Positions 1-64,000 are shown, counted from the first letter of the stretch. The stretch: 64,000 nucleotides of DNA from Oligoflexia bacterium (GCA_015231955.1 JADGAN010000010.1:1-64000), one strand, 5' to 3'. A program made the numbers and translations. Notes: a model not told the origin generated them from the letters alone.

Positions 1-73
1 ACACGCGTGTTCGTAAACATCTATTCTTTGATTTGAGACCTCCAGAAAATAAAACTGGAGTATGTCGGTGAGG

Positions 74-150
74 GAGCCGGATGGCTTAATAGGGCAAGTC
101 CGGTTCTATGGGGGGTGGGATGCATAATTTAGTGCATCTCCCATCTACCC
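74..150 (+). mobile_element. 3' end of a group II intron (domains V and VI)
   Basis: Positions 74-106 fold like intron domain V. GAGCCGGA (74-81) pairs with TCCGGTTC (99-106) and includes the G-U pair of the AGC catalytic triad. An inner GCTT/GGGC helix is capped by an AATA loop, giving a total of 33 nt, close to the usual 34. A second long hairpin follows (about 110-150), ending in CTACCC, as expected for domain VI and the 3' splice site. This is structural recognition, not a database match. The intron body and reverse transcriptase lie left of the window. No intron-encoded protein can be confirmed in the first 70 bases. Confidence 0.65.
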
Positions 151-196
151 GCGAAACTTACAAAAAATGATCTATGGTTTAATAAAGAGACTTAAA

Positions 197-222
197 GCTG
201 ATAGCAGTAATTGCTGATAGCA
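197..222. repeat. Two copies of a 10-nt direct repeat in the nhaD leader region
   Basis: GCTGATAGCA occurs at 197-206 and again at 213-222 with a 6-nt spacer. It lies in the 225-nt stretch between the intron end and nhaD, where I see no gene. It could be a binding site or chance. Confidence 0.3.
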
Positions 223-376
223 TCTGGATGAAAGTTGATGGTTGAAGGGAGTGAGCAGTTACTAATTTTCTTTAATATGTTGGCCTAACTGTATGCGATC
301 TGAATTTACAAAGATGCTAAGTTGTCATAGTTTTGAAATGGAACTCTCCTGAGAAATATTAACGATTTTTTATTTT

Positions 377-1672
377 GTGGATGGTTGTTTTATGGGTGTA
401 ATGATATTAATTGTACTATTTGTTTTCTTTTATCTCCTGATCATTTTTGAGCACCCGCTCAAGATAAACAAGGGGGCCGTTGCTATCTTTGCCGGCGCAG
501 TCCTTTGGATACTCCTACCATTCGTTACAACACTTACTGGGGAGTTTATTCATGAAAAGCTATTCCATCACCTCGTCGAAATTGCATCCATCATTTTTTT
601 CCTTAAAGGTGCAATGTCCATTGTCGAGATTATTGACTCATGCCATGGGATCAATCTAATAACGGACAGTATAACGACTAGAACTTTTGTAAACTTGCTG
701 TGGATTATCGCTGTCATCTCCTTCTTTCTATCTGCAGTTCTTGATAACCTAACAACTTCCATAGTCATGATGTCTTTTGTAAGAAAGATAAAACTAAAAT
801 CGACAGAGGTGAAAATTCTTGCAAGCATTATCATCATTGCCGCTAATGCTGGAGGGGCCTGGTCTCCAATAGGTGATGTCACCACCACTATGCTTTGGAT
901 TACCGGGAGGATTAGCAGTATACATACTATAGAGATGCTTATTCTTCCGAGCATTGTCTCCTTACTTGCACCGCTGATAGTTTTATCATTTCGTTACCGC
1001 CATAAGGTAATTGAAATGGATAATGCTTTCTTGTCCAATGCCACTTATTCCATAAGTAGGAGATCGAGTGCGATAGTTTTATTTACGGGTGTGGTATCTC
1101 TAATCTTAGTACCCATTATCAAGCAGATCACAGGCCTTCCCCCTTTCGTTGGGATCTTTTTTGGGTTTGGACTAACCTGGATTGTTTCGGAAATTTTCGT
1201 TGGAAGAAAACAGGATAACACTGTTCACATTCCAGATGCACTTCAAAAGGTGGATCTTTCAAATATTTACTTTTTTATAGGGATTTTACTATCTGTTGCG
1301 GCCTTAGAGAGTGCAGGAATACTAAAGCAGTGGGCAACCACTCTTTCTCACTACTTAACTAATATGAATGTTTTTGTTTCCATCCTAGGCATCTTATCTG
1401 CAGTAATTGACAATGTACCTCTAGTAGCTGGAACAATTAGTATGTATGGAACTGCAACTTATCCCATCGACCACTCACTATGGACACTGTTGGCATTCGC
1501 TGCAGGGACTGGTGGCAGCCTTCTCATCATAGGATCTGCAGCTGGTGTGGCCATTATGAATACCGCGAAAATAGATTTCTTCTGGTATTTAAAGTATGTT
1601 ACGCCCCTAGCGCTCTTAGGATATTTGCTAGGGATTGCATTCTACTTGCTACAAGTGCAGTTACTCTCTTGA
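377..1672 (+). CDS. nhaD: NhaD-type Na+/H+ antiporter
   Basis: An integral membrane protein of 431 residues with many hydrophobic segments, predicted to exchange Na+ for H+ across the inner membrane. The stretch LDNLTTSIVMM followed by IIAANAGGAWSPIGDVTT near residues 115-175 is the signature of the NhaD/ArsB-like ion transporter superfamily. A second half-repeat has IDNVPLVAG near residue 346. The length matches the family. The first possible start is GTG at 377. An ATG at 392, preceded by GGATGG, is an equally reasonable start and would remove five residues. The gene stands alone and converges on the chemotaxis block. Its stop codon overlaps the first base of the repeat at 1671. Confidence 0.9.
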   Translation: MDGCFMGVMILIVLFVFFYLLIIFEHPLKINKGAVAIFAGAVLWILLPFVTTLTGEFIHEKLFHHLVEIASIIFFLKGAMSIVEIIDSCHGINLITDSITTRTFVNLLWIIAVISFFLSAVLDNLTTSIVMMSFVRKIKLKSTEVKILASIIIIAANAGGAWSPIGDVTTTMLWITGRISSIHTIEMLILPSIVSLLAPLIVLSFRYRHKVIEMDNAFLSNATYSISRRSSAIVLFTGVVSLILVPIIKQITGLPPFVGIFFGFGLTWIVSEIFVGRKQDNTVHIPDALQKVDLSNIYFFIGILLSVAALESAGILKQWATTLSHYLTNMNVFVSILGILSAVIDNVPLVAGTISMYGTATYPIDHSLWTLLAFAAGTGGSLLIIGSAAGVAIMNTAKIDFFWYLKYVTPLALLGYLLGIAFYLLQVQLLS

Positions 1673-1717
1673 TTGCTGCTTTAGTTATAAGCAGATCTTT
1701 CCTAGATAAGATTTTAT
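1671..1717. repeat. Left copy of the direct repeat bracketing the chemotaxis block
   Basis: Matches 16012-16054: 33 of 35 bases are identical, then a 4-base insertion (ATAA), then eight more identical bases. Read on the minus strand, this copy encodes LGKICL followed by a stop, against LGKISL and stop at the end of the trehalose-6-phosphate synthase gene. It is therefore a detached copy of that gene's 3' end. It also contains a CTGCTT/AAGCAG hairpin with a 7-nt loop. Confidence 0.85.
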
Positions 1718-1724
1718 CCAGTTG

Positions 1725-3281
1725 TTATTTCCAGCACGATTCGAGAAGATTTTTGTGAATTTCTGCAAGTGGAACAATTTTGTTGGCAGCACCCATTTCA
1801 ATGGCAACTTTGGGCATGCCAAACACGACGGAGGATGCTTCGTCTTGAGCAAAGGTTTTTGCACCCATATTTTTAAGCTGAAGTAGACCTTCGGCCCCAT
1901 CGTTTCCCATACCCGTCATGATTACAGCAATAACTTTTCTGCGCTTGATTTTTGAGAGAGAGAGAAAGAGGTAATCGACGGATGGGCGAAAGCGATTTAC
2001 AGGCGGTTCACTTCTTACCGTTAAACGAAGTGTGGTGCCTTCTTCTTTTACTCCCATCTGAAAGCCGCCAGGTGCCACGTAGGCGACACCATTTTCGACA
2101 AGCTCGCCATCACGGGCCTCTTTGACGGTAAAGGGGCAAAGTTCATTTAAGCGATTGGCCCAGCTGGCAGAGAAAACCGGTGGAATGTGTTGAACAATGA
2201 GAAGGGGTGGAATAATTTTAGGCAAGCGGATCAAGACTTCAGTGACTGCCTCAACACCACCGGTTGATGCTCCAATGGCCAGCAGCTTTGAGCTGATAAG
2301 ATTTAGAGTTAAGTCAGGAGTAGAGAGAGCATTTGTGTCGATTTGCATTCTTTTTGGGGGAGGGCCACCTCCTGCAGGAGAAAATTTTTTTCGCGCTATT
2401 AGAGATGCAGCTGCAGCATCAATCGTGCTGATAAGTTTTTCTCCTAGATCTGTACTACTGCTATCGTTGCAGATGCAATCAAAGGCCCCAAACTCCAATG
2501 CCTCAACCATAGTTTTAGAATCAACATAACCTTGGCGAGAAAAGATAATGACCGAGACATCTTTGGTAAGTAGCTCTTTAAGAGAGAAACTTCCCTCTTT
2601 GCGATAAAGTTGAATATCAAGAAAGATGATTAGCTGAGGATTTGATTTTGCTTGTATCACTACTTCGGAAATGGAATGCACCGTGGGCAGGATGGCGAAG
2701 TTACGACCATGAGTGTTTTCTTTGATTATTTGATCAAGACCACTATAACTTTCAACAATCGCCAACGTGATGTTTTGATTAGTAGGAAGCTTTGATGTAT
2801 CTGGAGTGGATGTTTTTTGAATGAGTTTAAATTCGACATCACCAGTATTGCTATAGAGGACAATATTGCGTCCTAGTTTTCCTCCGACGGACTTTCCTGT
2901 TACAGGAATATCAAATTGCTTAAGGAGCTTAAAGGCGGTAGAGATGTTTTTTTCTGCAAAATTCATCATGTTTTTATTATGATCGAGATCATTTAAAACT
3001 TCACCGCCACCGAGGACCTTTGCAATAAGATCATTTTTGTTAGAGCCGGAACGTTTAAATTCACGAATAAGATTTGGAATGGCAAGATTGCCATAGTTGT
3101 TATCGTTACTAGTGCTCATTCCCAATGGCCCTCGTTCAGGGAGAGCATAATGACAAAGCCCTCCCCAGTGATTTTTTTTATCATAGAGACAAACGGCCAC
3201 ACAAGAACCAATGATAGTGCGAATGCATGTAGGTTCTTTAGCGAAGTGGATCTCACCGGGTTTTACGAATTCACTTTTCAT
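1725..3281 (-). CDS. CheD-receiver-CheB fusion: receptor deamidase plus methylesterase
   Basis: A single 518-residue protein with three modules. Residues about 1-155 are CheD, the receptor glutamine deamidase, with the catalytic C27 in IIGSC and H44. Residues about 172-295 have a receiver-like pattern: D222 sits where the phospho-acceptor should be, but the N-terminal acidic pair is replaced by VES and the conserved Lys near the end is absent. Residues about 330-515 are the CheB methylesterase with a complete triad: S339 in GASTGG, H365 in QHIPP and D461 in MGNDGA. It is the last gene of the operon, 4 nt after cheR. The deamidase and esterase would act on the same receptor methylation sites. 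The receiver is probably not phosphorylated normally (inference). Confidence 0.9.
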   Translation of the reverse strand: MKSEFVKPGEIHFAKEPTCIRTIIGSCVAVCLYDKKNHWGGLCHYALPERGPLGMSTSNDNNYGNLAIPNLIREFKRSGSNKNDLIAKVLGGGEVLNDLDHNKNMMNFAEKNISTAFKLLKQFDIPVTGKSVGGKLGRNIVLYSNTGDVEFKLIQKTSTPDTSKLPTNQNITLAIVESYSGLDQIIKENTHGRNFAILPTVHSISEVVIQAKSNPQLIIFLDIQLYRKEGSFSLKELLTKDVSVIIFSRQGYVDSKTMVEALEFGAFDCICNDSSSTDLGEKLISTIDAAAASLIARKKFSPAGGGPPPKRMQIDTNALSTPDLTLNLISSKLLAIGASTGGVEAVTEVLIRLPKIIPPLLIVQHIPPVFSASWANRLNELCPFTVKEARDGELVENGVAYVAPGGFQMGVKEEGTTLRLTVRSEPPVNRFRPSVDYLFLSLSKIKRRKVIAVIMTGMGNDGAEGLLQLKNMGAKTFAQDEASSVVFGMPKVAIEMGAANKIVPLAEIHKNLLESCWK

Positions 3282-3285
3282 AAGC

Positions 3286-4143
3286 TTAAAATTTTCTAAA
3301 TACTGCTGAACGAATCATTTTTAATTGGTCATCTACACCATGCAGATTTTCAGAATGGCCAATAAACAAAAGCCCATCTTGTCTGAGATGGGACAATAGA
3401 TTTCCAATCACTTTAGTGATACCTTCTCTATCAAAATAGATTAAAACATTTCTTACAAAAATAATGTCAAATTGTGTTGGAAATCTCTCTTCTCCCATTA
3501 AGTTATATTGTCTAAATTTAATTTTGCTCTTTAATTCCTCTCTTATTTTATAGTGACCGGAACAGCGACCAGTTCCCCTAAGCAAGGATTTGGCCGCGAT
3601 ATTAAGCGGGACTGTATGTTCGATAAGTTCACGGGCATAAACACCAGTTTTAGCAAGATCTAAAACTTTTGTATTGATGTCAGTACCCAGAATACGAAAA
3701 TCAATTTTAGGATAGGCACTTATTATGTCGTTAAATTCCATCGCCAGAGTGTAGACCTCTTCTCCTGTAGAGCAAGCAGCTGACCAAATCATGAGTGTCT
3801 TGCTGTTATGCTGTTTGCTTAGTAGCGTATTTAATTTAGGTATGTATTCGTGGCGCAAATAATCGAAGTGCTGTTTTTCTCGATAAAAATCGGTTTTGTT
3901 GGTAGTGAGAGCATTGATATAAAATTCCATCTCTGTAGGATTTTGCTCCAGGTATTGGATGTATTGACGATATCCATCGAGTTCTAGTTGAATCAGGCGG
4001 CGGTAAATTCGTGATTGCATCAAGGTTTTTTTTGTTTCGTTAAGTTTTAGGCCCGCAACTCTATAGATAAGATCCTTGAGATAATTGAAATCTCGATCGG
4101 AAAGTTCAAATTGAAAATGAAGATCGACTGCTTCGCTACTCAC
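3286..4143 (-). CDS. cheR: CheR chemoreceptor methyltransferase
   Basis: Transfers methyl groups from S-adenosylmethionine to receptor glutamates. At 285 residues it has the usual CheR length. The N-terminal helical domain (about 1-80) is followed by the SAM-binding motif WSAACSTGEEVY and the family motif FDIIFVRNVLIYFD. It sits between cheA and the CheD-CheB fusion, 20 nt and 4 nt away, so methylation and demethylation enzymes are co-transcribed. Two receptors of this block end in aromatic pentapeptide-like tails that could recruit it. Confidence 0.95.
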   Translation of the reverse strand: MSSEAVDLHFQFELSDRDFNYLKDLIYRVAGLKLNETKKTLMQSRIYRRLIQLELDGYRQYIQYLEQNPTEMEFYINALTTNKTDFYREKQHFDYLRHEYIPKLNTLLSKQHNSKTLMIWSAACSTGEEVYTLAMEFNDIISAYPKIDFRILGTDINTKVLDLAKTGVYARELIEHTVPLNIAAKSLLRGTGRCSGHYKIREELKSKIKFRQYNLMGEERFPTQFDIIFVRNVLIYFDREGITKVIGNLLSHLRQDGLLFIGHSENLHGVDDQLKMIRSAVFRKF

Positions 4144-4163
4144 GAAATCCTCCTATGAGCATA

Positions 4164-5906
4164 CTAGGTGCTTACTCCTTGATAAAGGCGGATAATGGAG
4201 GCAACATCTAAAATCAAAGCCGCCTTACCATCTGCTAAAATAGTACCACCGCTAAATCCAGGTCTATGCTTTAATTCACTACCTAAGTTTTTAAATACAA
4301 TTTTTTGCTGGCCAAGAATATCATGAATGCGTAGGGCATATTCGCGACCATGGTGTTCAATAATGATGGCAAGCACATTGCCTTCTGTCTTGTCACAGAC
4401 TCCCAAGAGCAGCGATTTAATATCAATAAGAGGCATCACTCGGCCTTTGATATCGATAATTTTTTCTTGTTCATCAACACGATGGCAGGTGTCGCTGGCA
4501 ATTTGTACAATTTCTTTGACATCAGCATTAGGGATTATGAATTTACCATCATCAATGAGTACAATCATTCCGTTGAAAATTCCAAGCGAGAGAGGAAGTT
4601 TAATGATGTAGTTTGTGCCTTTGGCCTCTTCGGTTTTTATGTCAATACTTCCTCTGAATTTATCCACAAAATTTTTAACCACATTCATACCAACACCGCG
4701 ACCGGAAAGTTCTGATACTTGTTCTTTTGTAGAAAAATCACTTTTAAAAATAAGTTGATAAATTTCTTTGTCATTAAGCGATTGTTCTGGAGTAATGATC
4801 TTTTTTTCTATTGCGCGCTTTAAAATTTTTTCTTTATTAAGTCCATTGCCATCATCTACGATTTCAATATAAAGAAATCCTCCGTGAGTGCTGGCACTGA
4901 GTTTAATTGTTCCTTCTGGTTTTTTTCCCATCTCCTTCCTGATAGCGGCAGGCTCAATCCCATGATCGATGGCATTTCTTATTAAGTGTACTAGTGGAGA
5001 ATCGAGTTCATCGAGAATTGTCTTATCTACTTCAAGCGCTTCACCTTGAGTTATGAAATTAACCTCTTTATTTAATTGCTTAGCGGTATCGCGCACAATT
5101 CGCTTCATTTTGCTGAAGATAGTATTTAAATTAAACATCCGCAAAGAGAGTGCAGTCTGTTGCAGGTGGTAGGTTATCTTACTTAATTGTACAATGGTTT
5201 TTTCAATCATCTCTCCATTGGCACTAAGATTCATCCTCCCTTGATCTAATATGGTGTTGAGGATTGCTTGTTCTCCAAGAGCATCAAGAAGGCCATCCAC
5301 TTTGCTAAGAGGCAAGCGAATGTACTCGTCCTGCTTTTTATCGTGTTTTTCCTGTTTTTCTGATCTTTCTGGTTTTTCCTCAATGATCTCTTCATGATTC
5401 TCTTCTTTAAATGAACCATCTTCATTGACAAAATCACTGATATCAATTTGCTTGGCACATTGATTTTCTAGAGAAGCTGGCACGACCTCTGGTGCCGATT
5501 TTTCTCCACTACCTTGCAAGATCACTTGGATTTCACTGGTGATATCTGAATTATCGGGAAAGATGATTTGTCCATCAAGAGAATCTTGACATAGAGAGAA
5601 CATAATCTTGAGCCGATCATTGGATGCCAACAAAATATCCACCACCTCTCCGTTTACAGCAATCAACTCTTGAATAATTTTAGAGAGGAGATTTTCAATC
5701 TGATGAGTAAATTTTGATAAAGCCTCCAACCCTACTGCAGCAGAGGAGCCTTTGATGTTGTGATAGACACGAAAAATGTGCTGAATATGTTCTTTATTTG
5801 AAGGATCAGATTCTAGCTCTAAAAAAGTGCTTTCCACCTCGACAATGAGCTCTGCTGCTTCAATAAGAAAACATTTTCGCATTTCAACTAAGACAGTATC
5901 TTCCAT
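4164..5906 (-). CDS. cheA: CheA chemotaxis histidine kinase
   Basis: The signal-transducing kinase of the array, 580 residues. The N-terminal Hpt domain carries the phosphorylation site H49 in YHNIKGSS. A charged linker (about 150-200) replaces an obvious CheY-binding P2 domain. It is followed by the dimerisation domain, an ATPase domain with the N box in LVHLIRNAIDHG and the glycine box VDDGNGLN, and a C-terminal CheW-like regulatory domain. It lies 22 nt downstream of cheW. No cheY lies beside it, so the phosphoryl acceptor is not obvious from the operon. Confidence 0.95.
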   Translation of the reverse strand: MEDTVLVEMRKCFLIEAAELIVEVESTFLELESDPSNKEHIQHIFRVYHNIKGSSAAVGLEALSKFTHQIENLLSKIIQELIAVNGEVVDILLASNDRLKIMFSLCQDSLDGQIIFPDNSDITSEIQVILQGSGEKSAPEVVPASLENQCAKQIDISDFVNEDGSFKEENHEEIIEEKPERSEKQEKHDKKQDEYIRLPLSKVDGLLDALGEQAILNTILDQGRMNLSANGEMIEKTIVQLSKITYHLQQTALSLRMFNLNTIFSKMKRIVRDTAKQLNKEVNFITQGEALEVDKTILDELDSPLVHLIRNAIDHGIEPAAIRKEMGKKPEGTIKLSASTHGGFLYIEIVDDGNGLNKEKILKRAIEKKIITPEQSLNDKEIYQLIFKSDFSTKEQVSELSGRGVGMNVVKNFVDKFRGSIDIKTEEAKGTNYIIKLPLSLGIFNGMIVLIDDGKFIIPNADVKEIVQIASDTCHRVDEQEKIIDIKGRVMPLIDIKSLLLGVCDKTEGNVLAIIIEHHGREYALRIHDILGQQKIVFKNLGSELKHRPGFSGGTILADGKAALILDVASIIRLYQGVST

Positions 5907-5928
5907 AACCTATCCTTAGAAGTGAAAA

Positions 5929-6456
5929 TTAACTTGCGCTTGTTGGTTGTTCTTTAAGGAGTTTTAATTCATCGATATTCAAAGTTTGGCCAATATTAAG
6001 CAGTAGTGTAAGGCCTTTATCTTTTTTAGCAACTCCAGTAATAAACTCTTTGGCAATTTTACTTTGGATATCTAAATTATTTTCAATTTGTGCTGTATCA
6101 TAATTTGCAACCTCAATCACATCGTCTACGACAACACCTAAAGTGAATCCATCAATTTCAGTAATGATGATACAAGTTTTCTTAGGTAAGTATTGGCCCG
6201 AGGGCAGCGAGAGTTTTAAGCGTAAGTCAATAACGGAAATAATTTTACCGCGAAGATTGATGATACCTTTAAAAAACGGTGGAACATGGGGAACAGAGAC
6301 AATACTTACAAGTCCGATCACCTCTTTAACAGAAAAAAGTGGTATTCCATATTTTTCTTCAGCAAGATCAAATATGAGATACTTGTTTTTTTTGGCACCA
6401 TTTTTATTGAGTTCTTCACGTCCGAGGGCCACTTGCATTTGTAAATCATTTTTCAT
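5929..6456 (-). CDS. cheW: CheW coupling protein (first copy)
   Basis: Links chemoreceptors to CheA. A CheW domain covers about residues 25-165, with KYLIFDLAEEKYGIPL at the start and FKGIINLRGKIISVIDLR in the core. I place the start at the ATG at 6456 because AAGGA lies 7 nt upstream. The frame also has an in-frame ATG at 6471, five codons earlier. It follows the receptor gene with a short gap and precedes cheA. The second CheW at 15214 is clearly related in sequence, with the same INLRGKIISVID core. Confidence 0.93.
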   Translation of the reverse strand: MKNDLQMQVALGREELNKNGAKKNKYLIFDLAEEKYGIPLFSVKEVIGLVSIVSVPHVPPFFKGIINLRGKIISVIDLRLKLSLPSGQYLPKKTCIIITEIDGFTLGVVVDDVIEVANYDTAQIENNLDIQSKIAKEFITGVAKKDKGLTLLLNIGQTLNIDELKLLKEQPTSAS

Positions 6457-6475
6457 ATCGTTTCCTTCCATTAAG

Positions 6476-8230
6476 TTAGAGTGATTCCCAATCGCCAGAG
6501 GCCTTTCCCTGTTTCGGCGCTCCTTCCTCTTCTTTTGCTACCACCACAAGGCGTTTAAGAGGGATAACATTATTATGCTCGTGTTTATTGAGCTTGAGTT
6601 TTGCTGCCACTTGGGTATTAAGGTGAACTTGTTTAGTAATAGAAGCAGCTTGCCGTTCGATACTATCGCCTTTACTAATAAGCGAGCTTAAATCCACTAC
6701 TACTTGCTTTAACGTATCAACTTGAGAGTTTAGCTCTTCCGCAGCACTAGCAGTCTCTTCACTGGTTGAGGCATTCTCTTGAATTGCCTTATCAAGCTGT
6801 TCTACTGCAGAATTGATTTGCCGTATTCCCGATGCTTGCTCATTAGAGGCGGTTAAAACTTGCGATGCTGCTTTTTGAACGATCTGTGCTTTCTTACCTA
6901 TTTCTTGTAACACCCGAGAGGTCTCTTCAACTAGCTTATATCCTTCATCCACTTTACTCTTATTTTCATTGGAAACAGCTTCTGCTTGGCGAATGCTATC
7001 CTTTACAATTTGAGCAATCTCCTGGGCCGCTTTGCCGCTCATCTGTGCTAAATTTCCTACCTCTTGTGCAACTACTGCAAAGCCACGTCCATGCTCACCT
7101 GCACGCTCGGCTTCCACTGAGGCATTAAAGGAGAGAAGTTTGGTTTGAAAAACAATCTCATCCATAATCTCAGTTTTTTCACCAATGTTATCGATTACTT
7201 TTACCAATTGTTCAATCTTTTCATTGCTTTTTAAGATCTCATGCATGGCCCGTTGAAGCTGTTCCATTGCCGCTTTGGCTTCTTCAGAAATTCCGACAAC
7301 CTTTTCAGAAAGCTCGAGGGCACTTTTGGCGTTTTCTAAGTTATTATTGATTTGACCATTCATCTCTTCGAGTGCTGCCGAGGTCTCTTCAATAGAGGAG
7401 GCCTGTTCACTCGAAGCTTGCGACACTTGCTGACTACCAGAGGAAACCTCTTGAGAGGCAGAGCCAACTTGAGTTGAACAATCGGAAAGAGAGGTGATTG
7501 AGGTTGCGAGTGCTTGAACAATTGAACGAATGATCGAGATGCTGATAAAGATGGAGGTGATTATAGCGCTAATACTAAAAATAAAGATTAACCAATAGAC
7601 AGAATTGCTAGTGGTATTGGAGCTGTCTTCAGCAATTTTTGTGTTTTTACCTTGAATTTTTAGTAACTCTTCTAGACTGGTTTCAGCTATAGCAAAATAT
7701 TTCATCCCTTCCATAGAAAGATTAAAGGCCTTATCGTCAAGTTTATCAATTTCTGATTTTAATTTTAGAGCTTCTACTTCTGAAAGTAGCTTCATTTGTG
7801 CTAATTTTTCATCCTTTTGTTTAATGAGAGTAACTACTTTTTCATGATGTTCTTTCCAGGTGTTCCATTTACCAATGAATTGTTTCCATTCGATCGCTTC
7901 ATCAGCGCTTTGTTCCAGCGGTTCATACGCTTTCCATGCTTGATCGATATGCTTTGAAATTTCTTCTCTGCGATCATAAATTGTTTTGCGGATGTTGGCA
8001 TCTAATCGTCGCAGCAACAAGGAGCGCTCGACTTCTTTCAGGGAAATTTGTCCTTTATCAATAACGCTAAGATAGCGCTCACTAGGCATCAGTACCTTGG
8101 TGATATGATAAGTGATATTGGTCACTTTTTGAATAGCAAAAAAAGCAATCAAAGAGGTGATAACAAGAAAAGCAATTAAGGCAGCAGATAGAATAATGAT
8201 TTTTTTATCAATTTTCATTTTTGTCGACAT
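6476..8230 (-). CDS. Methyl-accepting chemotaxis protein with a four-helix-bundle sensor
   Basis: A 584-residue chemoreceptor. A transmembrane helix near residues 10-32 is followed by a helical periplasmic region (about 40-200), probably a 4HB-type ligand domain. A second membrane helix lies near 210-235, then a long cytoplasmic signalling rod. The hairpin tip reads [19 protein letters not shown]. The protein ends in DWESL, which resembles the C-terminal pentapeptide that tethers CheR in other receptors. The start ATG has AGGAG 7 nt upstream. It is the first gene of the receptor-cheW-cheA-cheR-cheD/B operon and lies behind a sigma28-like promoter. Confidence 0.93.
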
Positions 8231-8270
8231 TATTATCTCCTGTAAACTTAATTATATTACACCAGATTTG

Positions 8271-8297
8271 ATTTCGGAATATTAGATAAAAACTTTA
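8271..8297 (-). promoter_or_regulatory. Sigma28-type promoter for the chemotaxis operon
   Basis: On the minus strand, TAAAGTTT (8297-8290) is followed by 11 nt and TCCGAAAT (8278-8271). The enterobacterial FliA consensus is TAAAGTTT-N11-GCCGATAA, so the match is eight of eight and five of eight with exact spacing. The receptor ATG follows about 40 nt downstream. The motif was found by eye. Confidence 0.5.
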
Positions 8298-8323
8298 AAG
8301 ATTTTCACACTAATTTTCGATGA
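8296..8323 (+). promoter_or_regulatory. Possible divergent sigma28-like promoter for the response regulator
   Basis: TAAAGATT (8296-8303), then 12 nt, then TTCGATGA (8316-8323), 22 nt before the regulator ATG. It matches seven of eight and five of eight consensus positions with spacing one longer than ideal. The central CTTTAAAG is palindromic and is shared with the opposite promoter. Confidence 0.35.
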
Positions 8324-8345
8324 ATAGAAAGAAGAGAACCAAAAA

Positions 8346-8948
8346 ATGGAGAATTTTATTATGATGACCAACTCGCATGTTCCGATCGTGAAAATTGATC
8401 AAGATAATTTGCATGATAGTGCAATTCTTATTGTAGATGATGAAAAAGACATTAGAAGCATTGTGAAAAAAATTTTACGTCCGCATATTGCACGTTTTTT
8501 TGAAGCAGGAAATGGATTGGATGCTATTGATATTTTGAGTGAGGAGAAGATTGATCTTGCCATTATCGATCTGAAAATGCCCAGGATGGGAGGTATAGAA
8601 TTGTTGAAACAGATCAATAGCAATTATTCCAATGTGGTGCCAATTATTTTAACCGCCTTTGGGGATAAAGAATCTGCTATTTGTGCAATTCAAAACAACG
8701 CCTATGATTTCTTGGAAAAGCCTATCAATTCTGGAATTTTAGTTCATCGAATAAATAAAGCAATCGAGCTTGCTAAAAATCGTTCTCTGCTTAGAGCAGC
8801 GGCCAAAGAGTATGCTATGCAATTTTTAGAGAAAAATATTGCTAGCAAATTTGATTCTTTACCGATACAAGAACAAAATAAAATTCTTTCTGCTGCTTTG
8901 GGGTTGATTAAATTAAAGCAAAATCCTGCTCGAAAAAAAACAGGTTAG
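8346..8948 (+). CDS. Single-domain response regulator with a helical C-terminal tail
   Basis: Residues about 25-145 form a complete receiver: acidic pair in LIVDDE, phospho-acceptor D75 in IIDLKMP, and the conserved Lys in FLEKPI. The last 55 residues are predicted helical with no DNA-binding motif I recognise. It is the only stand-alone receiver near the chemotaxis genes and is a candidate CheY-like output or phosphate sink for CheA. Alternatively it may pair with the hybrid kinase whose gene ends two bases away on the other strand. The ATG at 8346 has GAAGAGA upstream; ATGs at 8361 and 8364 are alternatives. Confidence 0.9.
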   Translation: MENFIMMTNSHVPIVKIDQDNLHDSAILIVDDEKDIRSIVKKILRPHIARFFEAGNGLDAIDILSEEKIDLAIIDLKMPRMGGIELLKQINSNYSNVVPIILTAFGDKESAICAIQNNAYDFLEKPINSGILVHRINKAIELAKNRSLLRAAAKEYAMQFLEKNIASKFDSLPIQEQNKILSAALGLIKLKQNPARKKTG

Positions 8949-8949
8949 A

Positions 8950-10122
8950 TTATTTTTTTATTTCTTTGATGGACATAAGTAATTGTTTTGAATCAAAAGG
9001 TTTGACAAGAATATTGTCAGCATATTTTTTGATTGTATCACGATCAATTTTTGAAAAACCGGAGAGCATTCCACCTGTGATGGCAATTATGGCCATACTG
9101 CTTTTACAAGATAAAGATTGAACATTTCGAAGAAGTTCGCCTCCATTACCATTTTCCATCATGAGATCAGTTATAAGATAATCCACTTGATTGTTTTGTA
9201 AAAACTCAAAGGCACTATGGCCAGAGCTGGTGCTATAAACAACCATCCCTTGGACGGTTAAATTGTTTACGAGCATTGATCGAATTTCCTCTTCATCATC
9301 AACAATTAAAACAGCTTTCTCCTTAAGGTTAACAGGGCCCTGCTCTTCGCAATAAAGTTGTTGGCCAGAGGCAAGGAGGGAAAACATAAAACTAGAACCT
9401 TGTCCTATTTGACTACTAACAGAGAGTTCTGTGTTCATCTCTTGCAAAAGCTTTTGTGCTACAGTTAAACCTATTCCCAAATTTCCAGTACCTTCCTTAC
9501 TGGTATAAAAAGGATTGAAAATTTTCTCAAGGTTGCATTTTTCAATTCCAATACCACTGTCGCATATCTCAATCATTAGGTTGCCTGGTTTATTGGAGTC
9601 ATCATAGCTAAGAATAGAAATAGAGGAGTTGTTTTTGTTACCATCGATAATTGCTTCAATAGCATTTTGGATTAAAATGAGCAGAACGCTGCCCAATTTT
9701 CCCTTAGAACTAGTGACTACTTGTGATTTAGAGAAATATTTTTTTTCGATGACAATTGATTTTTTATTGCAGATGTCTTCAGTTGTACTAGTAATCTCTT
9801 CAATAAAGTTTGGTAGATTGATCTCTTCGATTATGGAATCATCAATAGTAGAAAGTGAGCGCATTCCCTGTATGATGTTTCCAATTCGAGAAAGCGATTG
9901 TTCTTGTTTTAAGAGCATGTCAGAGAGAGCGGGCGTAAGCACATTGCGTTTTTGGAGTTCTTCGACCATAATCTCTGAAAAGCCTTTGGCAATTGCTAGC
10001 GGATTGTTAATTTCATGAACAAGGTATTGCACCATTTTTCCAACTGTGGCCAATTTGGAAATTTCATAAAGATTGTTGTCCCTTTCTTTGTCATGATTAC
10101 GTTCTTCTTTTTCTTCTTTCAT
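8950..10122 (-). CDS. Hybrid histidine kinase with C-terminal receiver
   Basis: A soluble kinase of about 390 residues with no membrane segment. The H box is LVHEINNPL with H36. ATPase motifs follow (ILIQNAIEAI and CDSGIGI, then GIGLTVAQKL). A C-terminal receiver carries LIVDDEEE, an acceptor Asp in LITDLMM and the terminal KPF lysine. The ATG at 10122 has GGAGAGG 4 nt upstream and is much better supported than the TTG at 10143. It lies convergent with the response regulator gene, the stops being almost adjacent. The lack of a sensor domain suggests that it reads a cytoplasmic signal or partner protein. Confidence 0.9.
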   Translation of the reverse strand: MKEEKEERNHDKERDNNLYEISKLATVGKMVQYLVHEINNPLAIAKGFSEIMVEELQKRNVLTPALSDMLLKQEQSLSRIGNIIQGMRSLSTIDDSIIEEINLPNFIEEITSTTEDICNKKSIVIEKKYFSKSQVVTSSKGKLGSVLLILIQNAIEAIIDGNKNNSSISILSYDDSNKPGNLMIEICDSGIGIEKCNLEKIFNPFYTSKEGTGNLGIGLTVAQKLLQEMNTELSVSSQIGQGSSFMFSLLASGQQLYCEEQGPVNLKEKAVLIVDDEEEIRSMLVNNLTVQGMVVYSTSSGHSAFEFLQNNQVDYLITDLMMENGNGGELLRNVQSLSCKSSMAIIAITGGMLSGFSKIDRDTIKKYADNILVKPFDSKQLLMSIKEIKK

Positions 10123-10250
10123 TTTGCCTCTCCGATATTGCAAGAGCTATCATCTGAACATATCGGATAACAAAAATTAATCTAAAACATAAAACATGAC
10201 GATGGATGAAAAGGGTATAGGTTTTTTTGTGGAGATTGTTGTAAGCAGAA

Positions 10251-10961
10251 CTACTTCATGATGGTTACTTTACCATCATCCAAATCGTATTTACCCTTGA
10301 CGATTTTTAGTTTACCCTCTTTTACAAGGTGTTTTAATATACTAGAATTTTCTGTAAGCGAATCGGCCACCATATTGATATTGTTATCTACTGCCATCTC
10401 GACAATTTCGCCTTTCTCTTTGCCTTTGCTGTCACTCTTTGCCTTGCTAGCAGCGGGTGCAATCTTCTTTACAATTTGTCCGATATTGCCAGCAGCATGT
10501 CCATCAGCATCGACAGTGGCCTTCACGGCCCCACACTTCTCATGGCCTAAAACCATTAGTAGTGGTGATCCCAAATGTTCTGCTGCGTATTCAAGACTCC
10601 CAAGAATAATCGGATCGGGAATATTCCCGGCAACTCTAACCACAAAAATTTCTCCAATCGATTTATCAAAGATGATCTCTGGTGGCAGCCTGGAATCGGA
10701 ACAAGAAAGAATAATCGCATAGGGGGCCTGTCCATTTGCAAGCTCTTTTCTGATTGCCACGCTTGTATCTTTGCAAAGACTGGGTGTCATTGCTACATAA
10801 CGGTTATTTCCGGCCATAAGCTTATCTAATGCCTCTTCAGCGGTGATCTTGCTTGCAAGAGGAGCGTGATCGGCTTTGCCTGAAGTGGAAGTGGAGGAGG
10901 AGGCATAAGCGCTACTACTAAAGCAAGCAAGGAATAGAGAAGTTAAAATTATTTTTTTCAC
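10251..10961 (-). CDS. Periplasmic beta-class carbonic anhydrase
   Basis: Interconverts CO2 and bicarbonate. An N-terminal signal peptide (about 1-20, ending AYA) sends it to the periplasm. The zinc and catalytic residues of beta carbonic anhydrases are all visible: C87, D89 and R91 in CSDSR, then H140 and C143 in GHEKCGA. At 236 residues it has the normal length. The start is GTG with AGGAG 8 nt upstream. It lies 23 nt after a chemoreceptor gene on the same strand, so it is probably co-transcribed with cheW and two receptors. Confidence 0.93.
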   Translation of the reverse strand: MKKIILTSLFLACFSSSAYASSSTSTSGKADHAPLASKITAEEALDKLMAGNNRYVAMTPSLCKDTSVAIRKELANGQAPYAIILSCSDSRLPPEIIFDKSIGEIFVVRVAGNIPDPIILGSLEYAAEHLGSPLLMVLGHEKCGAVKATVDADGHAAGNIGQIVKKIAPAASKAKSDSKGKEKGEIVEMAVDNNINMVADSLTENSSILKHLVKEGKLKIVKGKYDLDDGKVTIMK

Positions 10962-10984
10962 TTTTATTCTCCTGTTGTTTATTC

Positions 10985-13111
10985 TTAAATTTTATTCCAT
11001 TCGTCATTAGCATTGCTAGAGATGCTTCCACTTCGACCGCTCTCACTTATAAACTCGCCACTATTGGCAACAAATTTCTCTTTCTCCCCTCTATGAATTC
11101 TTGGCACATTGGCGATTTGCTTTTTTTCTCTGGCCTTTTTGATGTCATAAATATTATCGGATGATTTATTGATCATCTTATTTCCATGACTATTTCCAGC
11201 TTTTTCCATGGATTGCATGCCTGCACCACCACGAGTATCTACACCATTTACCATCATATATAACTGTTTTACTGCTGAATTTAACATCTCTGTCTGTGCT
11301 CCTAACTCCTCTGAGGTACTGGCCACCTCTTCTGACTGGGCCGCATTCTCTTGAGTGGCCTTCTCTAAGTTTGACATGGCCGTGTTGATCTGCTTAATAC
11401 CTTGTGCTTGCTCCTTAGAAGCATCGAGCACTTGATTGGCCCCCGACTTTACCGAGTTTGCCGATTGTAAAATTTCTTTAAGTGCTTTTGCTGTATCCGT
11501 AACTAGGTTTGCACCATTCTCCACCTTTTTGCGATTGGCGATGGTGATATCTTTTGCGGTTTTTATACTCTCGGTAAGAATATGAGAAATTTCTTGTGCC
11601 GCTTGTCCACTCATCTGAGCAAGATTTCCTACCTCTTGTGCAACAACTGCAAAACCACGACCATGTTCACCTGCGCGCTCGGCCTCTACAGAAGCGTTGA
11701 ACGAGAGTAACTTCGTTTGAAAGACAATTTCATCCATTACTTTGGTTTTTTCACCAATGGCGGACATCACTTTTACTAACTCCTCAACCTGATCATTGCT
11801 CTCTAAAATTTCCTTCATCGAATCTTGTAACTGATCCATCTTCTCATTTCCGATTTCTGAAATACCGGAAACTTTTTGCGAAAGTTCTGCTGCTGAGGTA
11901 GCGTTGCTAACGTTGTTACTAACCATTCCTCCCATCTCTTCGAGAGAGGCGGTCGTCTCCTCAATTGAACTTGCTTGCTCTGAAGAGCTACTGGCAAGTT
12001 GCTGAGCAGAGCTGGAAAGCTCTTGAGAAGCGTTGTTTACTTGAGTGGATGCCTCTGCTAGCGAATTACAAATACGCATAATTAAATTTACAATACTACG
12101 AGTGACTACGAAAGCAACGCCAAGACCAAGAGCAACCGCAAAAGCAAGTCCAAAGACCATCATGGTTGAGGCAACACTAAGCGAAGTTGCTGCACTTAAA
12201 GCAATCTTTTTAGTCTCTTCTGCACCAGCAATTGAAGTCTTCTCAGCAGCGGACAACACTGCCTCTGCAGTTTTTCCACGAAGGGTGGAAATCTCATTTA
12301 ACTTTTGTCGAAGCGCGATCTCTTTTACCGTTCCTTCTTTGTACTCTTTGGCGTCCTTTAATACTGCATGCAGCTCTTCTTTATCTTTTGGGTCATGAAA
12401 AACTTTATCAAGGGATGCTCCAAATTCAGTAATTTTTTCAAAATGGGGTAAAATTGACTCAACAATAGCAACATCTCTCTCTCCAAGGGATTTCATTCGT
12501 GCCAAGCGAATTTCATGGCCAGTATTATTCATTTTTGTAATCATGGTTAACTTTTCTACCCTTTCAAGCAACTCGCCTCGTCCTGAATTTTTATTGATAT
12601 CTTCCTCCAATTTTTTATCTTGAGTATTAAAAAGAATTTCTACTGACTTCATATATTGACCGCCAGCATGATTTAACTCTTTTGCAATTTCATGAAGTTC
12701 TCCCTCAATTTTCACCGTCTCCTCTAAAAGTTTTTTATACTCTTCCACATTTGCCTTGGCGTCAGGTAGGTTTTGCTTTAACTTCACAAGATGTGGAGAC
12801 TTTTCTGCCAACTCCTCAATCTGTTTCATTCCCTCTTCAACATTTGCTAACGCTTTTTTCCCAGGAATCAAAAAATGATTTTCATCTCCGGTAAATTGAT
12901 AACCGCGAATATTATACATAGTATTGAGAGAGTTGCGCTCAATCTCATTAGCAAGCAACACCTCTGGAACATACTCTTGTGCAAGCATATTCGATTCTGT
13001 TCGCACATCCATCATGGAGATGACGGCCACTCCTCCGAGGATGGACGATATTAAAAGCAAAGCACCAAAGCCAAGCCAAATTTTTGTTCCAAGTTTCATC
13101 TGATCAAACAT
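10985..13111 (-). CDS. Methyl-accepting chemotaxis protein with a large helical sensor
   Basis: A 708-residue chemoreceptor. The first membrane helix is near residues 12-32. The periplasmic region of roughly 260 residues is wholly helical and starts with the usual NTMYNIRGY motif. Its size and pattern suggest a helical bimodular (HBM) sensor like those that bind organic acids in pseudomonads (inference). A second membrane helix lies near 305-335, followed by a signalling rod with tip [19 protein letters not shown]. The C-terminus ends DEWNKI, possibly a CheR-docking tail after a flexible linker. AGGAGGAG precedes the ATG. It sits between another receptor gene and the carbonic anhydrase gene. 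Confidence 0.93.
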
Positions 13112-13143
13112 TTTTTCTCCTCCTTGAATCTAATGAATCTAAA

Positions 13144-15204
13144 TCAGCACTTCCTGATTTTTTGTACTTTTTTCTCACTTCTCTTGAATGAGATTACTTT
13201 GTTGTTATTGTTGTTATTACTGAGGCCATAATTCTCAAGCTTTGTAGTAGCAAAGTCAGACGGCATTACCAAACTTCCCATTCCGCGAGAAGAGAAGGTG
13301 TTGGTGACACTACTTAAGGCCCGTTCTCCATGAACGATGCGAACGAGGCCACTAATAATATCTTTAAGCGTCTCTGCCTGTGCGCTTAGTTCCTCGGAGG
13401 AGCTGGAGGCCTCTTCAGCAGTTGCGGCATTCTCCTGAGTAGTGCGATCGAGCTGTACCACGGCCCCGTTGATCTGCTTAATTCCGGAAGCCTGTTCTTT
13501 GGACGCACTAAGAATTTGCTTGGCATTCTCTGCAACCACTCCCGCCTGTTCCGTGATCTCTCCTAATATTTGTGCAGTTTTAGAGACTAGAGCATTTCCC
13601 TGCTCCACTTTTTGTTTATTCTCAGTGGTAATTTCCTCAGCGTTTCTAATACTATCTTTCACAATTTTAGTGATCTCCATGGCCGCTTGCCCACTCATCT
13701 TTGCAAGATTTCCTATCTCTTGGGCCACTACGGCAAAACCGCGTCCTTGCTCACCTGCTCGTTCTGCTTCAACAGAGGCGTTAAATGAAAGCAGCTTGGT
13801 TTGAAAAACAATCTCATCGATCACTTTGGTTTTCTCTCCAATCTCTGAAATCACCTTTACCAAGGCTTGAATCTTCTCATTGCTCTTTAAAATATCTTTC
13901 ATTGAGGCAATCAACTCACGCATGGAGTGGTTGCCCTCTTCTGAAACTCTTCTTACATTCACCGCAAGCGCAGTCGACTTCTCTGCATTCTTGACATTAT
14001 TCTCCACCATGGAGGAAATCTCTTCTAGTGAGGAAGAGGTCTCTTCAATATTGGCAGCTTGCTGGCATGAAGACTCAGATAGATGTTGGCTCGCACTCGA
14101 CACCTCTCCTGCGGCTTGACCCACTTGCGTAGAGGCCCCGCACAGTTGCTCCAATATCAGTCGAATAGGATTTGCAATAAAATTGGAGAGGGTAACACCG
14201 ATGCCAATTCCAAGAGCAATTGCTAGCAGTGCTACTGTGATGATCATCATCACAGCAACTTTAATCATCGCCTCTGCATTTATCTCGCTACTGCTCATAG
14301 AGTCCCATCCGGCCTGCTCTGTTTCGTCTGCAAGTTTGATCGCTTCTTGTGCGCCTTGGTTCATCGCAGGTAAAATTTTTTGCTGCACCAGTGTGTCGTT
14401 TTTGATCCACTCTTCAGCGGCAGCAGCATACTCATTGGTAGCTTTTCGAGCACGTTTGATTTTTTCCAGATCCCCCTCGTTTTTGGTAATCGCTTGTAGT
14501 TCATCGTAATAAGTTGACAACTTTTGCAATTCGATCACCATACTCCGATAGTAGATGCGATCTTTGTGGAGGCGTTCCTCTTTTTCCTTCATGCGAATCA
14601 TAAGTGCGAGCGACTGAATTTTTGAGGCAAGAATATAGCGCTGAACATACTCATCCAAACTACCTTCTTTTTCTCCCTTGATCTTTGCCTTTGCCGCCTC
14701 ATAATCCTCAATTTGTCGAGTAAGATACGTCTCTGCTTCATTAGAGACACTGGCACCTTTATCAATCATCACCTTTACTGCTACCTTATTCTTCTTAAAT
14801 TCACTCACTCCTTTGTCAAAAAGTTCCTCATAATTTTTTGCAATCTCACGCACCTTGTGCGAACGCTTTAGCAGTCCCTGATCATTATAGTGATTGCCAA
14901 TTGCATCCACCTTCTCCAAATACACCAAGAGTGCAGTAAGATCTTTCTTTGCTCGCTCATGCACCTCATCCGTTTCGTGTAAGAGATAATCGCGTTGGTT
15001 AATCATGGAATCATAAGCACGTGCATGCACTCCTACTGCATTTTTTACCGCCGGCACTTTCCATTTCGTGATCAAAAAGAGTTCATTTGATACTTGTTTA
15101 ATAAAAACGTAAGACAAAAGCCCTAAAATCCCCATCAAAAAGACCATACTAAAAAAACCGAGTACAATTTTTGTCTTTAAATTGAGTCTCTTTAATATCA
15201 GCAT
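13144..15204 (-). CDS. Methyl-accepting chemotaxis protein with a large helical sensor (second)
   Basis: A 686-residue receptor with the same architecture as its downstream neighbour: membrane helix near residues 14-35, a helical periplasmic domain of about 270 residues, membrane helix near 305-335 and a long coiled rod with tip [19 protein letters not shown]. The tail differs. A run of six asparagines, encoded by a short trinucleotide-like tract near 13200-13220, leads to a basic KKVQKIRKC end with no pentapeptide. It may therefore depend on its neighbours for methylation, as low-abundance receptors do. It starts 9 nt after the cheW stop. Confidence 0.93.
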   Translation of the reverse strand: MLILKRLNLKTKIVLGFFSMVFLMGILGLLSYVFIKQVSNELFLITKWKVPAVKNAVGVHARAYDSMINQRDYLLHETDEVHERAKKDLTALLVYLEKVDAIGNHYNDQGLLKRSHKVREIAKNYEELFDKGVSEFKKNKVAVKVMIDKGASVSNEAETYLTRQIEDYEAAKAKIKGEKEGSLDEYVQRYILASKIQSLALMIRMKEKEERLHKDRIYYRSMVIELQKLSTYYDELQAITKNEGDLEKIKRARKATNEYAAAAEEWIKNDTLVQQKILPAMNQGAQEAIKLADETEQAGWDSMSSSEINAEAMIKVAVMMIITVALLAIALGIGIGVTLSNFIANPIRLILEQLCGASTQVGQAAGEVSSASQHLSESSCQQAANIEETSSSLEEISSMVENNVKNAEKSTALAVNVRRVSEEGNHSMRELIASMKDILKSNEKIQALVKVISEIGEKTKVIDEIVFQTKLLSFNASVEAERAGEQGRGFAVVAQEIGNLAKMSGQAAMEITKIVKDSIRNAEEITTENKQKVEQGNALVSKTAQILGEITEQAGVVAENAKQILSASKEQASGIKQINGAVVQLDRTTQENAATAEEASSSSEELSAQAETLKDIISGLVRIVHGERALSSVTNTFSSRGMGSLVMPSDFATTKLENYGLSNNNNNNKVISFKRSEKKVQKIRKC

Positions 15205-15213
15205 TAAAAATCC

Positions 15214-15792
15214 CTACAATACGTTCATACGATTCATGCCACTGCTATCGATTTTCTCTCGGAGTTTTTTCAAGACATCAATATCGAGGGCCTTTTCCAA
15301 ATCCACCAAAAGTGTAAGCTTCTTATCTGTCGTTTTGGCCACTCCCACAATACACTGATTTCCCGTTTCACTATCTATATTGATATTGTTTTCAATTTGA
15401 TGAGATTCAAAACCGGCCACTTCAAGGACATCATCCACCACCATTCCTAAGGTGAAATCTTTAACCTCGCTGATAATGATACAAGTTTTTCGTGGATCAT
15501 AAACGGTAATTGGTAGTATGAACTTTGAACGCATATCGATCACGGAGATAATTTTTCCCCGTAAATTAATCAATCCTTTGAAGAATTCTGGCACATGGGG
15601 AATTGCGGTGATCGAGGTAAGTGCAATCACCTCTTTTACGAGGAGTAACGGAATTCCAAAACGCTCTTCATGCAACTTAAATATAAGATGCTTATTCTTC
15701 TTAATTGCCTCTCTTGTTTCAAAACTCTCACGTTTTTGCTCATGAAAATCGTTCTGACCATTGCTACTATTTGCTGAAGCATTATTCTCCAT
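15214..15792 (-). CDS. cheW: CheW coupling protein (second copy)
   Basis: A 192-residue CheW-domain protein with the core FKGLINLRGKIISVIDMR, preceded by about 38 polar residues not found in minimal CheW. AGGAGGAG lies just upstream of the ATG at 15792. It heads a cheW-receptor-receptor-carbonic anhydrase transcription unit. Having a CheW with its own receptors, apart from the one next to cheA, suggests receptor-specific coupling or simple duplication. Confidence 0.93.
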   Translation of the reverse strand: MENNASANSSNGQNDFHEQKRESFETREAIKKNKHLIFKLHEERFGIPLLLVKEVIALTSITAIPHVPEFFKGLINLRGKIISVIDMRSKFILPITVYDPRKTCIIISEVKDFTLGMVVDDVLEVAGFESHQIENNINIDSETGNQCIVGVAKTTDKKLTLLVDLEKALDIDVLKKLREKIDSSGMNRMNVL

Positions 15793-15853
15793 CGTCTCCT
15801 CCTAGAACTATTTCTACTAAAGAATTTCACCTGTAATACACATTTATTATGTC

Positions 15854-16010
15854 TTAATCTTCGCTCTCATTCATCCAGATCATTTTTGCCCGTTCTTCAT
15901 CTTTTTGTTGGCTTTCCATTAAAAACAAGTGCAGGTGCTTCTTGCGACACAATGCGTATTTTGCCGTGAAATGCTTATTCTTTAAGCATTCCGGCCACTG
16001 CTTAAATCCG
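15854..16010 (-). pseudogene. Orphan C-terminal reading frame next to the direct repeat
   Basis: On the minus strand a frame of about 50 codons is open up to a stop at 15854, with protein-like composition: FKQWPECLKNKHF, an ALCRKKHLHLFL segment and a charged tail ending MNESED. There is no ATG before a late internal one, and the frame closes upstream at a stop inside the repeat. It looks like the 3' remainder of a gene cut off where the repeat begins. I do not recognise the family. A short real gene with a non-ATG start cannot be excluded. Confidence 0.4.
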
Positions 16011-16011
16011 A

Positions 16012-16054
16012 GATTGCTGCTTTAGTTATAAGGAGATCTTTCCGAGGATTTTAT
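16012..16054. repeat. Right copy of the direct repeat (3' end of the trehalose-6-P synthase gene)
   Basis: GATTGCTGCTTTAGTTATAA and the following bases repeat those at 1671-1717 in the same orientation. This copy is the functional one: it encodes the last residues and stop of the synthase. Confidence 0.85.
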
Positions 16055-18245
16055 TACGCCTTCTTAATCTGGCCGCATCTATCAACATCCTTCCGGCCCA
16101 ACGATAAACATTGAACTCCTGGACGTAGCTACGCATGCTTTGCATGCGCTCTTTCTGCTCTGTCACAGGCATGGAGAGAACACTATTCATTGCTTGCGCG
16201 CATTGATCAATATCGTATGGGTTAACGATCATGGCCTCTGGTAATTCTTGAGCAGCTCCTGTAAATTGGCTTAGAATAAGCATTCCCAGTTCATCATCTC
16301 TTGCTGCTATGTACTCTTTAGCAACCAGATTCATTCCGTCGTGTAAGCTACTAACGAAGCAAAAATTGCTGGCCCTATAGTATTCAAAGACTATCGACGG
16401 TTCACGATGTTCAGCAATGAGAATAATTGGATTGTAGTTTTCATAAGAAAATTTGTGGTTAATCCTTTTTGCCAAGGCATCTACCTCATGGGCGAACCTT
16501 TGGTAGTTATCAATACTGCTTCTGGTGGGGGCAGCTATTTGTACAAAGACAAACTTACCAATCCATGTTGGGTAGGCCTCCAGCAAGCGCTCTATCGAGA
16601 GAAATTTCTCCAACATGCCCTTGGTATAATCCATCCGATCCACACCAATGCCGACGAAAGCATTCTGATCGATGTTATGCCTCTGTTTTATCTCCTGCTT
16701 GCAGAGCTCAATCGTCTTGGCATTTTTACTCCACTTTACTGGATACTCAATAGAGATAGGGTAATTATTGACTGCAGATAATTTTCCTCTATAAGAGATT
16801 GTTGAATTTGCTCGATCTATTCTACACTCCAGGTAACGATCAACAGTATCGATGAAGTTGTTACAATGAAATTGGGTATGAAATCCAAGGATAGTACTCC
16901 CAAGTAATCCTCCCAATATCTCTTCTCTCCAAGGACAGATTCCGAATGATTCTGGATTAGGCCAAGGGATGTGCCAGAAGGTGATGATGGTTGCCTCCGG
17001 CAACATCTCACTGATGAGTTTAGGGAGTAGAGCAAAGTGATAGTCTTGCAATAGAATTACTGGATTTTTAGTTTTGGCCTCTTGAACAATGACGTCAGCA
17101 AACTTCTGATTAACCTTTTGGTATGCCTGCCAATCGGAGCTTCGAAATGTTGGTCGAACGTGAGCTATATGGCATAGAGGCCATAGTCCTTCATTGGCAA
17201 AACCATAGTAGTAGCCATCCTCCTCTTCCTTGGTGAGCCACACCCTTCGAAGTGTATAGGAGGGATCATCAGGTGGAACTCGAATATGATCGTTCTTATC
17301 AACGACCTCCTTATCCGCAGGGCCACTTCCATGAGCGATCCAGGTGCCCGAGCATGCACGCATAATCGGTTCGAGAGCAGTAACTACTCCGCTGGCAGGA
17401 AACTGAACTTCAATATGATTCTCTCGTTTAATGTGAATATAGGGTTCTCGATTAGAGACAATCATCACCTCTTCACCGGAAAGTTCCTTTTGCAAAATCC
17501 CTTTGAGTGCCTTGGGAGTCCAGCTGATCCTTACCTCGTCTCTAAACCTACGCTCTTTTTCAACCTCTCTCACGAAGTTGCGTAAGTCTTTGAGGATGGG
17601 ATCGAATTCAGGTGTAGTTGGTTTAGCACTTTTATCAAAGATAAATTCTCCCTGAACGAGTGATCGCATTCCTTTCATAAGACCAAGAAAGCTTATCCTT
17701 ACAGTAATAATCGTAAGCAGAGAAATAACCATCCCAAGAGCAGCGAAGAAGTAGATAATATATTTTTTTGTTTGAGCACTTCTTCTTTCAATAAAACTTA
17801 GGTCATGCAATAGAATGAGTTCACCCAATTTGGAATTGTCTTCCGGATTATTTAGTAAGAATGATGCTATGTAAATGAGACCACTAGGAAGTTCTTTGAT
17901 GGCATTGTAGGATATACTATCAGTAGGGCACTTAATGTCGTCAGGAAAAGTATTGGTCTTAGTAAAAAGAGTATTTTTTTTATCACATAATGCAACAGCA
18001 TAAAGTCTTTCATCTTGAATTGCCTTGCTAAACAACCGTTCAATTTTTATTTTCCCCTTGGGTTCACCAGAGGTAATAACTTCAATAAGTGGTTCTTGCA
18101 TTGTTGAAAAGACCAACTTATTTCTAATCTCGATATCTTTTACAAACCATTTTAACGTGAGTGAATCAACTAAAGGGACAACCGTGTAGGTAATGGCCCC
18201 AATGAGTATGATTAACGGCATGACTAAACGAAGAAATATTTTCAT
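16026..18245 (-). CDS. otsA: Membrane-anchored trehalose-6-phosphate synthase (GT20)
   Basis: Joins a glucosyl donor to glucose-6-phosphate. The GT20 domain runs from about residue 258 to the end, with VSNREPY, the HIPWPNPE motif, GFHTQFHCNNF, GVDRMDYTKG and VSSLHDGMNLVAKEYIAA. Unlike plain OtsA it begins with a membrane helix (about 4-26), about 130 residues that should face the periplasm, and a second helix (about 161-185), resembling a sensor module. ATG at 18245 is chosen because AGGAGGGG lies 6 nt upstream; the longer frame to 18302 lacks this. No trehalose-phosphate phosphatase gene is nearby. The gene's 3' end is the right-hand repeat. Confidence 0.88.
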   Translation of the reverse strand: MKIFLRLVMPLIILIGAITYTVVPLVDSLTLKWFVKDIEIRNKLVFSTMQEPLIEVITSGEPKGKIKIERLFSKAIQDERLYAVALCDKKNTLFTKTNTFPDDIKCPTDSISYNAIKELPSGLIYIASFLLNNPEDNSKLGELILLHDLSFIERRSAQTKKYIIYFFAALGMVISLLTIITVRISFLGLMKGMRSLVQGEFIFDKSAKPTTPEFDPILKDLRNFVREVEKERRFRDEVRISWTPKALKGILQKELSGEEVMIVSNREPYIHIKRENHIEVQFPASGVVTALEPIMRACSGTWIAHGSGPADKEVVDKNDHIRVPPDDPSYTLRRVWLTKEEEDGYYYGFANEGLWPLCHIAHVRPTFRSSDWQAYQKVNQKFADVIVQEAKTKNPVILLQDYHFALLPKLISEMLPEATIITFWHIPWPNPESFGICPWREEILGGLLGSTILGFHTQFHCNNFIDTVDRYLECRIDRANSTISYRGKLSAVNNYPISIEYPVKWSKNAKTIELCKQEIKQRHNIDQNAFVGIGVDRMDYTKGMLEKFLSIERLLEAYPTWIGKFVFVQIAAPTRSSIDNYQRFAHEVDALAKRINHKFSYENYNPIILIAEHREPSIVFEYYRASNFCFVSSLHDGMNLVAKEYIAARDDELGMLILSQFTGAAQELPEAMIVNPYDIDQCAQAMNSVLSMPVTEQKERMQSMRSYVQEFNVYRWAGRMLIDAARLRRRNKILGKISL

Positions 18246-18352
18246 AACAACCCCTCCTGTCGTTAAAAAGCTCTCTTGTATAAGAAGAGGAGGAGAGCTC
18301 ATGGATAAAGAGAATCCAGGCCCAGCTCCCCTTACATACTAAGGACAACTAC

Positions 18353-18736
18353 CTATTTCTTAAATACAGTAGATGCCAGTGCTAGTATTAAAAAGAAGAT
18401 CAATGTCTGAATGATGTATTGATAGAAGTGAGATGCAGTGGCGGGTTTGCCATCGGCAGTTGAACCCTTGAGCTTGAACACATCTACATATTTGGCCGCC
18501 ACCATGCTGATCCAAAGAGCAAGATAGAGAGTGAAAGACATAGCACCCGAAGTGGTCTTATCGAACGCTACTCTAGATATAAGCAGTAGAGGTAGTGCCC
18601 ATCCTATCATCCAGTATAAACGCAGAGCTATCGAAGTAATCGAGGCGTCTGCAGAGGAGCTACCTCTTGAATTTGAATGGTTGTGATTGATAGAATCGCT
18701 TTGTTGATGACCAGTCGTAACGTCTTTTGTGGACAT
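18353..18736 (-). CDS. Small integral membrane protein of unknown function
   Basis: 127 residues. A polar Ser/His/Asn-rich N-terminus (about 1-30) is followed by about three hydrophobic segments near residues 35-55, 63-80 and 105-125. I do not recognise the family. GGCGGTG precedes the ATG. It lies upstream of the trehalose-6-phosphate synthase on the same strand, with about 107 nt between its stop and the chosen synthase start, so they may share a transcript. Confidence 0.6.
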   Translation of the reverse strand: MSTKDVTTGHQQSDSINHNHSNSRGSSSADASITSIALRLYWMIGWALPLLLISRVAFDKTTSGAMSFTLYLALWISMVAAKYVDVFKLKGSTADGKPATASHFYQYIIQTLIFFLILALASTVFKK

Positions 18737-19036
18737 AATTCACCGCCTGAACAAATGGCGGCCCGACCATTAGACTTTTAACCTCTAGTGTCGAGCACTA
18801 TGCTGTAACTAGACCCATTATTAATTACTATTTTGCATATAAAACATCAGTTGTATAGATTTTAGTCGCTGTATTACGGCGAAGTCATTATCGGAATGGC
18901 ATTAACAGAAGCAATTACTTCTAAAAGGCCAGTAACGTTTGTGAAAAAAATAATACTTCTCGACAGGTGACGTAGTAGTGATTAAATGTGAGCAGAGAGT
19001 GTGCTGTCTAAATATGTTACATTTTAAGGAGGTTTT
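18737..19036. other. Divergent intergenic region
   Basis: About 300 nt between divergently transcribed genes (18736 on the minus strand and 19037 on the plus strand). It must hold both promoters, but I see no motif strong enough to name, no RNA gene and no supported ORF. Confidence 0.5.
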
Positions 19037-19588
19037 ATGTTTGAATTAATTCGAAACACAGCTTTGGGAATTATGGTGATTTTTTGGTGCTCTATTGGGC
19101 AAGCAGCACCATCTGTCTCTTGCACAGCTCAGATGACTTTAAAAGAGTGTGTAATGTCATTGCAAGACAAACTTAACCAGGTCATTGAGGAAAATAACAT
19201 TTTACAAAGAACTGTTAGTCGCCTTGAAACAAATGCAGCTCTGATGAGTGGAGCGGGAACTGTTAGAAAGCAAACAATGACATTTAATTTTTCTAACCCA
19301 GCGATTGCTCAAGAGGGTTTTCCCGGACTTTGTGCAGGGGCAGTTCCACCTTACTATTTTGAGTTGGAAATTTTTAATGCAAACAAGAGTAGAAGACTCA
19401 AAGTAAATGGGTATAGAAGAGTATTTTTACCAAGTGAAAACCCTGGTTTATATGGACTGGATATCTTTTTTCAAGAAGAGCAATCGCTTCGTTTAGGTAG
19501 TCATAATGCACAAGGAACAGTGAATGTTATGAATTTTGGGGCGAATGAAGAGCTAACGGCAATCTGTAAATTGTTTAACATTCAGTGA
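19037..19588 (+). CDS. Secreted protein of unknown function
   Basis: 183 residues with a signal peptide ending near QAA at about residue 23. A short coiled coil (about 36-70) follows, then a globular domain with no motif I know. Four cysteines could form disulfides. AAGGAGG precedes the ATG. It lies 25 nt upstream of the LRR-WD40 gene on the same strand and is likely co-expressed, so it may be a partner of that surface protein (inference). Confidence 0.65.
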   Translation: MFELIRNTALGIMVIFWCSIGQAAPSVSCTAQMTLKECVMSLQDKLNQVIEENNILQRTVSRLETNAALMSGAGTVRKQTMTFNFSNPAIAQEGFPGLCAGAVPPYYFELEIFNANKSRRLKVNGYRRVFLPSENPGLYGLDIFFQEEQSLRLGSHNAQGTVNVMNFGANEELTAICKLFNIQ

Positions 19589-19613
19589 AAAATAGAATTT
19601 CAAGGAGTCTTTT

Positions 19614-21713
19614 ATGAAAAGAAAAAAACTCTCTTTTAAAAATATAACCTTTATTATCTTCATTTGGAGATTGCTAACTTTAGCATTACCTCTCTCTTTT
19701 CTCCCATCCACTGCAATCAGTAGCACTCAAGTTCAAGCTGATGTGATGTTACTTCAAGATGCTGAATCTGGTAGAGAATACCCCTTGCTCATCTCTAATG
19801 GCCGTGGTTATAAAATTAAATGTGATTCTGTTATAGAGGAGCAAAGAATTCTAGAGGGTTTGGGTTTTAAGCTTGGTATCTCTAATCTTAGGAGTGTAAC
19901 GTTAACTAATGAAGAGGTGGTAAGGTCAGAACCACAAGAACAACCTAACCTCTGCCCAAAGAGTGATGCAAATAAAATTGAACTCTATCAGAGTAATGGT
20001 AAATACTATATGCTTTTCCGCTCTTTGAAACCAGAAAATATCTATATTGTCGGTTGTGCTACTCTCTTCGAAGCATTCAATTTAAATCCGGATCAGGCCA
20101 TAGTGACCGATCCCACTCCGTTCTTTCAGGACAGAATCGCAACTATTGAGTGCATCAAAGGGACTTCGCCAGAAGATCTTCCTAAAAAATTTAATGAATG
20201 GTGTACTAAAAGTGATTTAAGTGAAGAGCAAAAGCATACTGTGTTTGCTCTTCTGGATGCCACTATATATGGTAGGGTCTCGCTCGGTAATGGAATCAAG
20301 TGTCGACAGGCGGAGACATTCTTGATGGAACTAAAGAATTTAAATCTTCATGATTATTCTCTTGTTGATATAGGACCTCTGGCAGTGCTTACCAATCTAA
20401 AAGAGCTTATTTTAGAAGACAACACTATTGCTGATCTCACACCATTAGCATCACTGACAAATCTAGTCCTCTTGAAGCTTGGTAATAACCGTATTCAAAA
20501 CATTACCGCCCTTTCGTTACTTTCTAACTTAAAACAACTTGATCTTAGTAAAAATGCAGTGATTAACTTTCGTCCTCTCTCCTCGATTTTTAGTTTGGAG
20601 ACTTTAAACTTAAGCGGTAATGAAATTTTTGATGAGCAGTTGCCAGATATTGCTCAATTGAACTCTGTGAAAAATTTGGATCTTTCAAACAATAAAATCA
20701 CCAACCCTTCTGCACTTTATAATTTGACTTCGATCGCCCGAATTGATCTTCGCAAAAATAATTTCGATTTTAGAGACTTTATTGGTTTCTCTGCTAATGT
20801 TAATGTCCTTTATGACGATCCTCAGGACTTGAGCTCCAAGTATAACAAAGTAACAACCTTAAGCGGACATAACTCGGAAGTGAACTCTGTCAACTTTAGT
20901 CAAAATGGCCATAAAATAGTTAGTGCCTCTAACGATTTTACTATCAAAATATGGGACGTAGACACAGGCAAAGAGATCAAAACTCTAAGTGACGAGAGAT
21001 CAGAGGTACACTCAGTCAGTTTCAGTCCCATTAAGAATGAGGTAGTCAGTGGATCGTATGATGGACCAGTTAAGATCTGGGATATTGATAGTGGTAGAGT
21101 GATAAAAACCCTAGCAGGGGCGGCAGATTGTGCTAATTCTCTCTACTTTAGTCCCGATGGTAGCAAGATTGTAGGTGGGGCCTGGAATCAAATCAAGATT
21201 TGGGATGTAGAGAGTGGCCGGGAAGTCCTAATGCTAACTGGGGGAGCAGAGGGTGTGAATGCTGTTAATTTCAGTCGAGATGGACTCAAAATTGTCAGTG
21301 GGGGCCATGACAACACCGTCAGAATCGGGGAGCTCATTCATGGTAATATTATCAAGACACTAATTGGGCATACGTCTTGGGTGAATGCTGTCAGCTTTAG
21401 TCCAGATGGGAGCTTGATTGCTAGTGGATCTAACGATAGGACTATTAAGATTTGGGATGCGAATAGTGGGGCCTTGATAAAAAATCTGATTGGACATCAA
21501 GATGGTGTCAGCGCTGTTAGCTTTGGCCCCAATGGACGTAAAGTTGTAAGTGGATCTGCTAATGGCACTATTAAAATCTGGGAAGTGGATAGTGGCAAAG
21601 AGATAAAAAACCTCATTGGACATACAAAGAGTATTAGTTCCGTCAGCTTTAATACCAGTGGATTAAAGATTGTGAGTGGATCTTTTGATGGCACCATTAA
21701 AATTTGGGAATAG
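19614..21713 (+). CDS. Secreted leucine-rich-repeat and WD40 propeller protein
   Basis: A 699-residue protein with a signal peptide (about 1-36), a unique N-terminal domain with several cysteines (about 40-240), about six internalin-like leucine-rich repeats (about 242-400; LTNLKELILEDNTIADLTPL is typical) and seven WD40 blades (about 412-699). The blades end in IKIWD or variants, so the propeller is complete; blade four has a degraded RIGEL end. Both repeat types are protein-binding scaffolds, so it probably recognises proteins outside the inner membrane. AAGGAG precedes the ATG. Its last 51 nt overlap the end of the convergent glycosidase gene. Confidence 0.88.
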   Translation: MKRKKLSFKNITFIIFIWRLLTLALPLSFLPSTAISSTQVQADVMLLQDAESGREYPLLISNGRGYKIKCDSVIEEQRILEGLGFKLGISNLRSVTLTNEEVVRSEPQEQPNLCPKSDANKIELYQSNGKYYMLFRSLKPENIYIVGCATLFEAFNLNPDQAIVTDPTPFFQDRIATIECIKGTSPEDLPKKFNEWCTKSDLSEEQKHTVFALLDATIYGRVSLGNGIKCRQAETFLMELKNLNLHDYSLVDIGPLAVLTNLKELILEDNTIADLTPLASLTNLVLLKLGNNRIQNITALSLLSNLKQLDLSKNAVINFRPLSSIFSLETLNLSGNEIFDEQLPDIAQLNSVKNLDLSNNKITNPSALYNLTSIARIDLRKNNFDFRDFIGFSANVNVLYDDPQDLSSKYNKVTTLSGHNSEVNSVNFSQNGHKIVSASNDFTIKIWDVDTGKEIKTLSDERSEVHSVSFSPIKNEVVSGSYDGPVKIWDIDSGRVIKTLAGAADCANSLYFSPDGSKIVGGAWNQIKIWDVESGREVLMLTGGAEGVNAVNFSRDGLKIVSGGHDNTVRIGELIHGNIIKTLIGHTSWVNAVSFSPDGSLIASGSNDRTIKIWDANSGALIKNLIGHQDGVSAVSFGPNGRKVVSGSANGTIKIWEVDSGKEIKNLIGHTKSISSVSFNTSGLKIVSGSFDGTIKIWE

Positions 21714-23027
21714 TTTGCCTGGGCCTTTGTCATTCACATAATCTATCAAGTCTACAACGAAGGCAGAACCCCAACTAAAGGGACTCTCTGACCAATAAAG
21801 GCGAGATCTCCAGTTTGGATAATTTTTTCTGGGATTGGGAGAGTAGATCTCACCTACAGCTTTATCTCGTAGGATCATTTTCATCAATGTGGCCATAATG
21901 CGATTCCCTTCACTCTTGTCATTCATGAGATAGGCCACCTTGATAGAGAGTGCTAATGTCCAAGACCAAAACATTTCTCCATGATAGTTGCCCAGCCCAA
22001 TTGATCGAAGCGCTCGATATTGCCACTTTTTTGGGTAGTTAGGGGAGGTGGCAATCCCAGGTAACCCATACTTAACCCACAAGGGACTCCTCTTTAATGC
22101 CGCGTATAAGTTGATGGCCTCTGGACTGTCTGGGTGATGATACTTAAGATCGATGGCCAAGAGATTTCCATCAATGGAAATTTGCTTGGCCCCTTTGATC
22201 GTACGATACAGGCCGCTCTGCTGATCAAAAAAATCGAGTTCGATTTTTTTTCTAAGTTTTTTTAAATCATCTTCCGATACTTGAAATGCAGGGAATTTCA
22301 AAAGCCTTTGAGAAATTACATAATATAATAAATTTGTAAGAAAAGTGTGCCCATTTCGATAAACACTGTCTTGCCAATCTGCAAATGGACCTTGATAGAT
22401 AAGACCATCTTTGAAATATTTGTCATAATAGCGATAGATCTTGACCAACTTTTCTTCTTGTGACTCCCACCAAAAAGGATCGTCACCACTTGATGAATAA
22501 TCAAGTGATGCCATCAAAATCAGCATGTTTGCATCAATGGTTGGATATCCATGTACGCTTTCATAATAGACAGAAATATTATCGGTAATTGCCAGATTGC
22601 GAATGAAACGAAAGATGTGCGATAAGGATACCCAGGCCGCTCGTTTTTTAGGATTCATTGAATCTGCAAACACTGGGGCCTGATTATCTTTTTCGCGGAT
22701 ATGGTCAATTAAGTAATTTAAGTGGTTTTTGATGACTGCATATTTTTTTAAAGGGATGAGTCCTCGAACCGAATAACAAAAATCCCGCGTCCATAATGTT
22801 TTAAATTGATGTTGTCCTGCCGTTAAAAACTGACCTTTCGATAGTGTAATAATATTATCTGTTAAGGATTTGTTGGAAATTTCAACAAATTTATTCCAAT
22901 TTTGCTCAATAAAATCTCTGTCATTGTTTTGCGCATCTGTTGTTTCTTGAGAGAAAAGTGTTAGCGAATTGAGTGAAAATAAAAAAGCAATGGCGCTAAA
23001 AAGCAAAGTTAATCCATGGAAAAACAT
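21663..23027 (-). CDS. Secreted six-hairpin glycoside hydrolase
   Basis: 454 residues with a hydrophobic signal segment (about 1-28). The pattern TLWTRDFCYSVRGL, YPTIDANMLILMA and GPFADWQDSVYR is that of (alpha/alpha)6-barrel enzymes such as glycogen-debranching amylo-1,6-glucosidases, invertases and GH15/GH63 relatives. The Asp in TRD and the Asp/Glu residues near DWQDS are plausible catalytic positions. The substrate is unknown; alpha-glucans or trehalose-like sugars fit the neighbourhood. Its last 17 codons are antisense to the final WD40 blade of the neighbouring gene, so the original C-terminus may have been replaced. Confidence 0.75.
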   Translation of the reverse strand: MFFHGLTLLFSAIAFLFSLNSLTLFSQETTDAQNNDRDFIEQNWNKFVEISNKSLTDNIITLSKGQFLTAGQHQFKTLWTRDFCYSVRGLIPLKKYAVIKNHLNYLIDHIREKDNQAPVFADSMNPKKRAAWVSLSHIFRFIRNLAITDNISVYYESVHGYPTIDANMLILMASLDYSSSGDDPFWWESQEEKLVKIYRYYDKYFKDGLIYQGPFADWQDSVYRNGHTFLTNLLYYVISQRLLKFPAFQVSEDDLKKLRKKIELDFFDQQSGLYRTIKGAKQISIDGNLLAIDLKYHHPDSPEAINLYAALKRSPLWVKYGLPGIATSPNYPKKWQYRALRSIGLGNYHGEMFWSWTLALSIKVAYLMNDKSEGNRIMATLMKMILRDKAVGEIYSPNPRKNYPNWRSRLYWSESPFSWGSAFVVDLIDYVNDKGPGKLFPNFNGAIKRSTHNL

Positions 23028-23382
23028 CAGTTTCTCACTCCTGAAAATTATAGATTGTAGGTGTTATCAATTAAACGTTAAAGTATCTAAGGGGAGATGC
23101 AAAGGTATTATAAATAAATATGGAACAAAAAATCATCTCTAAAGTGATGTGTGATAATAATTAGCAAAAACTATGGATTTTATTTTTTTCCTTTAGCTGC
23201 AATCAGTTTAAGTAATCACGCAAACCCCCATGAGATGAAGTCATTTTTTTTATATGACTCTGCCCCTATTGTCTAGTGGGGGTAGGGAGGGTAGGCGCAA
23301 AATCTCTACCCGATGAGGATATGGTGACATGTCTGAGCACAAATTGTACAATACATGTGCACCACTAAAAATAGGATGGATC
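23028..23382 (+). other. Intergenic region with a structured leader
   Basis: Holds the promoter of the leftward glycosidase gene and the leader of the DUF202 gene. Visible hairpins are AGTCAT/ATGACT near 23238-23260 and GGGTAG (23289-23294) with CTACCC (23306-23311, 11-nt loop), plus a G-rich stretch at 23276-23294. I match it to no known riboswitch. An ATG at 23329 would extend the next gene by 18 codons. Confidence 0.3.
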
Positions 23383-23697
23383 ATGACTAATAATAAAAGA
23401 CCTTACTCACAGTTTAATAGGGAGCAATTGATTTTAAGAGATTGGTTGGCCATAGATAGAACTATTTTAGCAAATAAGAGGACGCTGCTTGCCTACATTC
23501 GAACCTCAATGACGTTTTGTATTTCCGGAGTTACTGCTATCCATTTTATTGAAACACCATGGATAAAAGTGTTTGGATTCATATTCGCCATTATTTCAAT
23601 CGTTATGCTGTTTTATGGATTCTATGATTTTTACAAATACTACAAAGATATTCAAAAACTATTAAACGAAAATAAGCCAGACGCAATTCCGAATTAG
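23383..23697 (+). CDS. DUF202 family membrane protein
   Basis: About 104 residues. The N-terminal motif LAIDRTILANKRTLLAYIRTSM is the DUF202 (YidH-like) signature, followed by two membrane helices (about 45-65 and 70-90) and a charged tail. The function of the family is unknown. I choose the ATG at 23383 because AGGATGG lies upstream and the signature then sits at the usual distance from the N-terminus. The ATG at 23329 is possible. The gene stands alone. Confidence 0.75.
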   Translation: MTNNKRPYSQFNREQLILRDWLAIDRTILANKRTLLAYIRTSMTFCISGVTAIHFIETPWIKVFGFIFAIISIVMLFYGFYDFYKYYKDIQKLLNENKPDAIPN

Positions 23698-23902
23698 TGA
23701 ATCAAAAGCGGTTCATTGTTGATTACTTATCAGGATTTCTCTGTGTCACCGAGTTATGATTTCAAATGTTTGAGTTAATTGGTTTGTCGCAGTAATATTT
23801 TCTTACATCTATTACATCTTATGAAAATCAGAGTAGTCTCGGTTTATTGCAATTGTATGTTTTTTTTTCAGTCTACTTAAGGTATGACAGCAAGGAGTAA
23901 TT

Positions 23903-24682
23903 GTGCCACGTAATGTTTTTTTCGTTTTTGTTTTTACTTTTATCTCACTTTTCTCTGTAAATGTTTTGGCCTCTCAGTCTATTATCTATAATCAATTCAT
24001 GCCAGACAACGATCTATGGAAAGAGGATAGTCTTGATAATAAGTCTTTACCCAATGTTAATCAGAAGATGTTTTTGAAAATTGTTAATGCTGCTCTTCAA
24101 GCTTATGCCTATGATAGGCCAACTATCAACGCACGATGGGAGGATCCTATAGTCAACGCTAATTGCTCTCGTGAAAATAATCGAGTTACTATCAATATGT
24201 ATGGGGGACTTGCTAGACGTCCAGAGATCACACCAGAAGGATTTACTCTGGTTCTCTGCCATGAATTAGGTCATGCCTACGCTGGTAAACCTTATATCCG
24301 TTCAACACCTGGATACTATTTATCCTCTGAAGGACAGGCCGATTATTACAGCACACTCTCTTGTTATGATAAAATCGCCGGGTTGGTGTCTGAACTCTCA
24401 AAAGTTGACAGCACAACAGATTATATTACTCAAGCTTGTGAGCGCTTTGCCAGTGACAGGGTTCTTCTTGCCAATTGCATTGGTAAGCTTGAGGGCGGCC
24501 TTTCTCTGGGCAATTTACTTTCTAAACTTAGTCGACAGGGAGATCCCAACTACGAAAACCCTGATCCCACTATTGTACCACGCACTCTTACAGGTTACCC
24601 TGCAACTGTTCAGTGCCGCCTAGACACTTATCATGCAGGCACACTCTCTCTACCTCGTCCAAAGTGTTGGTTTAAAAATTAA
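23903..24682 (+). CDS. Secreted zinc metallopeptidase-like protein
   Basis: 259 residues with a signal peptide ending near LAS (about residue 24). The zinc motif is H120-E-L-G-H124, and 19 residues on from H124 is E143 in the EGQAD motif, the third-ligand pattern of gluzincins such as the M48 family. Six or more cysteines suggest disulfides outside the cytoplasm. It lacks the membrane helices of typical M48 proteases. The start is GTG with AAGGAG 5 nt upstream. Its target is unknown. Confidence 0.7.
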   Translation: MPRNVFFVFVFTFISLFSVNVLASQSIIYNQFMPDNDLWKEDSLDNKSLPNVNQKMFLKIVNAALQAYAYDRPTINARWEDPIVNANCSRENNRVTINMYGGLARRPEITPEGFTLVLCHELGHAYAGKPYIRSTPGYYLSSEGQADYYSTLSCYDKIAGLVSELSKVDSTTDYITQACERFASDRVLLANCIGKLEGGLSLGNLLSKLSRQGDPNYENPDPTIVPRTLTGYPATVQCRLDTYHAGTLSLPRPKCWFKN

Positions 24683-24777
24683 ACGCAAGATTCCATACTA
24701 TTTCAGGAGAGAATGGATGAGATCTATGCTAGGGTGGTGGCCTAATAAAAAGAGTTTCTCTGCTAGAGGGTAAAACA

Positions 24778-25281
24778 ATGAGTAAGAACTTTATTATCAA
24801 AAACGCCACAAGAGATGACATTCCAACCATTTTTTCCTTTATCAAAGAATTGGCCCAATATGAAAAGTTAGAACATGAGGTGGTTGCGACTCCAGAGCTA
24901 CTGCAAGAGACTTTGTTTGGTGATAAGGCCTATGCCGAAGTGGTGATTGGTTATCTCGACAATAGTCCTGTTAGTTTTGCTTTGTATTTTCATAATTATT
25001 CAACTTTTCTAGGAAGACCCGGGATCTATTTGGAAGATTTATTTGTGAGGCCAGAATTTCGTGGAAAAGGTATAGGGCGGAGAATGTTATCCTACTTGGG
25101 CCATCTCGCCAAAAGTCGGAACTGTGGAAGACTCGAGTGGTGGGTATTGAACTGGAATAAATCGGCCATAGATTTCTACAAAACAATGGGAGCTAAACCA
25201 ATGGATGAGTGGACAGTCTTTCGTGTGACTGAACAATCTTTGGATCATCTGGCGCTTACTTTTGAAAAAGATTCGCTCTAG
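24778..25281 (+). CDS. GNAT acetyltransferase, diamine/spermidine acetyltransferase-like
   Basis: 167 residues spanning one GNAT domain. The acetyl-CoA motif is PEFRGKGIGRRML, preceded by the strand IYLEDLFV and followed by NWNKSAIDFYKTMGA. The arrangement resembles the SSAT (spermidine/spermine N1-acetyltransferase) group, but the acceptor cannot be read from sequence. GAGGG lies upstream of the ATG. A GCCAGA/TCTGGC hairpin lies 26 nt after the stop but has no T run. Confidence 0.8.
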   Translation: MSKNFIIKNATRDDIPTIFSFIKELAQYEKLEHEVVATPELLQETLFGDKAYAEVVIGYLDNSPVSFALYFHNYSTFLGRPGIYLEDLFVRPEFRGKGIGRRMLSYLGHLAKSRNCGRLEWWVLNWNKSAIDFYKTMGAKPMDEWTVFRVTEQSLDHLALTFEKDSL

Positions 25282-25375
25282 TTTTACTCACTCCAACTCT
25301 TGCCCTTGCCAGAAGCTCTGGCACTATGAGTTTGGCATATTTGTAAAAAAAATGGCACCTTTTTGAAATTTAATA

Positions 25376-25419
25376 TTGATGTTTTTCATATTTAGAATTA
25401 TGTTAGGTATAACTAACAT
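25376..25419 (+). promoter_or_regulatory. Promoter with palindromic operator, site 1
   Basis: ATGTTAG (25400-25406), 6 nt, CTAACAT (25413-25419): perfect 7-nt arms. A candidate promoter, TTGATG at 25376-25381 with 17 nt spacing to TATGTT at 25399-25404, places the palindrome over the -10 element, as expected for repression. The same operator design occurs at 26777. It lies 37 nt upstream of the DUF2023-like gene. Confidence 0.65.
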
Positions 25420-25456
25420 TAATGTGACCAACATAAGTAAATAAAAAACAATCAAA

Positions 25457-25831
25457 ATGAAAATTTTTCATCATCATATTTATGAGTACAAAAAAGGCCT
25501 AAGAGATTTAGTCTTGTGTACAATGGACAGTGCAAATCAACTGCTCATAGAACAAAAGCTCGATTTAAATAATATTGTTTTTATTATTTGGCCTCTCAAT
25601 AACAATAAGATAAACGTTTTTTTTGGTCATTTGTCCTGTGTTAACGTTATAAAATGCTTCAGAAAAAATTCTTTACAGCAGCTGACTGTAGAAGAGGATT
25701 TTATCTTAGGAATTATGTTGGGCTATAATAGGACTTTGCAATGTGAACGCTACTTGCAGAGAAAAAAGAAAGCAACTGCTCTGGCAAAAATTCAATATCT
25801 TACTGGCCACAATAAGAAATGGATTGACTAA
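25457..25831 (+). CDS. DUF2023-like small protein
   Basis: 124 residues, no signal peptide or membrane helix. The N-terminal IFHHHIYEYKKGLRDLVLCT is what I associate with the DUF2023 family, whose function is not established. The ATG has no strong ribosome-binding site. The gene follows operator site 1 and is 57 nt upstream of the outer-membrane barrel gene, so the two probably form an operon under one palindrome-binding regulator. Confidence 0.6.
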   Translation: MKIFHHHIYEYKKGLRDLVLCTMDSANQLLIEQKLDLNNIVFIIWPLNNNKINVFFGHLSCVNVIKCFRKNSLQQLTVEEDFILGIMLGYNRTLQCERYLQRKKKATALAKIQYLTGHNKKWID

Positions 25832-25888
25832 CATAATAAATCAGAATGATTTTTTTTATTACTATTTGAAATTTAACGGAGGTTAAAC

Positions 25889-26719
25889 ATGAAGAAATTG
25901 ATTTCTCTTTCATCGCTTTGTGCTTTTGTGTTCATAGTACAAGCAGTATTTGCTGATTCATCAGAGCAAAGCAATGATCAAGATCCTCAGAGCTATGCGG
26001 ATTTGATCAAGGGAATCAGATTAGGATTGGAGCTGGAATTAGATAATGCGCTTGTACGTGATGAAGAGAATTCTATTAATGGTTTAGAGCAGGTTTTGTC
26101 AAGTTCTCTGTCTTCTGATATCACTGATAGTCAAAAACTTGCGATGAAAGTAGAAGTTTCTCATCTGTTCCAAAAAAATCAAGATGATCAATACAACGTT
26201 GAGGGGTTTGAAGTTGGCCACTCCTATGAAACGAAGCTCCCCGTGATGGATACAGATTTTATAAATACACTTAGTTATTTTTATACATTAAATAAAGATA
26301 AAAAAGAGGAAGAGTTGCAAAATGGTTCATTAGCGTTGTTGACTCAAGCGGCGACACCTCTAAATGCATGGTTGGCATTAGAGAGTGAGCTGGAAATAAA
26401 ACAATTCCTCCGTACTTCTGGGCAAGATGGTGTTAAGGAGCGTGAGCTAAACCTACAGACATCCCCTGTCGTTTCTATGAGTGATAAAATTTCGTTCGCT
26501 CTTCCTGTTGCAGGTCATTTCTCTTCTGCTAAAAATTCCAAGAGAAATGGCTTTGAAGAAATGTCGGTCACGCCTGAATTTTCATACAAATTTCTTCCTG
26601 CTTTAAATTTGAAATTATATGCAGAGATGGTTCCCGTCATTGCTTACGATAATGAAACCATTGCAAGTGATTTTACAGAGAAAACTACATTTGGCTCCAC
26701 TCTCACCTACAACTTCTAG
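25889..26719 (+). CDS. Probable outer-membrane beta-barrel protein
   Basis: 276 residues with a signal peptide ending FA at about 22. A short helical region follows (about 28-75), then alternating amphipathic strands, ending in the aromatic signature TYNF typical of proteins inserted by the BAM complex. CGGAGG precedes the ATG. I do not recognise the family. It shares the operator-controlled unit with the DUF2023-like gene and could be a small porin or an assembly factor induced under the same condition. Confidence 0.6.
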   Translation: MKKLISLSSLCAFVFIVQAVFADSSEQSNDQDPQSYADLIKGIRLGLELELDNALVRDEENSINGLEQVLSSSLSSDITDSQKLAMKVEVSHLFQKNQDDQYNVEGFEVGHSYETKLPVMDTDFINTLSYFYTLNKDKKEEELQNGSLALLTQAATPLNAWLALESELEIKQFLRTSGQDGVKERELNLQTSPVVSMSDKISFALPVAGHFSSAKNSKRNGFEEMSVTPEFSYKFLPALNLKLYAEMVPVIAYDNETIASDFTEKTTFGSTLTYNF

Positions 26720-26768
26720 TCAATATTATCATTAAGGCCCTTGGTTGATTTTCCGTGTGAAAAAAACT

Positions 26769-26796
26769 TTGACTTTTTGTTAGTCATGGCTAACAA
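26769..26796 (+). promoter_or_regulatory. Promoter with palindromic operator, site 2
   Basis: TTGTTAG (26777-26783), 6 nt, CTAACAA (26790-26796), again with perfect 7-nt arms. TTGACT at 26769-26774 and TAACAA at 26791-26796 (16-nt spacing) would be the -35 and -10 elements, putting the palindrome between and over them. It stands about 58 nt before the DUF2325 gene. Confidence 0.65.
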
Positions 26797-26853
26797 TTTA
26801 GATATATCTTGTTGATAACAAATGGTAATTTTTTTTCTTGCCATGGAGGCGAT

Positions 26854-28134
26854 ATGAATATTGTTGAGAATATAGGGCATGGTTTAACTTTTATCAATAA
26901 AGAATGCTATGATTTATCGATGCTAAAACTTTTAAAAGAGAATCCTCATTGTGATAGTGGAATGATTTCTTATTTTGGGTGGCGACATTTGTGGAGCTTT
27001 GACTGTCTTGTATTATCTGTGTTGCTTTCGCTTGCTTGTGATGGCAAAAAAATAATAAAGATCTTTAAGCGGCATGCAGGAATCAAGGATCTACCTAGCG
27101 ATGAATTTGTTGGTTTTCATCTATTGCATCAGCAGTGCCATCTTAAAGATAGCACTATCGCACTTTCATTAGAAAATTGGTTTAATCAGCAATCCAATGC
27201 TGTCATCCAGAAAGTACGAAAGGTGGATGAGCATGATGATCGATCCATTCGCCTGCTTTCTTGCGAGGAGTGGGTTAAGCATCCTTTTCCTACTTTGTGG
27301 GCATTTATTTCAGATGAAAGGTGCAGGATGCACCAGCATGGAGTTTACCTGGTTCATAAATACGTTTTGCAACAATCTAAATGTTTTAACGGTCACAATG
27401 CATGCCAGGCGTCCTTTGAAAATAAAATTTCAATTCTAACCTATCAGATGCATAAAAAGAAGGTGCAATTTAATCTGCTGCAAGAGGAATTGAGTCTACT
27501 GAGGGATCAATTAGGAAAAGAAAAAAATGAAAATCAAAAATTACGAGAAGTAAATTCGCAACTCGAGACTAAAATTAAAAATATTAAGGACTCCGAAATT
27601 AATGAAGGAAAATTGTTGCATGTTATCCGGAAATTAAAATATGAATTAAATAAAGTTTCTCAAGAAAAAGAGAGCAGCTACGTGATTCCAACTTGCGGCC
27701 ATAATCAAAATCACAATTGTGCTTGTAAAATGGTTTCGGATGCGCTTTTAGTAGAAAATCAAGAGAGCTATTGCTCCTCCGAGAAAAGCAATGATCAGGA
27801 AGTAGTTACGCTATCTAGTAACAAGATTCAATCATTAGCTCTAGTAGGAGGACTTGAAAGAATGGCGCTAAAGTATAAGCAGATAGTAGAAGAAATGGGC
27901 ATCAGCTTTCTCTATCATAATGGGGAGTGTAGTGGTGGAAGTACGCCACTTAAGACAATTGTGCAAAAGAGCGATGTTGTATTGTTTATTACAAATGTTA
28001 ACGGTCATGGTGCACTTGATATAGTCAAGAAAAGTTGTAAGAAATTAAACAAAGGTTTTATGGCAATCAATAAATGTGGGCCTCAAACATTAAGGCAGAT
28101 AATCGAGAATATCCCTACTAGTAGGGCCGTCTAG
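26854..28134 (+). CDS. DUF2325 domain protein with a Cys/His cluster
   Basis: 426 residues. A helical N-terminal region is followed by a coiled coil (about 195-275), a compact CGHNQNHNCAC cluster at about 281-291 that could bind a metal, and a C-terminal DUF2325 domain (about 327-420: SLALVGG, FLYHNG, SDVVLFITNVNGHGAL, KSCKKLNKGF). The function of DUF2325 is not established. The ATG at 26854 is chosen over upstream starts because GGAGG lies 4 nt before it and it falls after operator site 2. The regulatory link to the upstream unit suggests a metal or stress response (inference). Confidence 0.75.
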   Translation: MNIVENIGHGLTFINKECYDLSMLKLLKENPHCDSGMISYFGWRHLWSFDCLVLSVLLSLACDGKKIIKIFKRHAGIKDLPSDEFVGFHLLHQQCHLKDSTIALSLENWFNQQSNAVIQKVRKVDEHDDRSIRLLSCEEWVKHPFPTLWAFISDERCRMHQHGVYLVHKYVLQQSKCFNGHNACQASFENKISILTYQMHKKKVQFNLLQEELSLLRDQLGKEKNENQKLREVNSQLETKIKNIKDSEINEGKLLHVIRKLKYELNKVSQEKESSYVIPTCGHNQNHNCACKMVSDALLVENQESYCSSEKSNDQEVVTLSSNKIQSLALVGGLERMALKYKQIVEEMGISFLYHNGECSGGSTPLKTIVQKSDVVLFITNVNGHGALDIVKKSCKKLNKGFMAINKCGPQTLRQIIENIPTSRAV

Positions 28135-28153
28135 CAAAAAATTACTTTTAAGT

Positions 28154-28666
28154 TTAGAGTCCACATGTGAAAAAGAATTTTTCCCAGGCATTGATTTGAG
28201 TGGCATCAGAATGGATCACGTCAGTAATGCGTCCGCCACCACCCACAGCAGTGAGATAATTTCCCTTGAATGTTTGAATAGCATAGTAACCTCCTCCTAG
28301 AGAAATCAGCGTGAATTTTTCCCAATCGAGTTGTCTTGTGGCATCGGAATGGATCACGTCAGTAATGCGTCCGCCACCGCCCACAGCAGTGAGGTAGTTG
28401 CCTGTGGCAGTTTTGATTCCATAGGGAATAGGAACCCCAACCCCTGGATCTATCAGCGTGAATTTCTCCCATGAGCGAACTTTTTTTGCATCTGAGTGAA
28501 TGACATCGGTGATGCGTCCACCCCCTCCTACTGCAGTCAAGTAGTGGCCGCTGTAGGTTTTTATACTACAGGTGGTGGGTGCATTGGCAGCGTATGTTCC
28601 AGAATTGAAGGTAAATGATATAAAAAGTGATAAGAGAGAGGCCTTTATAAGATTGCTTTTTTTCAT
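28154..28666 (-). CDS. Secreted three-fold symmetric beta-trefoil protein
   Basis: 170 residues with a signal peptide ending near YAA (about 27). The mature part is three copies of about 45 residues, each with YLTAVGGGGRITDVIHSDA followed by a WEKF motif (at about 42, 91 and 137). This matches the fascin/hisactophilin-type beta-trefoil pattern. C33 and C168 lie at the two ends and could staple the fold. The nearly identical loops predict three equal binding sites, perhaps for sugars or a repeated surface ligand. GGAGA precedes the ATG. It converges on the DUF2325 gene. Confidence 0.75.
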   Translation of the reverse strand: MKKSNLIKASLLSLFISFTFNSGTYAANAPTTCSIKTYSGHYLTAVGGGGRITDVIHSDAKKVRSWEKFTLIDPGVGVPIPYGIKTATGNYLTAVGGGGRITDVIHSDATRQLDWEKFTLISLGGGYYAIQTFKGNYLTAVGGGGRITDVIHSDATQINAWEKFFFTCGL

Positions 28667-29045
28667 TCGGATTCTCCATATTGTGTATGATTGAAATGAT
28701 CATGAATAAAGTCATGCATAGGCCATGCCAAAGGTGATTGTGTGAACTCAAATCTCGAGCAAGCATGCAACTCCCATGAATAGAATCCAAAATAAGCATG
28801 CTACAATAGATAAGTGGTGTATTTTTTGTCATTTTTGTCATCTTTAGTTTGATTGTATGATGTCATAAATGATCGATCGAATTGAAGATCTTCATTTTTA
28901 GAAGTAAATAAATTTTCTAGGGCCATAATTTCTTTTGTCATTTTAACTAAAATTTTTTGTGAGAATGTCGACAAGAACATGGACGACATAGTGATCTTAA
29001 GTCGTATTCAAAAAGCAACAAAATGGATTAAAAGGCGAAAATGTT
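28667..29045. other. Divergent intergenic region
   Basis: About 380 nt between the trefoil gene (minus) and the binding-protein gene (plus). It is AT-rich. Short overlapping minus-strand frames exist here, but they lack ribosome-binding sites and protein-like sequence. I see no RNA gene and no palindrome matching the nearby operators. Confidence 0.45.
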
Positions 29046-30194
29046 ATGTTTAAAGGTGGAGTTAAATTTTTTTATGCTGTTTTATTGGCAATTTTCATGA
29101 ACCTTCCAGGGTTAGTGGTCTTTGCAGAAAATGGAGTCAGCAATGGAGAGATTGTTATTGGCATGTCTAATGCTTTATCGGGATCTGCAAAAGGGTTGGG
29201 GCTTGGTGTGAAAAATGGGGCAATGGCCTATTTTGAAAAAATAAATAAGACTGGGGGCATTCATGGCCGGAAAATCAGAGTTGTTAGTTATGATGATGAA
29301 TATGAACCACAACTGGCCAGAAAAAATACAAAGAAATTGATTGATGAGGATAAAATTTTTGCACTATTTGGTTATGTAGGTACTCCCACCAGTAAGACGG
29401 TGATTAGTTATATCAGTCAAGTTGGTGTTCCATTTATCGCACCTTTTACTGGTGCTCAGTTTTTAAGAACTCCTATCAATAAAAATGTTTATAATGTACG
29501 TGCGAGCTATTTTGATGAAACAGAACTTCTTGTTAATAGAATAGTGAATGATTTAGGAATCAAGGAGATTGGAATTTTTATGCAAAATGATGGTTATGGG
29601 GCCGCAGGGCATGATGGTGTTGTTAGGGCACTGAAGAAGATCGATCTTAAGCAGGTAGGAGTTGGAAAATATAAAAGAAACACATTAGAGGTGCAAGAGG
29701 GATTAGATGAGTTAAAAAGATCACAAGCTAAAGCGGTGATCATGATTGGAGCATACAAGGCCTGTGCGGCATTTATGAAGCTGGCCAAGGCACAAGGGTT
29801 CACTCCTAAAATGTTTAATATTTCATTTGTTGGAGTAGATGAGCTTTATAAAGAGGCCGGGGAGGCCGCAGATGGAAGCTTTGTAAGTCAAGTCGTGCCT
29901 AATTTTTATGATGATTCAATGGAATTAATTAAGCAATATCAAAAAGATGTGATAAGCGATTTTAGTTTCCCCTCGCTTGAAGGATATATAGACGCTATCG
30001 TCATTGTTGAAGGGCTAAAGCAGGCAGGAAGTGATTTAACTAGAGAGAATTTTAAAAATGCAATGAAAAAAATAAATTTAAATATTGGAGGACTGCAAAT
30101 TAATTTCACAGGAAAAATTAACCAAGCACTTAATAAAGTTTATTTAACTAAGCTAACCGGTGGAAAGATTGTTACTGTAGAAAAATTAAATTAA
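29046..30194 (+). CDS. Periplasmic branched-chain amino-acid-type binding protein
   Basis: 382 residues with a signal peptide ending VFA near residue 27. The rest is a type I periplasmic-binding fold: IVIGMSNALSGSAKGLG at the start, KTGGIHGRKI, and FALFGYVGTPTS in the hinge region, as in LivJ and related proteins. There are no transporter genes beside it. Instead it starts an operon with a chemoreceptor, CheA, CheW and CheR-CheB. That context suggests it delivers a ligand to the receptor rather than to an ABC transporter (inference). Confidence 0.88.
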   Translation: MFKGGVKFFYAVLLAIFMNLPGLVVFAENGVSNGEIVIGMSNALSGSAKGLGLGVKNGAMAYFEKINKTGGIHGRKIRVVSYDDEYEPQLARKNTKKLIDEDKIFALFGYVGTPTSKTVISYISQVGVPFIAPFTGAQFLRTPINKNVYNVRASYFDETELLVNRIVNDLGIKEIGIFMQNDGYGAAGHDGVVRALKKIDLKQVGVGKYKRNTLEVQEGLDELKRSQAKAVIMIGAYKACAAFMKLAKAQGFTPKMFNISFVGVDELYKEAGEAADGSFVSQVVPNFYDDSMELIKQYQKDVISDFSFPSLEGYIDAIVIVEGLKQAGSDLTRENFKNAMKKINLNIGGLQINFTGKINQALNKVYLTKLTGGKIVTVEKLN

Positions 30195-30241
30195 AAAAAC
30201 AGACGTTCTGATCACGCAATTAAACTATCGAGAGGTAATTC

Positions 30242-31969
30242 ATGAGTTTGCAGAAAATTTTAAGCAAAATGAACTTGAAAAATAGGATTTTGATTCCTGC
30301 TAATTTAGTTTCAACAATACTCTTGCTAGCATTAGTAGCAGGTGTTTACATTTACCAAAAAACTTCTTCTTCTGCTTCAGAACAGCTAATCACCAAGGTC
30401 GGTTTTATTTCAAATTTCTTAAGTGAATCCAGTAAAATATATATTCAAAACTGGGATTTAAATGCTCTTGAAAGTTTTGTGAAAATGAGTGTCGCTGACT
30501 CAGATATAAATTATGCTGTGTTTTATGATAATAACGGCAAAATCATGACTGAATCTAGTAAGATTATAGAGTCCCCTGATATTTTTAAAAAAGTGATAGA
30601 AATAAAATCAGATGAGGATGTAGTTGTTGGTAAACTGGTTATTGGCTATAATTTTGCGGGAGTGACTAAAACCATTCGCAGTGTCCTTTTATTTTTATTG
30701 TTGGGAGCAGTTATTACTCAACTTATAATTTCAATTACACTGAGTACGGTGGCGAATAACATTTCACAACCATTGGAAGAGGTTATGGATTTTTTGAAAA
30801 AAAGTGTGATTAAAATCAATGATATTTCTAAAAATCTTATAAGTAGCAGTGCTGTTCTTTTAAAAGGGGTAAATAGTCAAAGTACATCGATGCAAGAGAC
30901 AGTGGCCTCGATTTCAGAAATTCGCAGCATGAGCAAACAAACTAACGATAAAGTCGAAAGCTCGTTGGAGTTAGGTCGCGATACCAGTAATAACGCTAAT
31001 GAGGGAGCGGCAATCATGTCATCACTCACAGAATCCATGAATGCTATACATGATGCAAATTCGCAATTAACGGAAATGGTAAATATTATACATGAAATTT
31101 CAAATAAAACGAATATTATCAATGAAATAGTTTTTCAAACTAGATTATTATCTTTTAACGCTTCTATTGAGGCTGCCAGGGCCGGGCAGCATGGAAAAGG
31201 TTTTGCAGTTGTTGCAGAAGAAGTTGGCGATTTAGCGGAAATGAGTGGGCAAGCTGCAAAAGAGATTAGTGAGTTACTTGAAAAAAGCACAAAAAAAGTA
31301 CAAGAAATTGTAACACTAACAAATAGTAAAGTAGTTAGAGGACAACAAATTTCAAAAGATGCCTTGATCTCTTTTGAGAAGATCTCAGATCATGTAAATG
31401 AAATTGTAAAATCATTTGAGACAATCAAAAACGCTACAGGCGAACAGCTCACAGGACTAGGAGAGTGTTCGATAGCATTAAATGAAATGAAAGAAGTCTC
31501 TTTTGCCAATCATAAAGTTTCTGATTCCACTGATGTATTGGCACAGAATTTGAATAGTGAATCTTGCGAGATCAAGAAATTTGCCGAGGTGATTGAGATG
31601 ATTGTTTTAGGATTAAAAGACGTTGAAAGTAAAAAAAACAAGACAGGTACTTATGTTGAATCCCTGCTGAATTTAAAGAGTGAAGAATTGAATAGAAATA
31701 AAAAATTCAAGAGCAATTATGATAGTAGTAATAGTGTGGTTTCGGTAGTGGCAGCAAATGACAATAAAATTAACGGTCATGTTGAAAGTGCAGATATAGA
31801 AGATGTTGGTTTTTATAGCAAGAAAATATCTGAAAAAATAAAAGAAAATCCTTTTAAAGGTAATAGTAGAAAATCTGCTGATGCCGATGTTAAGCATTTA
31901 TCTCAATATTTTGAAGAGCATGAATCAGAAAGGGATGGGACAGAGCAGAAAGATAAAAAGGCCGCATAA
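30242..31969 (+). CDS. Methyl-accepting chemotaxis protein, cluster 2
   Basis: 575 residues: membrane helix about 17-37, a short periplasmic domain of about 105 residues with a PAS/Cache-like [15 protein letters not shown] motif, membrane helix about 146-168, then a signalling rod with tip [20 protein letters not shown] long polar C-terminal extension (about 470-575) follows the rod and has no pentapeptide. GAGAGG precedes the ATG. The small sensor domain is consistent with sensing through the binding protein encoded 47 nt upstream. Confidence 0.92.
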
Positions 31970-32031
31970 AGGTTTGTGTGCAGAAAAGGCAACAAGAATT
32001 GAATTAATACGCGGATAGGCGAGGAATTATT

Positions 32032-33780
32032 GTGATAGAGATGGATGAAGAAACCACCCAGGTGGTAATTGCAGATGTTCATGATTGCATAGAAACTTGG
32101 GAGAAAACTTGTTTAGAATTAGAGCATAATGTCTCGATAGAATTAATCAATACTTTGTTTCGGGTGGCCCATAATTTAAAGGGACTATCTCAAACTTACG
32201 GGTTTATTCATTTTGGTAAAATGGTACATACCATAGAAGACATTATTGTTTTAATAAAGAAAAATCCAGGTTTGATGTGCCAAGAGGCATTGGCATATTT
32301 TTTTAAGTGCCATACTCTACTATCTGCATGGGTAGATAAGATGATTGCTGACCCGAATTGCCTGCCGCAACCGGCGTTATCAAAAGAGATCTTAAATCAG
32401 ACACGGTACCTGCTTTTGAAATTTAATAGCACAACTAATACCACTGAATGTGTTGCTAATCGACCGATAGAGATAGAAAAAAGTTCTTTGGCCGAAAACG
32501 CAAAGGAGAATCGAGATAAGCGTAATGATGGGCAATTGATTACTAAAAATTCAAATATCAGAGTACAAACTAAAAAAGTAGATGAATTAATAAAAATCAT
32601 TAGCGAACTTTCAATCCAACTTTCTATTGTTAATTATCATAAAAAAAATAGTTGTCTCGAAAGTCCTTTTTGTTTGAAATCAATTGAGGCAAGCTATAAA
32701 TTAATTAGGGAATTACAACAGAAAGGTATTTCACTCCGCTTACAGGGCCTAGCGAATTTATTTCAAAAATTAGAAAGAGCAGCATTGGATGTTTCTATAG
32801 ACTTAAACAAAAAAATTGAGGTTGAGACCAAAGGAGAGGAGTGTGAACTAGATAAGACCGTCTTAGAGAAAATTGCGGAGCCGCTGATTCATATTATTAG
32901 AAATGCGGTGGATCATGGTTTGGAAAGTGAGCAAGAGAGAGTGAGTGCCAATAAGAATAAAGTTGGAAAGATTTTTTTAAACGCTTCTTATGTTGGCAAT
33001 ACCTTGGCGATTGAGATTAGCGATGATGGCAAAGGTTTGAATTATGAAAAGATAAGACAAAAAGCAATTGAAAAGGGCATAATTCGAGAAGAGGAAGAGC
33101 TGAGCAAAAATGAACTTGCTCAATTAATTTTTCATGCAGGATTATCTACGGCCGATAAAGTTACTGCGATTTCTGGCAGAGGTGTTGGGATGGATGTGGT
33201 AAAAACCACCATATCATCCTTATCGGGAAGCATTATCATCGAATCTATAGAAGGCCAAGGAACCTTATTTAAAATATTTGTGCCGCTTAGTCTTACGCTG
33301 GTGGAAGTTTTAATCGTAAAATTAAATAAAGTGAGATATCTCATCCCTGTTCAGGATATTCAAGAAATTGTCGATTTAAAAAAATTTAAAATTCAGACTC
33401 AAACCGCAGGGAAAATTTATTTTGATTTAAGAGGTGAAATAGTTCCTATCATTAATTTGGCCGATTTTTATCCCTCTGTTTCAAGCCAACAAGAGACTCC
33501 TTTTCTAAAGAACCAAGATAAGCAAACGAACGATTCCTATTTAGATATAAATAACAAAGATAGAGAGCTTTGTTTGATTGTGGAATATAAGCATAGAAAA
33601 ATTGCTTTAAAGATAGATAGCTTGGAATACCAAGAGCAGATCATAGCTCGTGAACTTACTGGGCAGACTTCCAATAAACATTTATACAAAGGGTGTACCG
33701 TATTAGGGGATGGTACACCGGGATTGATCTTGGATATCTATAGTGTATTTTCAGCATTTGAGCATGTAATTTTAAAATAA
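32032..33780 (+). CDS. cheA: CheA histidine kinase, cluster 2
   Basis: 582 residues. The Hpt domain has H47 in RVAHNLKG. No clear P2 domain is seen in the linker (about 125-180). Dimerisation and ATPase domains follow, with LIHIIRNAVDHG and ISDDGKGLN, then a CheW-like domain ending near 575. The start is GTG at 32032 with GAGGAA about 5 nt upstream. The protein is clearly divergent from the CheA at 4164, so the two arrays are probably separate rather than a recent duplication. Confidence 0.94.
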   Translation: MIEMDEETTQVVIADVHDCIETWEKTCLELEHNVSIELINTLFRVAHNLKGLSQTYGFIHFGKMVHTIEDIIVLIKKNPGLMCQEALAYFFKCHTLLSAWVDKMIADPNCLPQPALSKEILNQTRYLLLKFNSTTNTTECVANRPIEIEKSSLAENAKENRDKRNDGQLITKNSNIRVQTKKVDELIKIISELSIQLSIVNYHKKNSCLESPFCLKSIEASYKLIRELQQKGISLRLQGLANLFQKLERAALDVSIDLNKKIEVETKGEECELDKTVLEKIAEPLIHIIRNAVDHGLESEQERVSANKNKVGKIFLNASYVGNTLAIEISDDGKGLNYEKIRQKAIEKGIIREEEELSKNELAQLIFHAGLSTADKVTAISGRGVGMDVVKTTISSLSGSIIIESIEGQGTLFKIFVPLSLTLVEVLIVKLNKVRYLIPVQDIQEIVDLKKFKIQTQTAGKIYFDLRGEIVPIINLADFYPSVSSQQETPFLKNQDKQTNDSYLDINNKDRELCLIVEYKHRKIALKIDSLEYQEQIIARELTGQTSNKHLYKGCTVLGDGTPGLILDIYSVFSAFEHVILK

Positions 33781-33799
33781 TTACAAGGAAAGGGAAAGC

Positions 33800-34300
33800 G
33801 TGAGAAAAAAAACCAGATTTCATTTAGATGATTATGATAAAAAATATTTGATTTTCCGTCTGGGAAATCAATATTTTGGTACACCATTGCTTGCTGTTAA
33901 TGAGGTGATTAGGCCTTTGGAAATCACCCCAGTGGCCAGTGATATTCCTTTCTTTAAGGGCGCAATTAATCTTAGAGGAGAAGTTGTTGCCATCATGGAT
34001 TTGCGCGAACTATTTAATATCGATACCGCCTATGGACCTGATACGTCGTATTTAATTTTTTACTCTTCGCGTGGGATTATTGGTGTGGTTGTGGATAGAA
34101 TCCATTGCATAATGACTTTTCAAGATGAAAGTTTTCAGAAAAATCAAGTTATAGATGTATCGCAGAAATTTTCTTTTATTAAAGGTATCGCGCGTACAGA
34201 ATCTTATCTGGTCACTATTATTGATTTAGAGCTACTAGTGAAAAACGATGCAACTATTAATATTTGTGAATTAGAAGAAAAAATGGGAACAGCAGTATAA
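33800..34300 (+). CDS. cheW: CheW coupling protein, cluster 2
   Basis: 166 residues forming one CheW domain: YLIFRLGNQYFGTPLL at the start and FFKGAINLRGEVVAIMDLR in the core. The start is GTG, preceded by AAGGAAAGGG. It lies 19 nt after cheA and 6 nt before the CheR-CheB fusion, so the genes are translated from one compact transcript. Confidence 0.93.
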   Translation: MRKKTRFHLDDYDKKYLIFRLGNQYFGTPLLAVNEVIRPLEITPVASDIPFFKGAINLRGEVVAIMDLRELFNIDTAYGPDTSYLIFYSSRGIIGVVVDRIHCIMTFQDESFQKNQVIDVSQKFSFIKGIARTESYLVTIIDLELLVKNDATINICELEEKMGTAV

Positions 34301-34306
34301 TAATAC

Positions 34307-35797
34307 ATGGAAAAAACAATTTTATCGGTGCTTAAATTAATTGAGAATATTCTTGGGCATTCAATCATAAATGATCCCGTGTGGAGCAAAAGTATTGAAT
34401 TATTCTTGAACGAAGAACTGAAGCATGCAGGTCTCAAAGATTGTACTGAATACATGAATTTGTTATTGAGTAACGATATAAAGCTTAATCAGTTTATACA
34501 TAAAGTGTTGATTCATAAAACACGATGGTTTCGAGAAGATTTCTATTTAAGTTATCTACAAAATATTTTTGACACTTTAAAGCAAAAGCATGTTCTTGAA
34601 GTTGATTTTAATGTTTTAAGTGTAGCATGCTCTACTGGACAAGAGGTATACTCCTTGGGCCTTTATTTGGAACATATAAAAAGAAAAATGATAAAAGTAA
34701 ATTATCAATTAACTGGAATTGATATTGATGTCTATTCTTTGAATCAGGCCGAAAATGCTATGTATTCTTTAGATCAATTTAAATTAATCCCCCAGGAGTA
34801 TCATTGCTTGTTGAAGAAAATTGAAGATGGAAATAGCGGTAGCTTTTCCATCGATCAAGAGATCAGGAAATGTTGTGATTTTTTACGATTTAATATTTAC
34901 AGTGATGATTTTAAAGCACTTGGAAAATATGATTTGATTTTATGCAGAAATGTTTTGATCTATTTTGAAAAATCCACTGCACTTAAAATTGTTGAAAACA
35001 TGTATAATGTTTTGAATGACAGAGGAATTATTGTCTTTGGGTCATCAGAAAGTATGAGCTTTACAGATTTAGGATTAGAAAATATTAGGCCTAATATCTA
35101 TCAAAAAAAAATAAAAAAAATAGATAGAAGCACCCAGGATGTTTCAAAAGCAAACCCAACGGTGATAGCTAATCTTAATAAAGATGAACAAACCATCCCT
35201 AAACGTAAAATTTCAAGAATAAAGGCACTTACAAGACCTGAAGTGATTCTAATTGGTTCTAGTACTGGCGGGGTGAGTGTGCTAAACCATATTTTAAAAG
35301 AGATGCCTAACAATTGTCCTCCTATCGTTGTTGTTCAGCATATCGAAGAATCTTTTGCTAGTACGTTTGCACAAAACTTAGCGGAGACAGCAAAACTTAA
35401 ATTAATAACAGAAAATAAAAATTTTTTAAAACCTGGTCACCTTTATTGTTCTCCTGGTGACTACCATATAGAGCTGAAAAACACAGGGAGCGGAATTTTG
35501 TTTTTATTATCAAAGCTCTCTCCTCGCAAAGGCCATCGTCCTTGTATTGATATACTCTTTAAAAGTGCAACTTTATTTGCAGAACATACGATGGCCATCA
35601 TCCTCACTGGAATGGGACAAGATGGTGCTGATGGTATGGAATCTTTGTTTACAAATGGTGCTTATACAATGGTTCAAGATGAACAATCTTCTGTGGTTTT
35701 TGGAATGCCCAAAGAGGCCTTAAATAGAAAATGCGTTCACTTTTGTGGAGATATCGAGGAACTGCGACTAAAAATTATTACTGCCATTGCAGCTTAA
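34307..35797 (+). CDS. CheR-CheB fusion: receptor methyltransferase and methylesterase
   Basis: 496 residues. Residues about 1-268 are CheR, with SVACSTGQEVYSL for SAM binding and YDLILCRNVLIYFE. A short linker leads to a CheB catalytic domain (about 310-494) with S319 in GSSTGG, H345 in QHIEES and D439 in MGQDGA all present. There is no receiver domain, so the esterase would escape the usual control by CheA phosphorylation. Putting opposing enzymes in one chain fixes their ratio. It is the last gene of cluster 2. Confidence 0.92.
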   Translation: MEKTILSVLKLIENILGHSIINDPVWSKSIELFLNEELKHAGLKDCTEYMNLLLSNDIKLNQFIHKVLIHKTRWFREDFYLSYLQNIFDTLKQKHVLEVDFNVLSVACSTGQEVYSLGLYLEHIKRKMIKVNYQLTGIDIDVYSLNQAENAMYSLDQFKLIPQEYHCLLKKIEDGNSGSFSIDQEIRKCCDFLRFNIYSDDFKALGKYDLILCRNVLIYFEKSTALKIVENMYNVLNDRGIIVFGSSESMSFTDLGLENIRPNIYQKKIKKIDRSTQDVSKANPTVIANLNKDEQTIPKRKISRIKALTRPEVILIGSSTGGVSVLNHILKEMPNNCPPIVVVQHIEESFASTFAQNLAETAKLKLITENKNFLKPGHLYCSPGDYHIELKNTGSGILFLLSKLSPRKGHRPCIDILFKSATLFAEHTMAIILTGMGQDGADGMESLFTNGAYTMVQDEQSSVVFGMPKEALNRKCVHFCGDIEELRLKIITAIAA

Positions 35798-35815
35798 TCA
35801 TACGATCACAAGAAC

Positions 35816-37153
35816 TTAGAGACTAAGACCAATATTTAGGTGATAGTGAAAGCTCTTATCATTAATGTTTCTGGCCATATCTAGAATGATTGCAGGGATG
35901 GATATTTTTTTGAAATAGTATCTTGCCCCAAGACCAACAGTGTGTTCTTTTAACAGGGCCCCATTCATGATGGGTTTGATAAGTTTTATTCCATTATACT
36001 CATAAAAAGGTGATACAAAAATTCGATGGAATAGATGCTGTTGGTATTGCGCTAAAAATCCATAGTTGTATTGGGCGGGAGTAGAGGATCTATCGTATCC
36101 TCTAAGGCCGTCTTGACCTCCTAATAGTTTGCTTGCCAGGTACATATCATCGTTTGAGTAGTGTCCAAAAATATTAAGGTTGACAAAGTTGCGCCCAACC
36201 GGAAAACAATTATCGATCCATGCTTCATGGAGGTAGTTATTATGACCATTTTTATCTCTGAGTAAACTGAAATTGTAGGTAGTTACTGTCCCATCATATT
36301 GAATATCTAAAGTTTTGTAGGCATTGAGATGATGCCTAAAGAAAAGGCCAGTTCCATTTTTGTAAAATTGCCGTTGGCCATCACTAGTATAGACCTCTTT
36401 TTTGATATAGATAGGACCACCTTTGAAAACGTGGTTTTTATAAAGGTAATTGGGAGTAAAAAGAATGGTAGAAAGTCGTGATTCAAAGCTGTTTTTGATA
36501 TTGTGTTCTCTACGGAATTCCACAAGATCAGATTTTTTTAAGAGAAGTAACTTAAAACCACTATTGTTGGTGAAAAAAGTTTCATCTTGGTAGTAGACAA
36601 GGACATTAAAACCAGAATTAGTAGTGGCCGCTCCTATGGCCATAGTCCCCATTGATCCTAGAAAATTATTATCGTAGATGAGGCCACCTCGATAATAGTA
36701 ATTTCCTGATTGCGTTATCATAGGGACTGGAAAGAGAGACCACTTATCTTCTATTTCTAAATATAAAATGCCATCTTTGAAGTTGATTTTTTTTAAGTTG
36801 AATTGGTGATGACGGCGCAAATTTTCTTCAATCATAACGAGCTTATGATCATCAATTTCTTCACCAAGAGATACTCCGGAGTTTATTAAAATTGCTTTTG
36901 TGGTGGTCTTGCTATTGCCGGTAACTTCTATCTTATTAAGCAATCTTGTTTCTGCTATTGCTACCGTGAAAAGACTTAAAAAAAGAGATAAAGTGAGCAA
37001 CAAAACTGTTGATCTTAGTCCAGATTTCACTACGATACCCTTTGGTTGAATTCCTTGAAGAAAAATATCAATTGTGGTTTTAGCTAAATATTTATTAATG
37101 CGATTATCTTGATCTAATTCAGGATGCATGAGTTTTGTAAATTCTGACACCAT
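35816..37153 (-). CDS. Omp85-family outer-membrane protein with one POTRA domain
   Basis: About 445 residues. After a hydrophobic signal segment comes one POTRA-like domain (INKIEV-type start KIEVTGNSKTTTKAIL), then a 16-strand-type barrel with the Omp85 loop motif GGQDGLRGYDRSS. One POTRA is fewer than in BamA, as in small TamA/TpsB relatives. The ATG at 37153 has AAAGGA 6 nt upstream but leaves about 40 residues before the signal helix. A GTG at 37030 would start right at the signal peptide. The substrate is unknown. Confidence 0.78.
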   Translation of the reverse strand: MVSEFTKLMHPELDQDNRINKYLAKTTIDIFLQGIQPKGIVVKSGLRSTVLLLTLSLFLSLFTVAIAETRLLNKIEVTGNSKTTTKAILINSGVSLGEEIDDHKLVMIEENLRRHHQFNLKKINFKDGILYLEIEDKWSLFPVPMITQSGNYYYRGGLIYDNNFLGSMGTMAIGAATTNSGFNVLVYYQDETFFTNNSGFKLLLLKKSDLVEFRREHNIKNSFESRLSTILFTPNYLYKNHVFKGGPIYIKKEVYTSDGQRQFYKNGTGLFFRHHLNAYKTLDIQYDGTVTTYNFSLLRDKNGHNNYLHEAWIDNCFPVGRNFVNLNIFGHYSNDDMYLASKLLGGQDGLRGYDRSSTPAQYNYGFLAQYQQHLFHRIFVSPFYEYNGIKLIKPIMNGALLKEHTVGLGARYYFKKISIPAIILDMARNINDKSFHYHLNIGLSL

Positions 37154-37403
37154 CAAATTCCTTTGCTCGGGGATGAGAGTGCCATGGAAAAAGAGAGAGT
37201 TCAACTATTTAAATAAAATTATCTTGCTTAAAGAAAACGTCCAAGAGTGTTTACAAAAATTATGATTCTAAGCACTTAAGAATTGGCAAAAAGATGTAAA
37301 AGATATTAAAATATGAGATGTCTCAACAAAAAATAAGCTTCTGCCTTTCTAAGGGATCTAGACCCGTTTTTTTTACAAGAGAGGGCAAAGAAAGAAAAAG
37401 ATT

Positions 37404-37781
37404 ATGGAATTTTTAATTGTCGGTTTTGGTGGTTGTTTAGGAGCAATTGCTCGCTATGTGATTTACCTTGCAGAGAAGTCACTGCTCCAACATAAGTTTC
37501 CCTTGGCCACGCTTATTATTAACTGTGTAGGATGCTTGCTTGCTGGTGCGGTGTTGGCCATGGGAGAAAGGTTTGCTCCAACAGAGCGGCACCTCCTGCT
37601 CTTTTGTACGATGGGTTTTATTAGCTCCTTTACTACCTTTTCTACTTTTAGTGTAGAAACACTTGCTCTCATCAGCTCCAATCAAATGGGATCAGCGCTT
37701 GCGAATGTGATTTTAAACGTTGTCTTGGGCGTATTGAGCATCTGGGGAGGCCAGCAGATTATTAGTAACTTGAAATATTGA
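37404..37781 (+). CDS. crcB: Fluoride channel FluC/CrcB
   Basis: 125 residues with four membrane helices, exporting fluoride as a dual-topology dimer. Family motifs are GGCLGAIARY at about 8-17, the ATLIINCVGC helix at about 35-44 and the pore signature GFISSFTTFSTFS. I looked upstream for a fluoride riboswitch and did not find its conserved core. A strong hairpin follows the gene. Confidence 0.93.
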   Translation: MEFLIVGFGGCLGAIARYVIYLAEKSLLQHKFPLATLIINCVGCLLAGAVLAMGERFAPTERHLLLFCTMGFISSFTTFSTFSVETLALISSNQMGSALANVILNVVLGVLSIWGGQQIISNLKY

Positions 37782-37806
37782 AAGAGAGTGCTTATTGTGC
37801 CGGGCG

Positions 37807-37837
37807 AAACAGAAAAGCTAAACCTGCTTTTCTGTTT
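37807..37837 (+). terminator. Hairpin terminator after crcB
   Basis: AAACAGAAAAGC (37807-37818) and GCTTTTCTGTTT (37826-37837) form a perfect 12-bp stem with a 7-nt loop, 26 nt after the crcB stop. The right arm ends in TTT, though no long T run follows. It separates crcB from the nuo operon. Confidence 0.75.
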
Positions 37838-37906
37838 GTTGTGTAGATGCTTTACTTCTCTTGGACGAGTGTGTATCTCTAATAGAAATGTTTAGAGGAG
37901 GGGCGT

Positions 37907-38290
37907 ATGCTCGGTGGTTATATATCGCTGATGCTCTTTTTAGGAGCAATTCTTTTATTTATTGTGGTCTCGCTTGTGGTGAATTTTTTCTTAGAACCAA
38001 AAGGCAAGCAGCTGGTACCGGCGCTTAGTGAACCGTTTGAGTGCGGAACCCCTCAACTTCAGCAGCAAAATACGACACAAATTCCAATCAGCTACTATAA
38101 GGTGGCGATTATTTTTGTTTTGTTTGATTTAGAGACAATTTTTCTTTTCTTATGGGCCATGGGTTCGCCAGGGATGAGTAATATGAAGTTCTTTACCTTC
38201 ATATTGTTTATGCTGATTTTTACAATCATTTTTATCTACGTCATTAATCAAAAAATTTTGGATTTTAATATCAGGACAGAGAATAAATAA
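37907..38290 (+). CDS. nuoA: NADH-quinone oxidoreductase subunit A
   Basis: Complex I membrane subunit, 127 residues with three membrane helices. The loop EPFECGTPQLQQ and the segment YYKVAIIFVLFDLETIFLFLWA are diagnostic of NuoA. GAGGAGG precedes the ATG. It is the first gene of an operon running to 47434. Confidence 0.95.
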   Translation: MLGGYISLMLFLGAILLFIVVSLVVNFFLEPKGKQLVPALSEPFECGTPQLQQQNTTQIPISYYKVAIIFVLFDLETIFLFLWAMGSPGMSNMKFFTFILFMLIFTIIFIYVINQKILDFNIRTENK

Positions 38291-38313
38291 ATAAATAAAT
38301 AGAGAAAAAAATA

Positions 38314-38778
38314 ATGATGAAAGGTTTTGAATACTTTACCACTCAAAAAGATGAGCTGTTAGCGTGGGCCAGAAAATTTTCCATTTTTCCTTATCCTTTT
38401 GTAACTGCTTGTTGTGGAATGGAGTTTATGTCAGTGGCGTCAACTCTTTATGATACCGATCGCTTTGGAGCGGCCTTACCGCGTTTTTCTCCAAGGCAAT
38501 CCGACCTCTTGATGGTGGTGGGAACAGTTTCTCATAAACAGGCCCCGATTGTGAAAAAGATTTATGATCAGATGTGTTCTCCTAAGTGGGTGATCGCTTT
38601 TGGAGCGTGTGCCGTCAGTGGTGGGGTTTATCAAAACTATGCTACCTTGAAGGGATTGGATAAAATTATTCCCGTCGATGTTTATATTCCCGGGTGTCCG
38701 CCGCGGCCAGAAACGGTGATCGATGCCATTATCAAATTGCAGAGTAAAATTGAGACAGGGGTGAGTAAAAATGTTTAG
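38314..38778 (+). CDS. nuoB: NADH-quinone oxidoreductase subunit B
   Basis: 154 residues. It carries the terminal N2 iron-sulfur cluster beside the quinone site. The ligands are visible: adjacent C33-C34 in TACCGMEF, C99 in FGACA and C128 in PGCPPRPE. The gene overlaps the start of nuoCD by 8 nt. Confidence 0.96.
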   Translation: MMKGFEYFTTQKDELLAWARKFSIFPYPFVTACCGMEFMSVASTLYDTDRFGAALPRFSPRQSDLLMVVGTVSHKQAPIVKKIYDQMCSPKWVIAFGACAVSGGVYQNYATLKGLDKIIPVDVYIPGCPPRPETVIDAIIKLQSKIETGVSKNV

Positions 38779-40360
38779 TGAGAGTCAGGCCGTGGCCGAT
38801 GGGCATCGGGTACTTGAAGTGGCGGTTGCAAGCGATTTAAGAAGTGTAGTGAGAAAATTGAAAGAGGAGTTCTCTTGCGATCTGCTTTTGGATATTACTG
38901 CGCTGGATTTGCTGGCGACCGAAACTAAAATGGTTATGGTTTATCATCTTTGTTCGACTAAACATGGGCAGCGCGTGCGGGTGAAAGTGCCGCTATCATC
39001 GACCAATAATATGTTTATGTTGCCATCGCTTCGAGAAGAGTATGCGGCCGCAAATTTTTTAGAGCGTGAAGTGCATGAGATGTATGGTGTGAATTTTGAA
39101 AACAATCCCGATCAGAGGAACATTTTGCTTTATAAGGGATTTGTGGGATATCCGCTGCGCAAAGATTTCGATATCGCAAAAGAGTGTCCGCTAGATTTGC
39201 AGGCCTCCCCAATAGAGAGCAGTGTAACTTTGGCCGATGATGAACAGAAGATGGTACTCAATTTTGGACCATCTCACCCAGCAACTCATGGAACGATTCA
39301 TTTGGTGTTGAAACTTGAGGGCGAGCGAATAGAGCGCGCCGATGTTCATTGTGGCTATTTACACCGTGGTTTTGAGAAGGAGTGTGAGCGTCATAATTGG
39401 CAAAATATTATCCCTTTTACTGATCGCTTAAACTATTGTTCGCCACTGATTAACAATTTTGCTTACGCGGAAGCGGTGGAAGCGCTTGCCGGTATTACCA
39501 TTAATGAGCGTTGCAGGTATGCACGCACACTACTATCAGAGTGTGCACGCCTTTGTGATCATCTAACTTGTATTGCTGCTAGCTTGATGGAGTTAGGGGC
39601 CATGACTCCCTTCCTCTATCTGATGACGATTCGAGACTATTTTTATGAGCACTTGGCATCGCTGACGGGGGCGCGCTTAACTCACTCTTTTGTGCGCTTT
39701 GGAGGACTAAAGAGCGAGCTTTCGAATGAGTGGCTTGCAAAACTGCAGGAGTGGCTTTGCTTTTATGAAGAGTATATTAAGCGCGTGCATGCGCTCGTTG
39801 ATAGGAACCGCATCTTTATCGATAGAATGAGGAATACAGGGGTGATCTCTACTGCAGATGCCTTGTCGCTAGGTTTTACAGGACCGCTGCTCCGTTCGAC
39901 TGGATTTGCTTACGACTTACGTAAGGCCGCTCCTTATCTTGCTTATGGAGAGTTGGATTTTGAAATTCCAGTGGGAATAAGTGGCGATAATTATGATCGC
40001 TACTATGTGCGCATGCGGGAGATGGATGAGTCGGTCTCCATGATTCGGCAGTGTATGAAAAAGATGCAAGCAATGGCAGTGCAAGGCCTTAACAGTGTGA
40101 ATAGTGATAAGACCTATTTTTTACCCAAGATCCCAGTGGTGAGTGCAGGAGAAATTTATAAGGCCCATGAGGGTGCCAACGGAGAGCTGGGGTTTTATAT
40201 TGTGAGTGTGGGTGGAAAGATTCCCTACAAGTTGCATGTGCGCGCTCCTAGCTTTGTGCATATGGGAGGATTTCATAAAATGATCGAGGGGGATCAGTTG
40301 GCAGATATTATTGCGACCTTTGGAACAATCAACATGATTGGTGGTGAGTGTGATCGCTAG
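38771..40360 (+). CDS. nuoCD: NADH-quinone oxidoreductase fused subunit C/D
   Basis: 529 residues. Residues about 1-175 are NuoC (EREVHEMYGVNF motif) and about 190-529 are NuoD (NFGPSHPATHG, LHRGFEK, RLTHSFVRFGG). The fusion occurs in enterobacteria and several other lineages. The NuoD part helps form the quinone pocket. After this gene the operon goes straight to nuoH, where many genomes have nuoE, nuoF and nuoG. Confidence 0.95.
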   Translation: MFSESQAVADGHRVLEVAVASDLRSVVRKLKEEFSCDLLLDITALDLLATETKMVMVYHLCSTKHGQRVRVKVPLSSTNNMFMLPSLREEYAAANFLEREVHEMYGVNFENNPDQRNILLYKGFVGYPLRKDFDIAKECPLDLQASPIESSVTLADDEQKMVLNFGPSHPATHGTIHLVLKLEGERIERADVHCGYLHRGFEKECERHNWQNIIPFTDRLNYCSPLINNFAYAEAVEALAGITINERCRYARTLLSECARLCDHLTCIAASLMELGAMTPFLYLMTIRDYFYEHLASLTGARLTHSFVRFGGLKSELSNEWLAKLQEWLCFYEEYIKRVHALVDRNRIFIDRMRNTGVISTADALSLGFTGPLLRSTGFAYDLRKAAPYLAYGELDFEIPVGISGDNYDRYYVRMREMDESVSMIRQCMKKMQAMAVQGLNSVNSDKTYFLPKIPVVSAGEIYKAHEGANGELGFYIVSVGGKIPYKLHVRAPSFVHMGGFHKMIEGDQLADIIATFGTINMIGGECDR

Positions 40361-40406
40361 CATGATCGTTGGCGAGATGAACGTGAATGTGAGGGGGCCT
40401 TAGACG

Positions 40407-41516
40407 ATGATTGCAGATCTTGTGGTGACATTTGTTTTTATTTTGTTTGCGATGGTGATGCTCTTAGGTCTGGCAACACTGCTGACTTGGGTGGAGAGAA
40501 AACTGTCCGCAATGATGGCCGATCGGATTGGGGCCAACCGCTGTTATGTAAAAATTCCTCTTATCAATGTAAAGTTAATTGCGCTTGGTCTCTTTCATGC
40601 GATGGCGGATGGACTTAAAATGATGAGTAAGGAGCGCTTTATTCCTAAAGATGCAGATAAGTTTCTCTTTTTGTTAGCACCGTGGATTGTCTTTGCACCG
40701 GTGCTGCTGATGTTTGCACTGATCCCTTTTGGAGGTATCATCTATCCAGAGAAAATTTTTGGGAGTTTTTTTGCGGGCAAAGCGTACCTAATGCAAATTG
40801 CACCACTGGATGGTGGTGCCTTGATCATTTTGGCGATCTCGGGCATTTGTATTATTGGAGTAGTACTTGCAGGGTGGGCCTCCAATAATAAGTACTCCTT
40901 GCTTGGAAGTATTCGTGCCGCCTCACAGATGATCTCCTATGAGGTGGCCTTAGGGCTTTCGCTCTTACCAATGGTGCTGACGTATGGAAGTCTAGACTTA
41001 CATACAATGATTGTAGCACAACAAGGAAGTATGTTGGGTGGAGTACTTCCTGCCTGGGGGATCTTCTTATCGCCACTGACGGCGATCATCTATTTAACAG
41101 CGGCCACGGCCGAAAATAAACGCATTCCCTTTGATATTCCCGAGGCGGAGTCGGAGATCATCGCTGGATTTTTTACGGAGTATAGTGGAATGCGAATGGC
41201 GCTCTTTATGTTTGCGGAGTTTGCAGAGATTGTGATTATCTCCTGTGTTTTTGTGGTCTTCTTTCTTGGAGGATACAATCTTCCTTATTGGGATTTTGCA
41301 GGGAGCTTCCCACGTTTGGCGATTGTACTTTGGCCTACGATCTTTTTTATTAAAGTTTTTATAGTGAGTTGTTTTCAAATTTTGGTGCGCTGGAGTTTAC
41401 CACGCTTTCGCTACGATCAGTTGCTGACCTTTGGATGGAAATTTTTGTTGCCACTTGCAATGGTCAATATTACCGTAGTCACGCTCTTTTTATGGCTTGT
41501 TCAGAAGCACCAATAA
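40407..41516 (+). CDS. nuoH: NADH-quinone oxidoreductase subunit H
   Basis: 369 residues, about eight membrane helices, connecting the quinone site to the proton-pumping arm. Family motifs: WVERKLSAMMADRIGANR near the N-terminus, the conserved acidic loop FDIPEAESEIIAGFFTEYSG and the RWSLPRFRYDQLL segment near the end. It starts 46 nt after nuoCD. Confidence 0.96.
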   Translation: MIADLVVTFVFILFAMVMLLGLATLLTWVERKLSAMMADRIGANRCYVKIPLINVKLIALGLFHAMADGLKMMSKERFIPKDADKFLFLLAPWIVFAPVLLMFALIPFGGIIYPEKIFGSFFAGKAYLMQIAPLDGGALIILAISGICIIGVVLAGWASNNKYSLLGSIRAASQMISYEVALGLSLLPMVLTYGSLDLHTMIVAQQGSMLGGVLPAWGIFLSPLTAIIYLTAATAENKRIPFDIPEAESEIIAGFFTEYSGMRMALFMFAEFAEIVIISCVFVVFFLGGYNLPYWDFAGSFPRLAIVLWPTIFFIKVFIVSCFQILVRWSLPRFRYDQLLTFGWKFLLPLAMVNITVVTLFLWLVQKHQ

Positions 41517-41529
41517 GGACCGATAAAAA

Positions 41530-42045
41530 ATGAAACGCAAAGAGTATTGGAACCAAAAAGAGATGAGCTACTGGGAAAAGTTATACTACCTGGAGATTGC
41601 TCGCGGTCTTTGGGTAACCTTTTCTGTCTTTATTAAAAATCTATACAAATGGTGTACGGGAAAGAAGGGGGCACTCACTGTATACTATCCTGAAGAGAGG
41701 CGAAGCGACTATGCAAGCAACTTTCGAGGAAAGCATAAGCTAACGATTTTAGAAAATGGTCGTCCCAAATGCATTGCCTGTAAAATGTGTGAAAATATTT
41801 GTCCCTCAAAATCGATTAAGATTGTCGCCGGAAAATCCCCCGATGAAAAGGATAGCTATAGTCTTAAGATACCGCTCTCCTTTGATTTAGACTACGCCAG
41901 CTGTATCTTTTGCGGACACTGTGTGGAGATTTGTCCTAAAGATGCCATCATTATGACAAACGATGTCTCTGAGTTACCTACCTATGCGCGAGAAAAATTG
42001 CTCTACTCCTTGAGCGATTTATTGGAGTCAAAAAAAGATGCTTAA
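41530..42045 (+). CDS. nuoI: NADH-quinone oxidoreductase subunit I
   Basis: 171 residues with two 4Fe-4S clusters (N6a and N6b). The cysteines are C81, C84, C87 and C91 in CIACKMCENIC, and C125, C128, C131 and C135 in CIFCGHCVEIC. It passes electrons towards NuoB. It starts 13 nt after nuoH and overlaps nuoJ by 8 nt. Confidence 0.96.
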   Translation: MKRKEYWNQKEMSYWEKLYYLEIARGLWVTFSVFIKNLYKWCTGKKGALTVYYPEERRSDYASNFRGKHKLTILENGRPKCIACKMCENICPSKSIKIVAGKSPDEKDSYSLKIPLSFDLDYASCIFCGHCVEICPKDAIIMTNDVSELPTYAREKLLYSLSDLLESKKDA

Positions 42046-42550
42046 ACTACATTTGCTTTTTTGTTGTTTGGCCGTGGCCAGTGCAGTGGTGATGTTGCTC
42101 GTTCGCCATCCCATGAAGATGGCCTTGGCCTTGGTTGCAACCATGCTTAACCTTGCCATCGTTTATGGTCTTTCGGGGGCGCATGTGCTGGCGATTGGAC
42201 AGGTGCTCATCTACGTGGGTGCGGTAATGATCTTCATGATCTATGTGGTGATGCTTTTAGATATAAAAGATAGCTCTCTGGTTAGGCCTCTTAGTCGCTA
42301 CCTGTTTGCAGCGGTAGTTGTTTTATTGTTGATTGCAGGCATTAGCTATCATCAACTTGCAAACACTGTCACCACTCAAACGCTGCAAGCAATTACACCA
42401 GTGGGGGATATGTTGAGCTTTCGGCAATTTTCAGAGCACTTCTTAGAGGAGTATTGGTTACATTTTGAATTGTCTTCGGTTTTATTGCTGGTGACTACGG
42501 TTGCGGCGATTACGGTGCTAAATTTTAAAAAGGGAACTGAGTCGTTATGA
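42038..42550 (+). CDS. nuoJ: NADH-quinone oxidoreductase subunit J
   Basis: 170 residues with five membrane helices. The segment GQVLIYVGAVMIFMIYVVMLLD is the conserved third helix of NuoJ, including its pi-bulge region. It overlaps nuoI by 8 nt and nuoK by 4 nt, implying translational coupling. Confidence 0.94.
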   Translation: MLKLHLLFCCLAVASAVVMLLVRHPMKMALALVATMLNLAIVYGLSGAHVLAIGQVLIYVGAVMIFMIYVVMLLDIKDSSLVRPLSRYLFAAVVVLLLIAGISYHQLANTVTTQTLQAITPVGDMLSFRQFSEHFLEEYWLHFELSSVLLLVTTVAAITVLNFKKGTESL

Positions 42551-42849
42551 ATCAAGTAGAACTCTTATTCTATGGTGGTTTGCTGATCGTGATTATTGGG
42601 TTGTTAGGGGTGATTAGTCGAAAAAATTTACTCAGCATCTTGATGTTTCAGGAGTTGAGCTTAAATGGAGTAAACTTAGTTTTAGTTGCAGGATCGATCC
42701 TCCATCATAATTATCATGGTGCGATTTTAAGCTTCATTACCTTTATTGTAACTGCAGCAGAGATGGCGATTGCTATCTTGATTTTATTGTTACTGATCAA
42801 GAAGCGAAAAACCCTGGACGTTACTTTTTATTCCGAATTAAAAGGTTGA
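42547..42849 (+). CDS. nuoK: NADH-quinone oxidoreductase subunit K
   Basis: 100 residues, three membrane helices. The glutamates of the proton path are in MFQELSLNGVN and TAAEMAIAIL. ATGA overlap with nuoJ. Length is normal for NuoK. Confidence 0.95.
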   Translation: MNQVELLFYGGLLIVIIGLLGVISRKNLLSILMFQELSLNGVNLVLVAGSILHHNYHGAILSFITFIVTAAEMAIAILILLLLIKKRKTLDVTFYSELKG

Positions 42850-42853
42850 TGGT

Positions 42854-44683
42854 GTGAGCATGAGTGAACTATTTTTGATTCTCTTTTTTCCGCTCGTCGG
42901 TTTTCTTATTAACGGCCTTTGGGGATCAAGACTCCAAGAGAAAAGTTGTGCGCTTATCGGGTGCGCCTTCCCCTTGCTAAGTCTCTTTTTACTTACCTAC
43001 AAGACGGCCGTAAGCGACTTTTATGGAGTCAGTATCCTCTTTACTTGGGTGAGCTTTGAGAACTTAACCATCGATTTTGCACTAAAATTGGATCACCTCT
43101 CTTTATTGATGAGTTTTATTGTGCTGGGAATTGGATCGCTGATTCACATCTATTCCACAAAATATATGCATGGTGATCAGAGCTTTGCTCGCTACTTTAG
43201 CTATTTGAATCTTTTCTTGTTCTTTATGCTGCTCTTGGTGCTGGCCAATAATTTGCTGGTGATGTTTATCGGCTGGGAAGGTGTTGGACTTGCTTCTTAT
43301 TTGCTGATCGGTTTTTGGTATAAGGAAAATGAAAATGCCAGCAGTGGCGCCAAGGCCTTTATCGTTAATCGCATTGGCGATATAGGTTTTTTGCTGGGGA
43401 TCTTTATTTTGGCGTTTCATTTTCAAACTATAAATTTTGATGAGATCAATCGTGCTGCTTCCACTGCGAATGCTTCTGCAACCATGATAAACTTAAGCGC
43501 ACTTTTCCTCTTTATTGGCGCTTGTGGAAAATCGGCACAACTGCCTTTGCATGTGTGGCTTCCCGATGCCATGACCGGTCCAACACCAGTCTCGGCACTG
43601 ATTCATGCCGCTACCATGGTGACAGCAGGGATCTATATGATTGTAAGGTTACACCCGCTCTATATGCAAGCAACAGCAGTGCTTCCGCTGATCGCAGTGA
43701 TTGGAACGCTGACCGCTCTTCTTGGCGCGTTAGTTGCGACTGTACAGAGTGATATCAAGCGTGTGTTAGCGTACTCTACAGTTTCACAACTGGGGTATAT
43801 GTTTGCAGCACTAGGGGTGGGTGCCTTTTATCCGGCCATGCTCCATCTCTTTACTCACGCTTTTTTTAAGGCCACGCTCTTTTTGAGTGCCGGGGCCATC
43901 ATCCATGCCCTCCATGGAGAGCAAGATATTTATAAGATGGGTGGACTAGCAAAAAAAATGCCTTGGAACATGGTTGCCTTCCTCTTAGGATCTCTTTGTT
44001 TGGCCGGAGTGCCACTGACCTCTGGCTTTATTTCTAAAGAGGCAATTCTCATGCATACCTATTCACATTCGCATTCGTATTCGCAGACGCTAACCATTTT
44101 ACTCTTAATTACAGCAGCACTCACCGCTTTTTATATCAGTAAAACTTTTTTCTTGGTATTTCTTCCCTCAAAAAACGGAAGTGAAAAACCATTGCATGCG
44201 ATTGCTTTTGCAATGTCTTTGCCCGTGATCGCGCTAGCAATACTTTCGATTGTGGTTGGTCTTTTCCATATTCCCGCTTTTATGGAAAATTATTTAAATC
44301 TTGCAAAAAGCATTACGATAAAAGAGGAGGCCCACATCTTGATTCCTGCACTCTCCCTTTCACTGTCAGCTTTTGCCATTGCCATTGCTTATTTGATAAC
44401 CGTTAAGCAAATAAAAATCGTGCCGAAAATTTTAGAACAAAAATTTTATTTTGATCATCTTTATGAAAAAGTGTTGCTTTCTACTCTTCGCGCTTTTTGC
44501 AAAAGGGTACTTGCTACAATCTTCGAGGTGAAAATTATTGAGGCGGCCATCTGGAGTATGCGTGATCTTGTCCTCTTCTCCTCGAGGAGAGTTACACTGC
44601 TCACTAATGGCCAGATCCAGTGGTATGTTCTTTTGATATTGATGGCACTCTCCCTGCTCATGGTATGGTGGTTTTATGTTTAA
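42854..44683 (+). CDS. nuoL: NADH-quinone oxidoreductase subunit L
   Basis: 609-residue antiporter-like proton-pumping subunit. Motifs include FIGWEGVGLASYLLIGFWY, KSAQLPLHVWLPDAMTGPTP and a long C-terminal amphipathic region leading to a last membrane helix. GTG at 42854 is the first start; ATG at 42860 would remove two residues. A short HSHSYS stretch near residue 405 is encoded by a CATTCG-type hexanucleotide repeat (44062-44083) in a loop. Confidence 0.95.
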   Translation: MSMSELFLILFFPLVGFLINGLWGSRLQEKSCALIGCAFPLLSLFLLTYKTAVSDFYGVSILFTWVSFENLTIDFALKLDHLSLLMSFIVLGIGSLIHIYSTKYMHGDQSFARYFSYLNLFLFFMLLLVLANNLLVMFIGWEGVGLASYLLIGFWYKENENASSGAKAFIVNRIGDIGFLLGIFILAFHFQTINFDEINRAASTANASATMINLSALFLFIGACGKSAQLPLHVWLPDAMTGPTPVSALIHAATMVTAGIYMIVRLHPLYMQATAVLPLIAVIGTLTALLGALVATVQSDIKRVLAYSTVSQLGYMFAALGVGAFYPAMLHLFTHAFFKATLFLSAGAIIHALHGEQDIYKMGGLAKKMPWNMVAFLLGSLCLAGVPLTSGFISKEAILMHTYSHSHSYSQTLTILLLITAALTAFYISKTFFLVFLPSKNGSEKPLHAIAFAMSLPVIALAILSIVVGLFHIPAFMENYLNLAKSITIKEEAHILIPALSLSLSAFAIAIAYLITVKQIKIVPKILEQKFYFDHLYEKVLLSTLRAFCKRVLATIFEVKIIEAAIWSMRDLVLFSSRRVTLLTNGQIQWYVLLILMALSLLMVWWFYV

Positions 44684-46166
44684 GTTTACTCTAGGATTAT
44701 CGCTCTTTCTTCCCTTGATTTTACTGCTCCTGCCTTCGCAGAAAGAGCGAGTAGTCGCATGGGTAAATATGGGAATACAGCTTTTGCTGTTAGCACTTTT
44801 TTTTACGATGCTAACGAATAGTGAACTGTGCGAATTTAGTTTTACCCTTAGTGAAAGTTTAGGCCTGCACTACCATCTCTTGATCGACGAGTTTAATAAG
44901 TACCTGATCCTGCTTACAGCACTGATCTTTCCTTTAGTTACTTATGCCAGCATCGACTTCATCAAAACAGAGAAAAAACTTTTTCACCTGATGCTAGCAC
45001 TCTCCTATCTTTTAATCGTGCAAACCTTTTTGGCCCAAAACCTTCTCTTCTTCTACGCCTTTTGGGAATGCTCGATCGTTCCCATGTTTTTTATTATTGG
45101 AATTTGGGGTGGCGGCAATCGTTTGCTTGCAACTTACAAATTTGTATTGTTTACGGCGCTTGGAAGTATTTTAATGTTGGCGGCGATTCTCTTCTTAGTG
45201 GTGGCAAACTATAAAATTAGTGGTGTGTTTACCTTTGAGCTACAACCCCTTTTGCGTCTACAAGAGACACTCCCGCTCTCAGCACAGCGCTGGGCCTTCT
45301 TGGCCTTTGCCTTCGCCTTTATGATCAAAATTCCTGTTCCCCCTTTTCACACTTGGCTCCCCTATGCCCACGTTGAGGCCCCAGCACCTGGCTCCATGCT
45401 TTTGGCGGCGATCTTACTCAAGATGGGAGCGTACGGTTTTATAAAATTTGTGCTCTTCCTCTTTCCCGCAGTCGTCGAGGAGTGGAGACTACCGTTGATG
45501 GCGATTTTTGTTCTAGGAGCACTCTACGGTTCAGCACTCGCTTTCGTTCAAAACGATATTAAAAAGATTGTTGCCTACTCATCGATAGGCCACATGGGAA
45601 TCTTAATGCTTGGCCTAGTTACCCCGAGCGAGAGCGCCATCTCCGGCGCCATGCTGAGTATGCTTGGCCATGGTTTAACTTCGGCCGCACTTTTTTATTC
45701 TATAGGCCTTCTTTACGAGCGCCTGCACACTCGTGACCTCTTCCATTTTGGAGAGCTTGCTACCACTATGCCACGCTTTTCGCTGCTCTTCTTTTTAATC
45801 ACACTTTCAGCGATGGCGGTCCCACCAACACTAGGTTTTGCCTCCGAATTTTTCATCTTTCTTGGCGCCATCAGCTACTCGCTTAAAATGGTGATCACCA
45901 GCAACCACTACCTCTTTATCGCGGTAAGTGGAGCGGCAATGCTCACCATTCTTCTTGGCACGCTCTATAGTTTACGCTTAGTGAAGTACCTCCTCTGGGG
46001 AAAAAAGAGTGAGGCCTCTTTGCTTCGTGCTGGTGTCCGCGATCTAAACCTAGGAGAGTGCTCTGTCTTCACAGTGCTGCTTCTCTTTATCTTTGTTTTA
46101 GGCATTTATCCCCAATTCATCATTGAAAGTTTTAAATTGGCCATCAAAGGACTAAGCATATCATGA
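44676..46166 (+). CDS. nuoM: NADH-quinone oxidoreductase subunit M
   Basis: 496-residue antiporter-like pump subunit. Key motifs: FYAFWECSIVPMFFIIGIWGG with the conserved Glu, and KIPVPPFHTWLPYAHVEAP. It overlaps nuoL by 8 nt and nuoN by 4 nt. Confidence 0.95.
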   Translation: MFKFTLGLSLFLPLILLLLPSQKERVVAWVNMGIQLLLLALFFTMLTNSELCEFSFTLSESLGLHYHLLIDEFNKYLILLTALIFPLVTYASIDFIKTEKKLFHLMLALSYLLIVQTFLAQNLLFFYAFWECSIVPMFFIIGIWGGGNRLLATYKFVLFTALGSILMLAAILFLVVANYKISGVFTFELQPLLRLQETLPLSAQRWAFLAFAFAFMIKIPVPPFHTWLPYAHVEAPAPGSMLLAAILLKMGAYGFIKFVLFLFPAVVEEWRLPLMAIFVLGALYGSALAFVQNDIKKIVAYSSIGHMGILMLGLVTPSESAISGAMLSMLGHGLTSAALFYSIGLLYERLHTRDLFHFGELATTMPRFSLLFFLITLSAMAVPPTLGFASEFFIFLGAISYSLKMVITSNHYLFIAVSGAAMLTILLGTLYSLRLVKYLLWGKKSEASLLRAGVRDLNLGECSVFTVLLLFIFVLGIYPQFIIESFKLAIKGLSIS

Positions 46167-47434
46167 ATATTTTTTACGCCCTCTTACCAGAAAATATCCT
46201 AGTGCTTGCACTGCTTTTATTTCCAATGATCGAGGTATTAAAGCTAAAAAGCAAAGCGCTTCCCTTGACCGCTTTCCTGTTGGCCACTGTAGGCGCCTTG
46301 GCCGTACTTGCTATTCACTACCAGCAAGCTTTAGAGGTAACTCTCTTTTATGGACACTACCAAGTATCCCCTAACTTACAGGCCATAAAATTTTTACTCA
46401 CCTTCTCGTTGTTACCGATCCTACTACTAAGAGAACAAATTTTCATCGGCCACTACAAATACTATTTTTTACTCTTGGCCCTCCTCTACGGTTCGATGGT
46501 GATGATTTCCAGTGGCAGCTTCATCACTCTCTTTGTAGGGCTAGCACTTCTAAGCATTCCTCTTTTTCCCTTGATCTTAAATGGGCCGATTCAAAAAGAG
46601 TCTTCAGAATCGGCCATCAAGTATATCATCATTGACAGTACGCTGACAGCGCTCTTCTTACTAGGGATTGCTTTCATCTACTTTGCCTCTGGTAAAATGG
46701 ATCTAACCATTATCAGTAGCGACAATGTACTCTATCGTTTTGGATGCCTCCTGCTCCTTCTCTCCCTCTTCATTAAACTTGCAATCGTGCCTTTTCACCC
46801 CTGGTCTCCCGATGTCTACGAAGGGTGTGATAATCGCATCCTCTATATCTTATCAGTAACGGTAAAGGCCACCATCGTCTTTGTCCTCTGGAAAATTTTT
46901 GCCAACACCGCCAACTTCTTAAACTACCCCTGGCAAGCAATCATCATTACCTTAAGTATCGCCTCCATTTTAGTTGGCAACCTCTCCCTCATCAAACAAA
47001 CCTCCATCAAACGCTTCTTCGCCTACTCCTCCATCGCACACATGGGATACATCACTCTTATCTTAGTTGTAACCAATGTGAGCATAGAGACTATCGCTAT
47101 AATAATCTTTGCCTACTTTGCAATCTACTCCATCTCCATGCTCCTTTGCCTCCTGCCGTTAGGCAATCTCTTAGCATCAGCAGATCAGCTTTCTCTCTTA
47201 GAGCAGTTCCATCAGCGCTCTTCCACAAGATCAAGCTTTTTAAGTTTTGGTCTCCTCTCGCTTGCAGGGATTCCACCCTTTCCAGGCTTTTGGATTAAAA
47301 TTGTGATTATGGGATATTTAATAAAGTGTGATTACACTTTAGTTGCAGTGATCGCCTTTCTTGCAAGCTATATTGGAATCTATCCCTACTTCAAAGTGAT
47401 GGGTGGGCAATTCTTTGGAGCAATTAAGCATTAA
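46163..47434 (+). CDS. nuoN: NADH-quinone oxidoreductase subunit N
   Basis: 423-residue antiporter-like pump subunit and last gene of the operon. Motifs: KLAIVPFHPWSPDVYEGC and KRFFAYSSIAHMGYI. It is somewhat short for NuoN, which often exceeds 450 residues, because the N-terminal helices are reduced. The C-terminus is intact. No terminator is obvious after it. Confidence 0.93.
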   Translation: MNIFYALLPENILVLALLLFPMIEVLKLKSKALPLTAFLLATVGALAVLAIHYQQALEVTLFYGHYQVSPNLQAIKFLLTFSLLPILLLREQIFIGHYKYYFLLLALLYGSMVMISSGSFITLFVGLALLSIPLFPLILNGPIQKESSESAIKYIIIDSTLTALFLLGIAFIYFASGKMDLTIISSDNVLYRFGCLLLLLSLFIKLAIVPFHPWSPDVYEGCDNRILYILSVTVKATIVFVLWKIFANTANFLNYPWQAIIITLSIASILVGNLSLIKQTSIKRFFAYSSIAHMGYITLILVVTNVSIETIAIIIFAYFAIYSISMLLCLLPLGNLLASADQLSLLEQFHQRSSTRSSFLSFGLLSLAGIPPFPGFWIKIVIMGYLIKCDYTLVAVIAFLASYIGIYPYFKVMGGQFFGAIKH

Positions 47435-47782
47435 TCAAAATTCCAGAAACCTTGTTCTAACCATAAACTTGAAATCGCACCTATAGAAACATCGGAACGA
47501 TGGAAGTTAAGAGTGGCGAAGAGGCAGAGTTAATACTTAAAGAATTGCTAGATTAAGAAGAGTGAAACGTCTTTTGTCCTTTGGTGATCCCATCACCGTC
47601 ATGTTTTATTCGATCTCATAGGGATGGTTATCGTTGGGCCATTACATGGCCAGGATCATTTTCCCCTAGGGTTATTTGGGTTATTGGATTTCTCCTTACG
47701 CTATTGTGGTTATTGCGGTTACTTCTGCTGGGCGTGTATTGCCGACCTCAAGGGTCGTGCAGGCCTAGGACATAAAAAGAGT
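47435..47782. other. Intergenic region without a supported gene
   Basis: About 350 nt after nuoN. Short open frames exist (one of 64 codons at 47581-47775), but none has a ribosome-binding site or recognisable protein. Fragments such as LEIAPIETSERWKL near 47470-47510 look protein-like but are closed by stops. The stretch is likely decayed sequence next to the toxin and recombinase remnants. Confidence 0.4.
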
Positions 47783-47977
47783 TAGAGTTTACCTTCGGGA
47801 AATCGACTTTTGAAATTGGGTTGGTTTCCCTGACACTTCTGATATTATGTTAGTTCCTAATACTAGATGGTATTGACGAGAGAGTGCCATCTCTAATAAT
47901 TGTAGAGGCAAACCACCAAATACGATTCCAGAGATTATAACATTTGAATCAAGGCAGACTGTGAAAGGATTTTTGAT
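47783..47977 (-). pseudogene. Truncated PIN-domain toxin
   Basis: Directly after the antitoxin stop, in the same frame, 64 codons read as the N-terminal half of a PIN (VapC-like) ribonuclease. LDSNVIISGIVFGGLPLQLL carries the first catalytic Asp and HLVLGTNIISEVSG the conserved Glu. The frame then ends at 47783, about half the normal length, so the later acidic residues are missing. There is no in-frame ATG or GTG at the expected start; the position after the antitoxin stop is ATC. Active toxin is unlikely. Confidence 0.65.
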
Positions 47978-48190
47978 TTATTCATCGAAATCCTTCATGG
48001 TGAGGCCCTTGTTCTTTGCCTTGCTAGATGCTTTCTTGTGAAGGGAGTGCAATCTTTTTTGTGCCATATACTGTCGAAAAGTTTCTCTTAAAAGTTCAGA
48101 TATAGTTCTCTGTTCTTCTTTTGCAACTTTTTCAATTTCTTTCCCCATCTCTGAGGGAAGAGATATAGTAATCGTTTTTGCAGATGGCAT
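47978..48190 (-). CDS. Ribbon-helix-helix antitoxin-type protein
   Basis: 70 residues. KTITISLPSEMGKEIEKVAKEEQRTISELLRETFRQYM is a CopG/ParD-type ribbon-helix-helix DNA-binding domain, followed by a basic tail that would bind the toxin. AAGGAG precedes the ATG. It stays intact although the adjacent PIN toxin is broken, so it may persist as a small autorepressor or be on its way out. Confidence 0.8.
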   Translation of the reverse strand: MPSAKTITISLPSEMGKEIEKVAKEEQRTISELLRETFRQYMAQKRLHSLHKKASSKAKNKGLTMKDFDE

Positions 48191-48276
48191 GAAAACTCCT
48201 TGGAAGTAGGGTAAGAAATAATCTTAATTTATCTTATCCTACAAATTCACTCCGTTCAAGGGTTTTTATACAAAAA

Positions 48277-48657
48277 TTACGCAGCGTCCTTGCTGCTATC
48301 CTTCCCGTTACAATTAAATTCTTTTAGCTCCCTATAAACAGTCGCGGCCGAATATCCTGCCAACTTTGCTATCTTCCTATACGAGAGTCCCTGAGCGGCC
48401 AAATTTTGAATTAGGAGCGATTGCCTTGATCTAGGCCGCCCTAACTCTGCTCCCTTTGCTCTGGCGTTGATAAGACCATTTTTTACCCTCTCTGCGATGA
48501 GATCACGCTCAAGAGTAGCAACGCCCGCGATGATAACGAATACCGCTTTACCGATTGCGGAGTTGGTTTCGATCTTCTCACTCAAACTAATAAAGGCCAC
48601 TCCGCTCTCTTGAAACTCGGTCAGCGCGGCCAAGAGATGTTGAGTGCTTCGGGCCCT
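48277..48657 (-). pseudogene. N-terminally truncated serine recombinase (resolvase/invertase)
   Basis: The frame contains the second half of a Tn3-type resolvase: [44 protein letters not shown] and GAELGRPR, followed by a helix-turn-helix (SYRKIAKLAGYSAATVYREL). The first 60-70 residues with the catalytic Ser are missing. Homology stops at a TGA at 48658-48660, where the sequence becomes the WD40 fragment of the opposite strand. The only starts are non-ATG. Non-functional as a recombinase. Confidence 0.8.
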
Positions 48658-49099
48658 TCAAGAGATGGCAGAGCTACGAAATCTTTTGCAATCAGAAAAA
48701 AGCATTATGGAGTCGGCGGAAAAAGAGAACAAGCGCATAGAAGAAGAGGAAAAGATCCGTGTTGAGAAAGAGAGGCAGGCCTTAGAAGAAAAACTCGAGG
48801 AGGAGAAGAGGTTAAATCCAGTTATCAAAGAGGTGCAGTTTGAAAAAGACTTGAAAGGTCATACTAATTCTGTTCGCTCTGCAAACTTTAGTCCTGATGG
48901 AAAATGGATCGTAACTGCTTCTTGGGATAACACTGCTAAACTTTGGGAGTCCGATGGAACCTTTGTTGCTACACTAGAAGGTAAGCCAAACGGACATACT
49001 AAGGTGGTTAACTCCGCAAACTTTAGTCCTGATGGAAAAGGGATCGTAACGGCTTCTGATGACAAGACTGCCAAACTTTGGAAGATCATTTACGAATGA
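48644..49099 (+). pseudogene. Fragment of a coiled-coil/WD40 protein
   Basis: 151 codons: a charged coiled coil (about 8-65) followed by two WD40 blades ([18 protein letters not shown] and [18 protein letters not shown], ending KLWE and KLWK). A stable propeller needs about seven blades, so this is a truncated or internally deleted gene. The upstream end abuts the truncated resolvase on the other strand with no ribosome-binding site before GTG 48644 or ATG 48665. The blades resemble those of the gene at 19614 in style but not closely. Confidence 0.65.
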
Positions 49100-49110
49100 A
49101 AACTATGCAT

Positions 49111-49149
49111 GATGTCATTTTGTGTCATTATTTGTGTCATTTGTGTCAA
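49111..49149. repeat. Short tandem TGTGTCAT-like repeats
   Basis: Four copies of TGTCATT or TGTGTCAT/TGTGTCAA at steps of about 9-12 nt just after the WD40 fragment. On the minus strand they encode DTN-type repeats at the end of a possible 76-codon ORF. Confidence 0.5.
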
Positions 49150-49345
49150 CCGACTTTTGGGACTCATCATGTGAGCGCGCCAAGTCCCAGAAGTGGGGTG
49201 GCACTTCCCCTCGGATTGAGACTAATTTGGTTTTATCTTTAGCTGGGTAAGTCGAGTAGAAAAGCCGATTTAATCTTAAAGGCAGTTTTTTCCAACCTAG
49301 ATGATGTTCCTCTTTCACTATAAAGTTATCAAATAGAGTATTCAT
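49115..49345 (-). CDS. Possible small hypothetical protein
   Basis: A 76-codon minus-strand frame starting at an ATG with TAGGAAA upstream; a longer version starts at 49360. The middle part (KLPLRLNRLFYSTYP, GEVPPHFWDLARSHDE) looks protein-like, but I recognise no family, and the tail is made by the TGTGTCAT repeats. It could be the remainder of a mobile-element gene. Weakly supported. Confidence 0.25.
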   Translation of the reverse strand: MNTLFDNFIVKEEHHLGWKKLPLRLNRLFYSTYPAKDKTKLVSIRGEVPPHFWDLARSHDESQKSVDTNDTNNDTK

Positions 49346-49412
49346 ACAATTTCCTAACATATCTCTATTAATAATCTCATTCAGTGAGTAACTAAATGGA
49401 GTGTACTTAAAA

Positions 49413-51236
49413 ATGAAACTACAGCAAAAATTAATTTCGTCCTTTATTCTTGTTGCTTTACTGCCGCTACTTTTTATCAGTGTTAATCTCTATTTCTCGT
49501 TTAAATCACTCTTAATTGCCAATGAAAAAAATAAAATTACCTCCATCAATACCAATAAGAAAGAGGCCTTTAAGCTACTACTTGAAAATTTAGAAGAGAC
49601 AGTGGAGGCCACTTCAAGAGATGGCATTCTCCTAGAATCCTTTGATCAGCTAAAGGCCTACCACGATAAGGTAAATCCAGATCCAGCTGGTGAATTTCCG
49701 GTAAATAGTGAAGAGTATCAGGCGATTTGGAAGGAGGTTAATCAACGCTTACACCACTATATCAAAGATCACGCTCTTTATGATCTCATGATTATCTGTA
49801 AGGCGCATGGGCATGTGATATACACCCATGCCAAAGAACCCGACCTTGGGCAAAATGTCAGCACAGGCACCCTAAAAGATTCTGGACTTGGTCATGCCTG
49901 GAGTGGTGCTCTTAAAACCGATGACTATTTCTTTGAAGATTTTTCAAAGTATGCTCCCAGTAATGGCCTACCGGGCGCATTTGTTGCTCATGTTGTAAAA
50001 AAGGGAAGCGATACCATGGCCGTCGTCGTGATGCAAATTAGTGAAAAAAACATTAACAGGTTAATGTTTAAACGCGAGGGCATGGGCCGAACAGCAGAGA
50101 GCTATTTAGTTGGTCAAGATGGACTCATGCGATCAGACTCTTTTCTTAATCCCGAAAAGTATTCCCTAAACAACTCCTTTGCGCAAAATAATAAAATCTC
50201 CTCTGCCACGTATCAAGATGCTATGAGAGGAGAAGTGGGTGTAGACACCATTATCAATGATAAGGGAAACCTGGTGATCTCTGGGCACGATTTTATTGAT
50301 ATTGCATCGTCAGGAGTTCGCTACGCCATACTCACAGAGATTGATATGGATGAGGTTTTAGAAGCGATCTTCGCACTAAGAAATAAAATTATTTTAGTGT
50401 GCCTGGTAATTATTGCAGCAATTGCAGTCGGAGGTTTCTATTTTGCAAGATCTATTAAATTTTTCACTGATCATTTGATAGCCTCCGCTGATAATGTTGT
50501 AAACTCCTCTAATCAAGTCTCTTCTGGTAATCAAGATCTCTCCTCTAGAACACAGGAGCAGGCCTCCATGTTACAAGCAACGGCAGCAACAGTAGAGGAG
50601 ATCACCTCACAGATAAAACAGACAGCAGAAAATTCCCAAAAGGCCACAGAACTTTCCTCTGCAACAGTCACCAAGGCAAGTGAAGGGGCCTCGATCTCTA
50701 ATGAAACCAAGGAGGCCATGTCAGAGATCTCCAGTAGTAGTCAAAAAATTTCTGATATTATTGGACTAGTTGAAAATATTGCATTTCAAACCAACATTTT
50801 GGCGATCAATGCTGCAATAGAGGCCGCCAAGGCCGGAGAGCAAGGGAAGGGATTTGCAGTCGTAGCGATTGAGGTACGCGATTTAGCACAAAGAGCATCA
50901 GATGCAACGAAAGAGATTAAGCTTCTCATTAAAAACAGTGTGGAAAAAGTACAAAAGGGAGAGAAGTTGGTTTTAAGAAGCAATGAAAAGTTGCAAGAAA
51001 TTTCACAAGAGGTTAAGGAGGTGACAGGTCTTATGCAGGAAGTATCAACGGCAACCAAAGAGCAATTTAGTGCCGTTGAACAAATTAATAATTCCATCAC
51101 CCAACTCGATTCAACCACTCAGCAAAATGCGGCCCTGGTAGAACAGATCGCTGCTGCAAGCGAAAACATGGCCACCACCGGTAAAGGTACCCACAAGCTA
51201 ATTCAAGAGTATGTCCTGGGCAAAAAGGCCGCCTAA
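49413..51236 (+). CDS. Methyl-accepting chemotaxis protein with a dCache-like sensor
   Basis: About 607 residues. A membrane helix (about 9-29) is followed by a periplasmic domain of about 285 residues with Cache features ([38 protein letters not shown]), a membrane helix (about 321-343) and a signalling rod. The tip reads [22 protein letters not shown], the common enterobacterial-like form, unlike the [14 protein letters not shown] form of the receptors in cluster 1. ATG at 49413 is preferred (GGAGTG upstream) over GTG at 49401. It stands alone with no che genes nearby, so it joins an array encoded elsewhere. Confidence 0.93.
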
Positions 51237-51322
51237 AAATTTGACCTTTTCTAGTTGGAGCTAAAATCAAGTAAAGTAAGTAGAAGAGTAGACGAAAGCT
51301 CATTCCATTAAGCATAACGTAA

Positions 51323-54300
51323 TCACTCAACATGGCCGTTATAGGCATCCTTGATTAGGGACATTAGTAGGTATTGAACAAGTAAATAATTTGAATTATT
51401 GCTGTCTTGAACCTTAGAAACATCCGAAATCATCTCTGTGAGAAGGGTATCATATTTACGAGTAAAATCCCTTCCAGTATACTCTCTCATTTTGGTGAAT
51501 ACTTTTTTGAAAATATCCATCTTATTGCTGATGTCAGCTGCTAATGCATTAGAATCCAAAGAGCTATTGGTAATCTCATGAATAATTTTTACCATCAGGT
51601 CATTAGAGATGCTAAGATTGGATTCCAATGAAATATTTTTTGATGAAGTTTTTTCAGTATTATTGCTTGGGTAGATGGGAATTTGTATTTCATTAGAGTT
51701 TCCATTCAACGAATCAGAAGTATCGCTATTTTCATTTAGAAGTGCCATCATCACTACTTCGAGACTAGATTTTTCCTCTATGAAATAGGGTTTTATGATG
51801 AAGCGGGAACGGAACCAAAAGTTAAACATTCGAGTGCTTGGAATTTCTGATTGCTGTAAATAGGTCAGTGCTGCTTTTTTTGATAGTAGAAAATACTCTT
51901 CCTTGGTATTGATGATCTCATGTTTATTAAAGGGTAAGTCATCGATAAAGGCCTTGTAACTAGAGTAATGCTTTAGCAAGTTAAACCCTTGGATGCTTGA
52001 TTGCTCCGCTGAAGGATAAAATTCTGGAAGAAAATGAATCATAGCACTAAAGCTATTGTTGCTTTTAATTAAATCATGAAGACGATTTTCATAGCGTTCT
52101 TTTTGGGGCATATCCTGAATTTCTGCTAGTTGTTCTTTGAAGATGCGAAAAACATCCGTATACATTGTTCGAGAAAAGGTTTCTTGATCGTATGCTGCTG
52201 TTATAATGTATTGCAATAGTAACATAGAGAAATCGATGGCACGGTAATTGTTAGGTATAAGCTCTCGGTGATACAAAAGATAGTGGGCCCAAAAAAGAGG
52301 GAATTCATCTAGTGACTGGGTATCTAGTGCTTTAACGACCATCTTATCAAAAGCATCTTTGTTTCTTGCAAGAAAAAGATTGAATTGCTGTTTTTCAATG
52401 ACTGGTGAATCATTAACATAAGAAGATGGAGCGATCGTCTTGAAATAATCAAGGTCTTGGATAATAAAACTAGAACTAGCGATGCTTTCATTAAAGATAC
52501 TGTCTTTTAATAATTGCTCTTCAATCTCTTTTAGCTCATTTTGTAATTCTACAAATACAGGGTGAGTAATCATGGTGTCCAATATTCTAATTTGAGCGAT
52601 CACCATCTCTCCTTTGGAAATAATAAACCCTTTGTTCTTGAGAAAATCAGAGAGAATATTTTTAAAGTCAGAAACATTTAGAATGCTTTTTACAACCTTT
52701 AAAAGCTCGATAACGTTGTTTAATGTCTCCGCGGAACCGCGTATTCGATTACTTGTGAGTGATCTCCATAAGGATGCGTTGTCAAGTATGCTGTTTGTCA
52801 ATTTAATGATCTCGTTTTTATCCAAGAGATTTTCTTGGGCCAAAACCTCTATGTATGTAGGTAGCAAGATTAGTTCTGATTGAAAATCATTGTTGTTGTA
52901 ACTTGCATAAGTGTTCCGTTGGGCCCTTTTTTGATACAAATTCCACATTTTTATGATTCCATCCAGCACTTTTTGCTTATCAACCATATTGAAACTTCTG
53001 ATTTTATGAAACCAAAGGCCTGCAACTTCTAATTGATTATGCTGAGTTAATATTTCAAAAGTATTCAAAATATTATCTTTTTTCTCAGGATGATTATCGC
53101 ATAGGGCCTCGATCCTACGATTGACATTGATACACTCATAAATGCTCTTTTCTGTTTTGGCATTAAGACATTTCGAGCTTTTTTTCTCACACGCTTTGCT
53201 GCCATACTGCTGTAAAAGTGCAGTTAGTTGCGCCTCACTGGGAATATCACTATCATTCCAGTGTTGTGTCCATGCTTTAGCAATCCAAATGGCACGGAGT
53301 CCATTGATAATTCCATTCAAGGAAGCGGTCTTGGCCACACGATTTAAAAGTTTGATTTTTTGATGATTGGGTAAGTTGCGATAAACCCCTTTTGGGTGCA
53401 ATTTTAACACGGAAGAAACATTGGCCATTATTCCTGCAACCATAGGAGCAGAAAAACTTGTTCCAGAGGTGAATTTTCCAAATACTTCTTTTCCGCTGCT
53501 AGATGTGCATGAATTATTATCCATCAATTCAAATAAGTCAGGTTTTTTTGGAGCAAATGTAAACACCGCTTTCCCTGGGGCGAAAATTTCTCCTTGGGAA
53601 GAGAAATCCGCAATGTTGGTCAAGAATGCGGTTGCGCCTACTCGCAAATAAGCATCTTCTAGTAAACGAACGTCTCTATTAGAATAATCATGAAGATAAT
53701 GGTCGTTTCCTGATGATTTGATGATTAAGCATCCTTGCTCTAAAAATTGTTGCATTAAAGGTTTGTTGCGCTCTTCCTCAACTTCATCTCCAGACTCATC
53801 TTTTTCATCACCCCAACTGACATTGATAATGCTGTTTTGTGCTTTACAAGCGGCTATCATACTACTCTCTAATACTTCATTCTCACAGGAAGAATTTGCA
53901 CCGGGTTTTGTAACCCGATAGACATTCAAGCGAGTTTTAGAAGATGTTCCAATATTTTCATTTCCTATAATTAATCCACTAACCATGGTTCCATGACCAT
54001 TTTCATCATTAAAGACTTCGCCTCTTCCCTCGTATCCAGTTTGAGAATAAATTTTAGAAGAATAATACGTTTCAACAAAGTTTTTATTAAAACCACTATC
54101 TAAGACTGCAACCGGTTCATCATCCTCAATGCCCCAAAGTTCCAAATCTTCTTTCATTAAATCATTGTCTATTTGGAGTTGTGCCCATAATTTGGTGACT
54201 CCGGAGTTGTAGCATGTTTGGAACAAAGGATTGATATCCCTATAATCTTTGACTCCTAATGCTGAGGAAAGTGTATCCACTTTTCCATCGAGATGCTTGA

Positions 54301-54874
54301 TCTCTTCATCATTGAAGATTGCAAATTCTTTTGCCATCAAATAGTCTTTGATGAAGACTTCAAATTCACTTTTGATCAATCTGTTTTTTGTTTGGTATCG
54401 ATTATAAAGTGATTCAAGTATATTGATCACGCGTTTGTTTTCTGGCATTCTCAGATTTTGGATTCTTGTTTGCATCTCCTGCAGTTTTTCATCGGATAGA
54501 TATTTTCTTTGGTTTTCATCCCTTATTCTTAATTCAAAAACTCTCAATTTATCAAATTTATCTCTGCCATCATTTTCCTTCTCTAGTTGTGATAATAATT
54601 TAAAATTTTCTTCAAGATGTTTTTGTTGCTCTAACGCAAAATCAATACTTGATACTTGCGGTGAAGGGACATCGTTTCCTTCTTGTTTGCTTGGTAGAAC
54701 TGTAGCACCTTCTCCGCTTTGGGCCGGAGTAGATGAGGATGTTTCTACTGATGATGGAGTTTTGCTTGAAGATCCTGTATCAGGATTACTATCGCTTTTA
54801 CATGAAGTAATCGTTAAGGAGACAATCAGTGCTGCCAATAAAAAAATATTTTTTCTAAATCTACCCTTTTTCAT
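51323..54874 (-). CDS. Large subtilisin-family (S8) lipoprotein protease
   Basis: About 1183 residues. The lipobox LTITSC puts the lipidated Cys at 25, so it is anchored to a membrane facing the periplasm or surface. A Ser/Thr/Pro linker and a helical region (about 75-245) precede the S8 domain (about 250-570), with D259 in LDSG, H294 in NGHGT, N390 in SSGND and S473 in SGTSFSAP. The remaining 600 residues are mostly helical with no domain I recognise. ATG 54874 has GGAGG 6 nt upstream. Size and anchoring suggest a protease acting on prey, host or cell-surface proteins (inference). Confidence 0.88.
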   Translation of the reverse strand: MKKGRFRKNIFLLAALIVSLTITSCKSDSNPDTGSSSKTPSSVETSSSTPAQSGEGATVLPSKQEGNDVPSPQVSSIDFALEQQKHLEENFKLLSQLEKENDGRDKFDKLRVFELRIRDENQRKYLSDEKLQEMQTRIQNLRMPENKRVINILESLYNRYQTKNRLIKSEFEVFIKDYLMAKEFAIFNDEEIKHLDGKVDTLSSALGVKDYRDINPLFQTCYNSGVTKLWAQLQIDNDLMKEDLELWGIEDDEPVAVLDSGFNKNFVETYYSSKIYSQTGYEGRGEVFNDENGHGTMVSGLIIGNENIGTSSKTRLNVYRVTKPGANSSCENEVLESSMIAACKAQNSIINVSWGDEKDESGDEVEEERNKPLMQQFLEQGCLIIKSSGNDHYLHDYSNRDVRLLEDAYLRVGATAFLTNIADFSSQGEIFAPGKAVFTFAPKKPDLFELMDNNSCTSSSGKEVFGKFTSGTSFSAPMVAGIMANVSSVLKLHPKGVYRNLPNHQKIKLLNRVAKTASLNGIINGLRAIWIAKAWTQHWNDSDIPSEAQLTALLQQYGSKACEKKSSKCLNAKTEKSIYECINVNRRIEALCDNHPEKKDNILNTFEILTQHNQLEVAGLWFHKIRSFNMVDKQKVLDGIIKMWNLYQKRAQRNTYASYNNNDFQSELILLPTYIEVLAQENLLDKNEIIKLTNSILDNASLWRSLTSNRIRGSAETLNNVIELLKVVKSILNVSDFKNILSDFLKNKGFIISKGEMVIAQIRILDTMITHPVFVELQNELKEIEEQLLKDSIFNESIASSSFIIQDLDYFKTIAPSSYVNDSPVIEKQQFNLFLARNKDAFDKMVVKALDTQSLDEFPLFWAHYLLYHRELIPNNYRAIDFSMLLLQYIITAAYDQETFSRTMYTDVFRIFKEQLAEIQDMPQKERYENRLHDLIKSNNSFSAMIHFLPEFYPSAEQSSIQGFNLLKHYSSYKAFIDDLPFNKHEIINTKEEYFLLSKKAALTYLQQSEIPSTRMFNFWFRSRFIIKPYFIEEKSSLEVVMMALLNENSDTSDSLNGNSNEIQIPIYPSNNTEKTSSKNISLESNLSISNDLMVKIIHEITNSSLDSNALAADISNKMDIFKKVFTKMREYTGRDFTRKYDTLLTEMISDVSKVQDSNNSNYLLVQYLLMSLIKDAYNGHVE

Positions 54875-54956
54875 GCTTATCCTCCGTTCTGCTGACAAAG
54901 TACCAGCCGACTTTTGGGACTTCGTGTGTTGCTGGTGATGGGTCGAACAGTTGCTG

Positions 54957-55493
54957 TTAAATCGAAACGCCCGCTAGCGCTTCTTCCACAGTTTGTCTTA
55001 AGGATTCGTTATCGATAAACTCCTCTCCTTCATTAAGATCTTTGCTTGCAACAAGCTCCTTATCGGCCTTGCTAATATAAAAATCTACATGACAGCTAAT
55101 TCCTCCAGAGATCACCGTGCTATTGTCTACTGTTACAGAATAAATATTTGCATCACACTCTTTGTCGAGGAAAGAACCCTGTTTCTCCTGGCACGCCTTC
55201 TCATAAGCTACTTTGAAGTCTGGCGCATGCTCTGGTTTGATGCTAACTTGTCCACAAACACCATCTTGGAGTTTTCCTTCATCATCTTTTAGAATGCATG
55301 CCATTTTCACACCGGTTGGCGATGAAATATTTGTAACTGCATTTGCTGGATTTGAGTTTGAGCTTGGATTTGAAGATGAGGAGGATGTTGTTGTTGTCGT
55401 CGTTGTTTCTTTGCTTTTACAAGAGACAAGAGAAGCAAGACAAACGATCATGACAGCAACTGAAACAATAATGTTACATTTTTTGAAATTCAT
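54957..55493 (-). CDS. Lipoprotein of unknown function
   Basis: About 178 residues. The signal peptide ends in the lipobox LASLVSC, followed by a low-complexity Thr/Ser/Asn linker (a run of seven Thr, then Ser) and a domain of about 125 residues with six cysteines. GGAGAG precedes ATG 55493; an earlier in-frame start at 55514 lacks this. It lies upstream of the large protease on the same strand with an 82-nt gap, so it may be co-transcribed and functionally linked to it. I recognise no family. Confidence 0.65.
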   Translation of the reverse strand: MNFKKCNIIVSVAVMIVCLASLVSCKSKETTTTTTTSSSSSNPSSNSNPANAVTNISSPTGVKMACILKDDEGKLQDGVCGQVSIKPEHAPDFKVAYEKACQEKQGSFLDKECDANIYSVTVDNSTVISGGISCHVDFYISKADKELVASKDLNEGEEFIDNESLRQTVEEALAGVSI

Positions 55494-55686
55494 AAAACAC
55501 TCTCCATTGACCAAAGTTAAAGTTAGTTGGAAACCTGATTGTTGATTCCCTCTTGTGAATGGTTACTTTTGCAAGGGTAGTGCCAGAATTTTATTGATGC
55601 TAACTATTTATAATAATTTTGCAATGGAGTGAGAATGGTAAAAAGTGTTGTTTAGATTATAGACAGATGACTTCTTTTTAGAGGGA

Positions 55687-56472
55687 TTAGAGCTCGATGA
55701 GTGAGGCCGGATCAACGGTGTTGTCCATCTGGTTTACGTGATGGAGTTGAATGTTTTTACCTCTGACCTCTTGGGTGAATTCGTAGTAAACAGGACTGTA
55801 CTCTCTGGTGCAGATGCGGGGGCGTAATGGAGTGTTGGTGATGCGAACTGCTTCTACGCTAGTGTTGCCTTGGCCATCTGTAGAGACAATGAGGTCGGCG
55901 GTTACTCCAATGGCCATACATCGATTGCCGCCAAGTTCGATTTTGCCTTGGAGGATGTATGCTCGGTAGTCTGGATTAAATCCCCCATTAATGGGTGTGG
56001 CGGTTACATCGAGCATGATGGCCTGCTCGCGAACAAAATTGCTAGCAACGAGATCGTTAGCGCTTAGGTGGTTACCCATCTCCTCTACGTTATGAATGAC
56101 GATTCCTTTTGCGCGAATATCTTTTTGGAACTCATGATAGACGGGAGCATAGATCATATAGCAGATAGGAGCTGGCGTAGAAAGATCTCTAATTCTATAA
56201 GCGATAAGGTGTGCAACTCCATTGGTATCGGTAGCGACTTTGATCTTCACAGAGGTGGCAGTAGCAGTACAAGCATTGCTTGCAATCATCACTTTGCCTG
56301 CGATGTGAGCGCCTTGGAAAGCGGGATTAATGCCTCCGTTAATAGGAGTAGAGCTAACATCTAGTATAATTGCCTCGCGCTTTTCGATTTTTCGCGGGTC
56401 TCGCTCTAGGGCCATTGTCGCAATAGGTAGGGTTGATAAAAGAAAGAGAGCAGATAATAGTAAATTTTTCAT
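55687..56472 (-). CDS. Secreted protein with two homologous domains
   Basis: About 261 residues. The signal peptide (MKNLLLSALFLLSTLPIATMA) is followed by two tandem copies of a domain of about 105 residues. Each begins with a LDV-S/T-TPINGG motif and ends with APVYHEF or SPVYYEF and a HNVEEM or HHVNQM motif. Each copy has two or three cysteines in matching places. I do not recognise the domain. GGAGG lies upstream of ATG 56472; the longer frame to 56529 lacks a ribosome-binding site. It is divergent from the aldehyde dehydrogenase gene. Confidence 0.65.
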   Translation of the reverse strand: MKNLLLSALFLLSTLPIATMALERDPRKIEKREAIILDVSSTPINGGINPAFQGAHIAGKVMIASNACTATATSVKIKVATDTNGVAHLIAYRIRDLSTPAPICYMIYAPVYHEFQKDIRAKGIVIHNVEEMGNHLSANDLVASNFVREQAIMLDVTATPINGGFNPDYRAYILQGKIELGGNRCMAIGVTADLIVSTDGQGNTSVEAVRITNTPLRPRICTREYSPVYYEFTQEVRGKNIQLHHVNQMDNTVDPASLIEL

Positions 56473-56646
56473 CAAGAACCTCCAATAAAAGATAGGGTTT
56501 GAAAGCAATAGAGATGGAAAGTAGAGCACCTACTGTAGATTGAAAATTAATTTTTCGTAATAAGGGGATAGTATTTTTTATTATGGAAGTATATTTTGGT
56601 AACAGCACGGCACTTTCTTGAGTCTTTTAGTTTAAGGAGAAATAAA

Positions 56647-58068
56647 ATGGAATTAGTAACCGATCTTTTTATCAATAATGAGTGGAGGGCCAGCATTTCA
56701 AAACAGAGATTTCAAACTGTTAATCCTGCAAATGAGCAAGCGATTGCGATGGTAGCAGAGGCCGGTGTCGAAGATGTGGAGTTGGCGGTGCAAGTGGCCA
56801 GTTGCGCCTTTGCTTTGCAAAGTACAGGAGCATGGAGCACGCTAACAGCAAAAGAGCGATCAAGATTGCTTGGGCGGATTGCCGATTTAATGGAGGAGCA
56901 TCGCGAGGAGCTTGCTACAATTGAGGCGCTTGATGCTGGTAAATCTTATCGTGCCGCCTTTGAAGATGATCTTCCTTTTTGTATCAGCATCATTCGCTAT
57001 TATGCAGGAGTGATTGGACAAATAGAGGGAAAATATTTGCAGTTTCATCACGCCTATACCGCCTATACGAGGCATGAAGCGATTGGGGTAGTGGCCGCAA
57101 TTACTCCTTGGAACTATCCACTGATGATGTTTGTTTCAAAAGTAGCACCAGCACTCGCGGCGGGAAATGTAGTGATTGTAAAGCCAGCAGAGGAGACGCC
57201 ACTTTCTGCACTGGCGATGAGCAAGCTTTTTGTTAAGGCGGGATTTCCGGCCGGAGTGGTGAATGTTTTAACTGGAGGGCCTGCCACTGGAGAGGCCTTA
57301 GTAGAGCATCCTGGTGTGCAAAAGATTGCTTTTACCGGATCAACAGAGGTGGGTAAAAAGATTGCAGCAAACGCTGCTAAAAGTTTAAAACGCGTCTCCT
57401 TAGAGCTTGGAGGCAAGAGTCCCAATATTATCTTTGCTGATGTTTTAAATTTAGAGGAGGCGGTGAGTGCTGCTTGCAATAGTGTCTTTTATCATCAAGG
57501 GCAGACTTGCTGTGCGGGTACAAGAGTGCTGGTGGAAAAAAATGTCTATCAAAATTTTTTAGAACAAGCAAAGAGTAAGAGCAGTGATTACAACCAAGAA
57601 AAGGGCACACTGATTAGTAAAAAACAGTTGGAGCGTGTTTGTAACTATATCTCTATCGGCAAAGAGGAGGGAGCAAAACTTTTGTGTGGGGGGAAACAGC
57701 TTGGTAGTGTGGGATTTGGAGTGGAGGCGACTATTTTTTACGATGTAAAAAATAGTATGCGCATTGCTCAGGAGGAGATTTTTGGACCGGTGATGTGTGT
57801 GATTCCCTTTGAAGGAGAGGAGGAGGCGATCGCCCTTGCCAATGATACGCAATATGGTCTAGCGGCAGCGCTGTGGACAAGCGATAGCATGAAGGCCAAT
57901 CGCGTGATGAGAGCGCTTAAAAGTGGAACAGTTTGGATTAACTGCTCTGATATCTCAGACCCCTCACTGCCTTTTGGAGGAGTGAAAATGTCGGGTTATG
58001 GAAAAGATCTTGGAGTCGATAGTTTGCAAAGTTACACCGAGGTTAAGAGTGTGGTGCTAAAGAATTGA
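56647..58068 (+). CDS. NAD(P)-dependent aldehyde dehydrogenase
   Basis: Oxidises an aldehyde to its acid. About 473 residues, the normal ALDH length. The signatures TPWNYPLMM, KPAEETPLSAL, FTGSTEVGKKI, the catalytic Glu in LELGGKSP and the catalytic Cys in GQTCCAGTR are present, as is the C-terminal PFGGVKMSGYGKDLG. The overall pattern is closest to betaine- or aminobutyraldehyde-type enzymes, but the substrate cannot be fixed. AAGGAG precedes ATG 56647. It has no metabolic neighbours. Confidence 0.9.
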   Translation: MELVTDLFINNEWRASISKQRFQTVNPANEQAIAMVAEAGVEDVELAVQVASCAFALQSTGAWSTLTAKERSRLLGRIADLMEEHREELATIEALDAGKSYRAAFEDDLPFCISIIRYYAGVIGQIEGKYLQFHHAYTAYTRHEAIGVVAAITPWNYPLMMFVSKVAPALAAGNVVIVKPAEETPLSALAMSKLFVKAGFPAGVVNVLTGGPATGEALVEHPGVQKIAFTGSTEVGKKIAANAAKSLKRVSLELGGKSPNIIFADVLNLEEAVSAACNSVFYHQGQTCCAGTRVLVEKNVYQNFLEQAKSKSSDYNQEKGTLISKKQLERVCNYISIGKEEGAKLLCGGKQLGSVGFGVEATIFYDVKNSMRIAQEEIFGPVMCVIPFEGEEEAIALANDTQYGLAAALWTSDSMKANRVMRALKSGTVWINCSDISDPSLPFGGVKMSGYGKDLGVDSLQSYTEVKSVVLKN

Positions 58069-58157
58069 GCTACAACAAACTGGACATTGCGAGAGGGATG
58101 GAAAATCATTGAATCATGTAATAGCAAAAAAAAAATTCATTATTCAAGGAGGATGTA

Positions 58158-59675
58158 ATGAGACCTGCTGTTTTTTTGATCTCGCTCATGTTGCTACTAT
58201 CAATGGTTTCTATCAAATCTCACGCTTCCCTTGCAGCTAAAGAGAAGTTAAGTCCGATGTTGCAAAAGCAGTTGAACTTTAATCAGTCGGATGCTCTCTC
58301 GGTTTTAGTTTATTTACGAGGGAAAGCTGATCTTAGTAGGAGTGCACAGTTAAAGAGTAAGCAGGAGAAAGGCGCCTTTGTCTATAAGACGTTAAAGAGT
58401 GTTGCTTTACGTGCACAGGCCCCTTTTTTAAAGTGGCTTAGTGGACAGAAGATTACGTATCAACGTTTTTACATTGTGAACATGATTGCACTTTTTGATG
58501 TAAACGCAGAGGCCATTTTACAAATTTCCAAACGTAGTGATGTAGAAAAAATTGTTTTAAATCCTAGCTTCAAGGCACTGCCTGAGACCTCTTTTGCCGA
58601 GGTGGTGATGTCAGAGATGGATGATGCCATGAAAGCGGATGGGGGGGAAAGCAAAGGACCTGGCGCCAATATTGTAAACACCGGTGCCGATCAAGTGTGG
58701 ACAAAATTAAATGTGCGTGGAGAAGGCATTGTAGTTGCGGGACAAGATACGGGAGTAGAGTGGAGGCATCCAGCACTGGTGCGACAATATCGAGGGGCAA
58801 GTGGTGATCACGCTTATAGTTGGCACGACTCCATTAAATCGACGATCGGGGGAGACAGCAACTCTTGTGGATACAACTTAAGTGAACCTTGCGACGATAA
58901 TGGACATGGTACTCACACCATCGGCACTGTTGTTGGGGATGATGGTAATGGCAATCAAGTTGGTATGGCCCCACAGGCAAAATGGATTGCTTGCCGAAAT
59001 ATGGACGCAGGTTTTGGGCGTCCTTCTACTTACATTGAGTGCTTCGAATGGTTTTTGGCCCCTTATCCTCAAGGGCAAGATCCTCTGACTGCCGGCCGCT
59101 CTGATAAGGCACCTCATGTGATCAACAACTCCTGGGGATGTCCTGCAGAGGAGGGATGCCATGAGGCCGAGATCTTACCGATTTTAAGAGCACTCAAGGC
59201 CGCAGGTGTGATGGTGGTCGCCTCTGCTGGTAATGAAGGATCTGCTTGCAGTACCATCCAAGATGCACCGGCGATGCACTCCGAAGAGACGCTCTCGGTA
59301 GGGGCCCATAGTCACTCTACTGGAGCAATTGCTAACTTTTCCAGTCGTGGCCCCTCTACCTATGATGGACAAATTGGTCCCGATGTCACCGCTCCTGGAG
59401 TTAACATTCGCTCATCCACCGTTGGCGGAGGTTACTCCGGTTTTATGTGGAGTGGAACCTCAATGGCCGGTCCTCACGTTGTGGGTGAAGTGGCGCTTCT
59501 CTGGTCAGCAAAGAAAAATTTAATTGGAAAAATTGAGGAGACGGTGGCGATTATCAGGAACAGCGCCACTGCTAAAATCACCAGTGAGAGTTGTGGAGGA
59601 GTCAGTGGTAGTAAAGTACCCAACAACACCTTTGGGTATGGTGCGATCAACGCCTATAAGGCCCTCACTTTGTAA
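58158..59675 (+). CDS. Secreted subtilisin-family (S8) protease
   Basis: 505 residues. The signal peptide ends near HAS (about 24). A propeptide of about 145 residues resembles the I9 inhibitor type. The catalytic domain has D197 in GQDTGV, H250 in NGHGTHT, N359 in SAGNEG and S435 in SGTSMAGP. Several cysteine pairs surround the active site. The protease ends shortly after the catalytic domain, with no C-terminal extension, unlike the large S8 enzyme at 51323. AAGGAGG precedes the ATG. Its last 22 nt overlap the convergent gene. Confidence 0.92.
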   Translation: MRPAVFLISLMLLLSMVSIKSHASLAAKEKLSPMLQKQLNFNQSDALSVLVYLRGKADLSRSAQLKSKQEKGAFVYKTLKSVALRAQAPFLKWLSGQKITYQRFYIVNMIALFDVNAEAILQISKRSDVEKIVLNPSFKALPETSFAEVVMSEMDDAMKADGGESKGPGANIVNTGADQVWTKLNVRGEGIVVAGQDTGVEWRHPALVRQYRGASGDHAYSWHDSIKSTIGGDSNSCGYNLSEPCDDNGHGTHTIGTVVGDDGNGNQVGMAPQAKWIACRNMDAGFGRPSTYIECFEWFLAPYPQGQDPLTAGRSDKAPHVINNSWGCPAEEGCHEAEILPILRALKAAGVMVVASAGNEGSACSTIQDAPAMHSEETLSVGAHSHSTGAIANFSSRGPSTYDGQIGPDVTAPGVNIRSSTVGGGYSGFMWSGTSMAGPHVVGEVALLWSAKKNLIGKIEETVAIIRNSATAKITSESCGGVSGSKVPNNTFGYGAINAYKALTL

Positions 59676-60757
59676 AAGACAGAGTAACTGCGCGTAGGAG
59701 CACTAAAGCGTGCATATCCTTTGTTGATCTCTTTGGTAAGTGCACCGATGACGGGCATTCTTGCAAGGAGAGTACGAAGACAGAGGGGTTCGCAAATTTT
59801 GTAAACAAGCGAACTCTTTCTGTAATCGGCATCGATCCCTAGAGTATGCCAAACAATTCTTTTAGGCCTACTCTTTTTCATCAGATCCAATTTTTGATAA
59901 TCACCATCGATGAGTTTAAAGGCCTCGGCCATATCGGCATGGCCGTAGACGAAGGCGATAACTTTGTTCTCTTGATTGTAGGCCTTACAAAAGGAACCGG
60001 GGAAGAGAAAAGGGGCCATAGAGGAGATGGCGCTAGTAAACTCCTCTTTTGAGATGTGAGCAAAACCGTAGTTGTTTTGAAAGGTCGCAAGTGCCGAATC
60101 GTACATCTCTTTAATTTCACTTTCTAACTGATTTAAATCGGCAAGCTTGATGCGGACAAGGTCTTTGGGGCGGGGCCTTAGTCTTGCAGCGAGTAGCGTA
60201 TGCAACGTCATAATCAAAACGTTCCATACACTCAGTTCCCAGCTGTACCAGGTGGAGTGAATTTTATAACCATTTTTCAATGCCAGCGCTGGATAGTAAT
60301 CGTGGTTTCTTGGTTCACCCAAGAAAGGGGCCGTCTTATGGCCCGAGGTTTGAAAACGGTAACTGTAGTAAATGCTAAAATTGATGGGGCCATGAATTTC
60401 ACTGCAACCGCGCTGATAAAGCCAGCTTTCGGCCTCAGTATAGAGTTTTTGTGCCACTTCGTCGTCATTGATCGATTCATAAAAACCGAAGTGCCCAACT
60501 TTGCTATTGGGAGCATTGACGAAGTGATGGTCAATAGAAACAAAAATGCGTCCAACAGCGACACCATTTTTCAAGGCCAAGAGGGCGGAAAAATCGGCAT
60601 GAGCAAAAAAGGGATTGCCACTAGAAAACTTCATCTCCTCAGACACTTTAAGTGGAGGAATCCACTCTTTCCGATGGTTTTGATAGAGTTTCCAGGGGAG
60701 TTCTATAAACGCCTTCATTTCTTGTGAGTTAAGGGCAACTTTAATGACTTCAACCAT
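59654..60757 (-). CDS. GNAT-like protein of unknown substrate
   Basis: About 367 residues, soluble. The N-terminal half (FIELPWKLYQNHRKEWIPPLKV, GNPFFAHADFSALLALKNG, VGRIFVSIDHHF, VGHFGFYESINDDEVA, EIHGPINFS) is the pattern of a widespread hypothetical family with a GNAT-like fold. The C-terminal half (about 220-340) is a second acyltransferase-like module. No substrate is known to me. ATG 60757 has a TGAGGTC ribosome-binding site; a TTG four codons earlier is possible. It converges with the S8 protease gene and overlaps it. Confidence 0.65.
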   Translation of the reverse strand: MVEVIKVALNSQEMKAFIELPWKLYQNHRKEWIPPLKVSEEMKFSSGNPFFAHADFSALLALKNGVAVGRIFVSIDHHFVNAPNSKVGHFGFYESINDDEVAQKLYTEAESWLYQRGCSEIHGPINFSIYYSYRFQTSGHKTAPFLGEPRNHDYYPALALKNGYKIHSTWYSWELSVWNVLIMTLHTLLAARLRPRPKDLVRIKLADLNQLESEIKEMYDSALATFQNNYGFAHISKEEFTSAISSMAPFLFPGSFCKAYNQENKVIAFVYGHADMAEAFKLIDGDYQKLDLMKKSRPKRIVWHTLGIDADYRKSSLVYKICEPLCLRTLLARMPVIGALTKEINKGYARFSAPTRSYSVFYKVRAL

Positions 60758-60886
60758 GAATGACCTCAATAAAATTCATTTAAAAACTATTTTTGAAAAA
60801 AAAGCCTCTATAGTGAGAGATGCACTCCGATGGTAGAATAGTCAAAGGATCAGTATAAGTAAAGTATCCTAACGAGAGAGTATTTG

Positions 60887-62206
60887 ATGGATCAGAAAAA
60901 ACGCGAGGATCCTCCGAAAAAATTATGCAACTTTTATATATGCGAGATGAGACGTAGACGAAAGATTGAAATCAAGCATGAGATGATTTTAGGCAGAGGT
61001 CAACATTGTGAGATCTGTATTAATGACAGTGATGTGAGTGGAAAGCATCTGCAATTTTTGATTAAGGAGGAGACGCTTTGGCTGGTTGATTTAGCATCGA
61101 CCAATGGCACCTTTGTTAATGGGGTGAAGATTTCTGCACAGACTGCTTCTCGAATACGAAACGGGGATCGTTTGCATGTGGGAAGTGTGCAATTTGAAGT
61201 TCAAATAGAGGAATGCGATTTATGGGCCTCACAAAAGAGTAATGAAAAGCGATTCAATGAGATTCCTGATCACCTGAGTGGGATCTCTGTCGGTTCATGC
61301 CCTGCTAAGAGTTTCGAGATGGAAAGGATCGCTGCAAATGTGAAGAGAACGCAAAAAGAGCAGGAGGCAGCAAAAGAGAAATTTGATCAAAATGTTCAAC
61401 GACAGGCACCGCTTTTTTACGATCCCCAGATGTATAAACCAACAGGTATGGTAGGAGAAGAGCAAGAGCAAAAGCAAGAGCAAAAGCAAGAAGAGCGAGA
61501 ACAAGGCGAGCAAGATAAGGAGCAAGATGACTGTCAAGAGAGTGATGCAGGAGACTCCATGGTAACTTCTACAGAGGTTCTTCCAAGTATTGCCGTTGTT
61601 CAAAATAGTGTGATAATAGAGAGAGAACAGACCGCTTCTGATCTTACTGTCGTAAGTTCTCAATCAATACCAGTCAATAGAACCGACAAATCAAACGATT
61701 TACAGCTGCTCGAAAAAAAAATTGGCGAGTTGGAGGCGATCAAGATTCGTTTGGAAAAGGAGTTACTAGAGTATGGACTATTATCGAAGCAAAAGGGAGA
61801 GTTACAGAAAAAAATGGAGTGCTTGATTGCTCATGTTTTAACTCTTGAGGAGGTCAATATACGGAAAAGGAAGCTTCAGGAATTAAATTTGCAAAAAGAA
61901 AAGATTGAAACGAGAATTGCAAGGCAAGAGGGAAAGATTGCAAAACACGAAGAGTTTCGTGCTTTAGAATCAATATACAGTGAACTCATTATTCGCATCA
62001 ATTGGATTGACGAGCATCATGGCAAAAGCCAGCAGATAAAAGAAGAACTGATTAGATTAAAAAATGAGTATCATCAGCAAAAATTTAAAGAGGAGAAAAG
62101 TCGTATAGAAAATGAGGTAAAGAAAAAACAAGAAGAGAAAGCTCGGATGACAGAATTGCAACGAGAAATTGAAAGGCTGCAAAAAGAGCTCAAGAAGCTT
62201 GGATAA
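60887..62206 (+). CDS. FHA-domain protein with long coiled coil
   Basis: About 439 residues, cytoplasmic. The FHA domain (about 28-106) has GRGQHCEI, SGKH and STNGTFVNG, the residues that bind phosphothreonine peptides. A disordered middle contains an E/Q/K-rich run (about 190-215) encoded by imperfect GAGCAAAAGCAA-type repeats. The C-terminal half (about 265-439) is a continuous charged coiled coil. It could scaffold a Ser/Thr kinase pathway or a secretion machine, but no kinase gene is in view. Confidence 0.85.
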   Translation: MDQKKREDPPKKLCNFYICEMRRRRKIEIKHEMILGRGQHCEICINDSDVSGKHLQFLIKEETLWLVDLASTNGTFVNGVKISAQTASRIRNGDRLHVGSVQFEVQIEECDLWASQKSNEKRFNEIPDHLSGISVGSCPAKSFEMERIAANVKRTQKEQEAAKEKFDQNVQRQAPLFYDPQMYKPTGMVGEEQEQKQEQKQEEREQGEQDKEQDDCQESDAGDSMVTSTEVLPSIAVVQNSVIIEREQTASDLTVVSSQSIPVNRTDKSNDLQLLEKKIGELEAIKIRLEKELLEYGLLSKQKGELQKKMECLIAHVLTLEEVNIRKRKLQELNLQKEKIETRIARQEGKIAKHEEFRALESIYSELIIRINWIDEHHGKSQQIKEELIRLKNEYHQQKFKEEKSRIENEVKKKQEEKARMTELQREIERLQKELKKLG

Positions 62207-62306
62207 TTGACATAACTCACATCATCACCCTTTTTAAATATTTTCTTCAATTAAAAAATCTGGTAAAAATAGTTTTTACATTGCTTTAACTAGGATGAAG
62301 AAAAGA

Positions 62307-64000
62307 ATGAGCTTCGAAAAAAAAGTGATTGATTACTGTGAGAAGATTGCTAGCATTGCTGCCTTCCAAGTCGAAAAGGTTTTGGATCTCATAGTAAAAC
62401 AACAGTGTACAGTGCCTTTTATTGCTCGTTATCGTAAAGAGGTAACTGGTAATTTAGATGAGGTGCAAATTAGGAATATTCACTCCGCCTATGAGGAGTG
62501 TTTGGAAATTGAGAAGAGGAGACTCTATATCACCGAGGCGATTAGGAAAATGGAGGCGTTAACTCCAGAATTGGAAAAGGATATTCGGAGTGCCCAAACA
62601 TTAGAGCAGCTAGAGGATATCTATGCGCCTTATAAATCAAAGAAAAAGACCAAGGCCATGATTGCACGGGAGGCGGGCGTTTTACCGCTTGCCGAGGAGA
62701 TTTTGGCCAGCAAAAAATCTCTAAGTGAGCTTGCAAAAGAGTGGCAACTTCCAGAGGGAATTCCCGACTTTGTTTCAGCACTAGCAATGGCCAAAGATAT
62801 TATCATTGAAAAAGTTGCTCATCATGTAGAGTTAAAAGAGGAGTTGCGACAAGATTATTGGGAGAAAGCAATTTTACACTCTACAATGCGAACGAAGGGA
62901 GCAGAGGTAGACGATTACCTTAACTTTAAAGATTTTTTTGATTTTAAAGAGGCGATTAAAAATTTAAAGATCGATAAAAACTCCCATCGCTTTTTGGCCA
63001 TGAAGCGAGGAATGACTCAAAAGGTGTTAAAGCTCGAGGTGGAGTATGATGAGGAGCTAGCAAAAGCAATTGTTCAAAGGTATTTTTTGACGAATACCCT
63101 TGGATGTATTGAGGTTATTAAAGAGTGTATTGCTTATGCGTATAAAGATTATATCCACCCCTCTCTCGATTTGGAGATTAAGACAGAGCTTAAGAAGAGT
63201 GCAGATGAAGCTGCCATTTCGGTGTTTGGAATTAACTTAAAGAACTTGTTGCTTGCACCCTACTTGGGATCAAAGCGAGTGATGGCCATCGATCCTGGTG
63301 TGCGCACCGGTTGCAAAGTGGTGGTGATCGATGAGAGTGGAAAGCTATTGGTGGATTTTGTGGTCTACCCCCATGAACCCCATATGGCGGTTAAAGAGTC
63401 AAAGCTGGTTTTAGAAAATGCCATTACAGAACTTAAAGTGGAGTATATTGCGATTGGAAATGGTACCTATGGGAGAGAAACACTCTATTTTTGTGAAGAG
63501 CACTTGGTTCCAGTCAAGGAGAAGCGGGTTAAGGCCACGATGATCTCGGAGTCGGGAGCAAGCATCTATTCTGCCAGTGATATTGCTCGCAAAGAGTTTC
63601 CCGATAAAGATACTACAGTAAGAGGTTCAATCTCTATTGCCAGAAGATTTCAAGATCCGCTTGCGGAGCTGGTGAAGATCGATCCCAAGTCAATTGGTGT
63701 TGGCCAATATCAACACGATGTCAACGAGAGCAAATTAAAGCGCTCGCTCACCGATGTGGTAGAGAGTTGTGTGAACTATGTGGGGGTAGATCTGAATACT
63801 GCTTCTGCGCCTTTATTATCGTACATTTCCGGGATTGGTCCAAAGCTTGCGGAGAGTGTGGTCTCTTATCGGCAAGAGAAGGGACGATTTAAGTCGCGAG
63901 AGGAGCTTTTAACTGTTTCCAGGTTTACTCAAAAAATTTATGAGCAAGCGGCAGGATTTATGAGAATTTATGAGGGGAAAAACCCACTGGATGCCACCTT
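62307..64000 (+). CDS. tex: Tex-type transcription accessory/RNA-binding protein (partial, 3' end outside)
   Basis: The frame is open from 62307 to the window edge, about 564 codons. The N-terminal helical domain has TVPFIARYRKEVTGNLDE. The YqgF-like nuclease fold follows with MAIDPGVRTGCKVVVID, then the helix-hairpin-helix segment SGIGPKLAESVVSYRQ near the edge. The C-terminal S1 domain would lie to the right. Tex binds nucleic acids and affects transcription and virulence gene expression in some bacteria. An in-frame ATG at 62295 is an alternative start; neither start has a strong ribosome-binding site. Confidence 0.93.
   Translation, partial: MSFEKKVIDYCEKIASIAAFQVEKVLDLIVKQQCTVPFIARYRKEVTGNLDEVQIRNIHSAYEECLEIEKRRLYITEAIRKMEALTPELEKDIRSAQTLEQLEDIYAPYKSKKKTKAMIAREAGVLPLAEEILASKKSLSELAKEWQLPEGIPDFVSALAMAKDIIIEKVAHHVELKEELRQDYWEKAILHSTMRTKGAEVDDYLNFKDFFDFKEAIKNLKIDKNSHRFLAMKRGMTQKVLKLEVEYDEELAKAIVQRYFLTNTLGCIEVIKECIAYAYKDYIHPSLDLEIKTELKKSADEAAISVFGINLKNLLLAPYLGSKRVMAIDPGVRTGCKVVVIDESGKLLVDFVVYPHEPHMAVKESKLVLENAITELKVEYIAIGNGTYGRETLYFCEEHLVPVKEKRVKATMISESGASIYSASDIARKEFPDKDTTVRGSISIARRFQDPLAELVKIDPKSIGVGQYQHDVNESKLKRSLTDVVESCVNYVGVDLNTASAPLLSYISGIGPKLAESVVSYRQEKGRFKSREELLTVSRFTQKIYEQAAGFMRIYEGKNPLDAT

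Follow-up and report, generated by a model that had tools for sequence, protein, structure and literature searches.

A chemosensory gene block between nhaD and a trehalose-6-phosphate synthase gene, bracketed by a duplicated gene end, in an Oligoflexia bacterium

Organization of the locus

The stretch of DNA analysed here (the window) comprises 64,000 nucleotides of an Oligoflexia bacterium (GCA_015231955.1 JADGAN010000010.1:1-64000) and belongs to contig C11 (129 kb). Near its start, a gene for an nhaD-type Na+/H+ antiporter and a gene for a membrane-anchored trehalose-6-phosphate synthase (TPS) converge on a block of chemotaxis (che) genes, and the 3' end of the TPS gene is found on both sides of that block. 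The genus is represented by this single genome, and relatives were compared at the family level (95 genomes including this one); genomes, contigs and loci that must be told apart carry G, C and L numbers, respectively. The features of the region are the following.

72-154, + strand: group II intron domain V/VI, probable intron 3' end (RF00029, 31.9 bits, E 1.3e-4; below the 40-bit gathering score)
377-1672, + strand: nhaD-type Na+/H+ antiporter (ORF; PF03600; likely start ATG 392)
1671-1717, + strand: left repeat copy, apparent relic of the TPS 3' end with post-stop bases, now predicted to fold as two hairpins
1725-3281, - strand: CheD - degenerate receiver - CheB fusion (PF03975, PF01339; receiver domain under the cut-off)
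3286-4143, - strand: cheR (ORF)
4164-5906, - strand: cheA (ORF)
5929-6471, - strand: first cheW (ORF; compared with the che modules of the family)
6476-8230, - strand: methyl-accepting chemotaxis protein (MCP) 1 (PF00015, PF12729)
8346-8948, + strand: response regulator (PF00072)
8950-10143, - strand: histidine kinase with C-terminal receiver (PF00512, PF02518, PF00072)
10251-10961, - strand: beta carbonic anhydrase (PF00484)
10985-13111, - strand: MCP 2 (PF00015)
13144-15204, - strand: MCP 3 (ORF; nucleotide paralogue of MCP 1 and MCP 2)
15214-15792, - strand: second cheW (ORF; paralogue of the cheW at 5929-6471)
15857-16021, - strand: 55-codon open frame with no good start, between the second cheW and TPS; may be filler
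16012-16054, + strand: right repeat copy, the functional TPS 3' end (stop 16026-16028) with 14 post-stop nt
16026-18302, - strand: membrane-anchored TPS (PF00982; likely start ATG 18245), with otsB and GH15 absent here
18353-18736, - strand: small membrane protein orf18353, of no known family
18753-18816, - strand: riboswitch of the nhaA-I (Li+-I) class ahead of orf18353-TPS (RF03057, 39.5 bits; gathering score 37)

The contig starts at the probable intron 3' end, so the DNA to the left of nhaD is hidden and the nhaD side amounts to only 1.7 kb. A second copy of nhaD, 80% identical, is located on contig C50, its own start corresponding to ATG 392 in the alignment. A che cluster of a different type, about 30% identical, lies a few kb upstream of this second copy (L051, L080), an association that may be coincidence. 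Within the block, cheR stands as in relatives, where it is next to or near the cheD-cheB fusion, cheA is 34-45% identical to the cheA of other che modules in the family, and the response regulator has a counterpart that adjoins cheA in G021 and G017. The 55-codon frame has no Pfam match, no second copy in the genome and no relatives among the sequences compared. Homologues of orf18353 occur before TPS in G028, by the TPS/GH15 cluster in G022 and before nhaD in G024. Elsewhere in the window, a second chemosensory cluster (MCP, cheA, cheW and a cheR-cheB fusion) is present at 30242-35797 on the opposite strand, and two short proteins (28175-28572 and 48854-49084) contain internal tandem repeats (GNYLTAVGGGGRITDVIHSDA repeats and WD40-like repeats).

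The duplicated end of the TPS gene

The initial annotation reported that 43 nt of the TPS end recur in direct orientation at 1671-1717, and the alignment is exactly as it described. The two copies are identical in 33 of 35 columns, followed by a 4-nt gap, the only indel, and a further 8 of 8 (41/47 columns, 87.2%). The exact core of 21 nt is the longest exact direct repeat in the pair. The view that such a repeat is too long for chance in 64 kb is also upheld: scored with +1/-2 the pair reaches 31, whereas the highest value among 60 order-2 Markov copies of the window was 20, and an exact repeat of 21 nt was reached in 1 of 150 such copies (mode 16). With lenient +1/-1 scoring the margin is small (33 versus a best of 30 in 40 random copies), and the strength of the repeat thus rests on both its 21-nt core and its position, at the real TPS end on one side and in the gap between two convergent stop codons on the other. 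It is not a dispersed repeat family, since the 5.6-Mb genome contains one further match only, to the coding end of the TPS paralogue on contig C19, and that match leaves out the post-stop bases; the scattering expected of an ordinary repeat is not seen. The 21-nt core was not found in viral contigs, nor the left junction in plasmids.

The left copy lies wholly inside 1671-1724 and fills the 52-bp gap between the convergent nhaD and cheD-cheB genes. It starts with the last two bases of the nhaD TGA (1670-1672) and ends 7 nt short of the cheD-cheB stop. Read on the minus strand it gives ...YLGKICL-stop, in agreement with the earlier reading of LGKICL-stop beside the nhaD stop, and its coding relic is 33 nt only. 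The left copy is the derived one, since the right copy retains the protein end of the paralogue (NKILGKISL) and the frame-breaking insertion sits in the left. The post-stop bases of the left copy match those of the window TPS and not those of the C19 paralogue. The copies differ by two substitutions in 43 sites compared with about 25% nucleotide divergence between the C11 and C19 TPS genes, suggesting that the repeat event is probably younger than the TPS duplication.

The nhaD-TPS neighbourhood in relatives

Strong matches to nhaD are present in 2 of the 95 genomes, this one counted, and weak matches in two more. Given this rarity, an nhaD-TPS neighbourhood common to two genomes is meaningful. 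The membrane-anchored type of TPS is found in G024, G062, G060, G022, G028 and G073. In G024, which belongs to another genus, the 3' part of nhaD on contig C40 converges on genes for an ATP-grasp ligase, GH15, otsB and TPS on the opposite strand; no che genes are present, nor the repeat, nor a short spacer. The rest of the G024 nhaD is on contig C85, and at the break there are inverted ends of 24 bp (GGGTAGTGGAATATTTTTTCTGTC) together with a duplicated TTTACA (at the starts of L052 and L045). An IS probably split both the gene and the contigs, and C40 and C85 would be linked across it.

According to the initial annotation, nhaD and TPS were once convergent neighbours, and relatives were expected in which the two face each other directly with one copy of the repeat. 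The che-free convergence in G024 bears out the first part; direct abutment is not borne out, since otsB, GH15 and the ligase occupy the 4.45 kb between the nhaD and TPS stops. The start of otsB coincides with the TPS stop or lies only a few bases from it in G024, G062, G022, G060, G028 and at the C19 locus. The window locus has neither otsB nor GH15, and new bases follow the TPS stop, while the C19 locus retains both genes. A parallel loss of otsB is seen on contig C61 of G062 (L047 600-810), where a second TPS copy is followed by otsB cut after about 35 codons and then by mscS.

The TPS of C11 and that of C19 are 79-80% identical, versus about 72% between the window TPS and that of G024, which suggests that the TPS duplication probably occurred after the split from the genus of G024; the TPS tree leaves the sisterhood of the C11 and C19 genes unsettled. 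Because nhaD faces TPS without che genes in G024, the convergence of the two genes most likely predates the che block. That the block is the later arrival between them seems likely, in our judgement rather than by computation.

The nhaA-I riboswitches

Both nhaA-I riboswitches of this genome precede TPS loci (18753-18816 in the window, minus strand; 36376-36435 on C19). There are three in G024, before orf18353-nhaD, before the ligase and before a trehalase-TPS-otsB-GH15 run. Across the family, riboswitches of this class (L045, L052, L046, L050) lead TPS operons, nhaD and the ATP-grasp ligase. A link of nhaA-I RNAs to TPS has already been reported, with Li+ or Na+ left open as the ligand; Na+-responsive variants have a C in place of the U found in most RNAs of the class (PMC9646797). 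Control by nhaA-I would explain why nhaD and TPS are neighbours, because both belong to ion and osmotic stress.

Origin of the che block

Other members of the family also have the che core (cheA, cheR and the cheD-cheB fusion, with cheW, MCPs and a response regulator). A search for a donor through the family, order, class and phylum (369 phylum genomes) gave best cheD-cheB matches of 39-42% identity and none closer. Neither G024 nor G062, the nearest relatives by TPS, yielded the full fusion, and the cheD-cheB protein had no match in plasmids at 1e-60.

Direct repeats stand at both ends of the block, and one of them restores the 3' end of the target gene, as in integrative elements. The absence of an integrase from the block, already remarked on in the initial annotation, extends further: none of the 26 tyrosine integrase (PF00589) matches in the genome falls on the 129-kb contig, up to the contig start, and the ORFs of at least 90 aa at 1725-15792 include no integrase, relaxase, transposase, transfer, mobilisation or excision genes. 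Composition does not shift (GC 0.35-0.44 in the block, 0.35-0.42 in the flanks), the ends of the block have no 10-nt word in common in inverted orientation, and no single-copy empty site was seen among the relatives compared (the genus being one genome, and G024, though free of the che block, having 4.45 kb of other genes there and no repeat). The description of the block as an integrative element is not sustained by these results; the block shows no sign of being a working mobile element, and present mobility is not inferred.

Housekeeping xerD often adjoins scpB. A recombinase near nhaD in G024 adjoins scpB in the same way and was dropped as a lead.

Hairpins in the left copy

All three differences between the copies add base pairing to the minus strand of the left one. 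One substitution completes a CTGCTT/AAGCAG stem, and the TTAT insertion together with the other substitution builds a CTGGATAA/TTATCTAG stem. The predicted minus-strand fold has an energy of -14.2 kcal/mol (z -3.4), compared with -4.3 when the right repeat is put in its place, and 12 of 20,000 trials with random changes of this type gave a fold as stable, a statistic that needs some discount as the pattern was spotted post hoc and on one strand only. The plus-strand fold is ordinary (z -0.3). A terminator-like site lies at 1676-1694, just past nhaD, where such sites are barely above shuffles, and no clear U-run follows the stems. Template switching in quasi-palindromes, a mechanism treated in two papers (PMC7202029, PMC8794818), could be the source of the hairpins, as could selection for a terminator, and the left copy may now act as the nhaD/cheB terminator.

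How the repeats may have arisen

We tentatively favour, with slightly less than even confidence, the reading that the repeats are the scar of a Campbell-type insertion, of a familiar kind, of the che operon at the end of the TPS gene, because it accounts for the duplication of a gene end while both genes stay intact. The starting point would be a sodium/osmotic-stress cluster with nhaD converging on the TPS operon. The downstream trehalose genes (otsB-GH15) would have been lost first, as a separate step, and a DNA circle with the che operon and a short match to the TPS 3' end would then have undergone a single recombination at that end, either through short homology or through a recombinase that acted in trans or has since disappeared. 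Two copies of the 43-nt crossover region would have resulted, with TPS still intact, and the left copy, freed of coding constraint, would have drifted into hairpins. Several points argue against a Campbell-type insertion: the boundary of the left repeat is within 2 nt of the nhaD stop, which insertion at TPS does not predict; the loss of otsB-GH15 is needed as a separate step; there is no integrase, relaxase or transposase; no single-copy empty site is seen among the relatives compared; the pieces of the G024 nhaD are on separate contigs; and the best che relatives are distant (39-42% identity).

A circle is dispensed with if a local duplication containing TPS arose and the TPS on the nhaD side was mostly deleted when the che genes joined. 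The genome does hold duplicates of both TPS (C19) and nhaD (C50), and the second TPS operon of G062, which breaks off 35 codons into otsB and runs on into mscS, indicates that truncation recurs in the group. Such a deletion would, however, have had to stop very near the gene end, as the coding relic is 33 nt with the end of cheB 7 nt off, and the left copy has the post-stop bases of the window TPS instead of those of the paralogue. We consider this course of events unlikely, if the nearest competitor.

A similar standing, a little lower, is held by break repair that copied about 47 nt of the TPS end into the nhaD-che junction. The copy almost exactly fills the nhaD-cheB gap with its boundaries at both stop codons, and templated copying explains the ending of the left copy at two stop codons better than Campbell insertion does. 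The later changes in the left copy also resemble quasi-palindrome template switching as outlined in PMC7202029 and PMC8794818. Nonetheless, break repair gives no specific reason to expect a 47-nt copy that comes from 14 kb away and covers only the TPS stop region.

It is quite improbable that the block is a non-autonomous, integrase-dependent che island that uses the 43-nt repeat at the TPS 3' end, with a recombinase acting in trans, to enter and leave; if it were, motility sensing would be horizontally swapped at a sodium-stress locus. Still more doubtful is the recruitment of a terminator or regulatory hairpin between convergent genes, in which the TPS match is a source only and the che block has a separate history: the stable minus-strand fold, its rarity among random equivalents and the site at 1676-1694 fit this, whereas the lack of a clear U-run, the unremarkable plus strand and the only slight excess of such sites over shuffles do not. 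Least probable is a chance match, or an assembly join at the 21-nt word common to both places, for although the contig begins at a group II intron with so short an nhaD side and one random copy in 150 has a 21-nt repeat, a simple misjoin would give identical copies, these differ outside the core, and the match sits precisely at the stop codon of TPS.

Significance

The locus is a clear example of a gene block set at the end of a coding gene with neither neighbour broken and with a che-free genome for comparison. As it stands, it documents the rearrangement of a sodium/trehalose stress cluster and suggests that a duplicated gene end may become hairpins. Should mobility be shown, it would mean that chemosensory operons can move as cassettes.

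Comparison with known systems

Among integrating elements, PAISt at bacA (PMC4057263) and SGI1 (PMC2297512) are known to have direct repeats where they insert, at a coding gene's 3' end. As in these, direct repeats flank the block in the window, one being the intact 3' end of the host gene and the other a relic. Unlike PAISt and SGI1, the block has no integrase, transfer or excision genes, and it carries a chemosensory operon whose type is common in the family. The che modules of G021, G017, G073, G028 and G038 share the CheD-CheB fusion and the core gene set with the block, at only 33-45% protein identity for cheA, cheR and cheD-cheB, and in the stretches read none of them is beside nhaD or TPS; beyond what they contain, the window block has an additional cheW, additional MCPs, the kinase and the carbonic anhydrase. 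The flanks are most like the nhaD/trehalose osmo-adaptation cluster of G024, in which nhaD likewise converges on a riboswitch-led TPS operon and the place of the che block is taken by otsB, GH15 and the ATP-grasp ligase.
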